A stretch of 64,000 nt of DNA from Pelagicoccus sp. SDUM812005 (GTDB taxonomy: Bacteria; Verrucomicrobiota; Verrucomicrobiia; Opitutales; Opitutaceae), in NCBI RefSeq assembly GCF_031127875.1, contig NZ_JARXIA010000001.1, positions 744,001-808,000 of the forward strand, read 5' to 3'. The notes beneath the pieces are model-generated. The model searched no databases. It was not told the origin of the DNA and saw only the letters and a list, made by a program, of their open reading frames with translations. A program made the position numbers and the translations under genes. Shown piece by piece: positions 1 to 64,000 of the stretch. Every line of letters starts with the position of its first letter. Position 1 is the stretch's first letter.

Positions 1-1
1 G

Positions 2-919
2 AACGAACGCTCCGGATCGCGGGAGATCGAACTGCAAGTCGATGCGACTCCCTTGGATTTCGTACCGGGAGCTCCCGGTTTTCCTGTCTGGTCGAGCGAT
101 CGGATCACGCTCGAAGATTTGGAAGTGCCCGGCGCGATCGAGACCTTCCTGATCCAAGGCATCGACTTCCATGACTTCGAGGGCGATTCCCTTGTCTTGG
201 AAAAGGTGAGCGGTCCGGACTGGTTGAGTCTGGAGCCGTTCAGCACCGGCATTTGGCGCTTGAGCGGCGTCCCGACTGCGGCCAACTACGGCCGAAACGA
301 GGTCGTGCTCACTGTTAGCGACGGTGTTAACAGCGCCTCTGTGACCTTGGTTGCGTTTGTTGTGCCCGCCTTGAGGGATGTGGATGTATTTGCGTCTCCA
401 AATACCGACTACGGTCTGGACGAAGTTGCGACCTTGGTCTCCGATACGCTTACGGCTTACGATGGGATCGCGACTTTCAAGATTGCGTTCGACGTCGTTC
501 CGCAAGTGGGAACTTCGATCAAGAGCGGCAGCAGCGGCGGTTCTACCTCTGCGACAAGTTGGGGCGTAGGAGCCGATGCGATCTTCAGGGGAAGCGATGG
601 AGAAGCGATCGATGGCGTTGGCAATCTGCGCGTGATCGACTTCCAGGCCAATGGAGGCTCGTTGACGAGCGCCGATGTCTTGGACTTGTCTTTTAAGTCG
701 GTCGAGATCGCCAATGGTCAAAGCGGAGGAAAGGATAATATCGCGGTAAGCGTCGCGGGAGATGTCTACGCGTTGGGATCCTTGGGAACGAATCCGGATG
801 AAATCGATCTCGAGGCGGTGGCCGGAACGGAGCTTGTTTCCGACTTCTCGCTGTTGACCAATTCCTCGGCGACGACCAATAAGTGGTCGGTGAACAGCGT
901 CTCCGTTTCCTTCCGCTAG
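2..919 (+). CDS. C-terminal part of a secreted modular surface protein (partial, 5' end outside window)
   Basis: The reading frame is open from the first bases of the window, so the start lies upstream. About 305 residues are visible. Residues of roughly the first 110 form a putative Ig/He_PIG-type domain, recognisable from the pattern D-x-x-G-D-S-L, 'SGPDWLSLEP', 'GIWRLSGVP' and 'LTVSDG'. The same domain occurs in the giant exoproteins at 56140 and 61137. The last 180 residues are rich in Ser, Gly, Asp and Val with alternating hydrophobics, suggesting a beta-sandwich, and I do not recognise them. There is no C-terminal transmembrane anchor, LPxTG-like signal or beta-helix tail. The gene ends at a strong terminator, so it is not co-transcribed with the GH141 genes. 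It is probably the tail of another extracellular glycan-active or binding protein; the catalytic part cannot be seen. Confidence 0.75.
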   Translation, partial: NERSGSREIELQVDATPLDFVPGAPGFPVWSSDRITLEDLEVPGAIETFLIQGIDFHDFEGDSLVLEKVSGPDWLSLEPFSTGIWRLSGVPTAANYGRNEVVLTVSDGVNSASVTLVAFVVPALRDVDVFASPNTDYGLDEVATLVSDTLTAYDGIATFKIAFDVVPQVGTSIKSGSSGGSTSATSWGVGADAIFRGSDGEAIDGVGNLRVIDFQANGGSLTSADVLDLSFKSVEIANGQSGGKDNIAVSVAGDVYALGSLGTNPDEIDLEAVAGTELVSDFSLLTNSSATTNKWSVNSVSVSFR

Positions 920-953
920 GGGCCAAGTCGCGAATTCGGATCTTTAAATTGCA

Positions 954-986
954 AACCTGCCCTCGGATTTTGGGGGCAGGTTTTTT
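954..986 (+). terminator. Rho-independent terminator after the partial surface-protein gene
   Basis: AACCTGCCC pairs with GGGCAGGTT across a short loop and is followed by six T. It lies 35 bases after the stop codon at 919. Confidence 0.9.
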
Positions 987-1475
987 GTATCCAGCGATTA
1001 CTACTCAAATTGAGGGTAACTTCCGGCTCGGAACTTTGGTAATATGCATGCGAGGGAATTCTCGATCATGAACTCCATCCCCTTGGATGCCCCCTGTTAG
1101 ATGATCGAAACGAAACCAGCACTTTGCGGGAGCGAGTCCGAACTCGATTTTGTCCTTTCCTTAGGAATTGCGTCTTTTGGAGGTTGCTCTCGCAAGTGCT
1201 GCTAACGGGACGGCCTTTTGTAGGAAACGCCCATCCTTGCCTAGCGGCGGCGAAGGAGATTCGCTTTCGCTACTGAAAAGAGGGGTACTTGCCAGAGCGC
1301 GTTTCGCGTAGGATGGCTGCTTCACGATTCCGCCGGAATCTTTCCCCGAAACCCCATGCATGTTGGTTGGCGCGCGAGACTAGGTTGCTCGCGAAGCGCA
1401 AGCTGGCACGCTCTGGAATTTAGGCAACGGCTGCCTAGATGGCGATGGAAAGACCACGAGAGGATTCCTATTGCT
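987..1475. other. Intergenic region upstream of the first GH141 gene
   Basis: About 490 bases without a convincing gene. Short open frames on either strand have no recognisable domain or start signal. The only notable element is a 15-base motif at 1344-1358 that also occurs upstream of the GH29-type gene at 6257. An AGAGG purine stretch lies about 12 bases before the chosen start at 1476. Confidence 0.6.
1344..1358 (+). promoter_or_regulatory. Candidate regulatory motif CCCCGAAACCCCATG, copy 1
   Basis: The 15 bases CCCCGAAACCCCATG are identical to 6081-6095. Both copies lie 120-180 bases upstream of a secreted glycosidase gene. The ACCCCAT core also resembles the half-sites of the palindromes at 17756 and 41306. 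A shared operator is an inference. Confidence 0.35.
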
Positions 1476-3674
1476 ATGATTAAACAAATGATACGGTTGC
1501 AGCGTTGTTTGAGGTATGTCGGCGCCTTGGCGTTGGCTTTTTCGTTGATGGGTTCCGCATTCGCGGCCCGAGTTGCGGCGGACTTTTATGTGTCGCCGCA
1601 GGGATCGGATGCCTGGTCCGGCACCTTGGCTGAACCATCCGCCGATGGAAAGGACGGTCCTTTCGCCAGCTTGCAGCGAGCGCGCGACGCGGTGAGGGAG
1701 TTGAAGCGGAGCAAGCCTACGGATATCGTCGTCTACGTGCGGGGCGGAACCTACCCCCTCGATGAGACGCTTGTGTTTGGCCTGGAGGATTCGGGCCTCG
1801 GAGATTCCACCATCAGCTACGCGGCCTATCCGGGCGAGACTCCGGTGATCAGTTCCGGGCGCGAGATAAAGGGCTGGCGCAAGGTGGAGCGGCCGCTGCC
1901 GGGCTTGCCGCAGGAGGCCCAGGGGAAGGTTTGGGAAGCGGAGGTATCGGGCAAGTTCCTCACTCTCTACGATGAGGAAGGCCTATTGCCTCGGGCTCGC
2001 TCGGAGTCGTTCAAGCCCTTGAAGGAAAGCAACGCTTGGGAACTTCGTTTTCCCAAGGGGGCTTTGAAGGAATGGGACAATATCGAGGACGTGGAAATTT
2101 TCGTGCGTCCCACTCGGGACTGGATCGTGAACATGCTGCCGCTCGCTTCGGTGGACGAAAGCGAAGGCGTGGCTCGCGTCGCCGTTCAGGCTACCTATGG
2201 GATGACCAGGCATGGGGCTTGGGTGGAGAATGTGTTGGAGGCCCTGGATCAACCGGGAGAATGGGTCCTGAATTCCAAGTTGGGCAAGGTCTACCTCTGG
2301 CCGCGCGGCGATTCGCCGGTGGTGGCGCCGCAGTTGTTGGAGTTGATCCGCGTAGAGGGAAAAATCGACAAGGAGGGGCCGACGGATGTTCCGGTTCGCA
2401 ACCTTCGCTTCAGCGGTCTCACTTTCAAGCATGGCGAACGTTACACGCTCACGAATGAGGACGCGGGCCTACAGCACGACTGGGATATGCTGGACAAGGA
2501 CAACGCCGTCCTGCGGCTGCGTGGCGCGGAGAATTGCGTCATCGAGCGCTGCCATTTCCTCCACAGCGGGAGTGGAGCGATCCGCGTCGACCTGCACGGG
2601 ATCGGAAACCAAATTTCCAACAACCGCATCGAGTACATGGGCGGAGGCGGTATCTTGCTTTGTGGATACGGTCCGGGAACCAAGGACGTGAACAAGGGGA
2701 ATCTCGTCTACAATAACTACATCCACCATGTGGGTGAAATCTACTGGCAGTCTCCGGGGATCTTTCTCTGGCAGAGCGGGGAAAATCGTGTCGCCAATAA
2801 CCTGATACACGATACGAACTATATTGGCCTAATTGTCTCGGGTTGCGTGATTCGCTTCTTCGATATGCCGGAAAAGCGGGAGCAGGTACGGGCTATTCGC
2901 AAGCATGAAGTCGGGAAGCTGCCGAAGGATTTCGAGTTCGCTGATGTGGAGCGCTTCCTGCACAGCCGCAACAACATCATCGAGTACAACGAAATCCACC
3001 ACGTCATGAAGGAGCTCGGGGATGGCAACGGCATTTATATTCGCGGCGCCGGATCGGGCAATGTGATTCGCCGCAACTACGTTCACCACCTCGTGGCCGC
3101 CACCAACAAACAGAGTGGCATCCGTACCGACGGGGGGCAGATGGATACGCTCATCGCTGAAAACATCCTGTACAAATGCAAGTCGCAGGGGATGACCTTG
3201 AAGCTCAACAACCGCTTCGAGAACAATATCATCGCCGACGTGATTGCTCCGCGCGGGATCTACATGAAGATCGTGGAAGGTCCTTCCACTGGAGCCAGCA
3301 ACCTTCGCAACATTTTCTATTCGACCTTGGATGACTGCAACTTCCTGACCGAGCCAGGGGACGGAGGAGGCCGACTCGACGGTGAAGACAGCCGCGGTCG
3401 GGTGAACGCCCGTTTCGCGGATATGGATTCCGATTTCAATATTTTCTACTGCAAGGCGGACCCGAGCATCGCAGAGAAGACGCTTGCCAAGCTGCAAAGC
3501 GACGGCGTGGACGCGAATAGCCGCGTGGCGGATCCCTTGTTTAGAGACTTGGAAAACGAGGACTTCCGATTCCGCCCGAATTCTCCTGCTTTGAAGATGG
3601 GCATCGTCGAAATCGACGTGTCGGAAATCGGCTTGAGGACTGAGGGTGCGGACGCTTACACGCTGTTGGACTAG
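1476..3674 (+). CDS. Secreted GH141-type right-handed beta-helix glycosidase (putative alpha-L-fucosidase), copy 1
   Basis: Protein of 732 residues. The start at 1476 is preferred over in-frame upstream starts because it opens directly into a signal peptide (basic stretch, then a Leu/Ala core ending near 'AFAA'). The mature part begins with 'DFYVSPQGSD.WSG', typical of GH141/Pectate_lyase-3-like enzymes. A GGTY/LDE motif and 'FSGLTFKH' follow. A long run of beta-helix coils comes next, with 'LQHDWDMLD', 'GAENC', 'GDGNGIYIRGAGSGNVIRRN' and 'RTDGGQMDTLIAENILYKC'. GH141 contains alpha-L-fucosidases (the Bacteroides rhamnogalacturonan-II enzyme) and xylanases; fucoidan loci of Verrucomicrobiota are rich in this family. 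The downstream GH141 gene at 3748 is a close paralogue, suggesting tandem duplication. The activity is inferred from family and context; a xylanase or another exo-activity is possible. The protein is probably periplasmic. Confidence 0.85.
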   Translation: MIKQMIRLQRCLRYVGALALAFSLMGSAFAARVAADFYVSPQGSDAWSGTLAEPSADGKDGPFASLQRARDAVRELKRSKPTDIVVYVRGGTYPLDETLVFGLEDSGLGDSTISYAAYPGETPVISSGREIKGWRKVERPLPGLPQEAQGKVWEAEVSGKFLTLYDEEGLLPRARSESFKPLKESNAWELRFPKGALKEWDNIEDVEIFVRPTRDWIVNMLPLASVDESEGVARVAVQATYGMTRHGAWVENVLEALDQPGEWVLNSKLGKVYLWPRGDSPVVAPQLLELIRVEGKIDKEGPTDVPVRNLRFSGLTFKHGERYTLTNEDAGLQHDWDMLDKDNAVLRLRGAENCVIERCHFLHSGSGAIRVDLHGIGNQISNNRIEYMGGGGILLCGYGPGTKDVNKGNLVYNNYIHHVGEIYWQSPGIFLWQSGENRVANNLIHDTNYIGLIVSGCVIRFFDMPEKREQVRAIRKHEVGKLPKDFEFADVERFLHSRNNIIEYNEIHHVMKELGDGNGIYIRGAGSGNVIRRNYVHHLVAATNKQSGIRTDGGQMDTLIAENILYKCKSQGMTLKLNNRFENNIIADVIAPRGIYMKIVEGPSTGASNLRNIFYSTLDDCNFLTEPGDGGGRLDGEDSRGRVNARFADMDSDFNIFYCKADPSIAEKTLAKLQSDGVDANSRVADPLFRDLENEDFRFRPNSPALKMGIVEIDVSEIGLRTEGADAYTLLD

Positions 3675-3747
3675 AATCCCGCTCCCAGCAGTTTGCTTCT
3701 GCTGCGATCCTGTATCGAAAATCAAGATACGAACTATTTCCTGTTTT

Positions 3748-5967
3748 ATGAAGATGCCTGTTTTATGTTTGCTGCTTCTCGGAGCGCTTGGATTCGCTTT
3801 TCCGCTCACTGCTGCTCCTGCGCAGGCGGATTTCTATGTCGCGACGGACGGCTCGGATCGGTGGTCGGGGCGTTTGGCTTCGCCGAATGCCGATAGGAGC
3901 GATGGTCCCTTCGCGAGCTTGTCACGAGCCCGCGACGCGGTGCGCGAACTCAAGAAGGCGAAGGGCGGCGATATCCTGGTATCGATCCGCGGCGGAGAAT
4001 ATCGCTTGGACGAAACGGTGGTTTTCGGTCTGCAGGATTCCGGTCGCGGGGCCGCAACGGTTACCTACGCAGCCTATTCCGGCGAGACTCCAGTCTTTCG
4101 TTCTTCCGTCGAGGTGAAAGGCTGGAAGCTTTTGCAGGAATACCCGTCGGCTTTGCCGGCGAGGGCTCGAGGCAAGGTACGGGTTGCGGAGGTAGATGAG
4201 AAATTCCTTACCCTCTACGACGGGGAAGGGCGTTTGCCGCGCGCTCGTTCGGCCTCCTTCGCGGCGCAGGTTCCGGAATCGGAGGAGGAGCAAGCCGCCT
4301 TCAAGCTAACCAAGAACAAGCTCTACTATCCGAAAGGCGCCCTCAAGGATTGGCCGAATCTGGAGGATGTGGAGCTCTTCATTCGTCCGCAGCACGCTTG
4401 GATCTTCAACATTCTTCCCTTGGCGTCCGTGGACGAGGCGGCAGGCGTGGCCTATACTAAAATTCCGGGAAGCTACACCCTGCGCCCGCAGATCATACAG
4501 CTGGTAGAGTCGAAGCTGGCTTGGGTGGAGAATGCGCTCGAGGAACTGGATGAGCCGGGCGAGTGGGTTTTGAATACGCAGGAAGGAAAGCTCTATTTGT
4601 GGCCTCGATCCGATACGCCGGTCTACCGTCCGCAATTGCGGGAGCTGATTCGGGTGGAAGGCTCTATCGACCGTAAGGGGCCTGTGGATACTCCTGTGAG
4701 AAACCTCGTTTTTCGTGGGCTACACTTTAAGCACGGAGACCGCTACACCTTGAAGGAGGACGATGCGGGCTTGCAGCACGATTGGGAGATGCTGGATGTC
4801 GACAATGCTTTGATGCGCTTTCGAGGGGCGGAGAATTGCGTTGTGGACAAGTGCAGCTTTAGCGATAGCGGCGGCGGAGCGATTCGTCTGGATCTGTATG
4901 GACGCGGGAATCGATTCCAGGGGAACCAAATCGAAAAAATTGGAGGAACCGGGATCTTGCTGTGCGGATATGGTCCGGGCACGAAAGACGTGAACGGTAG
5001 GAACGAGGTATCTAACAACCGGATACGAAAGTTTGGGGAGATCTATCGTCACTCTCCTGGGATCATGCTGTGGCAAAGCGGCGAGAATCGAGTGGTCAAT
5101 AACTTGATACACGACGCCCCGTACTGCGGGATCATCGTATCCGGATTCTTGTCGCACTTCTTCGGGCGTCCCGACGGCCGGGAATTGGTACGAACCATCC
5201 GTTGGCATGAAATGGGAGAGTTGAAAACGATGGAAAGCTGGGAGGAGGCCGTGCCTTTTCTGCACTCCCACGACAACCGGATCGAGTACAACGAGATCCA
5301 TCACGTCATGAGCGACATGGGGGACGGCAACGGAATCTATGTTCGCGGGGCCGGTCCGGGAAACGTGATCCGTCGCAACTACATCCACCACCTTCTCGGT
5401 CCCACCCGCATGCAGGCTGCGATCCGGACGGATGGTGGACAGCGGGATACGCTGATTGCGGAAAACGTGATCTACAAGTGCACCGCCAAGGGCATCGTCC
5501 TGAAGCTGAACAATCGCGTGGAGAACAACCTGGTGATGGACTTAGTGCCGGCCGAGTTCCGCGGAGAGTCGATTCCGCCGTCCTACTTGGTTTTGCGGGA
5601 GTCTCCCTTGGAAGGGGCCAGGATCGAGCGCAACCTGTTTCTAACGTCGGGAGGGAGCGCCGTTTTTTATGACGAAACGAAGGAACGGCGCTTTCCGGTC
5701 ATGGCGCTCGCTAAGGATGCGGATACCGATTTCAACGTATTTTGGGCTGCGGAAGATCCGAGCTTGAGCGAGTCGCACCTCGCCACCTCGCAATCGCAAG
5801 GCGTCGATGCCCACAGTCTGGCGGCTGATCCGCTCCTGGTGGCCCCGGAGAAGGGCGATTTTCGCCTTACGCTCGCATCGCCCGCGAGGAGCCTGGGCGT
5901 GCTGTCGCTGGACGTTTCCGAAATGGGAGTAAAGGCTGATGGTCCGGCACCTTCAGCGGAGAAGTGA
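3748..5967 (+). CDS. Secreted GH141-type beta-helix glycosidase, copy 2
   Basis: Protein of 739 residues. The start at 3748 (second ATG two codons later) gives a clean signal peptide of about 22 residues. An upstream in-frame ATG would overlap the previous gene and put a charged stretch before the signal. The domain layout matches the copy at 1476: 'ADFYVATDGSD', 'RGGEYRLDETVVFG', 'FRGLHFKHGDRYTL', 'LQHDWEMLDVDNAL', 'GDGNGIYVRGAG', 'RTDGGQRDTLIAENVIYKC'. It carries an extra segment near residues 215-250, where copy 1 has a shorter loop; this is adjacent to the predicted cleft and could change substrate specificity. The gap to the upstream gene is 73 bases without a terminator, so the two are probably co-transcribed. 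No clear Shine-Dalgarno sequence is visible. The alpha-L-fucosidase role is by family; the true linkage is unknown. Confidence 0.85.
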   Translation: MKMPVLCLLLLGALGFAFPLTAAPAQADFYVATDGSDRWSGRLASPNADRSDGPFASLSRARDAVRELKKAKGGDILVSIRGGEYRLDETVVFGLQDSGRGAATVTYAAYSGETPVFRSSVEVKGWKLLQEYPSALPARARGKVRVAEVDEKFLTLYDGEGRLPRARSASFAAQVPESEEEQAAFKLTKNKLYYPKGALKDWPNLEDVELFIRPQHAWIFNILPLASVDEAAGVAYTKIPGSYTLRPQIIQLVESKLAWVENALEELDEPGEWVLNTQEGKLYLWPRSDTPVYRPQLRELIRVEGSIDRKGPVDTPVRNLVFRGLHFKHGDRYTLKEDDAGLQHDWEMLDVDNALMRFRGAENCVVDKCSFSDSGGGAIRLDLYGRGNRFQGNQIEKIGGTGILLCGYGPGTKDVNGRNEVSNNRIRKFGEIYRHSPGIMLWQSGENRVVNNLIHDAPYCGIIVSGFLSHFFGRPDGRELVRTIRWHEMGELKTMESWEEAVPFLHSHDNRIEYNEIHHVMSDMGDGNGIYVRGAGPGNVIRRNYIHHLLGPTRMQAAIRTDGGQRDTLIAENVIYKCTAKGIVLKLNNRVENNLVMDLVPAEFRGESIPPSYLVLRESPLEGARIERNLFLTSGGSAVFYDETKERRFPVMALAKDADTDFNVFWAAEDPSLSESHLATSQSQGVDAHSLAADPLLVAPEKGDFRLTLASPARSLGVLSLDVSEMGVKADGPAPSAEK

Positions 5968-6080
5968 AGACGCGTCCCGGTTCGGAGCTAGGTAAAACGC
6001 ACCCCTGAAAAGTACGGTAGTTCGGCGCCGTCGATTGCTCTATGATGCTGGGTGTCTGAAGGCTCTCTGGGAGCCGCCCG

Positions 6081-6095
6081 CCCCGAAACCCCATG
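6081..6095 (+). promoter_or_regulatory. Candidate regulatory motif CCCCGAAACCCCATG, copy 2
   Basis: Identical to 1344-1358. It lies in the 289-base gap between the GH141 pair and the GH29-type gene. It continues as ACCCCATGTT, a string also present on the reverse strand of the palindrome at 17756. Confidence 0.35.
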
Positions 6096-6256
6096 TTCGA
6101 TACTTTCCCCGTAAGTGTTTTTTCGCGCCTGCCTAGTGGTCCCGTTCGCAGGACCAGTGAGGTGAGGGCGTTCGCTTTGTCGCTGCGGCTTTGGAAAAGT
6201 GTATCAAATATTTGGGCACCGATAGCGGCGAATCAAATTTGAAAATCTTAAATGAT

Positions 6257-7849
6257 ATGAGTGATCGTATGTTTCGCTACCCCACCTTTATTGGCGCTAT
6301 TATCTTGTCGGTTGCCTCCGCATTTTTAGGCGCCGCTTTCTCTTCAGCAAAGGAAAGCGTCCTGCATCCCTATTGGGCGCCGCGGACCTGGGAGTTGAGG
6401 GCGGATGACATTACGACCATTATGGGGTTTCGGGCTGAGCTTTCCGGAAACCTGGAGGTTGAAGAGCGCCCCACGCCGACCGTGGTCAACAATGCCTTCA
6501 TTCGTGGCTTCAAGACCGAGAAGGACGTCATGACCTGGGAAGTGTACGCGCCCGCTGCGGCTCGTTACTCGGTCGCCTTGCTCTACACGGGAAACAAGCA
6601 ATTGCTTTCCGAAACCACGGTGGAAGTGTCCTCGGGGAAAACGAGAATCGTGGAGCGGGCGATCGTGCCGAATTGGGATACGCGTCCCGCGGTGGTGCGG
6701 CACGCGGTGGCGCAGACCTTGTTGCTGAAGAAGGGGATTAATGAAATCAGTTTCCGGCTGGTGGATTTCGAGGGCACTCCCGCGGAACGAGAGGCCTTGG
6801 AGAGCATCCCCAACGCTCGCGGCAATCCGACCCCGTTTGCCTTTTGGTCGATCGAGTTGGCCCGTCCCGAAGCATTGGCCGCCCTCAAGGCGCGGGCCGA
6901 GGCGCAGCGGGCGGATGTGCAATGGATGGTCGATGGCAAGTATGGGCTGTTCGTGCATTTCTCGTCGGGCTCGCGACCGTTCAACGGTGGCCCTCGTCTC
7001 GGCGATCAGTACCAGAAGTTGGTCGATGCTTTCGATGTGGATGCCTTCGTAGAAAAGGTGGTTGAGATCGGCGCGTCGTGGGTGTGCTTCACCTGCGCTC
7101 ATGGGACTCAGCATTGGCCGGGACCGAGCAAGACGATCGACAGCATCAAGCCCGGCTTCACCTGCGAGCGCGATCTGATTCGCGAGCTGATCGATGGCTT
7201 GGGCAAGCATGGAATCCGCTTGATGCTCTATTACAATCCGAATAGCGGCATGGAGGATTTGTATGGGAATACGTATGGGAGCGGCGCGGAACCGGATCCG
7301 AGCGGTTATTTCGAGTTTTTGGAGAATCATTTTCGCGAGGTGAGCCTGCGCTATGGCGAGGATCTGGCCACCGCGGCTGGCTATATCGACGACTGCGGTT
7401 GGAAGGTATACCAGCTCGATCCGCCTTGGGAAAAGCTCGCCAACGCAATCAAAGCCGGCAACCCGCAGGCGCCCGTTGGCTTCAGTCAGAATATCTTTCC
7501 GAACCTCACGCCCTTTAGCGATATGGTGGTTTCCGATGGTTCCGGTCGAGTGCCGGAGATCCAGCCGGAATTCCTGTTCGAAGAAGGCGGGCAATTGGAA
7601 GGACAACACCGGGCGGCTTGGTTCTACATGGATGGATGGTCTAGCCGGACTGGAGAGGGGAAGTGGACGCAAGAGCCGAAGTTTTCTGCGGAGCAGTATG
7701 TCGAAATATTCAAGGCCGCGGATGCGGCGAATATGCCGATCACCATCAACCTGGCCATGACTCCGGACGTAAAGGCCGGGCAGCCTTTCTTCAATCCCGA
7801 GTGTATCGAAATTATGAAACAAGTGCGTAAGGCCGTGAAGGGCTACTAG
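6257..7849 (+). CDS. Secreted divergent GH29-type alpha-L-fucosidase-like enzyme
   Basis: Protein of 530 residues from ATG 6257 (alternative ATG at 6269). The signal peptide has its core in 'AIILSVASAFLGAAF'. Residues about 35-200 form a beta-sandwich with no name I can assign, plausibly a carbohydrate-binding or ordering domain. Residues about 215-525 are a GH29-like TIM barrel: 'YGLFVHFSSGS', 'FVEKVVEIGASWVCFTCAHG', 'GKHGIRLMLYYNPN', then 'GYIDDCGW', with the candidate nucleophile among Asp378/Asp379 where classical GH29 has WFD(G/T). The usual KHHDGF block is replaced by 'AHGTQHW', and the barrel precedes 'VGFSQNIFPNL'. These changes mark it as a divergent member, and its substrate may differ from terminal alpha-L-fucose. 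It sits between GH141 and GH95 genes, so a role in the same fucose-rich glycan is likely. Confidence 0.7.
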   Translation: MSDRMFRYPTFIGAIILSVASAFLGAAFSSAKESVLHPYWAPRTWELRADDITTIMGFRAELSGNLEVEERPTPTVVNNAFIRGFKTEKDVMTWEVYAPAAARYSVALLYTGNKQLLSETTVEVSSGKTRIVERAIVPNWDTRPAVVRHAVAQTLLLKKGINEISFRLVDFEGTPAEREALESIPNARGNPTPFAFWSIELARPEALAALKARAEAQRADVQWMVDGKYGLFVHFSSGSRPFNGGPRLGDQYQKLVDAFDVDAFVEKVVEIGASWVCFTCAHGTQHWPGPSKTIDSIKPGFTCERDLIRELIDGLGKHGIRLMLYYNPNSGMEDLYGNTYGSGAEPDPSGYFEFLENHFREVSLRYGEDLATAAGYIDDCGWKVYQLDPPWEKLANAIKAGNPQAPVGFSQNIFPNLTPFSDMVVSDGSGRVPEIQPEFLFEEGGQLEGQHRAAWFYMDGWSSRTGEGKWTQEPKFSAEQYVEIFKAADAANMPITINLAMTPDVKAGQPFFNPECIEIMKQVRKAVKGY

Positions 7850-7936
7850 CGCGCTTCTTGTGTGTTCACTTCATTAATATGAGATCCATCAAAGATCCAA
7901 GATATATGTCTCTTCCCGCGGTCGCGTTGGCTCGAT

Positions 7937-8026
7937 GTAGGGCTGGCGCTCGCGCCGCGCCGCATTGGAGGAGCGCGGGAAGATGCATTCTAGGGAGTCG
8001 CGGCGTGCCGCAAGCGGCAGCCCTAC
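7937..8026. repeat. REP/MITE-like inverted repeat element, family A copy 1
   Basis: The 25-base ends, starting GTAGGGCTGGCGCT on the left and ending AAGCGGCAGCCCTAC on the right, are inverted repeats with about 21 of 25 positions paired. A related element lies at 20678-20794 and a half copy at 47534-47561. It occupies the gap between the GH29-type gene and GH95. A short open frame across it has no support as a gene. Confidence 0.7.
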
Positions 8027-8095
8027 CATTCGGCCCTTTGTTTTAGACTACCATCACTTCCTGCTGCGACTTTTGTTACCCCGATATCATATAAA

Positions 8096-10516
8096 ATGAA
8101 CCCCACTATGTTGCTATTGATCCGATCGCTTTCCAGCCTTTTAGCGGTCGCCGCTACGGTGCTGGCTGCGAACGCCCAGTCTACGACGAAGCTCTGGTAC
8201 GACGAGCCTGCGGAGTATTTCGAGGAAAGCCTGGTGCTGGGAAATGGTAAAATGGGGGCCTCGGTCTTTGGGGGCGTTGAATCGGATCAGATCTATTTGA
8301 ACGATGCCACGCTTTGGTCGGGGGAGCCGGTCGATCCTTACATGAGTCCGGAGGCATACGAAGCCATCCCAGAAATTCGGGAGGCGCTGGCGAACGAGAA
8401 TTACGAATTGGGAGATAAGCTGAATAAAAAGCTTCAGGGCAAGTTCACCGAGTCCTTCGCTCCGCTGGGGACTCTGTATTTGAATTTCGAGCACGAGGGA
8501 AAAGCCGAAAACTACTATCGCGAATTGGATATTAGCCGAGCGATCTCGAAGGTGAGCTACGAGGTGGATGGAGTGAACTTCTCACGCGAGTACCTGATCT
8601 CGCATCCCGACCAGATCATGGTGGTGAAGCTCGCTGCCGATCAGGAGGAGTCCTTGAATTTTAGCGTGAGTTTCGAGAGCTTGTTGAAGTACGAAACGAA
8701 GGTGGAAGCTTCGGTCCTGAAGGTGGACGGTTACGCGCCGTACTACGTTGCCCACAATATTCAAAAGTACGTGGAGGATCCGGTGCGTTTCGACAAGGAC
8801 CGGGGAACGCGTTTTTCGTCCTACCTAAAAATTGTCAACAAGGGCGGCGAAGTGACTTTCACGGACGACTCCTTGGTGGTGAGCGGCGCCAGCGAGGCTA
8901 CAGTCTACCTGTCGATCGCGACCAGCTTCAATGGATTCGACAAGGATCCAGCCAAGGACGGTCTGGACAATAAGGCGCTGGCGACTGCGCAACTGAATAA
9001 GTCGTCTCGGAAAACTTTCGATGAGATCCGAAGCGCCCACCTCGATGATTACCAGTCATATTTCAGTCGGGTGGAGCTGGATTTAGGGGAGACTCGAGCT
9101 CCTGACTTGAGCACCGACGAACGGCTGAAGCGCTATTTTCACGGCGCTGAAGACAAGAATCTAGAAGTATTGTATTTTCAATACGGTCGCTACTTGCTGA
9201 TTGCCAGTTCCCGTACCAAGGGCGTTCCCTCCACCTTACAGGGCATTTGGAATCCCTACCTGCAGCCTCCCTGGTGCAGCAACTACACCATGAATATCAA
9301 TGTAGAGGAAAACTACTGGATGGCCGAAACGGCTAACCTTTCCGAGTTCCACATGCCTCTTCTAAGCTACATTGAAAACCTCTCCAAGACCGGTGCGGTA
9401 ACGGCGAAGACTTTTTACGGGGTCGATCAAGGTTGGGCGGCCTGCCATACTTCGGATATTTGGGCGATGAGCAATCCGGTGGGCGATTTTGGTCGCGGTA
9501 GTCCGCGCTGGGCGAATTGGAATATGAGCGGGACTTGGTTGGTGACGCACCTCTGGGAGCACTACCAGTTCACGCAAGACAAGGATTTCCTAAGGAACGA
9601 AGCCTACCCGCTCATGAAAGGCTCAGCTGAGTTTTGCCTGGAATGGATGATCGAAGACGAGAAAGGGCGACTCATCACCTCGCCCTCGACGTCACCAGAA
9701 AATGCATACATCACCCCCGAAGGCTACAAAGGAGATACCCTGTACGGGGCTACGGGCGATTTGGCGATGATTCGCGAGAGCTTCCTGCAATTGATCGAGG
9801 CATGCAGGATTTTGGATATCGACGCTGCCTTCAGGGCGGAATTGGAAGCGGCCCTAGAAAAGCTGCACCCCTACCAAATTGGCAAGAAGGGGAATTTGCA
9901 GGAGTGGTACCATGATTGGGAGGATGCGGACCCGCAGCACCGTCACCAAACGCACTTGTTCGGCTTGCATCCTGGCGGCCACATAACTCCCGAGGCTACG
10001 CCTGACCTAGCGGCAGCAAGCCGTAGGACGCTCGAAATCAAAGGCGATGAATCGACCGGTTGGTCGAAGGGCTGGCGCATCAATCTCTGGGCTCGGCTGC
10101 AAGACGGAAACCATGCCTACAAGATGTACCGTACTTTGTTGCACTACGTGGAGCCGTCTGGCCTGTATACGAACTACAGCAAGGGAGGCGGGACGTATCC
10201 AAATCTGTTGGACGCGCATCCGCCGTTTCAGATCGATGGCAACTTCGGGGGAGCCGCCGGCGTCGTCGAAATGCTGATGCAGTCGCACCAAGGGAACATC
10301 CAGTTGCTGCCGGCCTTGCCGGATGCCTGGCCGGAAGGATCGATCAAGGGATTACGGGCCCGCGGCGGTTACGAGGTGTCGTTCGAGTGGTCCGGAGGAA
10401 CGCTTACGAGCGTAGAGATTTGGGCTAAAAATGCGGGGGACGTAACTTTACTCAGTGGCGGAAAGGAACGTATCGTGAAATTGGATGCAGGCGAGCGTAG
10501 AACGCTGAAATGGTAG
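8096..10516 (+). CDS. Secreted GH95 alpha-L-fucosidase
   Basis: Protein of 806 residues with a signal peptide (about 1-28, ending 'AANAQ') and the full GH95 layout: N-terminal beta-sandwich from 'LWYDEPAEYFEESLVLGNGKMG', an (alpha/alpha)6 barrel, and a C-terminal beta domain. Residues corresponding to the GH95 catalytic set of the Bifidobacterium enzyme are visible. These are Asn400 and Asn402 in 'TMNINVEENYW', acid Glu535 in 'PSTSPEN', and Asp714 in 'QIDGNFG'. GH95 enzymes invert and remove terminal alpha-1,2-L-fucose or, in some, alpha-L-galactose. It is first in a closely spaced series running to about 20.5 kb. The start is preceded by an AT-rich stretch (ATATCATATAAA) rather than a clear Shine-Dalgarno site; a second in-frame ATG lies four codons later. 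Confidence 0.93.
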   Translation: MNPTMLLLIRSLSSLLAVAATVLAANAQSTTKLWYDEPAEYFEESLVLGNGKMGASVFGGVESDQIYLNDATLWSGEPVDPYMSPEAYEAIPEIREALANENYELGDKLNKKLQGKFTESFAPLGTLYLNFEHEGKAENYYRELDISRAISKVSYEVDGVNFSREYLISHPDQIMVVKLAADQEESLNFSVSFESLLKYETKVEASVLKVDGYAPYYVAHNIQKYVEDPVRFDKDRGTRFSSYLKIVNKGGEVTFTDDSLVVSGASEATVYLSIATSFNGFDKDPAKDGLDNKALATAQLNKSSRKTFDEIRSAHLDDYQSYFSRVELDLGETRAPDLSTDERLKRYFHGAEDKNLEVLYFQYGRYLLIASSRTKGVPSTLQGIWNPYLQPPWCSNYTMNINVEENYWMAETANLSEFHMPLLSYIENLSKTGAVTAKTFYGVDQGWAACHTSDIWAMSNPVGDFGRGSPRWANWNMSGTWLVTHLWEHYQFTQDKDFLRNEAYPLMKGSAEFCLEWMIEDEKGRLITSPSTSPENAYITPEGYKGDTLYGATGDLAMIRESFLQLIEACRILDIDAAFRAELEAALEKLHPYQIGKKGNLQEWYHDWEDADPQHRHQTHLFGLHPGGHITPEATPDLAAASRRTLEIKGDESTGWSKGWRINLWARLQDGNHAYKMYRTLLHYVEPSGLYTNYSKGGGTYPNLLDAHPPFQIDGNFGGAAGVVEMLMQSHQGNIQLLPALPDAWPEGSIKGLRARGGYEVSFEWSGGTLTSVEIWAKNAGDVTLLSGGKERIVKLDAGERRTLKW

Positions 10517-10573
10517 GCTGCCTTCGGCGAAGCGAGTAGACCGGAAAACAGAACAATTAGGAAGTAAGGAATT

Positions 10574-12826
10574 ATGAATACGAGGAGAAAACGGTTTGGT
10601 TGCCGAGGATGCCTTTGGGGCATGATCGCTCTGATCTCTGTGGTTAGCGTCCAGGCCATGGAAATTTATGTTTCCCCGGAGGGGGGAACGGAAGCTGACG
10701 GCAGCGAAGCCCGTCCCTTCGGATTGATTTCTGAAGCGGTGGAAGCGAGCCGGCAACTGCGTGGAAAGGGCTACGAGGAGCCGATTACTATCTATCTGCG
10801 CGAGGGGCGGCACCCTGTGAGCGAAACGCTTGTGTTGGGGATGAAGGATGGAAACCCTTCGCAAGCGAGGCAAGTCACGCTCGGCGGCTATGGAGCGGGG
10901 GTGGTTGCTGAACCAGCCTATTTGACCTTTGCAGCCTTTCCCGGAGAAAAGCCAGTCGTAAGCGGTGGCCGGCCGGTGGAAGGATGGAGGCTGATGCGGA
11001 AAGCTCCGGCGGAATTGCCTGACAAAGCGCGTGGCAAGGTTTGGGTAGCGGATATGCCGGAAGACATGGAGCGGTTTTATACGCTCTACGATGCGAAAGG
11101 GCGCTTGAAGCGGGCTCGGGACGAGGGCTTTGCCTATACCAAGCAGGGCGACAAGAGAACGCTGCACTTTCCGAAGGGAGCCTTGAAGGATTGGGATAAT
11201 ATAGAGGACGTGGAAATTCAGGCCCGGCCTGGCCGGGCTTGGACCATCAACATGCTGCCGCTTGCCACGGTCGACGAAGCCAATGGCGTGGCCACCACCG
11301 GCGCGTCCGCGACTTACGGTATGGGGCCGCTTCCCGGTTATTTGCATAAGGACGACGAGTCGGTCGTTTGGGTAGAGAACGTTTTAGAAGCCCTCGATGA
11401 ACCGGGTGAATGGGTTGTGAATAGCAAGACCCGAAAGATCTACCTTTGGCCTTCCGATCCCGCTCCTGATGGATCCCCGCGTGGTATTTTGGCTCCGGTT
11501 ACGACCGAGCTGATTCGCGTGGAAGGCGAGATCGATTACGAAGGTCCAACGGATAAGCCTGTCCGCGGAATCGCTTTCGAAGGTCTAACTTTTTCGCACG
11601 CGGATCGTTGGGCATGGAAGAGCGACGAAGGTCGAGTCGGCTGGGGGTTGCAGCACGACTGGGATATGTTCGATCGCCCGACTGCCTTGCTGCGATTCCG
11701 AGGAGCGGAGGAGTGTATCGTTACCGGCTGCCGTTTCGTCAATTCTGGCGGTTCTGGCCTGCGTATGGACTTGCATGCCCAGCGGAACCGCGTCGCCGAT
11801 TCCGAGTTTGCCCACCTGGGCGAGGCAGGCATTCTTCTAGCGGGCTATGGCCCGGGAACCAAGGATGCGAACCGTCACAATGATGTAGTGAACAACTACA
11901 TACACCACTTCAGCGAGATCACTTGGCATTCGCCAGGGATTTGGGCTTGGCAGAGCGGGCATAACAAGATCGTGCACAACGAGCTGCATCATAGCGGTTA
12001 CTCGGCGGTTCTGATTACCTGTCGCATCAATCCCTATCGAGTCGGCAGCCTGGATGGCGAAGGAGCCCGTACCGTGCGCAGCAATGAGATCGAGCCAGGC
12101 AGCTCCGGAGAGAGGACCTACGCGAATTGGCAGAATCGCGAAAAGTACTACCACGCGCGGCACAACCTTTTGGAATACAACCGGATCAGCGATACGGTTC
12201 AGTTGCTGTCGGACGGTAATGGCATTTACGTGTCAGGAGCGGGAACCGGCAACATCGTTCGCTACAACTACCTGCACGATAGCTTGTCCCACACCTTGCC
12301 CGCACCGATTCGTTGCGATGACGACCAGCATGATACGCTGATTTTTGGTAACGTCATTTATAACAACTACGGACGGGCTGCAGGCATCGCGTCCAAGGGA
12401 GTGAACGATATCATCAACAATTTCATCGTAGCTCCCGCGGCGGTGCCGACTTGGGGATACCTCAGTTTCGAATGGGTTCCCGTGACGGGATCGAAAGTGC
12501 GCAATAACATTATCGTTTCCCATCCGGACGGCGGGCGTCCTCAGTTCGCGCGGCCGAGGGATATGAAGAACCCAAGCCCGAACAGCCCGACTCTCGAGGA
12601 AACGATCAACGATGCGAATCTGTACTTCAACCCAGCGGATCCTCGCTGGGTCGAGGACTATCTTGAGATGATGCGGGCGAACGGAGACGAAGAAGCAAGT
12701 CTCTTTGGCGATCCACTTTTCGTCGATCCGGAGAGCGGAGACTTCAGTTTCAAGGAGGGCAGCCCCGCGCTCGAACTCGGCATCGAACCGCTCGATGCGA
12801 ACAAGATGGGAAGGATTAAATTATAG
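10574..12826 (+). CDS. Secreted GH141-type beta-helix glycosidase, divergent copy 3
   Basis: Protein of 750 residues. Basic N-terminus, hydrophobic core 'MIALISVVSVQA', then 'MEIYVSPEGGTEADGSEARPF'. A TAAGGA purine stretch sits just before the ATG. The GH141 signatures are present but more diverged than in the genes at 1476 and 3748: 'FEGLTFSHADR', 'WGLQHDWDMFDRPTALLRFRGAEEC', 'LSDGNGIYVSGAGTGN', and 'CDDDQHDTLIFGN' where the other two have 'TDGGQ.DTLIAEN'. A different pocket is therefore likely. It lies 57 bases after the GH95 gene and 12 bases before the next, in the same probable operon. Expected to act in the periplasm on fucosylated or related oligosaccharides; the exact linkage is unknown. 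Confidence 0.82.
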   Translation: MNTRRKRFGCRGCLWGMIALISVVSVQAMEIYVSPEGGTEADGSEARPFGLISEAVEASRQLRGKGYEEPITIYLREGRHPVSETLVLGMKDGNPSQARQVTLGGYGAGVVAEPAYLTFAAFPGEKPVVSGGRPVEGWRLMRKAPAELPDKARGKVWVADMPEDMERFYTLYDAKGRLKRARDEGFAYTKQGDKRTLHFPKGALKDWDNIEDVEIQARPGRAWTINMLPLATVDEANGVATTGASATYGMGPLPGYLHKDDESVVWVENVLEALDEPGEWVVNSKTRKIYLWPSDPAPDGSPRGILAPVTTELIRVEGEIDYEGPTDKPVRGIAFEGLTFSHADRWAWKSDEGRVGWGLQHDWDMFDRPTALLRFRGAEECIVTGCRFVNSGGSGLRMDLHAQRNRVADSEFAHLGEAGILLAGYGPGTKDANRHNDVVNNYIHHFSEITWHSPGIWAWQSGHNKIVHNELHHSGYSAVLITCRINPYRVGSLDGEGARTVRSNEIEPGSSGERTYANWQNREKYYHARHNLLEYNRISDTVQLLSDGNGIYVSGAGTGNIVRYNYLHDSLSHTLPAPIRCDDDQHDTLIFGNVIYNNYGRAAGIASKGVNDIINNFIVAPAAVPTWGYLSFEWVPVTGSKVRNNIIVSHPDGGRPQFARPRDMKNPSPNSPTLEETINDANLYFNPADPRWVEDYLEMMRANGDEEASLFGDPLFVDPESGDFSFKEGSPALELGIEPLDANKMGRIKL

Positions 12827-12838
12827 ACTTATAAAGAC

Positions 12839-14065
12839 ATGAACATTCTAAACAAAATTACTAGGCTATGCGGCTTAGCCGGTTTGACCGCTTTTGCCCT
12901 GTCTGCGTCGACTCTTAGCGGTGCTCCGAGCGCTGCTCCGGACGCGTCGCTTCTCGTAAGCGATGGAAGTGTTTTCACTCCTCAGGATATCTTTCCCAAG
13001 TTCACTTGGGATACGACTCCGGTGTATTACATGTTTGGTGACAAGGAACGAGTCCTAACACCGGAGGAGATTGAATTTATCGCGGAACGGACCGACTTTT
13101 TGTGTATCGAGAAGTCGCACGGATTAGGTGAACTCGGCGCAGCGGAGCTGGGAGCCAAGCACGATGCGGCTGCTTTCAAGGCCGCGAATCCGGATATGAC
13201 GGTTTTGTTTTATTTTAACTCCACTTATGCTTGGCCTTATACCTCGTACAATAAGGACTTCACGCGGGAGCGGATCGATTCCAATGCGAAGTTGAAGTCC
13301 TTTCTGCTGGAGGACCCAAAGACAGGGGAGTTGGGCCGGCAGCATGGGAGTGTCTACATGTTCGACATCTTGAACCCGGAGTTTCGGGAGTGGTGGGTAG
13401 AGACGGTGGCTCGAGGTGTGGAAGACTCGGGCACCGACGGCGTGTTCATCGACCAAATGCATGGCAACGTACGCTTGCGTCGAGACAAGGCAGAGGAGAT
13501 CGCTCGCCACATGGGGGACATGATGGCGGAACTGAAAGCTCGGATTGGTCCTGATAAGATCCTCTTGGGCAACAATGCGAACAACAAGGACGCCCGTTTC
13601 GTCTATCCGGTTTGCGATGCGCTGATGTTCGAGAACTACGCGGACGTACGCTCTTCGAAGGAAAACCTTCTCGTCGAATGGGGCGATATGCTGCGTAACG
13701 CCCAGGAGGGGAAGGTTACGGTCTTTCGCCTCGGGGTGGAGGGGCACGGTCGCGGTTTTCTGAGAACCATTTCGCGAGAGAAAAAGCATGAGATCATGCC
13801 AGCCCTTTCGCAGGATAAGTTGGAGTTTGCCTTAGCCTGTTACCTCATTGGGGCGCAACCGTATTCGTATTTCATGTACAGCTGGGGGTGGACCTTGGAT
13901 GACGGGGCTTTGGTGGATTATCCGGAATTGAGAAAGCCGCTGGGACCACCGCAGGGGCCGTATCGTCGGACTAATCCCGATGGTTGGGAATTCACGCGTG
14001 AATTCGAACATGCCAGCGTTTGGGTGAATACGGAAACTAGAAAGGCTAAGATAACATGGCGTTAA
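12839..14065 (+). CDS. Secreted TIM-barrel putative glycoside hydrolase (GHL15-like), unassigned
   Basis: Protein of 408 residues with a signal peptide (core 'LAGLTAFALSASTLSG'). The fold pattern is a (beta/alpha)8 barrel: 'TDFLCIEKSHG', 'DMTVLFYFNSTYAW', 'FREWWVETVARGVEDSGTDGVFIDQMHGN', 'DKILLGNNANN', 'CDALMFENYAD', 'LACYLIGAQPYSYFMYSWGW'. Asp205 (FIDQ) and Glu265 (FENY) sit at predicted strand ends and are good catalytic candidates. It resembles the Pfam 'hypothetical glycosyl hydrolase' (GHL15) type; I cannot assign a CAZy family by eye. It lies 12 bases after GH141 and overlaps the sulfatase gene start by 10 bases, which implies translational coupling and a shared substrate. An endo-acting fucanase is one possibility and would fit the context, but it is unproven. 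Confidence 0.65.
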   Translation: MNILNKITRLCGLAGLTAFALSASTLSGAPSAAPDASLLVSDGSVFTPQDIFPKFTWDTTPVYYMFGDKERVLTPEEIEFIAERTDFLCIEKSHGLGELGAAELGAKHDAAAFKAANPDMTVLFYFNSTYAWPYTSYNKDFTRERIDSNAKLKSFLLEDPKTGELGRQHGSVYMFDILNPEFREWWVETVARGVEDSGTDGVFIDQMHGNVRLRRDKAEEIARHMGDMMAELKARIGPDKILLGNNANNKDARFVYPVCDALMFENYADVRSSKENLLVEWGDMLRNAQEGKVTVFRLGVEGHGRGFLRTISREKKHEIMPALSQDKLEFALACYLIGAQPYSYFMYSWGWTLDDGALVDYPELRKPLGPPQGPYRRTNPDGWEFTREFEHASVWVNTETRKAKITWR

Positions 14066-15876
14066 GAATGAGAGAGGCAGCCCTGGCGATACTGGGCTTC
14101 TGTGGCATCGTTGGCATCCAGCAAGTCAAGGGCGAGGAGAGCACGCCGCAAAAACCGAACATTGTCCTCATCATCACCGATGACCAAGGCTACGGCGATC
14201 TCGCGTCCCGAGGGAACCCCTACGTTCAGACGCCTTATCTGGACAAGCTGCATGAGGAATCCGTTCGTTTTTCGAACTACCACGTCTCAACGACCTGCGC
14301 TCCGAGTCGTGGAGCCTTGATGACGGGGCGGCACCCGAACCGTATCAACGTTTATCATACGATCACGGGGCGTTCCATGGTTTACGCGGACGAGAAGATG
14401 TTGCCCCAAGTATTGGCGGAAAATGGATACGTCAACGGGATGTTCGGGAAGTGGCATCTGGGGGATAACTATCCGTTTCGCCCGGAGGATCGCGGATTTC
14501 ACGAAGTCGTTCGCCACGGAGGCGGGGGCATGTATCAAGGCCCCGACTATTGGGGAAACGATTATTTCGACGATACGCTTTGGCACAACGGAGAACCGGA
14601 GGCTTACGAAGGGTATTGCACGGACGTGTTCTTCGAGGAGGCAATGCGCTTTATCGAGGATAACGCCCGTTCGACAGGCTCAGGGCAGGAGAGTCGCCCG
14701 TTTTTCGCCTACATCTCGACCAATGCGCCGCATGCTCCGCTCAACCTGCCCGAGAAATATTTCAATCTGTACAAGGACCACCCGGAGTTGCCGGAAACGG
14801 CGGAACGGTTTTATGGGATGATCACCAACATCGACGACAACGTGAAGCGCCTGGACAAGAAGCTTGCGGAACTCGGTTTGCGGGAGAACACGATTTTCAT
14901 CTTCACCACCGATAACGGTTCCGCTTGGGGACGTCGCGTTTACGACGGAGGCCTGAGGGAGGGAAAGGGCAGCGTTTACGAGGGAGGTCATCGGGTACCG
15001 TTTTTCGTGCGTTGGCCTGAGGGGAATTTGCTTGGAGGTCGGGACGACGAGAGGCTGGTGTCGCACTACGATCTGCTTCCGACCTTTGTCGATTTGCTGG
15101 ACCTGGACTTTACGCCGACGAAACCGCTGGACGGGATCAGCTTTGCGTCCTTGTTGCGGGATCGGAACGCAAGCTGGCCGAACCGTATTCTAATGGTCGA
15201 TACGCAACGACTGCAGAATCTGGTGAAATACAAGAATTACGCGGTTATGGACGAGCGCTGGCGTTTGGTGAACGGCAAGGAGCTCTACGATGTGACGCAG
15301 GACCTGGCTCAGAAGGAGAACGTGATCGAACGTTATCCGGAGGTAGTCGGGCGTTTGGCTCAGGGCTACGAGCGAATCTGGCAGTCGTTTTTGGACGAAG
15401 GAGCGGACGAACGCTTCGCTTACATCAAGGTAGGCACCGCTTACGAGAATCCGAGTCGTATCAACGCCCATGATATGCTCACCGGCAAGCACGGCGGAGC
15501 CTGGCACCAGCACGGGCCGGTTGTGGCCTCGCAGGTGACGGGACGCTGGAAGATCGAGTTTGTCGAGGACGGACGGTATCGGGTTTCGCTGCGGCGCTTT
15601 CCGCGGGAAAGCGGACTTGCGATCAATGCAACTTTTCCCGCTCAGGCGAAACGGGTCGAGCTGGAGCGCGTTATGCCAGCCAGCGTAAAGGACGACTTTG
15701 TAGAGGCCTATTTGTATGTAGCTGGCTTGAGTGGAACCAAGAAGATCGAGCCCGGGCAGGAGGAGGTTAGCTACACAGGATTCGTGCCTGCCGGAAAATA
15801 CGATATGGAGGCCCAGCTGATCGATGCGGACGGGCGCGTTTACCCATCCTATTATGTTTACATCGAAAAGCTGTAG
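14056..15876 (+). CDS. Secreted type I (S1 family) sulfatase
   Basis: Protein of 606 residues. The start overlaps the upstream gene by 10 bases; an in-frame ATG four codons later is possible. A signal peptide is followed by 'KPNIVLIITDDQGYGD', whose Asp42/Asp43 are calcium ligands. The formylglycine motif is Cys81-Ala-Pro-Ser-Arg in 'TTCAPSRGALMTGRH', the Cys type needing maturation by an enzyme not found here. Further calcium-site residues lie in 'FTTDNGSAWG'. Residues about 490-606 form an extra beta-rich domain ending 'YPSYYVYIEKL'. Typical sulfatases read directly from '...FIEDN' to 'PFFAYIS'; here about seven extra residues (STGSGQE) are encoded by a REP-like sequence. It presumably removes sulfate esters from the same glycan as its neighbours. 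It is the only sulfatase in this window. Confidence 0.93.
   Translation: MALRMREAALAILGFCGIVGIQQVKGEESTPQKPNIVLIITDDQGYGDLASRGNPYVQTPYLDKLHEESVRFSNYHVSTTCAPSRGALMTGRHPNRINVYHTITGRSMVYADEKMLPQVLAENGYVNGMFGKWHLGDNYPFRPEDRGFHEVVRHGGGGMYQGPDYWGNDYFDDTLWHNGEPEAYEGYCTDVFFEEAMRFIEDNARSTGSGQESRPFFAYISTNAPHAPLNLPEKYFNLYKDHPELPETAERFYGMITNIDDNVKRLDKKLAELGLRENTIFIFTTDNGSAWGRRVYDGGLREGKGSVYEGGHRVPFFVRWPEGNLLGGRDDERLVSHYDLLPTFVDLLDLDFTPTKPLDGISFASLLRDRNASWPNRILMVDTQRLQNLVKYKNYAVMDERWRLVNGKELYDVTQDLAQKENVIERYPEVVGRLAQGYERIWQSFLDEGADERFAYIKVGTAYENPSRINAHDMLTGKHGGAWHQHGPVVASQVTGRWKIEFVEDGRYRVSLRRFPRESGLAINATFPAQAKRVELERVMPASVKDDFVEAYLYVAGLSGTKKIEPGQEEVSYTGFVPAGKYDMEAQLIDADGRVYPSYYVYIEKL
14667..14689 (+). repeat. 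REP-type palindromic-unit sequence inside the sulfatase gene
   Basis: The core TTCGACAGGCTCAGGGC matches the widespread genomic motif of the 'TTCGACA(G/A)GCTCAGG' type. It is read in frame as STGSGQ; an alternate frame reads VRQAQG, the usual signature of such repeats. It sits between the helix 'FIEDNA' and the strand 'PFFAYIS', probably in a surface loop. Confidence 0.6.
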
Positions 15877-15896
15877 ATTTCGAAAACCTTACGAAC

Positions 15897-17714
15897 ATGA
15901 GAAATATATATAAAATTCCTACGCTTCTAGCTCTTACTTTTCTTGGTCCTCTCTTCGCTGAAGAAGAGAAGGCAGTTGATTACGTGGCGGGAGAAGGAAA
16001 CGAAGTGGATTTTGGCAAGACGTCCATGTCTGCCTATACCCCTGAGATTCGTGAAAACATGAAGCAGCTCTACGAGGACAAGATCGGCATGTTCGTGCAT
16101 TTCGGTCCGTATGCCCAGCTCGGAGGTGAGTGGCAGGGCAAGCGGCTTGCTGCGGAATGGATCATGAAGGTTGGGCAGATTCCCGTGAAGGAGTACGAAG
16201 AGCATGCGGCGCGGCGTTTCCAGCCGGAGAAGTTCGACGCCAGCGAGTGGGTCGACATCGCGGAAGCGGCGGGAATGAAGTTCATCGTCGTAACGGCCAA
16301 GCACCATGACGGCTTCGCCATGTACGATTCCGAGCATCCTTACGATCTCGTCGATTTCGCGGGCTTCGGTCGCGATATCATGAAGGAGCTAGCCGAAGAG
16401 TGCTCCGAACGCGACATGAACCTTGGCTTCTATTATTCGCAAAGCTTCGATTGGCATGAAGAAGGCGGTGTGGGCAACGATTGGGATTTTGGGGAGGTGT
16501 TGAAGCCGCAGCCCAAGTTCGACGCCTATTTCAATGGCAAGGTGGTTCCGCAAGTTAAGGAGCTGACTCAGAACTATGGCGACATTTTCATGATTTGGTT
16601 CGACACGCCTGCCCAGTTGAGCGACGAGCAGTGTCAGTTGCTCATGGATACGGTGGCGGCGAACCAGCCGGGCGCCCTCGTGAACTCGCGCCTGGGCAAT
16701 GGCTACGGCCACTTCGATGTTTCCATCGACAACGGTATGACGCCCGCTGTGAGCAAGGACACTTGGCTGCCCGACCTGAAGGTGCCTTGGCAAACGCACG
16801 AGTCGGTCACGACCGGTGGGTGGGGCTACACGAAGGACGGCGGAGAGAACGACCGTTCGGATCACTATTCGGAGTTTATATACAGCGTGTCGCGCATCGT
16901 TAGTTATGGTGGCGTCTACCTTTTGAATGTAGGGCCACGTCCTGACGGAACCATTCCGGAAACGCAAGCGGCCAGCATCAAGGCGATCGGGGATTGGCTA
17001 AAGGTAAACGGCGAGGCGGTTTACGGGGCGGATCCGAGCCCGCTGAAGTTTCCTCCCTACGCCATAACGAGCAAGCCCGGGAAGCTCTTTCTGCATTTCC
17101 AGGACTTAGACGAAACTGAAGTCGAACTGGATGGGGTTCTGTCGAAGGTGAAGAAGGCCTACGTTTTGGCCGATACGCAGCGGACGCCGCTTAAGGTGAA
17201 GCAGAAGGGGGCGACCATTCGGGTAAATGTACCCGAAAAATTGCGACAAGAGCACGTCACGGTGGTAACCTTGGAGATCGCCGACGAGGTTGCCAAAGTT
17301 GTCGACGAGACCTTGCAGCAGGAGAAGGACGGCTCGATCAAGCTGCCGGTTTCGCGTTGCGAGTTCGCGATTCGCCGCATCAGTTATGATTACGAGCGGG
17401 AAGTGACGGTGCGTTGGAGCGAGAAGGAGAAGCAAGGCTTGATCTGGACGGTTAACGTGACCGAGCCAGGTACCTTCAAGGTGTTCAGCGAAGACACGGG
17501 TGCCAAGGAGTTTACTTATGAGGTGTCGACGCCTGACGATTCTATCGTGCTCGATGCGGACGAGAATATCGGCCAGATGACTCGCAAGAGCCACGATGGA
17601 ACGCTTACGATCAAGAAGGCTGGAGTGCAGAAAATTACTGCGTATCCAAAAAATGCGGTCAGGAAGCTGCGGCGATATCATATGAAGGGCCTTGAGCTTG
17701 TCCCGGTGAAGTAG
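15897..17714 (+). CDS. Secreted GH29 alpha-L-fucosidase
   Basis: Protein of 605 residues with a short signal peptide ending near 'LFAEE'. The GH29 catalytic barrel is clear: 'KIGMFVHFGPYAQLGGEW', 'AEAAGMKFIVVTAKHHDGFAMYDS', 'DMNLGFYYSQSFDW', and Asp236 in 'MIWFDTPAQ' as the retaining nucleophile. Then follow 'VNSRLGNGYGHFDV' and 'YLLNVGPRPDGTIP'. Residues about 400-605 are C-terminal beta domains typical of the family. It lies 20 bases after the sulfatase and is probably the last tightly coupled gene of the series from 8.1 kb. It likely releases terminal alpha-L-fucose from desulfated oligosaccharides in the periplasm. Confidence 0.93.
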   Translation: MRNIYKIPTLLALTFLGPLFAEEEKAVDYVAGEGNEVDFGKTSMSAYTPEIRENMKQLYEDKIGMFVHFGPYAQLGGEWQGKRLAAEWIMKVGQIPVKEYEEHAARRFQPEKFDASEWVDIAEAAGMKFIVVTAKHHDGFAMYDSEHPYDLVDFAGFGRDIMKELAEECSERDMNLGFYYSQSFDWHEEGGVGNDWDFGEVLKPQPKFDAYFNGKVVPQVKELTQNYGDIFMIWFDTPAQLSDEQCQLLMDTVAANQPGALVNSRLGNGYGHFDVSIDNGMTPAVSKDTWLPDLKVPWQTHESVTTGGWGYTKDGGENDRSDHYSEFIYSVSRIVSYGGVYLLNVGPRPDGTIPETQAASIKAIGDWLKVNGEAVYGADPSPLKFPPYAITSKPGKLFLHFQDLDETEVELDGVLSKVKKAYVLADTQRTPLKVKQKGATIRVNVPEKLRQEHVTVVTLEIADEVAKVVDETLQQEKDGSIKLPVSRCEFAIRRISYDYEREVTVRWSEKEKQGLIWTVNVTEPGTFKVFSEDTGAKEFTYEVSTPDDSIVLDADENIGQMTRKSHDGTLTIKKAGVQKITAYPKNAVRKLRRYHMKGLELVPVK

Positions 17715-17755
17715 GGGAGACTTGTCGACCCTGGGAGGGGGAGCGACGGGAAGCG

Positions 17756-17777
17756 CTACCCCGCAAACATGGGGTAG
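17756..17777. promoter_or_regulatory. 22-bp palindrome CTACCCC-N8-GGGGTAG (candidate operator), copy 1
   Basis: Perfect 7-base inverted arms with spacer GCAAACAT, in the 142-base gap before the variant GH95 gene. It is followed 20 bases on by TATTAT, a possible -10 element, so the site would cover the -35 region as activator sites do. The same arms and spacer length occur at 41306. There is no T-run, so a terminator is unlikely. Confidence 0.6.
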
Positions 17778-17856
17778 GATTATTTTTCTAGAACTGTTAT
17801 TATCTCACGGAATTTTGCTTACCCGAATCCCCTTTGCATCGATCCCGATAAAATTT

Positions 17857-20523
17857 ATGTGTGTACGCTCTTTACTGAAAACCGCCCTCGCCGTGACGGC
17901 TGTGGCTGGCTTGTCCCTCGCCTCGGTCGCTTCGGCTGTGGCCCAAGAATCTACTCTGATTGGAGACGAGCCCGGCAAGGCTTTCCGGCTCTGGTACGAC
18001 GAGCCTGCTCCGGACAGCGACGAGGGCTGGGCCAACCGCTCGATTCCGATGGGCAACGGCTACATGGGGCTCAACGTGTTCGGCGGTACCGATTCGGAGC
18101 GTATCCAAATTACCGAGAACAGCTTGTACGGCAAGATGGAGGCCCGGGGCTTTCGCCGCGGGGGGCTAAACAATTTTGCCGAGGTGTATATCGACTTCGG
18201 TCACGGCCAGGCCCGTGACTACGAGCGGGAGCTAAACCTGAACGACGGCGTTTCGTATGTGAAATACAAGCACGGCGGCGTGGAGTATTCGCGGGAGATT
18301 TTCGCTAGCTACCCGGACAAGGTTTCGGTGGTACGCCTGCGGGCATCGAAGGCGGGAGAATTGTCTTTCACCCTGCGGCCGACGATTCCGTTTCTGGGCG
18401 AGGACAAGTCCGGATCGGTGGAAGCGAAGGGCGACACGGTCACGCTTAGCGGCGTGACGCATCAGTTCAACGTGCAGTTCGAGGGGCAGTTCAAGGTTAT
18501 CCCGCAAGGCGGCAGCATGAAGGCCAAGGGGGGAACGATCACCGTTTCCAATGCGGATAGCGCATTGATCCTGATCGCGGTGGGGACCAACTATAAACTC
18601 GATCCCAAGGTTTTCCTCACCGAAAACGAATCCGAGAAGCTGGACGGCTTTCCGCATCCGCACGCAAAGGTGAGCGGCTACATTGCCGACGCTGCTGCCA
18701 AGTCCTACGAGGAGTTGCTGGCGAACCATCAAGCCGACTACTCAGAGCTCTACGATCGGGTAAGCATCGATCTCGGTGCCGAAGAGCCGAGCGTTACCAC
18801 CGATGAGTTGGTGGACGCCTATCCGGAAGGGCCTTCGAGCCGCTATCTGGAGGAGCTCGCCTTCCAGTTCGGGCGCTACATGTTGATTTGTTCGTCGCGG
18901 CCAGGCACCCTGCCGCCGCACTTGCAGGGGATTTGGAACGTCTACGAACGTCCGCCTTGGGCGTCCCAGTACCTCCACGACACGAACGTGCAAATGGCTT
19001 ACGCTCCGGTTTTCTCAGCCAACATGCCGGAACTCTTCGAGTCCTATGTAGACTTCTTCAAGGCCTTCGAGCCGCGTCAGCGCTTGTATGCGACCCAATA
19101 CGTCAAGGAGTTCAATCCCTCCCAGCTCGATCCCGAAGGCAACAACGGCTGGTCCGGACCTTTCTGGGCCAACCCGTATCATGTGCCGGGAAGATCCATC
19201 GTGGCCGGCTTTGGCACGGGCGGTTGGATCGGGCAGATGTTCTGGGACTACTACGACTACACGCGGGACGAGACCTTGCTGGAGGAAACGGTGTATCCAA
19301 TTATGTACGAGCAGGCCAACTTCGCTTCTCGCTTCGTGCAGGAGATCGATGGGGCCCTGTTGGCTAGGCCATCCTCGTCTCCGGAGCAGAAGGTGCGCGA
19401 CACGGTGGGGACCACCTTTGACCAGCAAATGTTCTACGAGAACCATCACAATACGCTGACGGCTGCCAAGATCCTCGGTCGCGACGACGAGCGATTGTCG
19501 GTATACGAGCGGCAGCTTCCGCTGCTGGACCCCATCCAGATCGGAAAGTCCGGGCAGATTAAGGAGTTTCGTCAGGAGGAGTTTTACTGCGACTTCAGCG
19601 ACAACCTCGACCCGCATCACCGTCACACCTCCATGTTGCTCGGTTCCTATCCCGGGCAGTTGATCAACGACACCACGCCCGCTTGGCTGGATGCGGTTAA
19701 GAAGACGCTAACCCTGCGTACCCGCAAGTCGCACATTGGCTGGGCGCGAGCGGAGCGGATCGCGTTTTGGGCGCGGGTGCACGATGGCGACGAAGCCTAT
19801 CTCTTCTTCCAGGATTTGCTGGGAGGAAACTTTCTGCACAATCTTTTCAACGACCATCGCGGCGGACCGCTCTTCCAGGCCGACGGGAATTACGGCGCTA
19901 CGGCCGGGGTGGCCGAGCTGCTGCTGCAGAGCCAAGACTATGTGGTGAGCCCATTGCCGGCGGTACCTTCCGCCTGGCCGGACGGCAGCTATCGCGGTCT
20001 CTTGGCTCGCGGCAACTTCGAGGTTTCCGCCAAGTGGGCCGACGGGCAAGCCAGCCAGTTTGAGGTTGTATCCAAGTCGGGAGGGACCTTGGAACTGCGC
20101 TATCCCAACGTTGCTCAAGCAGCTGTCAAAACTGCAGCCGGGCGGAAGGTAGACGTTAACTCGAGAGGACGCGACCGCGTGAGCATCGAGACGGTTAAGG
20201 GACAAACTTATGTATTCACCAAGATCCCGCCTTATGCGCCGGTTGCCGCTCCGACGGAGCTGGCGGTCGCAGAGGGGCGCGCGAAGGATCAGATTAAGCT
20301 CTCCTGGACTGCAAGCGAAGATGCGGCCTCGTACAATCTGTATCGAGCAGTCGGAAACGCTCCGACCTATGAGCGGATCGCTTCCGATATCAAAGGTTCG
20401 GAGTTTCTCTATAAAGCGTCCGACCTGAAGCAGATCGGGCAGATGACGCTGAAGGTAACGGCAGTGCGCTCGGATGGACGGGAGAGCTCGGACGGAGCTA
20501 CCGCGATCCGTTTGTTGCCGTAA
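17857..20523 (+). CDS. Secreted GH95-family enzyme with substituted active site and C-terminal FnIII domain
   Basis: Protein of 888 residues from ATG 17857, which begins a clean signal peptide ending 'ASAVAQE'; an upstream in-frame start would add 45 unlikely residues spanning the palindrome. GH95 layout from 'LWYDEPAPDSDEGWANRSIPMGNGYMGLNVFGG'. The general acid is retained (Glu510 in 'PSSSPEQ') and so is the base-region Asp676 ('QADGNYG'). The conserved Asn pair of GH95 reads Asp375/Asn377 ('HDTNVQMAYA'), and the usual Trp after it is lost. The protein may therefore act on another sugar, such as L-galactose, or on branched or sulfated residues. Residues about 790-888 are a fibronectin type III domain ('SWTASEDAASYNLYRA'). 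A probable own promoter with the palindrome at 17756 precedes it, and a stem-loop follows. Confidence 0.85.
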   Translation: MCVRSLLKTALAVTAVAGLSLASVASAVAQESTLIGDEPGKAFRLWYDEPAPDSDEGWANRSIPMGNGYMGLNVFGGTDSERIQITENSLYGKMEARGFRRGGLNNFAEVYIDFGHGQARDYERELNLNDGVSYVKYKHGGVEYSREIFASYPDKVSVVRLRASKAGELSFTLRPTIPFLGEDKSGSVEAKGDTVTLSGVTHQFNVQFEGQFKVIPQGGSMKAKGGTITVSNADSALILIAVGTNYKLDPKVFLTENESEKLDGFPHPHAKVSGYIADAAAKSYEELLANHQADYSELYDRVSIDLGAEEPSVTTDELVDAYPEGPSSRYLEELAFQFGRYMLICSSRPGTLPPHLQGIWNVYERPPWASQYLHDTNVQMAYAPVFSANMPELFESYVDFFKAFEPRQRLYATQYVKEFNPSQLDPEGNNGWSGPFWANPYHVPGRSIVAGFGTGGWIGQMFWDYYDYTRDETLLEETVYPIMYEQANFASRFVQEIDGALLARPSSSPEQKVRDTVGTTFDQQMFYENHHNTLTAAKILGRDDERLSVYERQLPLLDPIQIGKSGQIKEFRQEEFYCDFSDNLDPHHRHTSMLLGSYPGQLINDTTPAWLDAVKKTLTLRTRKSHIGWARAERIAFWARVHDGDEAYLFFQDLLGGNFLHNLFNDHRGGPLFQADGNYGATAGVAELLLQSQDYVVSPLPAVPSAWPDGSYRGLLARGNFEVSAKWADGQASQFEVVSKSGGTLELRYPNVAQAAVKTAAGRKVDVNSRGRDRVSIETVKGQTYVFTKIPPYAPVAAPTELAVAEGRAKDQIKLSWTASEDAASYNLYRAVGNAPTYERIASDIKGSEFLYKASDLKQIGQMTLKVTAVRSDGRESSDGATAIRLLP

Positions 20524-20535
20524 GTAAGAATCGAA

Positions 20536-20564
20536 AACGCGGCCCCGATGCGCCGGGCCGCGTT
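20536..20564 (+). terminator. Stem-loop after the variant GH95 gene
   Basis: AACGCGGCCC pairs perfectly with GGGCCGCGTT over a nine-base loop. No T-run follows, so it may be a weak terminator or an mRNA 3' stabiliser. It closes the 8.1-20.5 kb gene series. Confidence 0.6.
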
Positions 20565-20677
20565 CGAGGCGACCTCAAATGTTACCCCTGTTTTTTATGA
20601 TACGAATACCCCTGATACCTTGTTTCATACCTTTTCATGATAGGTGTGCTTTCGCTGAACTTGAATGCCAAGGCAAT

Positions 20678-20794
20678 GTAGGGCTGGCGCTTGCGCCACG
20701 CCGCAATGTAGGAGAACAGGAGAAGCGTTGATGAGGGTCGCACGGAATGCCGCCATTCGACTGGCTCACGGTCAGCGACAAGCGGCAGCCCTGC
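20678..20794. repeat. REP/MITE-like inverted repeat element, family A copy 2
   Basis: Starts GTAGGGCTGGCGCTTGCGCC and ends AAGCGGCAGCCCT, matching both ends of the element at 7937-8026 with a different, longer centre. It occupies the gap before the DUF5060-type gene. Just upstream, TACCCCTG occurs twice, 24 bases apart (20583 and 20607). Confidence 0.65.
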
Positions 20795-20819
20795 GCAGTC
20801 ATTCAAATAGTATTTCGGT

Positions 20820-22643
20820 ATGAACCTAATAAAATTCGTAGCTCTAACTTTCGCTCTATCTGGAGCGGCCCTTTCTAGCTTCGCGGCGGCCCCGTTTATT
20901 AGAGGCGAGCAGAATCCGGACGGAAGCTTTAAGAAGTGGCATCGCATCGAGCTGGTCTTTGAGGGGCCTGAGCTCGAGGAATCCTCGGAAACCTTTCGCA
21001 ACTATCGATTGGATGTTACCTTCGTCTCGCCCAGCGGAAAGCGCTACGAGGTGCCGGGCTTCTTCGATGCGGATTGGAATCCAGCCAATACCTCGGCGAC
21101 CCGTGGCAACAAATGGAAAGCCCGCTTCGCTGGGGGCGAGGAAGGCGAGTGGAGTTACCAGACGAAGTTCGTTACCGGCCAGAACGTGGCAGCCAAGCTT
21201 TCCGGAGGTAAGCGGGGAACCGGGCCTGATCGGCAGGAAGGCCGTTTCCGAATCGGCCCGCAGGACAAGGTTGGCAAGGACTTTCGAGCCAAGGGGAAGC
21301 TCGAGTATGTAGGGAAACGTTACCTACGCTTCGCCGATGGGGACTTCTTCATTAAGTTGGGAGCGAACAGTCCGGAAGTGCTTCTAGAGTACGGCGAATT
21401 CGACGGGACGCCGGGACATGAGGACGATCTCTATACGCCTAACATTAAAGATTGGATACAGGGCGATCCCACATGGGGTGACGGCAAGGGAAAAGGGATT
21501 ATCGGGCTGGTGAACTACCTCTCGTCCTTCGGGCTCAACGTCCACTATTTCCTTGGCATGAACGCCTATGGGGACGGTCGCGAAGCGTGGCCGTGGACGG
21601 GCGAGGACGATATCGATATCTACGACGTTTCGAAGCTGGCTCAGTGGGAAGTGTTGTTCACCCACTTTGACCGGATGGGGATGATGGTGCATTTCCAGCT
21701 CTCCGAATCCGAAAACTCGAACTACCTGGAAGATCGGGACGGAAAGGGGGAGTTTTCCGACGCGCGCAAGATATTGTATCGCGAGATGGTCGCTCGCTTT
21801 GGGCATCACATGGCTATCACTTGGAATATCGGCGAAGAGAACCAAGCCAAAGGGGAAGGCTTCCACACTCCTAACACGCATGCGCAGCGCAAGGCGTTCG
21901 CAAGTTGGATTCGGGAGCTGACCTACTACGACGATCACATCTCGGTGCACAACGGGCCTGGTGGTGTCTTCGAGGATATTTTTCCGCAGCTTCTAGGGCA
22001 CAAGGATCTGACCGGCCCTAGCTTGCAGACCTATTTGGTTCGCCCCGAGCGAAAGAAGCGCGTAATGCTGAGCAACCACGAGGAGGTTCGGAAATGGGTC
22101 GATCTCAGTGCTCGGAGCGGTCATCCGTGGGTCGTTTCCATCGACGAACCATGGTGGGGCAAGCGCCCGGAGGGTTTGGTGGATATCATTCGCAAAGAAG
22201 CGGTCTGGGGCGCTCTCATGGCAGGCGGACACATGGAGTTTTATACTGGGAAGGACGATGTATTGCATATCGACTACCGCCGCTACGAAGATTGCTGGAA
22301 AACCTTGGGCATTGCCGCCCGCTTTATGAACGAAAACTTCGCCCGTGAGATAGCGGAGATGGAACCGAACGATGCCTTGGTGGTGGGCGAGGACAATTGG
22401 GCTTTGGCCAAGGAGGGGCAGACGTATCTGCTGTATTTGAAAAATGGAGGCGAGGCCAAGGTTGACTTGAGCGGAGCTCAGGGAAAGACGTTTACTGTCC
22501 ATTGGTTTAACCCGCGTCTCGGGGGAGAGTTGATCGAGGGGATGCCTGCTCGCGTGGAAGGTGGCGCTCGCGCGGTGTCGGTGGGAGTCCCGCCTGCCTC
22601 GAAAAATCAGGATTGGCTCGTGGTACTCAGGAAGCGAGGGTGA
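20820..22643 (+). CDS. Secreted DUF5060-type TIM-barrel putative glycoside hydrolase
   Basis: Protein of 607 residues with a signal peptide ending 'SSFAAA'. Residues about 25-120 match a DUF5060-like N-terminal beta-sandwich: 'KWHRIELVFEGPE', 'FFDADWN...WKARFAGGEEGEWSY'. Residues about 165-510 form a clan-A-like barrel: 'RFADGDFFIKLGANSPE', 'VNYLSSFGLNVHYFL', 'MGMMVHFQLSESEN', 'HMAITWNIGEEN', 'HPWVVSIDEPWWG'. Glu340 (GEEN) and Glu443 (DEPW) are spaced as acid/base and nucleophile on strands 4 and 7 of a retaining clan GH-A enzyme. The C-terminal beta domain ends 'QDWLVVLRKRG'. The gene lies 18 bases before an SGNH esterase, so the pair probably acts on an acylated glycan. The substrate is unknown. 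Confidence 0.75.
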   Translation: MNLIKFVALTFALSGAALSSFAAAPFIRGEQNPDGSFKKWHRIELVFEGPELEESSETFRNYRLDVTFVSPSGKRYEVPGFFDADWNPANTSATRGNKWKARFAGGEEGEWSYQTKFVTGQNVAAKLSGGKRGTGPDRQEGRFRIGPQDKVGKDFRAKGKLEYVGKRYLRFADGDFFIKLGANSPEVLLEYGEFDGTPGHEDDLYTPNIKDWIQGDPTWGDGKGKGIIGLVNYLSSFGLNVHYFLGMNAYGDGREAWPWTGEDDIDIYDVSKLAQWEVLFTHFDRMGMMVHFQLSESENSNYLEDRDGKGEFSDARKILYREMVARFGHHMAITWNIGEENQAKGEGFHTPNTHAQRKAFASWIRELTYYDDHISVHNGPGGVFEDIFPQLLGHKDLTGPSLQTYLVRPERKKRVMLSNHEEVRKWVDLSARSGHPWVVSIDEPWWGKRPEGLVDIIRKEAVWGALMAGGHMEFYTGKDDVLHIDYRRYEDCWKTLGIAARFMNENFAREIAEMEPNDALVVGEDNWALAKEGQTYLLYLKNGGEAKVDLSGAQGKTFTVHWFNPRLGGELIEGMPARVEGGARAVSVGVPPASKNQDWLVVLRKRG

Positions 22644-22661
22644 GGATTTAATGCGAAGACT

Positions 22662-23438
22662 ATGAAAAGGAAATTATCAATTCTGATCGCTCTGCTTGTT
22701 GGCTTTTATTTTACGAACGCGAGTTTTGCTGGAACGGCAGAAGACGCATGGCTTTCGCTGGTCGGTGAAAGGTTCGCGAAGCGCCCAGAGTTCTATTTTA
22801 TCGAAAACGATCCGGCCTTGCCGAACGTCCTCATTTACGGGGATTCCATATCGATTGGCTATACGGAACGGGTGCGGAGCCAGTTGAAGGGCGAGGCGAA
22901 TGTTTATCGCTTGTATCGCAATGGCAGCGCCTCGAACGCGTTCGTTCCTTACGTTAGCAAGATGCTTGAAACGATGGAGAACGAGGATTTGCAGGATCGC
23001 TGGGATTTCGAGTGGGACGTTGTCCACTTCAATGTGGGCCTGCACGACTTGAAGTATCTCAAGAACGGCAAGCTCGATAAGGAGAATGGGCAGCAGGTGT
23101 CATCGATCGATGAATACAAGGAAAACCTGCATGCCATCGTAGCGTTTTTGGAAGAACGATTCCCAGGGGCAGAACTCGTTTTCGCAACCACAACCCCTGT
23201 TCCCGAGAATGCGGATGGGCGCTTTGCCGGCGATGCCAAGAAGTACAATGAGGCGGCGCTCGAGGTGATGTCTGAGTATCCGGCGATACGAATCAACGAC
23301 TTGTATTCGTTTGCTAAGCCCCATCAGGAAGAGTGGTGGGTCAAGCCTGGCGACGTGCATTACAGCGAGCTCGGCAAAAACCGCCAAGGCGACGAAGTCG
23401 CCCGCGTAATCCGTGAAGCCTTGAGCCTCGCTCAGTAA
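22662..23438 (+). CDS. Secreted SGNH/GDSL-type esterase, putative carbohydrate deacetylase
   Basis: Protein of 258 residues with a signal peptide ending 'NASFA'. SGNH blocks are visible: block I 'VLIYGDSISIGYTERV' with Ser62, a glycine/asparagine region 'RLYRNGSASN', 'VHFNVGLHDLKY' in place of the usual GxND, and block V 'PGDVHYSELG' with Asp231 and His233. The family hydrolyses esters; in polysaccharide loci it usually removes O-acetyl groups. It follows the DUF5060-type enzyme by 18 bases. Acetylation of fucoidan is known, so deacetylation before GH attack is a reasonable guess. Confidence 0.8.
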   Translation: MKRKLSILIALLVGFYFTNASFAGTAEDAWLSLVGERFAKRPEFYFIENDPALPNVLIYGDSISIGYTERVRSQLKGEANVYRLYRNGSASNAFVPYVSKMLETMENEDLQDRWDFEWDVVHFNVGLHDLKYLKNGKLDKENGQQVSSIDEYKENLHAIVAFLEERFPGAELVFATTTPVPENADGRFAGDAKKYNEAALEVMSEYPAIRINDLYSFAKPHQEEWWVKPGDVHYSELGKNRQGDEVARVIREALSLAQ

Positions 23439-23483
23439 GGCGTTATCGTTTATCCGCTATTGCAAGGGGCAGAACAAGGCTAA

Positions 23484-23709
23484 GAGGGCGATGATCCCCC
23501 CATCGAGCTCAGGACGAGGACGTAAATAAGAAGGTCGACTCGCTTCGGTCCTCGCCGACGTAGTCGGATCATTGCCGCGTAGCGGGTCCAGCGACGTAGG
23601 AGCGATGTTTGAATGTCTCTGATCCTGCAATGGGGATGTGATTAACAACGCTTCGCTTGATCCCTGCTGCGCAGGGCGATGATCCGGTCTTCGACCGGCG
23701 AGGACCGAG
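23484..23709. repeat. REP-like palindromic repeats, family B (three units, mixed orientation)
   Basis: Units at about 23486-23497 (partial), 23543-23576 (inverted) and 23674-23709 share GGGCGATGATCC and CGGCGAGGACCGA in one orientation. The last unit contains an internal hairpin CCGGTC/GACCGG and is preceded by CCCTGC/GCAGGG. They lie in the 343-base gap between the convergent SGNH and TonB-receptor genes and contain no supported gene. Confidence 0.6.
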
Positions 23710-23733
23710 AGGAGGTTATTGGGGGGTTGAATG

Positions 23734-23768
23734 AAAAAGCGGGTTGGAGCGTTTGCTCCAACCCGCTT
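23734..23768 (-). terminator. Rho-independent terminator of the first TonB receptor gene
   Basis: A perfect 14-base stem (AAGCGGGTTGGAGC on the + strand) with a four-base loop. On the minus strand it is followed by a run of five T. It lies 14 bases beyond the stop of the minus-strand receptor gene. Confidence 0.92.
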
Positions 23769-23781
23769 CGTTTACCTTATC

Positions 23782-26700
23782 TTAGAAGCTGAATGTGTTC
23801 GAGAGCACGAACTGGCGGGGGACTGGGATCGAGACGCGGGCGATGGATCCGTCGGGCTGGGTTTGGATGGCAACGGGATCGCTGTCGGCGAATACGTTGC
23901 GTGCGTTTAGCTGGACCTTCCAGTTGACCTTGTCTTCGAAGAGCTTGCGGCGGTAGCCGATCCAGAGGTCGGCGTAGCCGGTGTCTTCGTTGTAATAAGG
24001 ATTGGATACGTCGCCGACTACGAAACGGCCGGAGGCGTCGAGGCCGTTGGGATAGCCGATGGCTCGCTTGTCCGTCCAACGGTAGGCGGCTCCTGTATTG
24101 AATCCTTTCATACGGCCTTCGCCGAAGGTGTAGTTGCCGAGCACGTTGAAGCTGTACTTGCTTAGCTCGGGCGTGTCCGAACCTTCGAGGGCTTTGGCGA
24201 TGAAGTAGGCGCCGCCTTGGCCTGCGTTGTTCAAGCTGCTGCCCAGCAGGTCGGTGCCGTCGAAGTTGGCGGGCGCTAAGGGCGTTTCGAGCGCGTTGAC
24301 GTTCATGGCGGTAAGCCGTGGGGCGTTTGGCACTGATTCGAAGATCTCGATAACGCGGTCGACGAGGTATCCCATGCGGGGGGCGACGTTGCTCCGTTGG
24401 GCGGTGGACTGGGACGCGTTGAAGGCGAGCCGCAGTTTTCGCGAAGGATTGTAGGTGAGCTCTAGCTCGTAGCCCTTGGCATTGAGATCAACCGTGTCGG
24501 AGAGCACATTGCTTGGGAACTGCACGCTGGAGTAGCTGCCGACGGTGGTGTCTGACTTCGGCGTGAAGACGAACTGCAGCTGCTCGCTTACCCAATCGTT
24601 CCAGAGTGGCGCGTAGGCGTCGTAGAACTGGTTTAGCTGGGCGAGCGACATGTATTCAGCGCCTTCGACATAGGCGGCTCCTCCGGGCTCGATAGAGTCG
24701 ACGTAGCCGTTCTTGTTGGCGTCGATGTCGATGAAGCCGCCGGGAGCGTTGGGGTCGGGCTCCAGGTCGAAAACGCCGTCCCGGTTTTGGTCGTAGCCGT
24801 CGAGGGCGACGAAGAGGGCTCCGAATTCGCGGGAGCGAACGTTGAGGAACTGGCGGTATGCGTTGGAGGTGTCGCTGTAGTTTTCGTCGACGATGTTGGC
24901 CTCGTAGGCATTGAGGCGAAGCACCAGCTTGTCGTTCATGAGTCCGAGGGTGAGTCCGTAGTCCTTTGTCTCGCCGGATTGGTTCGGAACGGTGTTGCCT
25001 TCGAAGTCGTTGAGTCCGGGGACGGCCACGAAGTTGCTGTTTTCTCCGTAGTGGAAGGAAAGGCTCATGCCTTCGCCGAGCCATTGTGAAGGCGCTTTGA
25101 GGACTAGCCCGTAGCCGAAGTTGCTTTTCTTGGCGGATAGCGTTTCTGCCTCGTCGAGGTTAAAGAATTCCGGATCGAGGATGGGGAGGTTTTCGGGAAA
25201 GGTCGTGGTGAAGGGAGCCTGGGCTCGCTGCAGGTCGACCTTGTCCGTGCGCCAACCGAGGTTGGCGACGAGGAGATCGTTGAGGAAGAAACTCTGGAGA
25301 TTGAGAGCTTGGGAACGTGTCTTGGTGAGGGACAGGTTCCCGTCGGTGTAGGTGAATTGCGATGAGTATTCGCCATAGGCGAGATGCTCGTCACCCAGTA
25401 CGGTGGTGCGAAGCGGCTGGGTGAGCGGATCGCCTTCCGACTTGTAGGCAAGGGGGATCATATAACCTTCGGGCATATCGACCGATACGCGCGGATCTAC
25501 GCCCGTGGTATGGAAGTCGGCGAGGCTGAAGTTCGGATCCTCGAAGGCGTTGAGGTAGGGGTCGCTTAAATAAAAAATGGCCGAGGATTGCCTTTGGAAA
25601 ACCTGGGTATTGGTGGCGATGTGCCAATCGGCGTCGTTTCCGAATACCAGCGGCTTCTTGACCAAGGTTTCTTCGTGGAGTGAGTTCTTGTCGGCGAGGC
25701 CGCTAATGGTATGGCGTCCCAGCCAGCTGAAGATACCGCCTTCGAACTTTTCCTTGAGGTCGACCTTTGCAAAGGCCGTTGCCCGAGCGGATTCGCGCTC
25801 GTTCGCGTATTCCGTGCGGGACGCCGCGCTTGCGTATATATAGAGTCGTCCGAAGTTAGGATTGGTCGCTCCGAAGAGGTCGTTCGGCCCTACGGGCAGG
25901 CTGTAGTTGATATCTATATCGATACGAGGAGAGCCCGACAGCGAGAAGCCGCTGGATTCGAAGCTTTCGGCGGCATAGTCGATGCTCACGCCGTAGTTCC
26001 CGCTTTCGGAGACGGCCTCGAAGGAGAGCATGTGTCGGTCGAAGTCGTTGGAGTTAAGGTCGTTCGAACCGGTGATAAGGTTCTTGCGGAAATCGAAGAC
26101 TTCGTAATCGAGCAGGCCTTGGTTGACCCAGCCGGTATAGTCTTGCCCGCCACGAGCGAGGGCGGTGGTGCCGATGCGGCTATACATGGGGTTGGAGGCG
26201 AACTGCAGGGAGGTATTGCCGAGCAGGTTATTGTCCGGGTCCCAGGTGGGGCTGCCGCGGCGGACGCGATTGTTGGTCCAGCCGGTGTCGACGGCGCGGG
26301 TCGGGTAGCCGGCTGCATTTTCGGTGCCATCGTAGACTGGCATCCAACCGTTTCGCTTTACGAAGAAGTTGTTGTAGAATGCGAAGTCGAGTGGGGTTCC
26401 GTTGATATCCCTTCCGGTGTAGGCGACGTTTCCTTCGGCGCTGTTTTTTAGCATATTACCGAAACCATCTAGGATATAGCGTTGGGCCTCGTTGCTGATG
26501 GTACCGACGGGGCCAAACTTGTCGCCGAGCGGATTGTCTATAAAGGTAGACAAGGTTTCGAGCGGTCCATTTCGTTCTATCGATATAAACTCGCTATCGC
26601 CTCTTTCGTAATTGGCGCTCAGGCTAATTTGATGTTCGGCGAAGGGCTTGTATCGAAGGGCCGCATACTGGCGCGACGCGTCGGTGAAGGCTGGCTTTTG

Positions 26701-27450
26701 CATAAACTCGTCATCCCTTTCCTTGGCGGCGAGGCGAAGGGCCAGTTTGTCCTGCAGGATGACTTTGTTGAGGTTGACCGAAATTTCGTTGGAGAAGTTG
26801 TTCTCGAAGTTCTCGGTGGATACGCGGAAGTCTATATCCACGGAGTCCTTGTTGAGGTGAGCGCTTTCGAGCCCAATGTTGACGATGCCCCCGGGGGAGC
26901 CGAGTCCGAAGAGGAAGGAGTTCGCTCCTCGGTTGATGTCGATGCGGCTCGAGTTGTAGGAGTCGAAGGGGATGCTGGTCGCGAAGTAGTTGGAGGTTCG
27001 CGTAGGGGCGGCCATGCCGCGGACGCGGCTGGCTGCGTTCGGGTTTTGCCGAGCCGCAGAGTTGTCGAGGTCGCCAGCCTGCTGCTGGTCGTCGTTCGAA
27101 CGCGATGCGACTTGCTGGTAGTCGCTCATGGGGCCGAAGGCTTCGGTGCTGGTAGTATAAGCGAAGACTTCGTCGAGACTGGTCGCTCCGATGTCCTCCA
27201 TAAACTCCTTGGTAACGACCTGCACGGAAGTTGCTACGTTCTTGAGGCTGGTATTCAAGCGACCGCCCGCCAAGGTTTGCGAGGAGTAGTATCCGACGTC
27301 GCCGGAACCGTCCACTTGGAAGGGGGATAGCTCGAAGATTTCCTCTTCCTCTTCTTGGGCGAAGAGGGAGACCGACAAAATGGGTGCGCACATCGCGCAC
27401 GCCAGCTTCCGCTTTAGGCGCAGGGAGGCGCCAGGGAACAGGGTGTTCAT
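23782..27450 (-). CDS. TonB-dependent outer-membrane receptor 1 with EF-hand-like loops
   Basis: Protein of 1222 residues. A basic N-terminus and signal peptide end near 'VSLFAQ'. An acidic 'EEEEEIFELSPFQVDGS' follows, the Opitutales-type TonB-box region. The plug domain has 'LKNVATSVQVVTKEFMEDIGA' and 'RIDINRGANSFLFGLGSPGGIVN'. A long 22-strand barrel ends 'PRQFVLSNTFSF' with terminal Phe. It should import oligosaccharides, energised by TonB. Residues 887-898 and 910-921 are DxNxDG-type calcium loops; the second (DANKNGYVDSIE) fits the 12-residue EF-hand consensus. The receptor at 32864 has the same pair at the same place. There is no SusD partner. It is divergent to the GH29 gene at 27885 across a 434-base promoter region and ends at a strong terminator. 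Confidence 0.93.
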   Translation of the reverse strand: MNTLFPGASLRLKRKLACAMCAPILSVSLFAQEEEEEIFELSPFQVDGSGDVGYYSSQTLAGGRLNTSLKNVATSVQVVTKEFMEDIGATSLDEVFAYTTSTEAFGPMSDYQQVASRSNDDQQQAGDLDNSAARQNPNAASRVRGMAAPTRTSNYFATSIPFDSYNSSRIDINRGANSFLFGLGSPGGIVNIGLESAHLNKDSVDIDFRVSTENFENNFSNEISVNLNKVILQDKLALRLAAKERDDEFMQKPAFTDASRQYAALRYKPFAEHQISLSANYERGDSEFISIERNGPLETLSTFIDNPLGDKFGPVGTISNEAQRYILDGFGNMLKNSAEGNVAYTGRDINGTPLDFAFYNNFFVKRNGWMPVYDGTENAAGYPTRAVDTGWTNNRVRRGSPTWDPDNNLLGNTSLQFASNPMYSRIGTTALARGGQDYTGWVNQGLLDYEVFDFRKNLITGSNDLNSNDFDRHMLSFEAVSESGNYGVSIDYAAESFESSGFSLSGSPRIDIDINYSLPVGPNDLFGATNPNFGRLYIYASAASRTEYANERESARATAFAKVDLKEKFEGGIFSWLGRHTISGLADKNSLHEETLVKKPLVFGNDADWHIATNTQVFQRQSSAIFYLSDPYLNAFEDPNFSLADFHTTGVDPRVSVDMPEGYMIPLAYKSEGDPLTQPLRTTVLGDEHLAYGEYSSQFTYTDGNLSLTKTRSQALNLQSFFLNDLLVANLGWRTDKVDLQRAQAPFTTTFPENLPILDPEFFNLDEAETLSAKKSNFGYGLVLKAPSQWLGEGMSLSFHYGENSNFVAVPGLNDFEGNTVPNQSGETKDYGLTLGLMNDKLVLRLNAYEANIVDENYSDTSNAYRQFLNVRSREFGALFVALDGYDQNRDGVFDLEPDPNAPGGFIDIDANKNGYVDSIEPGGAAYVEGAEYMSLAQLNQFYDAYAPLWNDWVSEQLQFVFTPKSDTTVGSYSSVQFPSNVLSDTVDLNAKGYELELTYNPSRKLRLAFNASQSTAQRSNVAPRMGYLVDRVIEIFESVPNAPRLTAMNVNALETPLAPANFDGTDLLGSSLNNAGQGGAYFIAKALEGSDTPELSKYSFNVLGNYTFGEGRMKGFNTGAAYRWTDKRAIGYPNGLDASGRFVVGDVSNPYYNEDTGYADLWIGYRRKLFEDKVNWKVQLNARNVFADSDPVAIQTQPDGSIARVSIPVPRQFVLSNTFSF

Positions 27451-27884
27451 CGTTGTAGTTTTATAGGTTTGTTGAGGTATGCAAATCGGGAGGCTTCGCC
27501 TCTTCTAGGGATAGAATACGACTTGCTGGGAGCCGATGTAGTTGTCGGACTCCGTGCCTGAAGTGTAGTGGATTTTACCGAAATGGAGTACCCTCTTTTT
27601 AGACGGTAGGGAGGTGGCGAGGGCGACGCTATTTGCTCAGGTTGAGGCCATTAGGTGAAGTTGCTAGCGTTGTAACTCTCAGAAGGACAGCGGGTAATAA
27701 AAACGATAGCGCAGTGCTTCTCGGGTTGCGGATGAGGGGAAGGGAAGCGCAGCCTAGGGTGGCGGAACGGATAATGCCTTGCCGAGTGGGGGCGCGACTG
27801 GCAGAAAAGAAGGCTTGTATGTTGGACCCCTCGCTTGCCGTAGATCGGCTGCGGATATTTAGCTTATCGAATCGAAATTGTGTA
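27451..27884. other. Divergent promoter region between TonB receptor 1 and GH29
   Basis: 434 bases. An in-frame extension upstream of the GH29 start is open but reads as an unlikely basic stretch. A short hairpin GAGGC-TTC-GCCTC lies near 27491-27503. A loose TACCC...GGTA inverted pair lies near 27582-27602. I see no convincing full copy of the 22-bp palindrome. Confidence 0.5.
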
Positions 27885-29654
27885 ATGAATCACCCTTGTA
27901 GTTCCCTTTCCCTGAAGAATAAATGGACGCTTGCTTTAGCGGTTGGCGCCACGCTTTTCGCTAGTCCCGCTCAGTCGAAGGACGTGTTGTCTGAAACGGA
28001 AGCAGAGTTCCAAGAGCGCATGCAGTGGTTTACGGATGCTCAGTTCGGGCTTTTTATCCACTACGGCGTGTATTCAAATCTTGGAGGCGAGTGGAAGGGC
28101 GAATCGGTTCCTCGCTATGCGGAGTGGATACAGCGCTGGGGGCAGATCCCTTCGGAGGAGTACTATCCTCTGGCTGCGGACTTCCGGCCAGACGAGCTGG
28201 ATGCCGACCTCTGGGTTCGCACTGCCAAGGAGGCAGGCATGAAGTACATGGTGATCACTACCAAGCACCACGAGGGCTTTTGCCTGTGGGATAGCGCGGT
28301 GACGGAATACGACCTCGGCGAAGCGACCGATTTCGATCGAGACATTTTGGGTGAGTTGAAGGCGGCTTGCGAAAAGTACGGGCTGAAGTTTGGTACCTAT
28401 TATTCGATTATCGACTGGCACCATCCTTCGCAGCGCGTGGAGTTGGCTACGAACCAGCCGCCGATGTACGACAAGGATGGATACGTGACTTACATGAAGG
28501 CCCAGCTCAAGGAGTTGATCGATCGCTACGATCCAGCCATCATGTGGTTCGACGGCGACTGGGTGAAGTGGTGGACCATGGAAGACGGCCTGGATCTTTA
28601 CCGATACCTTCGCGAGCTGAGCCCCGATATGGTGATCAACAATCGCGTGGCCAAGCGAGCTCAGTTCAAGAAGGACTTTGGCACGCCCGAGAACTCTACG
28701 CCGGGCGGAGCTTTGGACCACGTTTGGGAAGCCTGCTGGACAGTTAATCACTCCTGGGGCTACAAGAAGAGCGATACGACCTGGAAGAGTATCGACGTGC
28801 TAATCCAGAAGCAGATCGACATCAACGCGAAGGGCGGAAACTTGCTGCTTAACGTAGGGCCCTACGCCGACGGTGCTTGGCCGGAAGCGTCGACCGAACT
28901 GCTGGAGCAGATGGGCGAGTGGAACAGGAAACACCGGGAAGCGGTTTACGACAGCGAGTTCGTAATGGTTCCGGAACAGAGCTTCGGAACGATGGCCCAG
29001 AAGAAAGGATCGACCGAGAAAAAGGGTGAGCTCTTCGCCTACGTTTTCGATTGGCCAGAAGATGGGAAGCTGAAGATTCAGAATCTCAGCTTTGGCAAGG
29101 TGAAGGCTACGACTTACCAAGGCCGTGGCTTGGCGGCAAAGGCGGGAGGCAACGATTTGGAAATCGATCTTTCGAAGGCGAAGCCCGAGAGCTCGGCCAC
29201 CGTGATTCGCCTCAAGTACAGTGGGGGGATGAAGGCGCATGAGCAGGTCATCGATCTGGGCTTGAAGGGTGACGAGCTGATCCTAGAGGCGGGCAACGCG
29301 GAGGTGACCGGCCGCAAGCTGGTACTCGTTAACAAGAAGTATGTGAGTGGTTGGTTGGACGCGGAGGATCGCGTTTCTTGGACGCTGAACGTTCCCGCTC
29401 CCGGGAAGTACTTGGTGAAGGCTCTCTATGCCAACGACGTGGATGGCAGCCCCGTGTCGGTCACGGTGGGCGATCAGACCTTGAGCGGAAAGATCGAAGC
29501 CTCCGGTTCGAAGAACCAATATCAGCTAACGGAGTTGGGGCATATGGAATTGAATCAAGTAGGCGCCACTAATTGTTCGATTTCCTTCGATCGGCCTAGC
29601 GGCAAGCGAATCTTGAGGTTTAAGACTCTGATCTTCGTCCCCGTAGAGGAATAG
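27885..29654 (+). CDS. Secreted GH29 alpha-L-fucosidase
   Basis: Protein of 589 residues from ATG 27885, chosen because it opens a signal peptide ending 'SPAQSKD'; 84 open codons upstream lack family character. GH29 barrel: 'AQFGLFIHYGVYSNLGGEW', 'EAGMKYMVITTKHHEGFCLWDS', 'YGLKFGTYYSIIDWHHP', nucleophile Asp223 in 'IMWFDGDWVKWW', 'VINNRVAKR', 'GNLLLNVGPYADG'. Residues about 480-589 form an additional beta-sandwich ('SWTLNVPAPGKYLVKALYAND') resembling a carbohydrate-binding domain. It lies 42 bases before a Gfo/Idh oxidoreductase gene, suggesting the released or remaining sugar is oxidised. Likely periplasmic alpha-L-fucosidase. Confidence 0.92.
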   Translation: MNHPCSSLSLKNKWTLALAVGATLFASPAQSKDVLSETEAEFQERMQWFTDAQFGLFIHYGVYSNLGGEWKGESVPRYAEWIQRWGQIPSEEYYPLAADFRPDELDADLWVRTAKEAGMKYMVITTKHHEGFCLWDSAVTEYDLGEATDFDRDILGELKAACEKYGLKFGTYYSIIDWHHPSQRVELATNQPPMYDKDGYVTYMKAQLKELIDRYDPAIMWFDGDWVKWWTMEDGLDLYRYLRELSPDMVINNRVAKRAQFKKDFGTPENSTPGGALDHVWEACWTVNHSWGYKKSDTTWKSIDVLIQKQIDINAKGGNLLLNVGPYADGAWPEASTELLEQMGEWNRKHREAVYDSEFVMVPEQSFGTMAQKKGSTEKKGELFAYVFDWPEDGKLKIQNLSFGKVKATTYQGRGLAAKAGGNDLEIDLSKAKPESSATVIRLKYSGGMKAHEQVIDLGLKGDELILEAGNAEVTGRKLVLVNKKYVSGWLDAEDRVSWTLNVPAPGKYLVKALYANDVDGSPVSVTVGDQTLSGKIEASGSKNQYQLTELGHMELNQVGATNCSISFDRPSGKRILRFKTLIFVPVEE

Positions 29655-29696
29655 GAATGCAGCTTTGATAAGGCTTTCGACCTACGATATTTTGTA

Positions 29697-30995
29697 ATGA
29701 ATACTACCCCAGAATCGTTCTCTCGTCGTAGCTTTATCAAGAGCGCCAGCCTTGCTGCAGGCGCGGCGGTACTTGCTCCTCAGGTCATCAAGGCCCAGAC
29801 ATTGGGCAATGGAGCGAAGTACGCCGCTAATTCCCGTATCGGTATTGGGTTTATTGGTACAGGGTTGATCGCTAAGGGACACCTCGTGTCCTTTCCCGGC
29901 ATGAAGGAAGTGCAGCCGATCGCGGTTTGCGATGTGAAGCAGGAGCAGTTGCTCAAGGCTCAAGGAATATTGGCGGAAGCAGGTTACGCGGATATCCCGG
30001 GTAGCCGCAGGTACGAGGATATCTTGTCCAACCCTGCGGTTGACGTCGTTTGCATCGCTACGCCCGACCATTGGCACGCGGCTCTGGCGATAGAAGCGAT
30101 GAAAGCGGGCAAAGACGTTTATGTGGAGAAGCCTTTGACCCTGACGATCGAGGAAGGCAAGGCGGTGGTGAAGGCCCAGGAGAAATATGGTCGCGTGCTG
30201 CAAGTCGGCTCCCAGCAAAGGTCCAGCGCCCATTTTCGAATCGCCGTGAACCTGGTGCGCAACGGAATGATCGGCGATGTGAAGGAGATCCATTGCCGTA
30301 TCGGAAGTTTTCCGCAACCGCCGGAGCGTGAAGAGATCGAGCCTGTGCCGGATGGATTCGACTACGATCGTTGGCTCGGTCCGACTCCATTTTTTGAATA
30401 CTCCAAGCATCGCGCTCTTGGAAATTTCCGGAAGGGCTGGCGGTGCTATTGGGAGTATGGCAATCGTAAGCACGGCGATATCGGGGCCCATGACTACGAT
30501 ATCGTACAGTGGGCTCTCGGGAAGGATGATTCCGGACCGGTCGAATTTGTTCCGAAGGGCTTTGAGGGCGCGCGGCAGCACCATTTCAGGTACGCGGATG
30601 GGGTAACGGTTTGGCGGGATACGGATCCCGAAGCGAAGCACCAAATCCGCTTCGTAGGTTCAACGGGGGAGGTCCAGGTCAGTCGTGGCAGAATCGAATC
30701 CACGCCAGCGGACCTGATACGTCACCGCTTTACGGATACGGACGAGACCGTCTACGAATCCAAGAGCCACCGTGGGAATTTCATCGACTGCGTTCAGTCG
30801 AGGAAGGTGACGGTATGCCCGGCCGCGGTGGGGCACCGCAGCGGGACGGTTTGCCAGTTGGCTGCGATTGCGGAACGCTTGGAGCGTCCCCTACGCTGGG
30901 ATCCGGCGGCCCAGCAGGTCGTGGACGACGCGGAGGCGGCAGCCATGCAGGATCGACCGAGGCGGGCTGGATACGAATTGCCGGAGATCGTTTAG
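29697..30995 (+). CDS. Tat-exported Gfo/Idh/MocA-family oxidoreductase
   Basis: Protein of 432 residues. The N-terminus 'SRRSFIKSASLAAGAAVLAP' is a twin-arginine signal, fitting export of a folded, cofactor-loaded enzyme. A Rossmann fold follows with 'IGIGFIGTGLIAKGH' (dinucleotide binding), 'DVVCIATPDHWHAALAIEAMKAGKDVYVEKPL' (catalytic Lys in EKP) and the GFO_IDH_MocA C-terminal domain with 'HGDIGAHDYDIVQWALG'. Relatives oxidise sugars or, as GH109, cleave alpha-N-acetylgalactosaminides through a 3-keto intermediate. With GH29 directly upstream and DUF1080 proteins nearby, a 3-keto-glycoside step in the periplasm is plausible. No NAD-recycling partner is visible. Confidence 0.88.
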   Translation: MNTTPESFSRRSFIKSASLAAGAAVLAPQVIKAQTLGNGAKYAANSRIGIGFIGTGLIAKGHLVSFPGMKEVQPIAVCDVKQEQLLKAQGILAEAGYADIPGSRRYEDILSNPAVDVVCIATPDHWHAALAIEAMKAGKDVYVEKPLTLTIEEGKAVVKAQEKYGRVLQVGSQQRSSAHFRIAVNLVRNGMIGDVKEIHCRIGSFPQPPEREEIEPVPDGFDYDRWLGPTPFFEYSKHRALGNFRKGWRCYWEYGNRKHGDIGAHDYDIVQWALGKDDSGPVEFVPKGFEGARQHHFRYADGVTVWRDTDPEAKHQIRFVGSTGEVQVSRGRIESTPADLIRHRFTDTDETVYESKSHRGNFIDCVQSRKVTVCPAAVGHRSGTVCQLAAIAERLERPLRWDPAAQQVVDDAEAAAMQDRPRRAGYELPEIV

Positions 30996-31059
30996 GACTT
31001 GCGGGTAGGGGAATCGGAGGAGCAGGAAACCTTGAGCGATAGGCGAGGCTGCCTAGTGC

Positions 31060-32457
31060 CTAGCGATTCCCGCCGCGTTGAGCTGCGTTGGGGCGTGGAG
31101 CGGCTTCGAGTTCCTTTTCGCTGAGCTTTCCGTTGCCATCGCTGTCGATGCGCTCGAAGCGGCGTTGGATGCGCGAAAGTTCGACATCTTCACCCCGTTG
31201 CTTTTTGGTCGCTGTAACCATTTCCTCGATACTGACGAAACCGTCCTGGTCGGAGTCCATTTGGCTGAAATTCATTCCTCGTGGGCCAACGGCTTGGTTT
31301 CCCCGTTCCTGGGAGTTGCCTGCTCGAGCGTTGCCGCGGTTTCCCCGGTTCATGCTGTAGGTACGGGCACCGCGGTTCTGGTCTTCGAGGCGAATCGTGT
31401 ATTCATGGGTCAATGCCATGCACATGTCCGGCGTGCAGCCGTAGTAGTCGAGCGTGAGCGTTATGGCTTCGGGAGGGGAGTCGGCCTCGATATCCACCCA
31501 GAATTGTCGCGGCAAGGTATCGCTATCGCCTGGGCCTTGCTTGGCCTTTGCTTGGGCAGGGCTCGCTTTCACGCCTTCCGGGAGGGTGAGGGTGTATTGC
31601 ATGGGTGGGGTCAGATTGTTCCAATGGGCGTCGTGTATGGGGTCGGGGTAAAAGCCGAGAAAGAGCTTGCCCGTTCCGGTCTTTAGCAGGGCATCGTCGG
31701 CTTCCGCTCGGAGTTTCACGTAGTAGGTTTCTTCCGGTTTCGCTGGAGCGATGGCAACGATGGTGAGGCCTTCGGGGCGTTTGACTCCGAGTTCCGTATC
31801 TTCGTTGAGCAAGCGAGGGTTCCTTCCGAGGGTGGGCAGGTCCAGGTCGTGAGCGAGCGTGGTCTGGGATGGCTTGCCAACGGCTTTGTTGAGAGCGGCC
31901 CGTAGTTCGTTGCGGACGATGCGAGCGTTGGCGTAGAAAATTTCGCCTTGGGGCGAGATGAGGTAGACGGATTGGGAATTCGCTCCCAAGCCGATGCGAA
32001 GGGAGTCGTCGATCGTATCGGCGATCCATGGGACTTGGGTGGCGAGCTTTTCTTTCAGCTCGGCCAGTTGCAGCAGTCGTTCCTGTATGTTTTGAGCTTC
32101 CACGTAGCCCTGTAGTTCCGGGTGCCTGAGGCTTTTGTAGAAATAGTAGAACTGCACTCCCTCTGTGGAGTAGTCGGCAAAGGCGGCTTCGATTTCAGGA
32201 TAGGTGTCGTGGAATTGCGGGCAGGTTAAGCAGCCAGAGGTGAGCACCGTGTACTTGCCGTCGAGGAGCTCGCGGAGCTTGATGGCTTCGCCCGTGGCCG
32301 TGTAGGCGTCGAGGTCGGGGATCTGACCGGAGCGAAGCACTCCGTTGGGGCCAACTCCGCTTTGGCTTCCGCGGGGTGACGGAGTGGCCGCGGATGCGCT
32401 GGAGAGGCTTGAGGCAAGCATGAGGCAGGCGAGGAGCAGGTGTTTCATGGTGATCAT
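31060..32457 (-). CDS. Secreted deiodinase-like redoxin with DsbD-alpha-like and EF-hand domains
   Basis: Protein of 465 residues (second ATG three codons in) with a signal peptide ending 'SASAA'. Residues about 45-200 form a thioredoxin fold with 'KYTVLTSGCLTCPQFHDTYPEI', a two-cysteine motif placed as in deiodinase-like redoxins. Residues about 225-370 resemble the DsbD N-terminal domain, ending 'LTLDYYGCTPDMCMAL', with a second cysteine pair. A low-complexity Arg/Gly/Asn linker follows, then two EF-hand loops, 'DSDQDGFVSIEE' and 'DSDGNGKLSEKE'. The set suggests thiol electron transfer in the periplasm, with calcium binding. The gene converges on the Gfo/Idh gene with a 64-base gap. No dedicated partner is obvious; its role in glycan use is unclear. 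Confidence 0.75.
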   Translation of the reverse strand: MITMKHLLLACLMLASSLSSASAATPSPRGSQSGVGPNGVLRSGQIPDLDAYTATGEAIKLRELLDGKYTVLTSGCLTCPQFHDTYPEIEAAFADYSTEGVQFYYFYKSLRHPELQGYVEAQNIQERLLQLAELKEKLATQVPWIADTIDDSLRIGLGANSQSVYLISPQGEIFYANARIVRNELRAALNKAVGKPSQTTLAHDLDLPTLGRNPRLLNEDTELGVKRPEGLTIVAIAPAKPEETYYVKLRAEADDALLKTGTGKLFLGFYPDPIHDAHWNNLTPPMQYTLTLPEGVKASPAQAKAKQGPGDSDTLPRQFWVDIEADSPPEAITLTLDYYGCTPDMCMALTHEYTIRLEDQNRGARTYSMNRGNRGNARAGNSQERGNQAVGPRGMNFSQMDSDQDGFVSIEEMVTATKKQRGEDVELSRIQRRFERIDSDGNGKLSEKELEAAPRPNAAQRGGNR

Positions 32458-32863
32458 ACGAATGGGGAGTTGAAAGACGTTAGGGGCTTAAGGTTACCTC
32501 TTCGGGAGGATCAAGATTACAGCTTTGTAATCTTGGAGAATCGAGGGGAGCAGTGGGTACCGACTCCTCGAATCTTTGGGGAATATCGGTTGTGTGTCCC
32601 GTTAGGTAGGGAGGAAAGTCACGTTCGAAGGCGTGTCTGTGGGAAATACTTAGCCTATTTCGCAGTAGTGGTCAGAGGTAGGAGAGCACCCTGCGAACGC
32701 AGGGTATGCAATACTTGGGTGAAAGGATACCTTGTGAAGGTCCTCATTGAATTGCCCCCCTTGCGGCACGTCCGGTTTCGCGGAACGTAGCTCCCGAGCG
32801 AAGACGTTGGCCTCATTGCCAGATTCTACGAAAGATGAAAACCAGACCCATACTATCAAATAT
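32458..32863. other. Divergent promoter region between the redoxin gene and TonB receptor 2
   Basis: 406 bases without a supported gene. It holds a perfect stem-loop at 32512-32535 and a weaker inverted pair (GAGGGGAG / CTCCTCGA) at about 32544-32571. The receptor start at 32864 has no clear Shine-Dalgarno sequence. Confidence 0.5.
32512..32535. promoter_or_regulatory. Perfect inverted repeat CAAGATTACA-N4-TGTAATCTTG
   Basis: Ten-base perfect arms with loop GCTT, upstream of both divergent genes. There is no T-run on either side, so an operator is more likely than a terminator. No second copy was noticed in the window. Confidence 0.45.
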
Positions 32864-35800
32864 ATGAAATACCCCCATTCCGTTTCGATTCCCATACGGA
32901 GGCTGGCGTTGATTGCCAGTATTCCGCTTGTACCTGCCTTGGCGACGGCCCAGGAAAGCGATGCCGAGGAGGAGATATTCGAGCTCTCTCCCTTCACTAT
33001 CGATGGAAGTGAAGACCAAGGATACTACTCTTCCCAGACGCTTGCCGGTGGTCGGCTCAAATCCAACTTGAAAGATGTTGCTACCTCCGTGCAGGTCGTG
33101 ACTGAGCAGATGCTGGAGGATATCGGCGCCACGAGCATGGACGAGATTCTCGTCTATACGACCAATACTGACGTGATGGGCTCGATGAGCAACTACACTG
33201 CGGCCGAGGCTGACGGTGAAAGTACCTTGTCGTCCTCGTCAGCGCGCCAGAACCCGGGCGACGCGAATCGCGTGCGTGGATTGGGCAGGGCGACGCGCAC
33301 CACGAACTATTTCGAGACTTCGGTCCCGATGGATAGTTATATATCCGGGCGTGTTGATATCAATCGCGGGGCCAATTCCTTCCTGTTCGGACTCGGTTCG
33401 CCCGGTGGTATTATCAATACATCTCTGGCTCAGGCAGAATTCAGGGATTCCAACAAGATCGATATCCGATTCTCCACGGAAAATTTCGAAAGCAACTATT
33501 CCAAGCGAGCTTCCATAAACCTCAATCGTGTGGTGCTCGAGGATAAGCTGGCTATCCGTGTGGCTGCCCTGGAGGAGGAGAACGAATACACGCAGAAACC
33601 TGCGATGAAGGATTCGAGTCGTCGCTACGTAGCTGCCAAGTACAAGCCGTTTTCGGAGCATAAGGTGACCTTGAGAGCTCACTACGAAATTGGCGATATC
33701 GCGGCGATCCCGGTGGATCGCTTGGCCCCGCTCGAAACGCTTTCGACCTTTATCGATGATCCGTATGGTACTGTGTTCGACACGCCGAGCGGTCGCTGGT
33801 CCCATGATCCTTGGAATAACATTTCGAACAATGTCCAAGGCCAGGGCTATCTCGGCCAGGACGCTGAGGGGAATCCGGTAAACGTAGGCTTGTACAACAA
33901 GCAAATTAAAGCAAACGGATGGGCGATCGTCTGGGATGATACGCTCGATGCGAACGGTTTGCCGACACGGGCGACGCATACTGGGTGGACAAACAACCGC
34001 ATTCGTAGGAACACGCCGTATTTCGACCCTAATAACAATCTGACAGGCAACACGCAAAGCGGTTTGGTTCGAGGTCTCAGAATGACCGATATCGGTGGCG
34101 AGTACGCTGGATACACCCGCCAAGGTCTTGTCGATTACGAGGTTTACGATTGGCGTACGAACCTGCTTACCGGGGCCTTGGATAGCTACGAAAACGATTT
34201 CGATCGTTATAACGTTACCTTGGAAGCGGTTTCGGACAATGGAAACTACGGTATCGAGCTTTCGTATAACGAGGAAGAGTGGAATCGGGACAGTTATGTG
34301 GGAGTGGGTACTCCTGAAATCTCAATCGATAACAACCTGACGCTGCCGCTCGGCCCGGGCGAACTGTTTGGGGAGACGAATCCCAATTACGGAAAACTTT
34401 ATATCCTTGGTCTCGCTGCCAACAATACGCTTAACACGGACGTTCGATCGACAGCCCGCGCTACCGCGTTCGCGAAGTTCGACTTCGCCGATAAGTTCGA
34501 CGGAAGCCCTCTGAAGTGGTTTGGCAAGCATACGCTGACGGGACTTTACGATGACAACGTTCTCGAGCAGGAGCAGTTCGCCAATCGTCAGTTTATTTTC
34601 GGCAATGACGCTGGCTTCCACCTCGTACAGACGAACGCTACGCAGTACCAACGTCAGGTCGCTCATATGTTCTATATTAGCGATGCCTTTCCGGAAGCCT
34701 TTACGGATTCGAATTTCGGGGTATCCGATTTCCAGGTGACTGGTCTGCCTGAAAACCTGAATCACAACTACCCGGAAAACTTTACGGTACCGGTCTGGTA
34801 CTTGAGCGAAGGGGATCCTGAAAACGATCCACGCTGGAACTCTCCGATTCGCGATGAAACGGCGGAGTTGGGCGCGTTCAGTCCTGAATGGCAGCCGACT
34901 CAAGGCGCTTTGATCGAAACCGGCGTTGAATCCTACGCGGCGAATATGCAGAGCTTCTTCTTGAACGACCTATTCGTTGCTAACCTCGGTTGGCGCGAAG
35001 ATACGGTAACGCTCATTCGCAATGCCAATCCGCCTCTAACTGCCGAGAGCGTTCCCATCCTCGATCCGGAGGTTTTCAATCTCGACGGGATCGAGCCGGA
35101 GGTAATAACGGAAAGCGCTTTTTCCTATGGTCTCGTAGCGAAGGTTCCGGACAAGTGGATGCCTGAGGGTACCAACCTCGCGTTCCATTACGGCGACTCT
35201 TCCAACTTCGTTCCGAACCCAGGTGGGTTTGACTGGTACGGAGACCCCGTTCCTAGCTCTTCCGGTTCTACCCGTGAAATCGGTGCGACCCTTGGGCTTA
35301 TGAACAACAAGCTCGTAGCGCGTTTGAACTTTTACAAGGGATCCGTAGAGAACGAACCATACGTCGGCACGGATCGAGCCTATAAGCTGCTTGGTACTGC
35401 GAATGTTACCCGCGGATTTACCACGATCTGGAGCGAGGTGGATCGCAACGACCGCAATCGCGATGGGGTTTTCGACATCCAGACTCTAGTCGATCCAGAG
35501 ACCGAAATGGAGTACGAGTTCAATCCTGACGAAAACGGTAACGGTTATCTCGATATCGTGGAATTCATGACCGTCGACGATGTCGAAGTTCCAAATCCAA
35601 ACTTCGAGAGCCAATACTTTAGCCTCGACGAGTTGCTCGCTCTTGAAGCGGGATATTCGGAGCTGATGAATCCATGGGTTCGCGAGGTCACGGATTTGTC
35701 GTTGATCCCTGGATCTGAAACCGAGGATGGCGAACCGGACGTGAACAGCGGTAACGGTCTCTGGTTTACCTTGGGCGACACCGTGCAGCTGGACGCGAAG

Positions 35801-36490
35801 GGAATGGAGCTAGAGCTTACCTACAATCCTAGCAGAAACCTTCGCCTCAGCATGAACGTAACGCAGCAGGAGTCGATGCAGACGAATATTGCTCCCCGTT
35901 TGACCAAGGTGTGGAACGAGATGTTGGATATATACGAGTCCATCCCGAATTCGAAGCGTGTTAGCAACGGAGCGAACAAGCTCTCTACTGAGCTGACTGA
36001 GGATGAATTCGCTGAATCGACGCTCCCTGGTAACTTCATCCACGGTGCGACTACCGGACAGGCTTACTTCAAGGCGGTTGCTCTATCGGGATCGAACAAT
36101 CCCGAAGTGCGCGAGTGGCGCGTGAACCTGCTCGGAAACTATTCCTTCTCGGAAGGGCGTTTCAAGGGAATGAATATCGGAGGCGCTTTCCGTTACCAGG
36201 ACGAAGCTGCTGCAGGGTACGGCCTTACCACCGACCCGATTTCAGGCTTCCCTGTCCAGGATGTGTCGAATCCGTACTTCGACGAAGCGACCGAGTTCTT
36301 CGATCTATGGGTTGGCTACAAGCGCAAGGTCTTCAACGACACGGTCGATTGGAGAATCCAGCTGAACGTTCGCAACCTTTTCGCGGACAAGGATCCCTTG
36401 ACAGTGCAGTTCCAGCCGGACGGCTCGATCGCTCGCGTGGCGCTTCCAGTGCCCCGCCAGTTCTCACTGTCGAATACCTTTAGCTTCTAG
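32864..36490 (+). CDS. TonB-dependent outer-membrane receptor 2 with EF-hand-like loops
   Basis: Protein of 1208 residues from ATG 32864, which starts a signal peptide ending 'ALATAQE'; an earlier in-frame ATG adds a polar stretch without signal character. The N-terminal 'EEEIFELSPFTIDGSEDQGYYSSQTLAGGRL' is nearly identical to receptor 1. Plug: 'VATSVQVVTEQMLEDIGA', 'RVDINRGANSFLFGLGSPGGIIN'. The barrel ends 'VPRQFSLSNTFSF'. Residues 863-874 (DRNRDGVFDIQT) and 889-900 (DENGNGYLDIVE) are EF-hand-like loops in what should be an extracellular loop. Receptors 1 and 2 are clear paralogues that diverge in the barrel, so they may take different oligosaccharides. A double stem-loop terminator follows. 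There is no SusD-like lipoprotein. Confidence 0.93.
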   Translation: MKYPHSVSIPIRRLALIASIPLVPALATAQESDAEEEIFELSPFTIDGSEDQGYYSSQTLAGGRLKSNLKDVATSVQVVTEQMLEDIGATSMDEILVYTTNTDVMGSMSNYTAAEADGESTLSSSSARQNPGDANRVRGLGRATRTTNYFETSVPMDSYISGRVDINRGANSFLFGLGSPGGIINTSLAQAEFRDSNKIDIRFSTENFESNYSKRASINLNRVVLEDKLAIRVAALEEENEYTQKPAMKDSSRRYVAAKYKPFSEHKVTLRAHYEIGDIAAIPVDRLAPLETLSTFIDDPYGTVFDTPSGRWSHDPWNNISNNVQGQGYLGQDAEGNPVNVGLYNKQIKANGWAIVWDDTLDANGLPTRATHTGWTNNRIRRNTPYFDPNNNLTGNTQSGLVRGLRMTDIGGEYAGYTRQGLVDYEVYDWRTNLLTGALDSYENDFDRYNVTLEAVSDNGNYGIELSYNEEEWNRDSYVGVGTPEISIDNNLTLPLGPGELFGETNPNYGKLYILGLAANNTLNTDVRSTARATAFAKFDFADKFDGSPLKWFGKHTLTGLYDDNVLEQEQFANRQFIFGNDAGFHLVQTNATQYQRQVAHMFYISDAFPEAFTDSNFGVSDFQVTGLPENLNHNYPENFTVPVWYLSEGDPENDPRWNSPIRDETAELGAFSPEWQPTQGALIETGVESYAANMQSFFLNDLFVANLGWREDTVTLIRNANPPLTAESVPILDPEVFNLDGIEPEVITESAFSYGLVAKVPDKWMPEGTNLAFHYGDSSNFVPNPGGFDWYGDPVPSSSGSTREIGATLGLMNNKLVARLNFYKGSVENEPYVGTDRAYKLLGTANVTRGFTTIWSEVDRNDRNRDGVFDIQTLVDPETEMEYEFNPDENGNGYLDIVEFMTVDDVEVPNPNFESQYFSLDELLALEAGYSELMNPWVREVTDLSLIPGSETEDGEPDVNSGNGLWFTLGDTVQLDAKGMELELTYNPSRNLRLSMNVTQQESMQTNIAPRLTKVWNEMLDIYESIPNSKRVSNGANKLSTELTEDEFAESTLPGNFIHGATTGQAYFKAVALSGSNNPEVREWRVNLLGNYSFSEGRFKGMNIGGAFRYQDEAAAGYGLTTDPISGFPVQDVSNPYFDEATEFFDLWVGYKRKVFNDTVDWRIQLNVRNLFADKDPLTVQFQPDGSIARVALPVPRQFSLSNTFSF

Positions 36491-36515
36491 AATCTAAATA
36501 GAAGCTGAATTACGA

Positions 36516-36584
36516 AATCCTCCGCTTGTCCTCCAGATTCACGAATGCGATCGTGAATCGTTGGACGAGCGGAGGATTTTTTTT
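36516..36584 (+). terminator. Nested double stem-loop terminator after TonB receptor 2
   Basis: The outer stem AATCCTCCGCT...AGCGGAGGATT is followed by a T-run. An inner perfect hairpin GATTCACGA / TCGTGAATC sits within the loop. It also lies downstream of the convergent minus-strand cluster. Confidence 0.9.
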
Positions 36585-36710
36585 GCAAAGAGATAACGTT
36601 TATCCCGATCGGTATCGCGCGGAACCGTTGTGGTTATCGATATTGGACAGGAGAAGGGCGCTTAGCCTCGATTAGTGTTGCTCGTCGCGAAAGGGCGGCG
36701 CTGGCGAGGG

Positions 36711-38258
36711 TTACTCGGCGCCGATTTCCCTGATCCGGATATCCTTTACGCGTAGCTTCAGTTTTCCTCTGGCGTGGATTTGGAAGGCGATGTGTCCTCT
36801 CATGCCGACATGGGCCGCTTGGTGCAGCGCGTCGTTGAGGATCCCGTCCCCGTCGAGATCGGCGATCATGGCTTCATTGACGAAGGTGGTAATGCGAGTG
36901 CCTTCGCAGCGGATTATGATATTGTTCCACCCTTTCTCCCAGGTTTCCTGGTCATTGGCTTCGATGAAGTCGAGATGGATGGGGACGGGAAGCTGGCGTG
37001 GCGAGGCTCCGGTCTGGTGTTCGGTATCGTCGCCGGCATGTACCCAGTAGTCTTTAGCGGGATCTCCGGCTTGTTCCGGCGTGACCTTGTGGTCGGGAAG
37101 CGAAGGCTGGATCCAGCGTTGGTTGCCTTGGGTCATGTCGTAGATCAGGCCGTTGCGGAAGGGGGCGGGCGGATGGATATCGATTTGCGGGCCTTCCATG
37201 CGGTCGTTGTAGCGGCTGCGAACTTGGATGCCAGAATTGCCCGGGCTGTCGCTGAAGGATTGAATCTTCATGCGCAGCTCGAAGTCGTCGTATTCATGAT
37301 TGGATACGAGCCAGATGCCTTTCTGTTTTCCGTCGCTTGTGGTATCGAAAAGCAGGGTTCCGTCTTCTACCGTTACGAAGGTCTTCGATACGTCGTCCTC
37401 GCTGTCGTATCGCAGGTGCCAGCCGTCGAGGCTTTCTCCGTCGAAGAGGGAGGTCCAAGGGGCGAGAGGCTCTCTTTCTGCGGCAGCCCACTGGATGCCG
37501 CCGCGAATGTGGTCTACGAACCAGCCGCGTTGGTGGAGTATCATGGTGTGGCCTAGGCTGGTGAACCAATGGCGTCCTCCGTGTTTTTGGTTGTACCATG
37601 TCATGGGGTGGGTGACGCCTTCTCCGTAGGTTTTTCCGTCATGGGCATAGCTGCTGGGGTCGACGCTGAGGAGTGTTCGTGTATCCGCGTCTTCGATCGG
37701 ATTTTGGCTGTAGCAGTACCATTCGTCGGAGGACTTGAAGCGTGCTGGCAGGTGTTGAGTGGAAGGGTGTCGACCTTCGTGCACGATCAGTTCCGCCGGC
37801 TGGGTGGGTGGGTGTCCGGCGAATTTTCCTCCACCTACGAGTTCGAGGAAAAAGGGGTTGGATGCCTCTGTGTAGGTGATGGAGTGGACGCCGATGGTGC
37901 TGCCGCCAGAACGCACGTACTGCTCGAAATCGGCTTCCTGCTTTTTGTCGAAGATCTTTCCGCCAGTGTATCCAAATACTAAGACATCAGTTTGCTTGAG
38001 CAAATCTTCGGTGATGTGTTTCGCGTCGCGTATCTCGGTTAGTTTCCAGTTTTCCTCGTAGGCGAGGTCCCGCATCAAGCGCGTGAAGGAGCTAATTTGC
38101 TGGGCGTGGATAAAGGCGTGCGGGTCGCTGGCGGTGATCAGAGTGACCTGCGTTGCTTCGCTTGCTAGGGAGGACGCGGCACAGGGAAACGCCAAGAGGG
38201 CTAGGAGCAGTCGGGCTGTTGCTACTCGATATTTGGAATGTCTGGGGATTCTGGACAT
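36711..38258 (-). CDS. Secreted ThuA-like plus DUF1080 (3-keto-disaccharide hydrolase) fusion
   Basis: Protein of 515 residues with a signal peptide ending 'ASSLASE'. Residues about 36-265 are a ThuA-like glutamine-amidotransferase-fold domain: 'DVLVFGYTGGKIFDKKQEADFEQYVRSGGSTIGVHS', 'GGRHWFTSLGHT'. Residues about 272-512 are a concanavalin-like DUF1080 domain: 'WTSLFDGESLDGWH', 'DDFELRMKIQSFSDSPGNSGIQVRS', 'GWNNIIIRCEGTRITTFVN'. DUF1080 members cleave 3-keto-glycosides formed by Gfo/Idh-type oxidases; ThuA proteins occur in the same disaccharide-oxidation pathways. It is the last gene of a four-gene minus-strand cluster (gaps 34, 24 and 58 bases). The fusion supports the idea that both activities serve one pathway. 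Confidence 0.85.
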   Translation of the reverse strand: MSRIPRHSKYRVATARLLLALLAFPCAASSLASEATQVTLITASDPHAFIHAQQISSFTRLMRDLAYEENWKLTEIRDAKHITEDLLKQTDVLVFGYTGGKIFDKKQEADFEQYVRSGGSTIGVHSITYTEASNPFFLELVGGGKFAGHPPTQPAELIVHEGRHPSTQHLPARFKSSDEWYCYSQNPIEDADTRTLLSVDPSSYAHDGKTYGEGVTHPMTWYNQKHGGRHWFTSLGHTMILHQRGWFVDHIRGGIQWAAAEREPLAPWTSLFDGESLDGWHLRYDSEDDVSKTFVTVEDGTLLFDTTSDGKQKGIWLVSNHEYDDFELRMKIQSFSDSPGNSGIQVRSRYNDRMEGPQIDIHPPAPFRNGLIYDMTQGNQRWIQPSLPDHKVTPEQAGDPAKDYWVHAGDDTEHQTGASPRQLPVPIHLDFIEANDQETWEKGWNNIIIRCEGTRITTFVNEAMIADLDGDGILNDALHQAAHVGMRGHIAFQIHARGKLKLRVKDIRIREIGAE

Positions 38259-38316
38259 ATTGTTCTTAGGAAATCAGTTGAATTCGCTCTTTGGCCCTCT
38301 GGAGAGGTTTGAGCGC

Positions 38317-39015
38317 TTAGTCCGAGAGGGGACGGACTCGGATGTTTCGGTACTCTGCTTTCATCGCCGTTTTGTCGTGTATTTGGAAACCGATTACGCC
38401 TTCGCGCGATCCATTGGGGTCCGGGTCGTGGTAGTCCATGACTTTGATGCCGTTGATCCAGTATTCCAGGCGCTTGTCGCGAGCTCGGATGGTTAGGCGA
38501 TTCCAGTCGTCAGGATGGTAGGCTTGTTTGAGGATTTCTTGGTCGGCGAAGATGCGGAGCTTGGGGCGGGAGTACCAATCGCCGAGAGAGCCCCAGTAGT
38601 TGTTTTTGTTGGGCCTTGGTTTTCCTGCGTCCAGCTCGTAGCCCGCTGGGGCATCGAAGGTCTTGTAGCCGTCGAAGCGGAAGATTTTGGCGCGGTAGTA
38701 GATGCCGCTGTTGCGGCGGTCGTCGCCGCTAAGCTTTAGCTCGCAGGTAAACTCGAAGTCGCCGAAGCTGCGCTTGGTGTAGATCCACTCCGGCAGGTCG
38801 AGCTTTTGTCCGTGGGTGTTGGCGACGATGGCGCCATTTTCAAATTGCCAATGAGCGGAGGGGACGGTCCAGGCGTCGAGGTTTCCGCTGGCGAGCAGGT
38901 CGATGGCAGCTGGTCCTGCGACGCTGGGTTCGGTGGCTTCGTTTGGCGTGGCGACTAGAGTTAAAGGTAGTAGTGAGAGGATCACTACGGTGAGTCGTGC
39001 GACGTTGTTTTTCAT
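38317..39015 (-). CDS. Secreted DUF1080 protein (putative 3-keto-glycoside hydrolase/lyase)
   Basis: Protein of 232 residues with a signal peptide (core 'LTVVILSLLPLTLVA'). The DUF1080 concanavalin-like fold is marked by 'LLASGNLDAWTVPSAHWQFENGAIV', 'FGDFEFTCELKLSGDDRRNSGIYYRA', 'DDWNRLTIRARDKRLEYWINGIKVMDYHD' and 'GVIGFQIHDKT.MKAEYRNIRVRPL'. It is a stand-alone counterpart of the C-terminal half of the fusion protein downstream. It lies 24 bases after ThuA in the same cluster. The enzymatic assignment follows the family; structural or binding roles cannot be excluded. Confidence 0.85.
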   Translation of the reverse strand: MKNNVARLTVVILSLLPLTLVATPNEATEPSVAGPAAIDLLASGNLDAWTVPSAHWQFENGAIVANTHGQKLDLPEWIYTKRSFGDFEFTCELKLSGDDRRNSGIYYRAKIFRFDGYKTFDAPAGYELDAGKPRPNKNNYWGSLGDWYSRPKLRIFADQEILKQAYHPDDWNRLTIRARDKRLEYWINGIKVMDYHDPDPNGSREGVIGFQIHDKTAMKAEYRNIRVRPLSD

Positions 39016-39039
39016 ATAAGGAACCGGGTTTTAGCCGAT

Positions 39040-39957
39040 TTATCGGTTTCGTTTTGCCACCCGAGGCGGGACGTCTTGGAGGGAGGTGGCGGTGGCGGTG
39101 GGAAAATTGTCCGGGACGGTTTGGTTTACTGGCTTTTTGGCGAGCCATTGCAGGGCGCGGATCATGAGGGTTTGGAAGGCTACGTCGCGCACGCCGGGCG
39201 GGTTTTCCTGGTTGGTCCAATAGTGGCCGTACGTGGAGGTATAGGTGCGTCCGGCTCCGTATTGCACGACCCATTCGGTGGGGAAATCCATGTCGGTCTT
39301 AGGCTCGCGGGCGTAGGAAAGCACGGTGAGGTTTTCCAGCGGGCCGCGGGTGTAGGAGTAGACTTCGACGTCGGCGGACTTCCAGGCGCGCGGCAGGTTG
39401 GCGTGGATGGGGTGGTCGCCGAAGCGGTGGAAGACCGCGTCGATGCGGGGGCCATGGCTGGTGCGGTTGCCCACCCCAGGGGGGATTTCGACGAGTTGGC
39501 CGTCTTTGACCTGGAGGGCCTTGCCGAAGTCGGCGGGACGCCAGCCCATGCCGATCATCTTGTTGTATTCCGGCCAGTCGGCGAAGGCGTTGTTGGCGCT
39601 GTGGTAGACGTACATGCCGCCGCCGTTGCTGAGGTAGGACTCGAGGTCCGCTTTGACGGGATCGGGCCAGGAGATCTCGCGGTTCTTGATGTTGTTGCAG
39701 GTTTGAATGACGACGTCGTAGGCAGCGAAGTTCGGGTTCCATTGCCGCCAAGCGTCTGTATTGAAATCTGGCATACTCGACACGGAAACGGCGAAGGTGG
39801 GATCGCTGGCGAGGATGTCCTGGATTTTTTGGGTGGTCTTCTCGACGGAGTGGTTGCTGAAGCCGTCGACGATTAGGACCTCGATCCGCTCGGATGCAGG
39901 AGAGGCGCTCCAGCACGCGGCTAGGGCAAGGAGAACACTTAGGATGGAGCGTTTCAT
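39040..39957 (-). CDS. Secreted ThuA-domain protein
   Basis: Protein of 305 residues with a signal peptide ending 'WSASPASE'. The ThuA fold follows: 'RIEVLIVDGFSNHSVEKTTQKIQDIL', 'AAYDVVIQTCNNIKNREISWPDPVKADLESYLSNGGGMYVYHSANNAF', 'GHYWTNQENPPGVRDVAFQTLMIRALQWLA'. ThuA proteins are class-I-amidotransferase-like and linked to trehalose/palatinose oxidation pathways and 3-keto-sugar processing. It is the second gene of the minus-strand cluster, after the redoxin and before DUF1080. Confidence 0.85.
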   Translation of the reverse strand: MKRSILSVLLALAACWSASPASERIEVLIVDGFSNHSVEKTTQKIQDILASDPTFAVSVSSMPDFNTDAWRQWNPNFAAYDVVIQTCNNIKNREISWPDPVKADLESYLSNGGGMYVYHSANNAFADWPEYNKMIGMGWRPADFGKALQVKDGQLVEIPPGVGNRTSHGPRIDAVFHRFGDHPIHANLPRAWKSADVEVYSYTRGPLENLTVLSYAREPKTDMDFPTEWVVQYGAGRTYTSTYGHYWTNQENPPGVRDVAFQTLMIRALQWLAKKPVNQTVPDNFPTATATSLQDVPPRVAKRNR

Positions 39958-39991
39958 GGCAGCGGGGCGTGAAGGGAGATTGTGGGCAGGC

Positions 39992-41203
39992 CTAGGAGCT
40001 GGGATTGCTCGGCCAATAGGGGGTGAGGTTTTCGATGAGGACGGAGATCGCTTCTTCTCGATCGATCACTCCGTTGTGGCGGTAGATGATATTGCCCTTG
40101 GGGTCTACGATGACGGTGTGGGGCAGCGGACCGGGCCAGTCGGGATCGATGGCAGCCGCGAGTTCGTCCTGTCCGGAGCCAGTGTAGAGGTAGTTGTTGC
40201 TCTTACGACCTTCGGAGACGGCGATGCGTTTCAGCTTGGGCGGAGTGCCGGCGTACTTTCTTTCGAGGAAGGCTTGCACGCGTTTTTCGTTTTTGGGTTC
40301 GTCCAAACTGATGGTGATGAGTTCGAAGGGACGCAGCCCGAGCTGGCGTTGGATGGATACGAGGTCGGGGAATTCTTCCACGCAGGGAGCGCACCAAGTG
40401 GCCCAGAGGTTGATCATGCGGTACTTGTCGGTGCCGTTGGCTCGCAGGGCGGCTGCTCCGACGGCGTCAAGCGTGTCGAGCTCGACGACCGAGGCGCTTT
40501 TTTCGAAGCGTTCTTGGGCGACGCGAACCTTGGCTTTCTTCTCTCGCCATTTGGTAGAGCAGCCGTGCGGCTTGGTAACGGGGACGGGGACCGGTTCGCC
40601 GGCGAAGAGGGCATCGAGCGCGTTGAGGGCGTCGGGCGATTTTACGGAAGCTGGGTCGGGGATGCGCGAGTCGTCGAAGCGACCTTTGTACTGGAGCGTA
40701 CGGTGTCGGTCGAAAATGAATACATGGGGAGTGGCGAGACAGCCGTAGGCTCGGGCGGTGCTTTGCGTGTCGCCGTCGTAGAGGTAGGGAAAGGTCCAAC
40801 CGGCCTCCTTGGCGTAGGGGATCATGTCTTCGAAGCTGTCGGTGTACTTTCCGAATCCGAGTTCCGCGGGCGTCATGCCTTCGGGGTGGTTGGGGTTGAT
40901 GGCGACGAAGGCGAAGCTGCGTTTTTCGCGTTCGATTTTCTCGAGCATGGCTTGGAGGCGGCCTTCCACGGCGTGGGAAGTGGGGCAATGGTTCGAGGTG
41001 AAGAAGACCATAAGAATGTCGGGCCCGGCGAAGTCGGAGAGGGAATAATCGCGTCCGTCTATTCCCGGCAGGGTGAAGTCGGGGGCTTTGTCGCCTATTT
41101 CGAGGGTCTGTAAGCCTTCGGGACCGTCTTCGGCGGCTATGGTTAGCGTTGGGATAAGGTTGAATAGCGATAGAGCCAGTAAGGCGCGGAAGAGTGTATT
41201 CAT
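39992..41203 (-). CDS. Secreted two-domain redoxin (AhpC-like plus TlpA-like)
   Basis: Protein of 403 residues from ATG 41203, which opens a signal peptide ending 'TLTIAAE'; an upstream in-frame ATG exists but adds a Pro-rich stretch. Residues about 20-190 are an AhpC/peroxiredoxin-like thioredoxin fold ('GDKAPDFTLPGIDGRDYSLSDFAG', 'VFFTSNHCPTSHAVEGRL'). A second thioredoxin fold of TlpA/ResA type starts near residue 245 with the active site 'WATWCAPCVEEFP' and ends 'HTVIVDPKGNIIYRHNGVI'. The CAPC motif predicts disulfide reductase activity. It is first in the cluster with ThuA and DUF1080 genes, a neighbourhood common in this phylum. The link between thiol redox and sugar oxidation is not established. 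Confidence 0.85.
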   Translation of the reverse strand: MNTLFRALLALSLFNLIPTLTIAAEDGPEGLQTLEIGDKAPDFTLPGIDGRDYSLSDFAGPDILMVFFTSNHCPTSHAVEGRLQAMLEKIEREKRSFAFVAINPNHPEGMTPAELGFGKYTDSFEDMIPYAKEAGWTFPYLYDGDTQSTARAYGCLATPHVFIFDRHRTLQYKGRFDDSRIPDPASVKSPDALNALDALFAGEPVPVPVTKPHGCSTKWREKKAKVRVAQERFEKSASVVELDTLDAVGAAALRANGTDKYRMINLWATWCAPCVEEFPDLVSIQRQLGLRPFELITISLDEPKNEKRVQAFLERKYAGTPPKLKRIAVSEGRKSNNYLYTGSGQDELAAAIDPDWPGPLPHTVIVDPKGNIIYRHNGVIDREEAISVLIENLTPYWPSNPSS

Positions 41204-41305
41204 GGGTAGTGGGGGGAGTGGGGTTAGGGCCATCGGAATCTGCCAGTTCGCGTAAGGCTTTCCGGTAGGATGACGCGCAGTCCTGAGATTAGGCAAGCCA
41301 TTGGT

Positions 41306-41327
41306 CTACCCCATAAATGTGGGGTAG
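41306..41327. promoter_or_regulatory. 22-bp palindrome CTACCCC-N8-GGGGTAG (candidate operator), copy 2
   Basis: Arms and spacer length are identical to 17756-17777; the spacer is ATAAATGT. A possible -10 (TATAAG) lies 24 bases downstream on the + strand. It could serve the rightward truncated HTCS gene or the leftward redoxin cluster. Confidence 0.6.
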
Positions 41328-41395
41328 GCAGTGGAGGCGCTGATGTCCTACTATAAGGGCTCGTTTTCGAACTGCCCACCCCCCGCCCCAGTATG

Positions 41396-41416
41396 TAACC
41401 CGGCGTTTCCGGGTTA
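41396..41416. promoter_or_regulatory. Palindrome TAACCCGG-N5-CCGGGTTA upstream of the truncated HTCS
   Basis: Perfect eight-base arms with spacer CGTTT. It immediately precedes the block shared with the intact HTCS promoter, yet the palindrome itself is not found at 43.2 kb. The lack of a T-run argues against a terminator. Confidence 0.5.
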
Positions 41417-41690
41417 TGCCTGAAAATCGATTGCCCAGTTATGTTCGGTCTTACCTCCCCGTTTCCAAAGCGCTGGAAGCTTCACAGCCGTGTCGCTTCG
41501 TTTTGCGCCCTTAGAAACGAGAACGCATGTAGCATGATAATGAATACGATAGGAATAGCGAAATGATCGTCCTTTGCTTATTGTTCTTCTGCGGTCTGGT
41601 GGAAGGCTTAAAGGGAGCGTTGCACGGAGGTGCCGGGGCTCTCTGTCGGTGGGGCGCGAGCTTAGGCGTTCTTGGGTTCTGGTTCTTTTT

Positions 41691-42521
41691 ATGAGAAGCT
41701 CAGATCAGCTAGGGATTGGCCTTATTCCGTGGCGTGCGGCAATGCTTCGGGCTCTGTCGCTTTGCTTTTCGTTCGTTGTGGGAGCTTCGCTGTCTAACGG
41801 CGTTGAAAGCTACAAGCCGCGGGAAGTCGGCGGCGTCGCGGGCTTGTGGAATTGGGGCAATATCGAAGGCTTGGAAGGTGAATTCATTGATTGCGTGGAA
41901 CCGTCGGAAGACGGTTCGCTTTGGATCGGGATTGGGTCGAAAGTGGTGCGTTATGATGGGACCTCGTTTCGCGAATACGATTCGTTTAGCAGGCGGCCCT
42001 CGGCCCTGCGGGCGATAAAGGAAACCACGGGGGGCGAGGTTTATTTGATGACGCGGGCCGAGCTTTTTCGGTTGGAAGACGAAGAATGGGAACTGGTATC
42101 GAGGACGGGAGAGAATCAGGGGCGCCGTCTTCAGGAAGATAAGGACGGGCGAGTGTGGTTCGCGGGAAGCGGTCGGCTCTATAGTGTTTTGGGGGACGAA
42201 ATCCTAGAGTCGGAGTCCTTCGCTCAAAGAATTCTTGATATCGAGTTCGATCGAGCTGGAAAACTCTGGGTTTTGGATGCGGTGGGGGACACCTATCGTT
42301 GCTTGGTTGAGGGAGGTCATGTGGTAGTAAAGCGTCGGTGGGCTGCGTCGAGGAGTAGGAGCCGCCGGCAAGCCGGGTATGGGATGTTGGAGGCTACTAG
42401 CGATGGGAAGATTTGGGTGGTCGATTCGTTTTCCGGATCCCCCCCGAAGAACTTGGATACGAAAACGGGCGAGTGGAGCTCGATCGATTTCGGCGATCGG
42501 GATGCCGGAAGTGGGCGCTGA
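41691..42521 (+). pseudogene. Truncated HTCS sensor gene: signal peptide and first part of beta-propeller only
   Basis: About 276 residues. A signal peptide ('MLRALSLCFSFVVGASLSNG') precedes a propeller matching the N-terminal 230 residues of the intact HTCS proteins at 43499 and 51795. Shared blocks include 'GLEGEFIDCVEPSEDGSLWIG', 'GGEVYLMTRAELFRL', 'LDIEFDRAGKLWVLD' and 'SDGKIWVVDS'. Similarity ends abruptly near 42500. The frame then runs a few codons into a foreign sequence copied from the 3' end of the exoprotein gene and stops at 42521. All of Y_Y_Y, membrane, kinase, receiver and AraC domains are missing, so it cannot signal. It is the 5' half of a deletion or recombination fusion. 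Confidence 0.88.
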
Positions 42522-43087
42522 TCGGCGACGATGCGCTCATCGGAGAAAACGTTGAAATCGGCAAGGACGCCACGATCGGCAACGGGTTTACGATCGCGGA
42601 TGGCAGTTCGATCGGCGAATTCAACTGGCTCGGTAGCGACGCCTTCATCGGATCGGATAGCCAGGTCGACCGTTTCGTGATTCTGCGCGACGGCGCCGTG
42701 CTGGGCGACGAGGTGAAGATCGATCGCTTCAGCGAGTTTGGAGCGGGGCTGCAAGTGGGCAACCGTTCCCACATCGAGCGTTTCACCCGAGCGGGCGACG
42801 GACTCGCGGTGGGCGAGGGCTCCTACCTGGGCCGCTTTAGTTGCTTCGGCGACGAGGTGACGGTGGGTGATCGTGTGGAAACGAACCTGTTCACGACGGT
42901 TGGATCCGGTGTAAGCATCGGAAGCGACGGGGAGATGAGCTACTTCGTAGTGATCGGCGAGGGAACGACCATTGGTGACGGGGTGACGATTGGGCGCTTC
43001 GTACGAATCGGCAAAGACGTTCAGATATCTGATGGGGCGGTGATTCGCTCCGGATCGCGCATCGCCGACGGCGAAGTGGTTGAGTAG
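42512..43087 (+). pseudogene. 3' remnant of a giant exoprotein gene: left-handed beta-helix tail without a start
   Basis: About 191 residues of hexapeptide-type repeats, 'ALIGDDALIGENVEIGKD' through 'SRIADGEVVE', with no internal stop. They correspond without any insertion or deletion to the last 191 residues of the protein at 56140 (about 14 differences). The frame differs from that of the HTCS fragment, and no proper start or ribosome site precedes it, so it is probably not translated. The terminator downstream is also duplicated. It represents the end of a lost paralogue of the 56140 or 61137 genes, brought next to the HTCS fragment by deletion or ectopic recombination. Confidence 0.88.
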
Positions 43088-43111
43088 CCAATCCTGACCT
43101 ATTGAGTGTAC

Positions 43112-43147
43112 AAGGCGCCTCCCTGTTGGGGAGGCGCCTTTTTTTTT
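43112..43147 (+). terminator. Rho-independent terminator, duplicate of the one at 60781
   Basis: AAGGCGCCTCCC pairs with GGGAGGCGCCTT over a TGTT loop, followed by a long T-run. The same stem, one base changed, ends the gene at 56140, showing that the duplicated block includes the terminator. Confidence 0.93.
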
Positions 43148-43498
43148 GTTTCGTGGCGCTACCGAAAAAGGCGGTGTTCGAGATCCCTCTTTGTCGCCAA
43201 AATGCGGTCTGCCTTTTCAGCGAGTGCCTGAAATCGGCTTACCCCCTGTCGTAATCGGTTTTAACCCTTGGTTTCCTGCTGTTCAGCGCGTCGTTTGAGA
43301 CGTGCCCTTGTTTTCCCAATGTTCCCATTTAGCCTCAGTTCAGAGCGTTCGATCTTTGATATCGTACGCTTCCCAACCTTGTGCGTCCTGCTTGTCCTAA
43401 GCGGGACTCCTGGCGAAGGCTCGCGGGTTGAGTTTCATTACTACGACCAGTAGAGAAGGAGAACGATTTTTGGGTTCGAAGTTACTGTTCTGTTTCTG
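43148..43498. other. Promoter region of the first intact HTCS gene
   Basis: 351 bases. At about 43224-43276 a block beginning CCTGAAATCGG and ending GGTTTCC parallels 41417-41467, so the two HTCS genes shared an ancestral control region. A 61-codon open frame at 43268-43453 overlaps the block and shows no recognisable domain, so I do not call it a gene. Confidence 0.55.
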
Positions 43499-46400
43499 AT
43501 GAGGTTAAGGCGATTGAAGTTTGAGAGACTCGGCCATTTGAGCGGATTTCCGTTTCGGTTTCTGCAGTGGTTGGGATCGTCGCTTGGGTGTGTTGGCGTT
43601 TGGTTGCCAATTTTGATGTTGGGGACTCTTCTCGAGGGTGCTCGAAGCTATTCTCCGGTTGATAGTGAAATCATTTGCGATGCTTGGCGGTGGAGGGAGA
43701 TCGAGGGCCTGGGCGATGGCTTCATACATTGTTTCGATTTGGCCGAAGACGGGTCCGTTTGGGTTGGCCAAGACGCTGTAGTGCGGCGTTACGATGGCGA
43801 ATCCGTCCAGGAGTATGGTGATTTCAGCGCACCGCCCTCTACCTTGTGCGCGATTGCGAGTAGCTCGTCGGGGGAAGTGTACTTGATGGCGCATCGGGAG
43901 CTCTATCGACTTGTCGCGGAAAAGTGGATACAGATATCTGGGGATGGGCCCTTTGAGGGGCGACGCATGCGAGAGGGGCGGGATGGTCGCATTTGGCTGG
44001 CTTCGCAAGGTCGGGTTCTCAGCGTCTTAGGGGACGAGGTAGTTCGATCGGAGGAGATTGGTTCGCGAATTCTCGACCTAGATTTCGATCGTTCTGGGAG
44101 GCTCTGGGTTCTTGCGGAAGACGGGAGCGTCTATCGCTGCAGTACCAGCTTAGGAACAGCTCGCGTCGAAAGGAGGTGGCGGGGAATGGGATCGCTCCGT
44201 GCTGCCAGAGTCGGTATGATCGCGGAAACGAGTGATGGGCGTATTTGGGCGGTCGATTCGAATCGGCGACGGGCCCCGCGTCATTTGAATCCGGATACGG
44301 AAAAGTGGACCTTGCTTGACTTGCGGGCTTTTGGCGGTACTCGGCAGAATTACTCGATACTGGAACCGGAAAAGGGGCGGATTCTGATTTCCGGGGTGGA
44401 TGCTCTATCCTATTGCATCAACGGGAAGTGGCGGAGCATCTCCAACCTGTCGCTGGATTTATCTGTGCCTGTGACTTTCATGAATTCGGGAGCGGACGGC
44501 TTCCTTTGGATCCTGGAAAATAGCAGGATAAAGCAGCATAGCCGCTTGGCGCGGATCGACTATGTCGGCAAGCGTTGGAAGGAGTTCGAAGACTTGAATT
44601 TCCAATGCGACCTTGGGAATGGAACGCTCTGTTTTCTCACTGGAAGGGGAGAGCTCGTCCTTCATGATACTAGTGAAAACGATTGGACTTTGTACACGGA
44701 GGCGGACGGTTTGATCGACAACGCTGTGGTTGCGATTTGTAGCGAGCGAGGTGAAGTTTGGGTCGCTGGCTCTCATCGGGATCAGGCAGCGGCAGCCCGT
44801 TTCGATGGCGACAGCTGGCATCTGTACGAAATGCCGGAACTCGGCGCAAGGATCAGTCGTGATTCAGCTCAGTCGCTTTCGGATGGAAGCCTTGTCTTTG
44901 CTTATGGTCAGGAAGGCGGGCACCGTGCTGGGACGGGAGGAATCGTTCGTTTTCACCCTCGGGCGAGCGGATACAATAAGGAATGGCTGACGGATTTGAA
45001 ATATAAGCGGGTGATTTCCATCCAGGAAGACGGCGAGGGAAACTTTCTGTATAGCAAGAACCGCATCGTACGCTACGAGGGGGACGATTCGACTGTGGTT
45101 CCCATGCCCATCAAGGGGGCGAGCAATTGGGTTGATGGATTCCAATCGTTGCCGGGAGGAGAGCTCTGGTATTGTAGTTGGGGGCAAGGGGTTCACGCGT
45201 TCGACGGAGAAAGTTGGCGGGTCTTTACCAAGAAAGATGGGCTCAGTTCCGATTTTGTATCGAACGTTTTAGTCAAGGAAGACGGCACTGTGTTTGCCTT
45301 GACCGCCAAGGGACTCGACCGTTTTCGCGATGGGGAATGGCAGCGTGTGGAAGGGCCAGAACTCAAGGGGATACGTTCAGGTTCCAGCCTTCGCGAGTCT
45401 TCGGACGGGTCTCTCTGGGTAAACCTTGCCAACCGCGACTGGTATCACGCCTTTGGAGACCGAAGCGGGCTGGATCTCTCGTTTCGGAGCTTTCGGTTTC
45501 GGGCAGACGAGCTCGCTCCGGAAACGCGCGTTTCCTTCGTTATGGATCCACCCAAGTATTCGAACTCTGCATACGTTTCGTGGTCCGGCAGGGATCCCTG
45601 GACCAATACGCCGGTGGATGCCCTGCAATTTTCCTATCAGTTCGATCACGGCGAGTGGACGGCGTTTAGCTCGCAGACGGGGACCTACCTATCCGACCTC
45701 GATCCGGGAGATCACCTGTTGAGAGTGAAGGCTCGCGATTCGGACCTGAACGTGGACGCGAGCCCGGCGGCCCTGGCCTTCACGGTATCTTTGCCCTTCT
45801 GGGAAAGCTCTTGGTTTATCGGAACTGCGATTGCGGTACCGATTGTTATCATAACTTTGATTTTCCTGCTTCTAACGCAGCGGATCAGGCATATGGCGGA
45901 GCTGGATGGCGTGCGCGCTCGATTCCTAATGAACGTTTCGCACGAGCTGCGGGCTCCGTTGAGCCTGATTATGATGCCCCTGGAAAAGTTGATGAAGAAA
46001 CATGGCGACGGAGGGGATTCACGGCATCTGACCACTGCCCTGCGGAGCGCCAAGCGTCTCAACCAATTGGTCGAGCAGCTGCTCGATTTGCAGCAAGCGA
46101 AAGCGCATAAATACAAATTAAATGCGAAGAGGAGCGACATCGTTAGGTTCACTCGAACGATTGTAGCCGATTTTGAGAACCTCGCTGCCTCGCGAGGACA
46201 GCGGATTGGTTTCTATTCCACCGATGATACTTATGTAACGTTTTTCGATGAGGATATATATCGAAAGATGTTGGATAATCTCGTGCTTAACGCGATTAAG
46301 CATTCGCCGGAGGGTGCTGACATATCGGTGATGCTGCGGTCTGGAGAGATCGACGGTTTCGGGGAGAGGAAGCTACGCTTGATCGTTGAAGATAATGGAT

Positions 46401-47491
46401 CGGGCATTCAGAGGAATGTATTGAAGCGAATCTTTGAGCCTTTTTATAGGCACTCCGAAAATTCCAGTCAGAGGGCTAAGAGTTACGGGATTGGACTCGC
46501 CTTGGTTAAAGAGCTCGTGGACTTCTGCCAGGCCAAGATCACTGCAGAAAGCCCGATAAAGAAGGATGGCAATGGCGCTTTTGGCTCCCGTTTCACCATC
46601 GAATTCGAAGGCATGCCGCCTGTCCCTGAGAAGCCGGACGAAAACGCCGAGAGTCCGGTCAGGGTTAAAACGATCGATCCAAGGGCTGCTTCCTCGAGCG
46701 TGGAAGGTAAGGGGAGAAAACGTAAGGGCCTTATTTTGCTTGTGGACGATCACAGCGAGTTGAGGGAATATATCGCGGAAGAACTGGCCGCCGAGTTCAC
46801 GGTTATAGAAGCTGGAAACGGACGGGAGGGAATCGATCTGGCCACCAGGAAGTCTCCAGATTTGATCATTGCAGATATCGTGATGCCCGGCATGGACGGC
46901 GTCGCTTTTTGCCAGGCCCTAAAGGAGAACGTTGCGACTAGCCACATTCCGATCATATTGCAGACCTCTCTCGGGTCCGAGGAGAGTATCGGAGCAGGGT
47001 TTGAAGCCGGCGCTATCGATTACATTACCAAGCCCACTTCGATTTCGCTCATCAAGAAACGCGTTCGGAGCCACCTGGAAGCGAGAAAGGCGCAAGCGAA
47101 GTATCTTTCGAGCCAGCTGTTGGAGCTGGACGAAGAGGGAGGATCCGAATCGAGCGAGAAGGATGCTGAACTAGAGTTCGTGAAGAAGATTCGAAGCATC
47201 TTGGACCAACGGTGGAGCGAATCGAGTTTCAGCGCCGATAAGCTCGCCAGCGAGATGGGCATGGGGCGAACCACGTTCTATCGAAAGTGTAAGGTGGTTT
47301 TGAACATTCCTCCGGCGGAAGCCATCAAGAGCTATCGCCTCGGGAAGGCGAAAGAGCTATTGGAGAGCGGTATGCCGGCCTTCGAGGTCGCAACGCTTGT
47401 AGGCTATTCTGAAGCGAGTCCCTTCAATCGCGCTTTCAAGAAGCGATACCGTTGCAACCCTTCTGAGGTTCAGAAAGGGGCGAGAGTTTAA
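43499..47491 (+). CDS. Hybrid two-component sensor-regulator (HTCS) 1
   Basis: Protein of 1330 residues joining all parts of a two-component system. Signal anchor about 25-48; periplasmic two-component beta-propeller repeats about 55-670 ('EDGSVWVGQDAVVRRYDG', 'DGRIWLASQGR'); Y_Y_Y domain about 680-770; transmembrane helix about 771-794. Then comes a HisKA domain with His815 in 'SHELRAPLSLIMMPLEKL'. The HATPase domain has 'DNLVLNAIKHSPEG', 'VEDNGSGI' and 'YGIGLALVKELV'. The receiver (about 1078-1195) has Asp1126 in 'IIADIVMPGMDG' and Lys in 'ITKPTS'. The AraC-type HTH (about 1227-1330) has 'LASEMGMGRTTFYRKCK'. All catalytic residues look intact. It should sense an oligosaccharide in the periplasm and activate nearby genes, most likely TonB receptor 3 just downstream. 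Confidence 0.95.
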   Translation: MRLRRLKFERLGHLSGFPFRFLQWLGSSLGCVGVWLPILMLGTLLEGARSYSPVDSEIICDAWRWREIEGLGDGFIHCFDLAEDGSVWVGQDAVVRRYDGESVQEYGDFSAPPSTLCAIASSSSGEVYLMAHRELYRLVAEKWIQISGDGPFEGRRMREGRDGRIWLASQGRVLSVLGDEVVRSEEIGSRILDLDFDRSGRLWVLAEDGSVYRCSTSLGTARVERRWRGMGSLRAARVGMIAETSDGRIWAVDSNRRRAPRHLNPDTEKWTLLDLRAFGGTRQNYSILEPEKGRILISGVDALSYCINGKWRSISNLSLDLSVPVTFMNSGADGFLWILENSRIKQHSRLARIDYVGKRWKEFEDLNFQCDLGNGTLCFLTGRGELVLHDTSENDWTLYTEADGLIDNAVVAICSERGEVWVAGSHRDQAAAARFDGDSWHLYEMPELGARISRDSAQSLSDGSLVFAYGQEGGHRAGTGGIVRFHPRASGYNKEWLTDLKYKRVISIQEDGEGNFLYSKNRIVRYEGDDSTVVPMPIKGASNWVDGFQSLPGGELWYCSWGQGVHAFDGESWRVFTKKDGLSSDFVSNVLVKEDGTVFALTAKGLDRFRDGEWQRVEGPELKGIRSGSSLRESSDGSLWVNLANRDWYHAFGDRSGLDLSFRSFRFRADELAPETRVSFVMDPPKYSNSAYVSWSGRDPWTNTPVDALQFSYQFDHGEWTAFSSQTGTYLSDLDPGDHLLRVKARDSDLNVDASPAALAFTVSLPFWESSWFIGTAIAVPIVIITLIFLLLTQRIRHMAELDGVRARFLMNVSHELRAPLSLIMMPLEKLMKKHGDGGDSRHLTTALRSAKRLNQLVEQLLDLQQAKAHKYKLNAKRSDIVRFTRTIVADFENLAASRGQRIGFYSTDDTYVTFFDEDIYRKMLDNLVLNAIKHSPEGADISVMLRSGEIDGFGERKLRLIVEDNGSGIQRNVLKRIFEPFYRHSENSSQRAKSYGIGLALVKELVDFCQAKITAESPIKKDGNGAFGSRFTIEFEGMPPVPEKPDENAESPVRVKTIDPRAASSSVEGKGRKRKGLILLVDDHSELREYIAEELAAEFTVIEAGNGREGIDLATRKSPDLIIADIVMPGMDGVAFCQALKENVATSHIPIILQTSLGSEESIGAGFEAGAIDYITKPTSISLIKKRVRSHLEARKAQAKYLSSQLLELDEEGGSESSEKDAELEFVKKIRSILDQRWSESSFSADKLASEMGMGRTTFYRKCKVVLNIPPAEAIKSYRLGKAKELLESGMPAFEVATLVGYSEASPFNRAFKKRYRCNPSEVQKGARV

Positions 47492-47533
47492 GCGTTTTTC
47501 GTTTAGTTAGTTGTACTGTGTGATGAGGGAAAC

Positions 47534-47561
47534 GCGGCGTGCCCGGCGGTCCCGCCCTACC
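47534..47561. repeat. Half copy of repeat family A
   Basis: GCGGCGTGCC...CCGCCCTACC matches the right arm of the element at 7937-8026 with several changes; the left arm is missing. Confidence 0.45.
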
Positions 47562-47849
47562 TTATGCGAATGATCAAACGAATAATGCCCTAAGCGGTTT
47601 CTCGCATGGCGTTGGCGAATTCATGTCGGCGTTCGCTCGCTGGGATCCTCGTCGCTGCATCCACGTTAGAAGATGAAGGCATTGGCGATTGGGCGGTTTT
47701 TAAGAAGATCGTATTTGGTTTGTAAGGTGTTGATGTAGAGTAGGAAAGGATGACTGGTCAAGGGATTCGAACGAATGGTCATTCTTTAGTAGGGCGTGAA
47801 CTTATATAGTCCGGGCGTTGCGTAGCGAGCCACCTTCTACTGGCCCTTT

Positions 47850-47875
47850 GGGGTCGAGGAGGTCGACCCCGTTTT
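47850..47875 (+). terminator. Stem-loop GGGGTCGA-N5-TCGACCCC
   Basis: Perfect eight-base arms over GGAGG, followed by GTTTT. It could be a terminator for the HTCS 1 transcript, far from its stop, or an operator or leader structure of TonB receptor 3, 80 bases before that start. Confidence 0.5.
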
Positions 47876-47954
47876 GGCTCGTCCTTCAAGCGTTGGTGCT
47901 CTGCGCGGCTACTTCTACTGTAACCCACAAGATACAAACTAAGACTATTGTAAG

Positions 47955-50900
47955 ATGAAAATCCCCAGAATTAACCCCAAGTCGTGGAGGTATCGGACCT
48001 CCTCCGGAGTTCTGCTCGCGGCGCATCTCAGTTTTGCTCCTGCCCTGTATTCTCAGGATGACGCCTCCGAAGATGAGGTGTACGAGCTTTCTCCTTTCGT
48101 TGTAGACGCCTCGAAAGATACTGGCTACCGAGCCGAAAATACGCTGGCGGGCAGTCGCATGAACATGTCGCTCGCGGACGTGGCTCAATCGGTGAACGTG
48201 CTCACCGCAGAATTCCTCGAGGATGTTGGCGCGGAAGACCTGGATGACATCCTCCTTTATTCCCTAAATGCGGAAGAGGATTTCAACGAGAGCAGTTCCG
48301 TGGAGGACGCGATTGGCTCGGATACGGAATATTATGGGAATGCGAAGACGAATATTCGCGGGAACGCTGCCTCTATCACGGTTGACAACAACTTGGGTGG
48401 AGGATCGCTCGATACCTACAATACATCTCGAATCACGATTTCTCAGGGCCCCAATGCGATTCTCTTTGGCTTCGGAGGAGCAGGAGGCTTGATCAATCTC
48501 TCTACGCAAAGAGCGAGCGCCTCGCGGGATTCGATGAGCCTGCAGACGCAAATTGGCTCCTTCGATCAGTTTCGGAATATATTGAACATCAATAAGGTCC
48601 TCATCCAAGATCGGCTTGCGATAAAGGCGATCACGCTACACGAAGAATCCGCGGGGTGGCGCGCCGGAGATACGACGGATACTTTGCGTTCGACCTTTAT
48701 TTTAACTGCCAGACCATTTGCGGGTACGGAGATCAATGCCAACTACGAAAAGGGCCATGTCGACAAGCAGTTTACGGTTAAGCAAGGCGCTACGGACTCG
48801 TTCACGGAGTGGTTGAACTACTACGGTACGGAGGAGTACGAGGGATTCTATGGCGACGGAACTTACGCCCAAGTTACGACTCCAGCGAGAGCTGGGGCGC
48901 GCAATAGGCGCCTAGCCAGTCAAGGCCTTAGTTTCGCTTCGAATCAACTGGTCTTCATCGACAATTTGGATTTCGAAGCGGAGGGCTTACCGACCGACGT
49001 CGGGAATCTTCTGCCCATGCAAGGCTTCGCTCGGACAAGAGCGGTGAATCCCAATGAGATGTTCTCAAGCGATCAAATCAATCTCGCAGCGTTCACACCC
49101 TTTGGAAAAGATTCGTATCGCAACGAGAATATCGAAAATTATAAGCTCGGCCTCGTTCAGAGAATTACTCCGGACTTGTTTTTGAATCTCGAGTATTTCA
49201 ATTCCGAAAATTCCGCGCCGACGATTTCTCCCGCTGGCAACGGTGTGAGCATCTATGCCGAGCCCATGAAGGTTTTTGACGGGATTTACGGCGCTTCTGC
49301 TCTTGATGGTATGGCCAATCCATTTGGTCCTAGCGAGGACGGATATTGGCTGTATTCGGAGGCGACTCTGCAACGTTCCAACACCTTCATAAACGATTCG
49401 ACCTACCGAGCTTCCTTGGGGTATCGACTGAATACCGAGCGGTGGGGAAACCACAGTTTCAACCTCGCTATGGACAGCAAGGAGCGTTCCCGTCGGAAGA
49501 AGGACGAATTTGAAACGATCGATTTCCAAGGCGCCTACCAGCAGCGCGTCAATTTGGAGGATTATGGTTGGCACCTGGCTTCCACGCGCGCCCAGAACAG
49601 AATCGTCCGTCGTCATTACTATAAGGCTGGTCCAGATGGCCTGCCGCTTGACCAGAACGAAATTTCCGTCGGTAGTTTGAGCGAACCGGTCAGTATGCTG
49701 GTGCACGATGTCGATGGAAACCCGGTCATGCTCGAATCGGTTTGGACGCCTACCGTTTCTCAGGGACGTCGTACGGTTGAAAACTATAAGGATGGCACCG
49801 TCCTCGCGATGACCAATAAGTGGTTCAAGAACCGATTAGTGACGACATTGGGATTGCGGAAGACCGATGAGGAAACCGTTATCTATAGCGGATTGCGGGC
49901 CAATGCCGCGGTCCTGTTGGACGAGGAGGGTAACCCATTGTTCAACGAGGATGGCACGTATCAGCTTAGCGACGAAGCGGCGAGACCCTATATTTGGACC
50001 GATCCGTTCACGGGAGAGCTTACGCATCAGGCCTTTTCTCCCCTCTACCAGTCTTCCGTTCCTACGGAAATCAAGGACGGAAAGTCCTCCAACAAAACCT
50101 TGGGCATCGTATACAAGGCGACGGATTGGCTTTCGCTTACCTATAACCAATCGACGAATCGACAGGATCAGGACGCTTTCGCGGTTGTTTTGCCAGGGGT
50201 TCTGGCTCCTAGCCCCGATGGCGAAGGGCGTGATATCGGCATCCGCATGAAACTGTTCGATAATAAGCTAAACGTGACCGTTAACTATTTCGAGAACTCG
50301 GCCAACAACTTCCTTTCTCGAAGCGGCACCAAGCAGATGGTGAATGCCTATCGCTATCTTTGGACTCAGTTCGAAAATGCCCAAGCTGGATTCTCCGATT
50401 TCTATACGGATGAAGAGGGGAACTATACAGACGCGGATGGCGTGGTCCTCGAGTCAGGCGCCGAGCCTGTCGTAAACCCGGATTCGGTGTTGCTTCCTCT
50501 GCCTGAGAGCCACCCGCAATTCTTTTCGGCCGAAGAACGGGACGCGATCGAGCCCGGTAACGTAGTGACTTCGCCCGTCGATAAGGCTTCCAGCGGCTAC
50601 GACCTGCGCATCCATGCGAATCCGACTAAGAATTGGTCTATCGTTCTGAACTGGTCGGACATGCTTTCGTATTCCGCGGAAGGGCTTTTCGACGAGGATC
50701 TTCCCTGGTACGAGGAGCAATACGCCGCTGCGAGGGAGCGTTACGATGCGTTGCTTGCTGAAGGGGATGGCTACGGCGAGCTCTTCAATAGTTTCGTCGT
50801 GCAGAACAATGCGAACCGCTCCTACTTGAAGGAGGCGCACAATGTAGAATACCTGCGGCTTGCGGAGACCGACCCGGAAGCTGCCGCTGAGTTCCTGTAC

Positions 50901-51413
50901 GGTCTCGATCCGATCGATCGTATCCATGAACACGTCATGGAAGAGATCTTCGTGAACAAGATGGCTGTTGAAGATAGCTCGATGGGCGCCAGCAAGAAGA
51001 AGGCAAGTATGTTCACGACCTACAAGTTTCGCGATGGTGGCTTGAAGGGACTGTCCATCGGAGGCGGTTTCAGCTGGCGCGAAGGTCGCATCTTGAATCG
51101 CTTCTTCGAATATGAGCAGGAAGACGGTTCGATCGAGCTCGTGACCAAGCCTGTGGTTGAGTGGGGCGATCCAGACGGCGTGAAAGAGTATCAAGCCGAT
51201 GACGACTTCAAGCTGAACATAATGGCTTCCTATAAAACGAAAATGAAGCTTTTGGGTGCGGATCGAGTCGTAAAGTTCCAGTTCAACGCGAACAATATAC
51301 TGGAGCCTGACTACCAGGTGAATCCGCTTCGCTATCAGGTGGATGGTACCGTTCGCAAGTATCAGATCATTGGTCCGCGCACCTGGAAGCTTAAGACCAC
51401 CATCGAATTCTAG
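47955..51413 (+). CDS. TonB-dependent outer-membrane receptor 3
   Basis: Protein of 1152 residues with a signal peptide ending near 'PALYSQ'. It has the same N-terminal pattern as receptors 1 and 2 ('EVYELSPFVVDASKDTGYRAENTLAGSRM') but a clearly different lineage. Plug: 'DVAQSVNVLTAEFLEDVGAEDLDDILLYS', 'RITISQGPNAILFGFGGAGGLINLSTQ'. The barrel ends 'GPRTWKLKTTIEF' with terminal Phe. The paired EF-hand loops of the other two receptors are absent. It sits between the two HTCS genes, which suggests that one of them controls it. It should import a glycan fragment different from those of receptors 1 and 2. There is no SusD partner. A strong terminator follows 73 bases later. Confidence 0.93.
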   Translation: MKIPRINPKSWRYRTSSGVLLAAHLSFAPALYSQDDASEDEVYELSPFVVDASKDTGYRAENTLAGSRMNMSLADVAQSVNVLTAEFLEDVGAEDLDDILLYSLNAEEDFNESSSVEDAIGSDTEYYGNAKTNIRGNAASITVDNNLGGGSLDTYNTSRITISQGPNAILFGFGGAGGLINLSTQRASASRDSMSLQTQIGSFDQFRNILNINKVLIQDRLAIKAITLHEESAGWRAGDTTDTLRSTFILTARPFAGTEINANYEKGHVDKQFTVKQGATDSFTEWLNYYGTEEYEGFYGDGTYAQVTTPARAGARNRRLASQGLSFASNQLVFIDNLDFEAEGLPTDVGNLLPMQGFARTRAVNPNEMFSSDQINLAAFTPFGKDSYRNENIENYKLGLVQRITPDLFLNLEYFNSENSAPTISPAGNGVSIYAEPMKVFDGIYGASALDGMANPFGPSEDGYWLYSEATLQRSNTFINDSTYRASLGYRLNTERWGNHSFNLAMDSKERSRRKKDEFETIDFQGAYQQRVNLEDYGWHLASTRAQNRIVRRHYYKAGPDGLPLDQNEISVGSLSEPVSMLVHDVDGNPVMLESVWTPTVSQGRRTVENYKDGTVLAMTNKWFKNRLVTTLGLRKTDEETVIYSGLRANAAVLLDEEGNPLFNEDGTYQLSDEAARPYIWTDPFTGELTHQAFSPLYQSSVPTEIKDGKSSNKTLGIVYKATDWLSLTYNQSTNRQDQDAFAVVLPGVLAPSPDGEGRDIGIRMKLFDNKLNVTVNYFENSANNFLSRSGTKQMVNAYRYLWTQFENAQAGFSDFYTDEEGNYTDADGVVLESGAEPVVNPDSVLLPLPESHPQFFSAEERDAIEPGNVVTSPVDKASSGYDLRIHANPTKNWSIVLNWSDMLSYSAEGLFDEDLPWYEEQYAAARERYDALLAEGDGYGELFNSFVVQNNANRSYLKEAHNVEYLRLAETDPEAAAEFLYGLDPIDRIHEHVMEEIFVNKMAVEDSSMGASKKKASMFTTYKFRDGGLKGLSIGGGFSWREGRILNRFFEYEQEDGSIELVTKPVVEWGDPDGVKEYQADDDFKLNIMASYKTKMKLLGADRVVKFQFNANNILEPDYQVNPLRYQVDGTVRKYQIIGPRTWKLKTTIEF

Positions 51414-51428
51414 TTTCGAGCGACAATC

Positions 51429-51454
51429 GTAGGGGCGGCGCGTTGCCGCTCCTA
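51429..51454. repeat. Short REP-like hairpin
   Basis: GTAGGGGCGGC and GCCGCTCCTA pair over GCGTT with one G-T mismatch. The composition is similar to the ends of repeat family A. There is no T-run. Confidence 0.45.
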
Positions 51455-51486
51455 TCTACCCTTTCCTGTGTATTAGGGTACGCAGT

Positions 51487-51518
51487 CCTGGGCCTATGTT
51501 TATGGGCTCAGGTTTTTT
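51487..51518 (+). terminator. Rho-independent terminator after TonB receptor 3
   Basis: CCTGGGCC pairs with GGCTCAGG (one G-T pair) over a ten-base loop and is followed by six T. The remaining bases to 51794 contain no feature I can support apart from the promoter expected for HTCS 2. Confidence 0.85.
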
Positions 51519-51794
51519 CGTATTCAGAGAGATAGGTACGAGAGGTGGGGCAGATCCTAGGGCGGGACCTTTTTCGATGCCGCTTGAACCCTACTTAAAA
51601 TAGCGGTGGTCGCTTGTCCGCTTTTTGCCTATGGTCAGAAGCCTGTTTCGCGCCTGTGGGAGACGGGCTTTCTCCGTTTGCTTCGGACAGGGAGCCTCCG
51701 TCTCTGGCTTGCGCGACTGCGTTGAACCCCAACCCCTATTTGTAAGTCGTGAATTTGAAGCAGCGATTGGCTACTGAAGCTCGTGGCGAATAAG

Positions 51795-54700
51795 ATGAAA
51801 GTCCTGTTCGCTTACTTGGATTGCATGAGGCGAAAGCGTGGGATCCTCAAGGGAACCGGTTTATCGCTTAGAGGGCAGGCTTGGGGCTTGTTCCCATGGG
51901 GCGCCTATCATTTTCGGCTTGTCCTTGGATGCGCACTTCTTTGCTTCGCTTCTTTTCTGGAAGGAGCCCAAGCGTATTCGCCGTCCGAAAGCGAGGTCAT
52001 TGGAGATGCCTGGCGGTGGAGCGAAATCGAAGGGCTGGGCGATGGCTTCATTCGATGTTTCGATTTGGCCGAGGACGGTTCTGTCTGGATCGGCAAGGAA
52101 GGATTGGTGCAGCGCTACGATGGAAGCTCCGTTGAGGAATTCGGCGTCTTTAGTTCTCCTCCGTCGACCTTGGGAGCGGTCAAGCAGTGCGCTTCGGGAG
52201 AAGTGTACCTGATGGCGCATCAAGAGCTTTATCGTCTCCAGCAGGGAGAGTGGGTGCAAATCGCGGGGGATGGCCCTTTCGAAGGGCATCGTCTGCAGGA
52301 GGGGCAAGACGGCCGCGTTTGGCTGGCTTCTCGGGGGAGGATTCTCAGCGTTGCGGGAGACGAGCTCGTTCGATCGGAGCGGCTGGCACGCAGGATTCTC
52401 GATATCGCCTTCGATCGCTCAGGTGACCTTTGGGTGCTCGCGGAAGAGGGTAGCGTCTTTCGCTGCGAGGTGGAAGCGGGGACGGCGATCGCCCGGCAGG
52501 AGTGGGTAGGGGATACGTCGCATTTGCGGGCGAAAGCGGGTATGATCGAGGTGGCGAGCGACGGACGGGTCTGGGTGGTCGACTCCCTCTTGCGACGATT
52601 GCCGCAGGTCTTTGCTCCGGAGACAGGGCGTTGGCAGGAGATAGACCTGCGTCGTTTCGGCGGGACCAACGTAAACTATGCGATCTGGGAAAGCCGGCCA
52701 GGAAGGATGCTGATTTCCGGAGCGGAATCGATTGTCTATCAGTCCGGGGACGATTGGCATTCGGTGCCGAATATCGACTTGGATAAGGGGCTACCGGTTA
52801 CCTCTATGAGCTCGGGTAAGGATGGAGCCCTGTGGTGCTTGCAGAGTAGTCGTTTGAAGTCCCGCAGTCGTTTGTCGCGTATCGACTACGCTGGGGAACG
52901 GTGGAAGGCGTATCAGGGATTAAACTACCAATGCGATTTGGGGGATGGGCGGCATTGCTTCCTTACCCAGTCGGGCGAACTTGTTGTTCAGGACGCGAAA
53001 GGGGGCGATTGGAAATTGTACGACGAAAGCGACGGGCTGATCGATAATCCCGTTGTCGCGCTCCGGGACCGGAACGACGAGCTTTGGGTGGCTGGCTCCC
53101 ATGGCGGTCAGGCTGCGGTCAACCATTTCGATGGGGAAGCTTGGGAGCTCCTGGAGCTGCCGGAGCTTGGGCGCTTCGTCAGCCGCTTTGCGGCGAAAGC
53201 GTTATCTGACGGCAGCTTGGCCTTTGGGTATGGGCAAGCGCGAAGGCATTGGAAGGGGGCTGGAGGAATCGTTCGCATCCGTCTGGAGGCGGGGCGCTAT
53301 GTGAAGGAGAGGCTGGAGAATCTGGAGTACAATCGGATCGTGTCGATCGAGGAGGCAGAGAATGGAGACCTGCTTTATAGCAAGAATCGCATCTATCGCT
53401 ACGCGAACGGAGAATCGTCTCCGCTCGATGTGCCCTTGAAGGGGGCGGGGAGTTGGATCGATGAGTTTCACCCTCAAGGCCAGGACAAGCTCTGGTACTG
53501 CAGTTGGGGGCAGGGCGTGCACTACTACGACGGCCGGGAATGGCAGGTCTTTACGGAGAGCGAAGGCTTGAGTTCCGATTTCGTTTCGAACCTGCTTGTG
53601 CTGGAGGACGGGAAGGTTTTGGCCCTTACGGCGAAAGGGCTGGATCGCTTTGTCGATGGGGAATGGCATGCGGTGGCGGGCCCGCCGCTGGAGGGAATAC
53701 GGGAAGGTTCGACGCTGCGTCAATCGGCGGATGGAACGGTATGGGTCAATCAGGCGGCGCCCAGTTGGTTCGTTACGCGCGATTCTAGGATGGAGCCGGG
53801 GCTGGATTTCGCATGCTGGCGGTTTCGGGCGGATGAGCAGGCCCCGCAGACGCAGGCGTCGTTTTTCGTGGAGCCGACGAAGTATTCAGATGCTGCATAC
53901 ATCGTATGGGAAGGCCGTGATCCTTGGTCCGAAACGGCGCAAAGCGCCTTGCAGTATTCCTATCGGCTCGACGACGGGGAGTGGTCGCCCTACGGCTCCG
54001 AAACGTCCACCTATCTCTCCGGGCTTTCGCCGGGCGATCACTTTTTCAGGGTGAGGGCGCGGGACCAGGATAGAAATGTGGATACAAGTCCAGCCGTGCT
54101 GGTGTTTTCGGTGGTCTTTCCATTTTGGGAAAGCGCTTGGTTCAAGGTAGCTGCGGTGGCCTTTCCGCTGGCGGTGGTGGGCTTTGTCATTCTGTTGGTT
54201 GCCCAGAAGTTCCGTCATATGGCGGAGCTAGACGGGGTGCGCACGCGTTTCCTGATGAACATTTCGCATGAGCTCCGTTCGCCTTTGAGCTTGATCATGA
54301 TGCCGCTGGAAAAGCTGAAGAAGCAAGGCGGCGATGGGGATCGTTCGCATGACTTGGCGACGGCGATTCGCAGTACGCAGCGCTTGAACCAGCTCGTCGA
54401 TCAGTTGTTGGACCTGCACAAGGCGCGTGCCCTAAAGTATAAGTTGAATCCAAAAACTGGCGACATCGTCGGATATACGCGGGCGATCGTATCCGATTTT
54501 GGGAACCTCGCTGAGGGGCGAGGGCAGCAGGTGCGATTTTCCTCCAACGAGGAGGAGTACGTGACTCGATTCGACGAAGATATCTATCGCAAGATAATGG
54601 ACAACCTAGTTCTCAATGCGATCAAGCACTCGCCCGCGAATGCGGAGATCTCCGTATCGCTCCAGGTGGGTGACGCTGCCGAGACCTTGCGGCTGGTGGT

Positions 54701-55811
54701 GGAGGACAATGGAGAGGGGATTCGGCCGCGGGCCTTGAAGAGGATTTTCGAACCCTTTTATCACGATGCCAAGGAGTCCGGCGAGCGGATGAGGAGTTTC
54801 GGGATCGGTTTGGCCTTGGTGAAGGAGCTGGTGGAGTTTTGCCAAGGTTCCATCGTGGGCGAAAGTCCGATTCGCCATGACGCGGCCGGCCGTGGCTATG
54901 GGGCTCGCTTTACGGTTGAGTTGGCAGGCATGCCCCGTTGCGAAGAGCGGCAAACGGAAGCGCGAGGGCAGGCGCCGGCGCCGAGCGATCCGAAACGGCA
55001 TCTTGGGGCGAGCCCGGTGGTCGCGACGAAGGGGGAGGGTGGGAAGCCGAGTGTGTTGCTGGTGGACGACCATGATGAACTGCGGCAGTACTTGGCCCGC
55101 GAGTTGGCGGCCGATTTTGCGGTCTTGGAGGCGGGTAGCGGTCGCGAGGGGATCGAATTGGCCGTGCAGCGCATGCCGGATATTATCGTGGCGGATGTGA
55201 TCATGCCGGAGATGAGCGGGGTCGACTTTTGCGATGCGCTGAAGAAGAAGGTGGCGACAAGCCACATACCGATCATTTTGCAGACCTCGCTTGCCTCTGA
55301 CGAAAGCGAGGCGGCTGGACTTGAGGCGGGCGCCATCGACTACGTGGCGAAGCCGACTTCCGTGTCGCTGCTCAAGAGGCGGATCTATAGCCATTTGGAT
55401 GCGAGGCGGCGCTTTGCCAAGCACCTGAGGACGCAGCTTTTGGAGCCGGACGAACCACTTGACTCGGGGGGCGGCGAAAACGATGCCGAAGTGGAATTCG
55501 TGCGGAAAATCCAATCCCTATTGGAGCGGAATTGGGACAAGGCGGAATTCAATGCCGATAAGCTTGCCAGCGAAATGGGAATGGGACGGAGTTCCTTCTA
55601 CGACAAGTGTAAGGCGATTACCAATACGTCTCCAGCGGAAGCGATCAAGGCGTATCGCCTCGCCAAGGCCAAGGAGCTCCTGCTGCAGGGAAAGTCGGTG
55701 GCGCAGGTCGCCGAATGGGTTGGGTACTTCGAGACGAGATCCTTTTATCGGGCCTTCAAGAAACGTTTCAATTGTACGCCGTCCGAGTTTCAAAAGGCGG
55801 CCAAGGTGTAG
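51795..55811 (+). CDS. Hybrid two-component sensor-regulator (HTCS) 2
   Basis: Protein of 1338 residues from ATG 51795; a GTG four codons upstream or an ATG at 51825 are alternatives. Same architecture as HTCS 1: N-terminal signal anchor, propeller ('EDGSVWIGKEGLVQRYDGSS', 'DGRVWLASRGRILSV'), Y_Y_Y domain, transmembrane helix about 781-804. The kinase has His825 in 'ISHELRSPLSLIMMPLEKL' and HATPase motifs 'DNLVLNAIKHSP', 'VEDNGEGI' and 'FGIGLALVKELV'. The receiver has Asp1134 ('IIVADVIMPEMSG'). The AraC HTH has 'LASEMGMGRSSFYDKCK'. The sensor part differs from HTCS 1 at many surface positions, so the ligand may differ. It stops 328 bases before the exoprotein at 56140 and is the prime candidate to recognise the shared element at 55917 and 60868. 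Confidence 0.95.
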   Translation: MKVLFAYLDCMRRKRGILKGTGLSLRGQAWGLFPWGAYHFRLVLGCALLCFASFLEGAQAYSPSESEVIGDAWRWSEIEGLGDGFIRCFDLAEDGSVWIGKEGLVQRYDGSSVEEFGVFSSPPSTLGAVKQCASGEVYLMAHQELYRLQQGEWVQIAGDGPFEGHRLQEGQDGRVWLASRGRILSVAGDELVRSERLARRILDIAFDRSGDLWVLAEEGSVFRCEVEAGTAIARQEWVGDTSHLRAKAGMIEVASDGRVWVVDSLLRRLPQVFAPETGRWQEIDLRRFGGTNVNYAIWESRPGRMLISGAESIVYQSGDDWHSVPNIDLDKGLPVTSMSSGKDGALWCLQSSRLKSRSRLSRIDYAGERWKAYQGLNYQCDLGDGRHCFLTQSGELVVQDAKGGDWKLYDESDGLIDNPVVALRDRNDELWVAGSHGGQAAVNHFDGEAWELLELPELGRFVSRFAAKALSDGSLAFGYGQARRHWKGAGGIVRIRLEAGRYVKERLENLEYNRIVSIEEAENGDLLYSKNRIYRYANGESSPLDVPLKGAGSWIDEFHPQGQDKLWYCSWGQGVHYYDGREWQVFTESEGLSSDFVSNLLVLEDGKVLALTAKGLDRFVDGEWHAVAGPPLEGIREGSTLRQSADGTVWVNQAAPSWFVTRDSRMEPGLDFACWRFRADEQAPQTQASFFVEPTKYSDAAYIVWEGRDPWSETAQSALQYSYRLDDGEWSPYGSETSTYLSGLSPGDHFFRVRARDQDRNVDTSPAVLVFSVVFPFWESAWFKVAAVAFPLAVVGFVILLVAQKFRHMAELDGVRTRFLMNISHELRSPLSLIMMPLEKLKKQGGDGDRSHDLATAIRSTQRLNQLVDQLLDLHKARALKYKLNPKTGDIVGYTRAIVSDFGNLAEGRGQQVRFSSNEEEYVTRFDEDIYRKIMDNLVLNAIKHSPANAEISVSLQVGDAAETLRLVVEDNGEGIRPRALKRIFEPFYHDAKESGERMRSFGIGLALVKELVEFCQGSIVGESPIRHDAAGRGYGARFTVELAGMPRCEERQTEARGQAPAPSDPKRHLGASPVVATKGEGGKPSVLLVDDHDELRQYLARELAADFAVLEAGSGREGIELAVQRMPDIIVADVIMPEMSGVDFCDALKKKVATSHIPIILQTSLASDESEAAGLEAGAIDYVAKPTSVSLLKRRIYSHLDARRRFAKHLRTQLLEPDEPLDSGGGENDAEVEFVRKIQSLLERNWDKAEFNADKLASEMGMGRSSFYDKCKAITNTSPAEAIKAYRLAKAKELLLQGKSVAQVAEWVGYFETRSFYRAFKKRFNCTPSEFQKAAKV

Positions 55812-55916
55812 GTCGATTGAGGGCTGGATGCAATCGTTCTGGGGACAGGTCGAAGCAGGACGGCCGGGTGGCTGGGAGGCGAAATGGGCGTTGGCAAGTT
55901 CCTAGCGGATAGCGGG

Positions 55917-55956
55917 TTAGGACGTTGTGTCCTAGGATTTGGACGGATTGACATTA
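55917..55956 (+). promoter_or_regulatory. Conserved 40-bp promoter element of the exoprotein genes, copy 1
   Basis: Order of blocks: TTAGGA, TGTCCTAG, GGACG, TGACATTA, with the same spacing as at 60868-60907 (about 32 of 40 bases identical). The first two blocks hold a perfect inverted repeat TAGGAC-N5-GTCCTA. A GCTAGAGT, possibly the -10 region, follows about 18 bases later. It lies 184 bases before the start codon. Confidence 0.7.
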
Positions 55957-56139
55957 TGCCAAAGAGGCCGGGGCGCTAGAGTGGTCGGCTTAGAAGGGAG
56001 CCCTGCTTGGCATGCCTATTTCGGTTGCGGAGTAGACGCTTGGCTCGCGAGGCCCGCGCCGAACGAGCCATGTCGGTTCGGCCCTTTGCGGAGCTGCCCC
56101 CTCTTTACCTCAAACCTCAAAATAAGAACGAAGTCGTTT

Positions 56140-59100
56140 ATGAAGAAAAGAAACGTATTGCTTGGTACCTGTGTAGCGCTGATGGGCGCTGCGGGTAGCT
56201 GGGCCCAGAACACTGTTCTCTATCAGGACAGTTTTGACGATGGTTCGCTGTCCACGAATGCGAATGGAGTGGGCGGCGGCGCTCTCACCACTTCGATAGA
56301 AGCCCACTCCTGGGAGGAAAGCGGCGGCGAGGCCGTGTATGTTTCGCCGGGGAGGACCTACACCCGTCGGGCGCTGATGTATTCAGAAAGCGCCTTCCAA
56401 TCCGATACGGGCTTCGTGCTATCGGTGGCCTTCACCACGGGGACGATCCAAGATTCGGCGGCCCATAATCTCTCATTTGGATTGGTGAGCGCGGAAACGG
56501 ATTTAGCGAGTTACGCAGGCTTCAACCCTTTCCAAGCGGAGACTGGAGTCTATAGCGTCGGGGCTAACGTCACGCCTGATGGCGGCGAACTCGCCCAGGG
56601 GCTCAACTTCACCGATGGCGCGACGGTCACGACTCTCGATCAGTCTGGAACCAAGGTTCAGTTCAAAGCGGGCCAAACCTGCGAGGCGACGATTGAGATC
56701 GGCGTCGGCGGCTACTGGTGCCTCCGCATCGATGGCGAATACGAGGCGTCGGGCGTCCTGCTCGAGGAGATTGACCTGAGCAAATCCTATCATGTCGTCG
56801 TCTACGGACAGGACGACAACGGGGGCGGCAAGTCTATCCAGTCGATCACGCTCAAGCGCGGCTACCGGCCCGGCGAGCGGGCGGCCCATCTCAGGGGTGG
56901 ATGGATAGGAGGCCAGCTCGACCTTGAGAGCGTTAGGCACTTTAAGACCATGGATTCCGTCGGGACTACGTTCACCGATGGGGCAAGCCTTTCGGCCCAG
57001 CAACTCGTGCCGCACAAGCTCATGGAGCAGATCGCGCTGGATGCAGGGATCGAGTATATCGTCGCTCCGACATGGGGCGACCTGAGCCGCGACGAGCCGG
57101 AGCATGATTCCATGCTCGAGAAGATCATGGAGATAAAGGCTGCCGGCTTTAAGGTGAAGACCTACACCAACAGCGAAAACTTCGTTGGCCCGAACCAGCC
57201 GCACCTGCAGCCCTTCGTGGACGCATGGATGGCTTGGTGCGATACCGACCCGGAAGCGCAGGCCTTCATCAATAGCCAACCTTTCCATACCGGTATTTGG
57301 AATCGGGATACGCAGCAGTATGAAGATGCGAGCGAGACGTATCCTTACCGAAAATACATGTTTTGCTACGCGGAGTTTATCCTAAAGGACCATTCCTTGC
57401 GTTATGGCGAGCACTTCGCGGGGTGGATCTTCGACGATGGTTCCACCATGGAGCAGATGGGAGACAATGCGACCAGCGGCCTTATCGAGGAGCAGCGCAT
57501 CTATCAGGCTTACGCAAATGCGGTCCATGCGGGCAATCCTGAGATCCCGATCGCTTTCAACAATGGACGTAGCACGGTAAGCTATGCGTCCTTTCCTTTC
57601 GCCCACGCGGTACGCTTCGACGACTTTACGTTCGGGCATGCTTTTGGAGGCAACAATGACCATGCGAGCAAGGAGGGCGGCCAGTTCGACAGGAACTACC
57701 TGCACGTGCAGCGCATGACCGAGACTAATGGCTACGTGCACGATGGCGGCGCCTGGGAGTGGGACGACTTGATCGTTGGAAACTTCCATTCCAAGCTGGC
57801 TACTACGGCTTGGAAGTACGGTCCCGTTCAAGCTTGGGAAGAAGCGGACTTTTTGGCGTGGAATCTCGAAGCCTTGCAAGCTGGTGGCCACATGACTTGG
57901 GGAGGCTCGCATCCGCGAACCTCTGAAACCCTCTATGGTTGGGCTTCCGATTTATTGAAGGCCCTCGACGATCACCTCGCCGCTAACCTGGACCCCGGCG
58001 CCCCGAACTGGGCTCGCTATGCGACGATTTTACCGGCTGCGGAAATCGGAAAGCCGTACTCGCATACCCTCCAGAACGACATCGATTTCTGGGATCCCGA
58101 AGGCGATGCGGTAACGCTCTCCCTTGTCGGAGCTCCGGCCTGGCTGAGCATCGGTGAAGTGAGCCCCGGAGTGTGGGAGTTTTCGGGTACTCCTAGCGAA
58201 TCGGAGGCGACGGAGCTTGCCTTCGAGTTGAGGGCCGCCGATGCGAGCGGTTTCGAGGCCCGCAAGGTTACGCTCAGCGTTCTAAATGCCAACGCGGTCC
58301 CCGTCGCTGATGCGCAGGACGTGGTGTTGGATGAGGACACGTCTAGCCCGATTGCCTTGACAGGTTCGGACGCGGATGGAGATGCCTTGAGTTTCGTGAT
58401 CGTGACGCCACCGGCAAACGGAAGCCTGAGCGGAACGGCTCCCGACCTTGTCTACACGCCTGAGGCCGATTTTGGCGGTTCGGACCACTTTACCTTCGTG
58501 GTGAACGACGGACGCGACGACAGCGCGGAAGCGACGGTATCCATCACGGTGACGCCGCTAAGCGACGATGCTCCGGTCTTCTCCGCGGACACGATCGTTA
58601 AGCCGGTCGCGGACTTGGAGGTTGCCTACAGCGCGTCTTTGCAGGGCGCGGCGACGGATGCGGATGGCGACAGCTTGAGTTACGCGAAGCTCAGCGGTCC
58701 GGCTTGGTTGAGCATCGCTCCCGATGGTACCTTGAGCGGCACGCCCGCTGAGGACGACAAAGGCTTGAACAGCTGGAGTGTCGAAGTTTCCGATGGTAGT
58801 GGAAGAAGCGCTACAGCGACCTTGAAGGTTATCGTTGGTTGGACTGGCGGATTGATCGCCCATTGGGCGCTCGACGATGCTGCCGGAACGACGGTAGCGG
58901 ACAGCGCGGGATTCGGTTTCGATGCCACAGCCAGCGGCACGGAATGGGTTGCCGGCGTGCAGGGCAGCGCCTTGGGATTCGATGGCTCTGCTAGCATCGT
59001 CGATCTTCCCGCTGAGGCGTTTAGCACCTTGGACGAGCAGGCCACGATTTCCCTGTGGATATTGGGAAGTAGTTCTCAACCCCGCAGGGATGTGACCTTC

Positions 59101-60756
59101 ATCGCAGAAGACGCCAATGGAAACAATGTCCTGAACTTGCATCTGCCGTGGATCAGGAATCTCGTCATCTTCGATGGGGGCAATAGCGGGACCTCCTCGA
59201 CCGACCGGACCGCCTTCACTGCGAGTCCAGTCAACTACAAGGATGCGTGGAACCATTGGGTGTTCACGAAAGACGCCACAACGGGCGAGATCGCGTTCTA
59301 CCTAAACGGCGAACTCGTGCATAGCGCCAGTGGGAATACGAAGACCATGGGCGGCATCGTGAAAGCGACGCTCGGCGGTGACGGAGACTTGTTCTACGAC
59401 GGTTTGATCGATAGTTTCCGCGTGTACGACGTGAGCCTCGACGCGGCAGAGGTTGCGAACCTGTATACGAGTTACGGATACAATAATCTTCCGCTTGCGG
59501 AGTCTCAGAACCTGACAACCACGGAGGACGCTGCCTTGCCAATCGCATTGCTCGCTTCGGATGTGGAGACCAGCGCTCTTAGCTACCGCATCCTAACGCC
59601 GCCAGCCCACGGTACGCTGAGCGGAGAGGCTCCAAACCTCCTCTACACGCCGGACCTCGACTTCAGCGGTACGGACAGCTTCACCTATGTGGCGAACGAC
59701 GGCCGGGACGACAGTTCCGAGGCGACGGTGAGTATCACGGTCGAGGCTGACTACGATAGCGACGGCATCCCGGACGAAGCGGACCCCGACGACGACAACG
59801 ACGGTACGCCAGATGAGTTGGATGCCTTCCCCAAGGACCCAACCGAGGATGCGGATGCCGACGGTGACGGAATTGGCGACAACGCCGACTTGGACGACGA
59901 CAACGACGGCACGCCCGACAGCTCGGACGCGTTCCCCAACGACCCGACGGAAAACGCTGACAACGATCGTGACGGAATTGGCGACAATGCCGACCCCGAC
60001 GACGACAATGACGGCGTCGACGATCTCGTGGACAGCTGCCCGACCACGCCCAATGCGGACCAGGCCGATATTAACGGCGACGGTTACGGTGATGTTTGCG
60101 TGGATACAGGCTCGACAGTCGATGCCAGCGCCCGTCTGGGCTACAACCCCTTCGTCGGCGCCGGTTCGGTGATCGGCAAGGGGGCGCTGATCGGCGACAA
60201 TGCGCTCATTGGCGAAAACGTTGAAATCGGCAAGGACGCCACCATCGGCAACGGGTTTACGATCGCGGATGGCAGTTCGATCGGCGAATTCAGCTGGCTC
60301 GGTAACGATGTCTTCATCGGATCGGATACGCAGGTCGACCGTTTCGTGATCCTGCGCGACGGCGCCGTGCTGGGCGACGAGGTGACGATCGATCGCTTCA
60401 GCGAGTTTGGAGCGGGGCTGCAAGTGGGCGACCGTTCCCGCATCGAGCGCTTTACCCGAGCGGGCGACGAACTCGCGGTGGGCGAGGACTCCTACCTGGG
60501 CCGCTTCAGTTGCTTCGGTGACGAGGTTACGGTGGGTGATCGCGTGGAAACGAACCTGTTCACCACGGTTGGATCCGGCGTAAGCATCGGAAGCGACGTG
60601 GAGATGAGCTACTTCGTGGTGATCGGCGAGGGAACGACCATTGGTAACGGGGTGACGATCGGGCGCTTCGTGCGTATCGGCAAAAACGTTCAGATATCTG
60701 ACGGGGCGGTGATTCGTTCCGGCTCGAGCATCGCCGACGGCGAGGTGGTTGAGTAG
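56140..60756 (+). CDS. Giant secreted modular protein A: ConA-like, unassigned TIM barrel, Ig/cadherin, LamG, TSP3 and beta-helix tail
   Basis: Protein of 1538 residues from ATG 56140, the start of a signal peptide ending 'GSWAQ'; the open frame upstream lacks signal character and overlaps the promoter element. Modules: ConA-like lectin fold about 24-243; TIM-barrel-like domain about 249-615 with 'FAGWIFDDGSTM' (Asp432/Asp433) and 'AFNNGRSTVSYAS'; He_PIG about 625-717; cadherin-like about 720-805; He_PIG about 808-900; LamG about 902-1114; cadherin-like about 1115-1202; thrombospondin type 3 calcium repeats (DxDxDGIxD) about 1203-1322; left-handed beta-helix hexapeptide tail about 1326-1538 without any histidine. 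It is probably an extracellular or cell-surface glycan hydrolase. The barrel's 'WIFDDG' recalls clan GH-R (GH29/GH107), but I cannot assign a family. It is controlled by a promoter element shared with the next gene. Confidence 0.85.
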   Translation: MKKRNVLLGTCVALMGAAGSWAQNTVLYQDSFDDGSLSTNANGVGGGALTTSIEAHSWEESGGEAVYVSPGRTYTRRALMYSESAFQSDTGFVLSVAFTTGTIQDSAAHNLSFGLVSAETDLASYAGFNPFQAETGVYSVGANVTPDGGELAQGLNFTDGATVTTLDQSGTKVQFKAGQTCEATIEIGVGGYWCLRIDGEYEASGVLLEEIDLSKSYHVVVYGQDDNGGGKSIQSITLKRGYRPGERAAHLRGGWIGGQLDLESVRHFKTMDSVGTTFTDGASLSAQQLVPHKLMEQIALDAGIEYIVAPTWGDLSRDEPEHDSMLEKIMEIKAAGFKVKTYTNSENFVGPNQPHLQPFVDAWMAWCDTDPEAQAFINSQPFHTGIWNRDTQQYEDASETYPYRKYMFCYAEFILKDHSLRYGEHFAGWIFDDGSTMEQMGDNATSGLIEEQRIYQAYANAVHAGNPEIPIAFNNGRSTVSYASFPFAHAVRFDDFTFGHAFGGNNDHASKEGGQFDRNYLHVQRMTETNGYVHDGGAWEWDDLIVGNFHSKLATTAWKYGPVQAWEEADFLAWNLEALQAGGHMTWGGSHPRTSETLYGWASDLLKALDDHLAANLDPGAPNWARYATILPAAEIGKPYSHTLQNDIDFWDPEGDAVTLSLVGAPAWLSIGEVSPGVWEFSGTPSESEATELAFELRAADASGFEARKVTLSVLNANAVPVADAQDVVLDEDTSSPIALTGSDADGDALSFVIVTPPANGSLSGTAPDLVYTPEADFGGSDHFTFVVNDGRDDSAEATVSITVTPLSDDAPVFSADTIVKPVADLEVAYSASLQGAATDADGDSLSYAKLSGPAWLSIAPDGTLSGTPAEDDKGLNSWSVEVSDGSGRSATATLKVIVGWTGGLIAHWALDDAAGTTVADSAGFGFDATASGTEWVAGVQGSALGFDGSASIVDLPAEAFSTLDEQATISLWILGSSSQPRRDVTFIAEDANGNNVLNLHLPWIRNLVIFDGGNSGTSSTDRTAFTASPVNYKDAWNHWVFTKDATTGEIAFYLNGELVHSASGNTKTMGGIVKATLGGDGDLFYDGLIDSFRVYDVSLDAAEVANLYTSYGYNNLPLAESQNLTTTEDAALPIALLASDVETSALSYRILTPPAHGTLSGEAPNLLYTPDLDFSGTDSFTYVANDGRDDSSEATVSITVEADYDSDGIPDEADPDDDNDGTPDELDAFPKDPTEDADADGDGIGDNADLDDDNDGTPDSSDAFPNDPTENADNDRDGIGDNADPDDDNDGVDDLVDSCPTTPNADQADINGDGYGDVCVDTGSTVDASARLGYNPFVGAGSVIGKGALIGDNALIGENVEIGKDATIGNGFTIADGSSIGEFSWLGNDVFIGSDTQVDRFVILRDGAVLGDEVTIDRFSEFGAGLQVGDRSRIERFTRAGDELAVGEDSYLGRFSCFGDEVTVGDRVETNLFTTVGSGVSIGSDVEMSYFVVIGEGTTIGNGVTIGRFVRIGKNVQISDGAVIRSGSSIADGEVVE

Positions 60757-60812
60757 CCGATCCTGACCTATTGAGTGCACAAGGCGCCTCCCTACTGGGG
60801 AGGTGCCTTTTT
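60184..60812 (+). repeat. 3' block duplicated at 42515-43147
   Basis: The last 191 codons, stop codon, spacer and terminator of the gene at 56140 recur at 42515-43147 without insertion or deletion in the coding part, with roughly 19 of 20 bases identical by eye. Confidence 0.88.
60781..60812 (+). terminator. Rho-independent terminator of giant protein A
   Basis: AAGGCGCCTCCC pairs with GGGAGGTGCCTT (one G-T pair) over a short loop, then TTT. It separates the transcript from the next paralogue, which has its own promoter element. Confidence 0.88.
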
Positions 60813-60867
60813 CGCGGGCGGATATTCGGTACTTGGCGAGTTTGGTAAGCTGCACGCCTGCAGCTGC

Positions 60868-60907
60868 TTAGGATTTTATGTCCTAGCTTTCGGACGAAAT
60901 GACATTA
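60868..60907 (+). promoter_or_regulatory. Conserved 40-bp promoter element of the exoprotein genes, copy 2
   Basis: Same four blocks and spacing as 55917-55956. A GCTATCAT, possible -10 region, follows about 19 bases later. It lies 230 bases before the start codon. Confidence 0.7.
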
Positions 60908-61136
60908 CCGGAACGACCCTTTGGAGGCTATCATAGCGGGACCCCAGCAGGACGCTTCTCGATACCCCTTTTTTTGATTTTAGAGTCCGTTCCGAACGAC
61001 GTCCGCTTTCCTTTGTAAGGAAAAAAGCGATACGAATTTCCAGATCCATAGGCGAGCGTTCGCTGTTCGGTTGGGCCTAAGAAGGGTGGGATGCCTTCCT
61101 GCTCTATACCCTAAAAACCTCAAAATAAATCAGTTA

Positions 61137-64000
61137 ATGAATAAGAGAACTAAGTTGCTCAGCAACTGCTTGGCCCTTTGGGGCACTGTGGGCTGTTTTG
61201 CCCAGTCGTCAGTCTTGTACCAAGACCGTTTCGATGGCGATACGCTATCGGTGAATACAAGTGGCGTCGGTGGCGGCGCGGTGAATCGCACGATTGAAGG
61301 GCATTCCTGGGAGGATGACGGAAACCTGAGCTTTATCGAAGCCGGCACTCCTTACACGCAAAGGGCTCTGGTGTATTCGCAAAATGCGTTCCAGTCCGAT
61401 TCGGGCTTTAGGCTTACGGTTGAGTTAACGACAGGGTCGATCGGAGACCTCGCGGCGCATAACCTTTCCTTTGGTTTGGTCAGCGTGGACACGGACTTGT
61501 CCAGTTATTCTGGATACAACCCGTTTCAGGCGGATAGCAGTGTCTACAGTTTGGGAGCGAACGTGACCCTAGACGGGGGAGCTGCTTTCCAGGGCCTGAA
61601 CTTTACGGATGGATCGACGGTTGAGAATTTGGACCAGTCCGGGACGCGCGTGCAATTCAAGGCGGGCGAACCTTGCAAGGTGTATATTGAAATCGGGATC
61701 GGAGGTTCCTGGAACTATCGGATCGATGACCAGTACGAGGCCTCGGGTGTGTTGCTCGACGGTTTCGATTTCAGCAAAAGCTATCGCGTGGTCGTGTACG
61801 GACAGGACGACCATGGAGGCGGGAAGTCGATTCAGTCCGTCAAGCTTGAGAAGGCCCCCGCTGCTGGCGAACGAGCCGCGAAGTTGCGAGGCACGTGGAC
61901 TTCCGGGGTGGATGCCAGTTTGATCGATAGCCGCTTGAAGGCATTGAAGACCCTGGATGCCTTTCAAGTCCGCTTGAGCGAGGGAGCGAGCTTGTCGGCG
62001 CAGCACTTTGCTCCGCACAAGTTGCTGGAGAGCTTGGTTGGCGGGAGCGAGGTGGTTCCGCCTTGGGGAAATCCGAGTTTGGACGAACCAGAGAACGATC
62101 CGATTATGGACCAGATATTGGACATCAAATCCGCTGGCTTCAAAGTGAAGGTCTACCTGAACTCCGAAAATTTCGTGGGATCGAACCAAAGCCAGTTCGA
62201 TCAGTTCGTGGCGAGCTGGATGGCCTACTGCGATACTGATCCGGAGGTGCAGGCCTTTATCGCCAGCCAGCCTTACCATACCGGAATCTGGGATGCTGGG
62301 GTAGGGGGCTATGTGAATGCGGAAACCCAGTATCCGTATCGGAAATACATGTTTTGCTACGCGGAATATGTGTTGAAGGAGTTCGCTCTCCGCTATGGTC
62401 CTTACGTCGATTCCTGGATTTTCGACGATGGCGGAACGATGGAGGAAAATGGGGACGTTGCTACGAGCGGACTGATTGAAGAGCAGCGCATCTACCAGGC
62501 CTTCGCGGATGCGGTACACGCGGGGAATCCGGATATTCCAACTTCCTTCAACAACGGCAGGAGTACGATTAACTACGCTTCCTATCCCTTTGCCCATGCG
62601 ATTCGCTTCGAGGACTTCACCTTTGGGCATGCTTTTGGCGGTAACAAGAATCACGCCGAGAAGGTGAGCGGGAATCAGTTCAACTTGAACTATCAGCACA
62701 TCACTCGCATGGCTGCAACCAACGGTTTTGTGCATGACGGAGGGAACTGGAGCTGGGACGATCTCGTTGTGGGGAATTTCCACTCCAAGTTGAGCACCAC
62801 GTCCTGGAAGTACGGGGCAACGCAGGCTTGGGAGCAGAACGACTTCAACCAGTGGAACCTGGAAGCCATGCAAGCGGGCGGCTCTATGACCTGGGATGGT
62901 TCCTACAACAGGAGCGTCACTGCAATTTACGAATGGGCCTACGTCATGCTTGAGAACTTGGACGCTTACCTAATGGAGCATGAATCGCCCGGCGCCCCGA
63001 ACTGGGCCCGCGCCTACACGGTGTTGCCGGATGCCGCGCGAGGCGTTGCCTATTCGCGCTTGCTGGTGCAAGGCGAGGACTTTTGGGATCCGGAAGGAGA
63101 CAGCGTTTCCCTTTCTTTGTCAGGAGCGCCGTCCTGGTTGAGCGTTAGTGAAGTCTCTCCAGGAACTTGGGAGCTTTCAGGAGTGCCCACGGAGTTATTG
63201 CCGACGCGCTATGAATTTGAATTGAGAGCGACGGATGCCTCGGGGACGGGAGTTCGCGTGGTGGAGCTGACCGTGTCTGACACTGTGGGCAAGCAAGGCT
63301 TGCTGGCGCATTGGACCTTGGACGAAGGCTCTGGCGCGAGCGTGTCCGACGCATCCGGCAATGGTCACGAGGGAACGGTTTCCGGGGCCGCCTGGGTAGC
63401 TGGATTGGATGGCAATGCTCTCGAGTTCGACGGGGCGGCGGCGACGGTAAGCCTGCCCGCGACTGCGTTCTCGAACGTAAGCGACGAGGTTTCCGTGGCG
63501 ATGTGGGCGAAGGGCGACCTCACGAACCCGCAGGCAAATTCCGTCCTCTATGCCCAGAGCGCGAGCGGTAGTCGTTTGTTGAATATCCATCTCCCTTGGT
63601 CGAACTCGAGGGTGTATTGGGATGCTGGAGACCAGTCTGGATACGATCGTATCGACAAAGTCGCTACACCCTCCGAATACGAGGGCGAATGGCATCACTG
63701 GGTATTCGCCAAGAATGCGAATACGGGGGAAATGAGCATCTACTTGGACGGCAGCTTGTGGCATAGCGGAAGCGGTCATACGACCCCGATCGGAGCAATC
63801 GATTCGGTGACGCTCGGCAGCAACCATTCCGCCAATAGCTACGACGGAATCATCGATGACGTGCAGCTCTACGATGTCGCTCTCACCGCAGCGGAGGTTG
63901 AGGACCTCTACCTCGCCTTTGCGGAAACGAACGCCTACGGCTATTTCACCGATCTCGACGATATCGGCGCTCCTGGACTGTCCGGAACGGCGACCTTCAG
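61137..64000 (+). CDS. Giant secreted modular protein B (partial, continues past the window end)
   Basis: The frame is open from ATG 61137 to the last base (954 codons seen). A signal peptide ending 'GCFAQ' is followed by the same modules as protein A: ConA-like about 24-240; TIM-barrel-like about 245-615 with 'SWIFDDGGTM' (Asp430/Asp431), 'YPYRKYMFCYAEYVL' and 'SFNNGRSTINYASYPFAHAIRF'; He_PIG about 622-718; LamG about 720-931. Unlike A, the LamG follows the first He_PIG directly, without the cadherin-like and second He_PIG domains. After LamG it reads 'YGYFTDLDDIGAPGLSGTATF' and leaves the window, so the presence of TSP3 and beta-helix tail is unknown. A long antisense open frame (61569-62873) is a shadow of this gene. 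The shared promoter element suggests co-regulation with A. Confidence 0.88.
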   Translation, partial: MNKRTKLLSNCLALWGTVGCFAQSSVLYQDRFDGDTLSVNTSGVGGGAVNRTIEGHSWEDDGNLSFIEAGTPYTQRALVYSQNAFQSDSGFRLTVELTTGSIGDLAAHNLSFGLVSVDTDLSSYSGYNPFQADSSVYSLGANVTLDGGAAFQGLNFTDGSTVENLDQSGTRVQFKAGEPCKVYIEIGIGGSWNYRIDDQYEASGVLLDGFDFSKSYRVVVYGQDDHGGGKSIQSVKLEKAPAAGERAAKLRGTWTSGVDASLIDSRLKALKTLDAFQVRLSEGASLSAQHFAPHKLLESLVGGSEVVPPWGNPSLDEPENDPIMDQILDIKSAGFKVKVYLNSENFVGSNQSQFDQFVASWMAYCDTDPEVQAFIASQPYHTGIWDAGVGGYVNAETQYPYRKYMFCYAEYVLKEFALRYGPYVDSWIFDDGGTMEENGDVATSGLIEEQRIYQAFADAVHAGNPDIPTSFNNGRSTINYASYPFAHAIRFEDFTFGHAFGGNKNHAEKVSGNQFNLNYQHITRMAATNGFVHDGGNWSWDDLVVGNFHSKLSTTSWKYGATQAWEQNDFNQWNLEAMQAGGSMTWDGSYNRSVTAIYEWAYVMLENLDAYLMEHESPGAPNWARAYTVLPDAARGVAYSRLLVQGEDFWDPEGDSVSLSLSGAPSWLSVSEVSPGTWELSGVPTELLPTRYEFELRATDASGTGVRVVELTVSDTVGKQGLLAHWTLDEGSGASVSDASGNGHEGTVSGAAWVAGLDGNALEFDGAAATVSLPATAFSNVSDEVSVAMWAKGDLTNPQANSVLYAQSASGSRLLNIHLPWSNSRVYWDAGDQSGYDRIDKVATPSEYEGEWHHWVFAKNANTGEMSIYLDGSLWHSGSGHTTPIGAIDSVTLGSNHSANSYDGIIDDVQLYDVALTAAEVEDLYLAFAETNAYGYFTDLDDIGAPGLSGTATF

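Follow-up and report, generated by a model that had tools for sequence, protein, structure and literature searches.

Proteins A and B of a Pelagicoccus fucoidan locus are GH107 members and probable secreted endo-fucanases

Two genes at the right-hand end of the window (the whole 64-kb stretch of Pelagicoccus sp. SDUM812005 DNA analysed here) encode giant proteins, A and B, whose barrel belongs to GH107 on three counts, sequence, fold and catalytic residues, which makes them new members of a known family. We are highly confident that both proteins are GH107 endo-alpha-L-fucanases of the FWf3-type clade, secreted and built of several modules, and that they cut sulfated fucans, most likely at alpha-1,4 bonds, within an HTCS/TonB locus. 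The data establish the family, the fold, the catalytic residues, the clade, the genes around them and the upstream element that both share; predicted are the activity and its linkage, the mechanism, secretion, the roles in binding, the route of import and the regulator. Fucoidan is the slimy sulfated sugar of brown algae; its breakdown bears on carbon storage in the sea, and GH107 enzymes whose specificity is defined are in demand as tools. A verrucomicrobial fucoidan locus gains probable chain-cutting enzymes, and a false claim of a new family is removed. The genes and their modules are laid out as follows:

56140 to 60756, forward strand: protein A, probable GH107 endo-fucanase with accessory modules, 1538 aa, likely ATG at 56140
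56209 to 56859, forward strand: A, N-terminal lectin-like (ConA/L-type) accessory module, about 215 aa, from an all-beta model and fold matches
56872 to 57990, forward strand: A, GH107 catalytic (beta/alpha)8 barrel, limits approximate, from sequence, model and fold
58981 to 59457, forward strand: A, Laminin_G_3 (ConA-like) domain, Pfam E 5.2e-16
59734 to 60099, forward strand: A, TSP3 (calcium-binding-type) repeats, limits approximate, from Pfam and NCBIfam
60103 to 60738, forward strand: A, C-terminal left-handed beta-helix (hexapeptide repeat) tail, limits approximate
61137 to 64000, forward strand: protein B, probable GH107 endo-fucanase, 1115 aa, likely ATG at 61137
61206 to 61856, forward strand: B, N-terminal lectin-like module, limits approximate, homologous to that of A
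61863 to 62981, forward strand: B, GH107 catalytic barrel, limits approximate

The open reading frame listed for A begins at 55939, upstream of its likely ATG. Start codons were chosen from the leader sequences, and a signal-peptide-like leader, assessed by eye, follows each likely start. B overruns the window by about 484 bases, and its stop was read in the adjoining locus L014. The barrels of A and B are 61% identical, and all the shared sequence blocks listed in an earlier note on this DNA are present in both, in the variants written there. A Pfam scan of A found He_PIG, Big_9, Laminin_G_3, TSP_3 and hexapeptide repeats, while B carries He_PIG, Laminin_G_3 and a sub-threshold DUF1349, in line with the several putative binding modules noted earlier beside the barrels.

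The earlier note had held the barrel to be unassigned, matching no known family. It looked so because no significant Pfam match, and no NCBIfam match among those listed, covers it: the sole Pfam match on the barrel of A is at chance level (DUF6797, E 0.34), and no NCBIfam row falls over the barrel among the best 25 of 50 matches for A or the single match (1/1) for B. However, when the barrel of A was compared with PDB sequences (phmmer, E up to 0.001), the matches were exclusively chains of MfFcnA: 6dlh (E 2.8e-107), 6dms and 6dns. A profile of 19 related sequences recovered the same three chains at 1.8e-228 or better (best 1.1e-242), with the remaining 9 of its 12 PDB matches at E 0.007 or worse. 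An AlphaFold2 model of residues 24-715 of A (pLDDT 82.3, pTM 0.85) gave MfFcnA at ranks 1-3 of the fold comparison (E 4.9e-48), followed by Mef1 (8bpd, GH107) at rank 4, a beta-mannanase at rank 5, P5AFcnA (6m8n, GH107) at rank 6 and, from rank 7 onward, fucosidases interspersed with lectin matches to the N-terminal module. Predicted model and fold comparison together confirm a (beta/alpha)8 barrel of MfFcnA type for A, as foreseen in the earlier description of the barrel as GH-R-like.

With MfFcnA (Mariniflexile fucanivorans, GH107, PDB 6dlh), A and B share the barrel fold, the Asp/His pair and an Ig-like domain after the barrel. They differ in overall sequence (identity 36% for A and 38% for B), in a Ser in the -1 loop where MfFcnA has Pro, and in the N-terminal lectin module, which has no counterpart in MfFcnA by BLAST at 1e-3. 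GH29 alpha-L-fucosidases belong to clan GH-R, and the fold modelled for A distantly resembles PDB structures of fucosidases. Neither protein, however, matches Pfam Alpha_L_fucos (GH29) at E up to 1, and the acid/base position of both is His and not the Glu of GH29 (PMC11943901), so A and B do not classify as GH29. The GH168 enzyme FunA/Fun168A was absent both among the 12 matches of the profile to PDB and among the best 50 of 1850 fold matches.

The active site was read from an alignment of 33 rows (4 from the same genome, 11 from a genome search and 18 from genome contigs), among which the pairs L022/L040 and L023/L042 look like duplicates. The residues concerned are:

57433 to 57435, forward strand: A, Asp432, aligned with the MfFcnA nucleophile Asp226
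57637 to 57639, forward strand: A, His500, aligned with the MfFcnA acid/base His294
57790 to 57792, forward strand: A, Ser551, -1 subsite position that is Pro in MfFcnA-side GH107 rows; marker of the HSK clade
62424 to 62426, forward strand: B, Asp430
62628 to 62630, forward strand: B, His498

In MfFcnA, Asp226 is the nucleophile and His294 the acid/base (PMC10619423, PMC11943901), and 6dms is the H294Q mutant (PMC11943901). The first Asp of WIFDDG (Asp432 in A) and the His of FTFGHAF (His500 in A) align with these two residues and are each invariant (33/33 rows). The second Asp of WIFDDG, common to A and B, is kept in 7/33 rows and is otherwise Ser or Ala, which rules out the Asp pair as the catalytic pair. 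The alignment thus indicates that the first Asp acts as nucleophile with the His as its partner. The earlier reading of the paired Asp as the nucleophile strand of clan GH-R stands for the first Asp and falls for the second; loss of the pair in most homologues, which the note had named as telling against its proposal, is indeed seen, while the catalytic Asp is retained throughout. The Tyr, Asn and Trp named for the -1 subsite of GH107 (PMC10619423) are likewise present: Tyr342 and Asn344 in 33/33 rows each, Trp558 in 32/33 (one gapped) and Asn474 in 31/33 (Gln in two). The Pro near the -1 Trp, reported as conserved in GH107 (PMC10619423, Table 3) though no definition of the family, is Ser in 17/33 rows, A and B included, with Pro in 15 and a gap in one.

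This Ser lies in an HSK block, where other GH107 rows have Pro, and marks what we call the HSK clade. In a maximum-likelihood tree of 30 barrels (the 33 rows less the partial L052, L022 and L023), 15 Ser rows fall on one side of a branch with support 100/100. When the four GH107 genes of a Wenyingzhuangia genome (G506) were added, giving 34 rows, the Ser side held 16 rows (100/100), with the candidate for FWf3 inside and those for FWf1, FWf2 and FWf4 outside. B groups with Reinekea, Tamlana and Polaribacter sequences (100/97 and 100/99), while A has a nearest neighbour in the tree without firm placement. Verrucomicrobiota, Kiritimatiellota, Bacteroidota and Pseudomonadota all occur on the Ser side, a mix suggesting that these GH107 genes have passed between phyla.

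Two further GH107 proteins of the same genome, C and D, share family and region with A and B but lie on the other side of the tree, with MfFcnA (L048) and a Formosa algae sequence taken, from its motif, for FFA2. They have Pro in the -1 loop, and their N-terminal domain, unlike that of A and B, matches by BLAST only between the two of them. Within the phylum, the barrel of A found matches at 1e-10 in 6 of the 387 genomes sampled, the source genome contributing four. Another verrucomicrobial genome, that of 'Lentimonas' CC4, is reported to hold several GH107 genes (PMC10619423).

The nearest characterised enzyme appears to be FWf3 of W. fucanilytica CZ1127 (ANW96115), a GH107 endo-1,4-alpha-L-fucanase (PMC11943901, PMC12786026, citing Zueva et al. 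2023). Genome G506, reached via the genus of L039, yielded four GH107 matches, arranged as two pairs of neighbouring genes. Two of these genes number their catalytic residues D464/H537 and D229/H297, as printed for FWf2 and FWf4 (PMC11943901). The FWf locus tags AXE80_07305, 07310, 07420 and 07425 (PMC8847386; names are tied to accessions in PMC10619423) likewise imply two pairs, with 23 tag steps from the first gene to the third against 22 steps in G506 when ORFs of 150 aa or more are counted. Residue numbers and gene order thus fit G506 to W. fucanilytica, and the gene beside FWf4 would, by elimination, be FWf3. The candidate's own residues, D416/H484, keep the spacing of the printed D401/H469 (PMC11943901) with an offset of 15, and the gene taken as FWf1 is likewise offset, by 17; because its numbering differs from print, the identity of the candidate rests on gene order and elimination. 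On these grounds the Ser-clade gene of G506 is most probably FWf3, and the clade would hold a characterised enzyme.

The FWf3 candidate is the best BLAST match, 56% identical to A (751 aligned) and 59% to B (714 aligned), and lies in the subclade of B (100/99), while the FWf4 gene lies with MfFcnA. It contains WIFDDG, FTFGHAFGG and HSK, with Ser in the -1 loop as in A and B, and shares with them the N-terminal lectin-like module and the barrel, including the WIFDDG, FTFGHAFGGN and HSK blocks. In a scan of the A and B C-termini, the modules to be set against FWf3 are Laminin_G, cadherin-like, TSP3 and the beta-helix tail in A, and Laminin_G and a DUF1349-like domain in B. We reject the view that the HSK clade is a subfamily without any characterised member, because the candidate falls within it. 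A 2024 paper on GH107-related fucanases of PVC bacteria reportedly exists and may already describe the HSK clade.

The proposal of the earlier note, that A and B represent a new, unassigned GH-R family, can be set aside with near certainty. The silence of Pfam and NCBIfam over the barrel and the clean separation of the HSK clade from the MfFcnA side would favour it, but the sequence, profile and fold matches to MfFcnA rule it out: A is 36% identical (E 2.8e-107) to this GH107 enzyme, whose structure is known, and shares its catalytic pair and fold, and the HSK clade is a subfamily at most. It is also very improbable that A and B are non-catalytic paralogues serving as fucan-binding scaffolds, as their many accessory modules and the presence of four GH107 genes within one region might suggest, since each retains the two catalytic residues as well as Tyr, Asn and Trp of the -1 subsite.

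A less remote, though still doubtful, alternative keeps A and B in GH107 as enzymes that cut alpha-1,3 bonds, or whose specificity for sulfation or branching is unlike that of FWf3, a difference that the HSK/Ser -1 subsite and the divergence of A from B would account for. GH107 includes both alpha-1,3 and alpha-1,4 enzymes, and different linkages are given for Mef1 and Mef2 although the two cluster in the phylogeny (both PMC10619423). With just 61% identity between A and B, and with B as the one of the two placed in the supported subclade of the FWf3 candidate, the fine specificity of A at least may be different. Against this, the FWf3 candidate, which we treat as the closest characterised enzyme, is reported to be alpha-1,4 specific (PMC11943901). 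The FWf3-type reading, which we prefer, has counting against it the Ser that A and B, like the FWf3 candidate, carry in place of the Pro reported as conserved in the -1 subsite, and a published caution against predicting linkage from GH107 phylogeny (PMC10619423).

Under the FWf3-type reading, A and B would cut the backbone of sulfated fucan outside the cell. By analogy with MfFcnA, Asp432 of A and Asp430 of B would attack C1 of the fucose in subsite -1, with His500 and His498, respectively, as acid/base. The bonds cut are most likely the alpha-1,4 links that join sulfated L-fucose residues, which is the specificity reported for FWf3. The N-terminal lectin-like module, Ig-like domains, Laminin_G and, in A, the TSP3/beta-helix tail may tether the enzymes to substrate or cell surface. 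A TonB-dependent receptor would take in the released oligosaccharides, on which the GH29, GH95, GH141-like and sulfatase enzymes of a locus probably governed by the HTCS would then act. The corresponding features of the window are:

1 to 919, forward strand: GH107 protein D, C-terminal end, with the barrel left of the window
47955 to 51413, forward strand: TonB-dependent receptor (Plug), from Pfam; probable oligosaccharide importer
51783 to 55811, forward strand: HTCS (hybrid two-component sensor/regulator), from Pfam; probable local regulator

GH29 (Alpha_L_fucos), GH95, GH141-like and sulfatase genes are all present in the window, in agreement with the fucosidase-rich region and adjoining HTCS described earlier. 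An HTCS homologue, 60% identical to that at 51783-55811, lies just downstream of B (L014, 3694-7713). The source genome measures 6.65 Mb, and the plasmid collection gave no match. A and B are very probably chain-cutting enzymes of the locus, as their GH107 membership suggests. The earlier note had put them forward as good candidates for its missing first-step endo-acting enzymes; the endo-acting role is upheld as a family-based prediction, but 'missing' was overstated because the region has two further GH107 genes, of which one spans the left edge of the window and the other lies past its right edge, making four (A-D).

Less well explained are the N-terminal lectin-like module and the TSP3/left-handed-helix tail of A. 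The module (about 210 aa) has no Pfam match and, at E up to 1, no PDB sequence match in A. Its all-beta model is of moderate quality (pLDDT 66.6, pTM 0.70), and its best folds are the CRD of Emp46p/47p, calreticulin and legume lectins (E from 2e-7, TM about 0.5). Because these best matches are L-type lectins, the flanking ConA-like lectin domain claimed earlier is supported at fold level for A, with B homologous. By BLAST the module occurs in 17 Ser rows, in the FWf2 and FWf3 candidates and in the partial L052, and it is duplicated in seven proteins (L021, L030, L032, L035, L036, L039 and L041). A profile of it matched 7 of the 387 genomes of the phylum, including all 6 with GH107; the seventh, G240, gave weak matches only. 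Domain scans of 10 of the 17 pieces of module-bearing ORFs found mostly Ig-like or PKD domains or none, but the module also accompanies GHL15 (L105), a SASA carbohydrate esterase (L099) and a beta-helix (L080). We take it as a putative fucan-binding module. The tail of A is rare among the relatives searched, and the best matches of a literature search held nothing to the point on left-handed-helix/TSP3 tails.

A broader proposal, tentative as a whole, joins three ideas. The N-terminal module may be a carbohydrate-binding module of lectin type, absent from present catalogues, that recognises sulfated fucans and is shuffled between exoenzymes that degrade fucan; the TSP3 and left-handed beta-helix tail may be a lineage-specific surface anchor or sorting module common to otherwise unrelated giant exoproteins of this bacterium; and the HSK clade may form a subfamily of GH107 in which the chemistry of the -1 subsite is distinct. 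If the accessory readings are true, they supply a new fucan-binding module and a type of surface tail to test.

Finally, A and B share an element upstream of their genes:

55917 to 55956, forward strand: element upstream of A with the dyad TAGGAC-N5-GTCCTA, from the upstream alignment
60868 to 60907, forward strand: the same element upstream of B, from the upstream alignment

The best local alignment of the 300 bp upstream of each gene spans 46 bp, with 36/46 identical, scores 42 where 500 shuffles reach 25 at best, and holds TAGGAY-N5-GTCCTA; DNA to its left does not align between A and B. The 40-bp core pattern was built from both copies, which match it by construction, and it has no third copy genome-wide at up to 3 mismatches. 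The dyad alone, at up to 1 mismatch, has 5 genome sites against 9 for a reversed control, so only the longer element is distinctive. Among 88 loci the dyad was found in 8, all covering the region in the source genome and none from relatives, which therefore lend no support. Directly ahead of the start codons lies a second, shorter likeness of 27 columns, which scores 30 where 500 shuffles reach 26 at best. Since A and B are paralogues, duplication could have left both stretches behind. The co-regulation claimed earlier gains indirect evidence from the shared element, which duplication could also explain; for the long element a regulatory role, perhaps as a site for the adjacent HTCS, is likelier than such a leftover.

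The C-terminal tail of the GH107 protein A, which combines TSP3 repeats with a left-handed beta-helix, recurs on other exoproteins encoded in the same genome:

window 60103-60738, beta-helix part of the tail of A
L016 6633-11390, giant exoprotein with an A-type tail
L017 8707-13452, giant exoprotein with an A-type tail
L018 1012-6756, giant exoprotein with an A-type tail
L018 7263-13538, exoprotein with a shorter version of the tail
C38:8047-8490 (genome stretch L085), shorter version of the tail

Depending on the stretch compared, the three giant exoproteins share 55-73% identity with the TSP3/left-handed-beta-helix tail of A, and their front parts differ from that of A, being of beta-helix, GHL15 and PATR type. 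The two proteins with the shorter version show 39-53% identity. GHL15, the hypothetical glycosyl hydrolase family found on the tail-bearing giant of L017, also occurs within the fucoidan locus (window 12839-14065).

A search with the tail at 1e-8 found matches in 10 of 150 family genomes, those on large ORFs being confined to the Pelagicoccus genome itself and that of a relative, G389 (approximately 50% identity). The remaining matches lie on ORFs of 260-348 aa at 27-30% identity. At 1e-25, no further genome among 387 from the phylum has a match.

The end of gene A is also duplicated within the window:

window 41574-43143, scar joining an HTCS (hybrid two-component sensor/regulator) fragment to a duplicated gene A end

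This region is a scar. In it, the N-terminal piece of an HTCS, which shares 42-45% identity with four HTCS, passes out of frame into a 639-bp duplicate of the gene A end (window 60174-60812) with 93% DNA identity that covers the stop codon and 3' flank.

Elsewhere in the genome, a beta-helix exoprotein (L080 5057-9292) carries the N-terminal lectin-like module of A and B twice in tandem, together with a Laminin_G domain. A 1247-aa ORF at window 32747-36490 gave zero Pfam matches at 1e-5.

Further GH107 genes flank the region on either side, both placed on the side of the GH107 tree that holds the endo-fucoidanase MfFcnA:

window 1-919 together with L013, gene D
L014 10859-14053, gene C

Comparison with the Wenyingzhuangia genome G506 (stretches L077-L079) revealed that, in PMC11943901, the printed catalytic residue numbers of FWf1 and FWf3 are respectively 17 and 15 below those of the candidate gene models, and those of FWf2 and FWf4 agree with the models.
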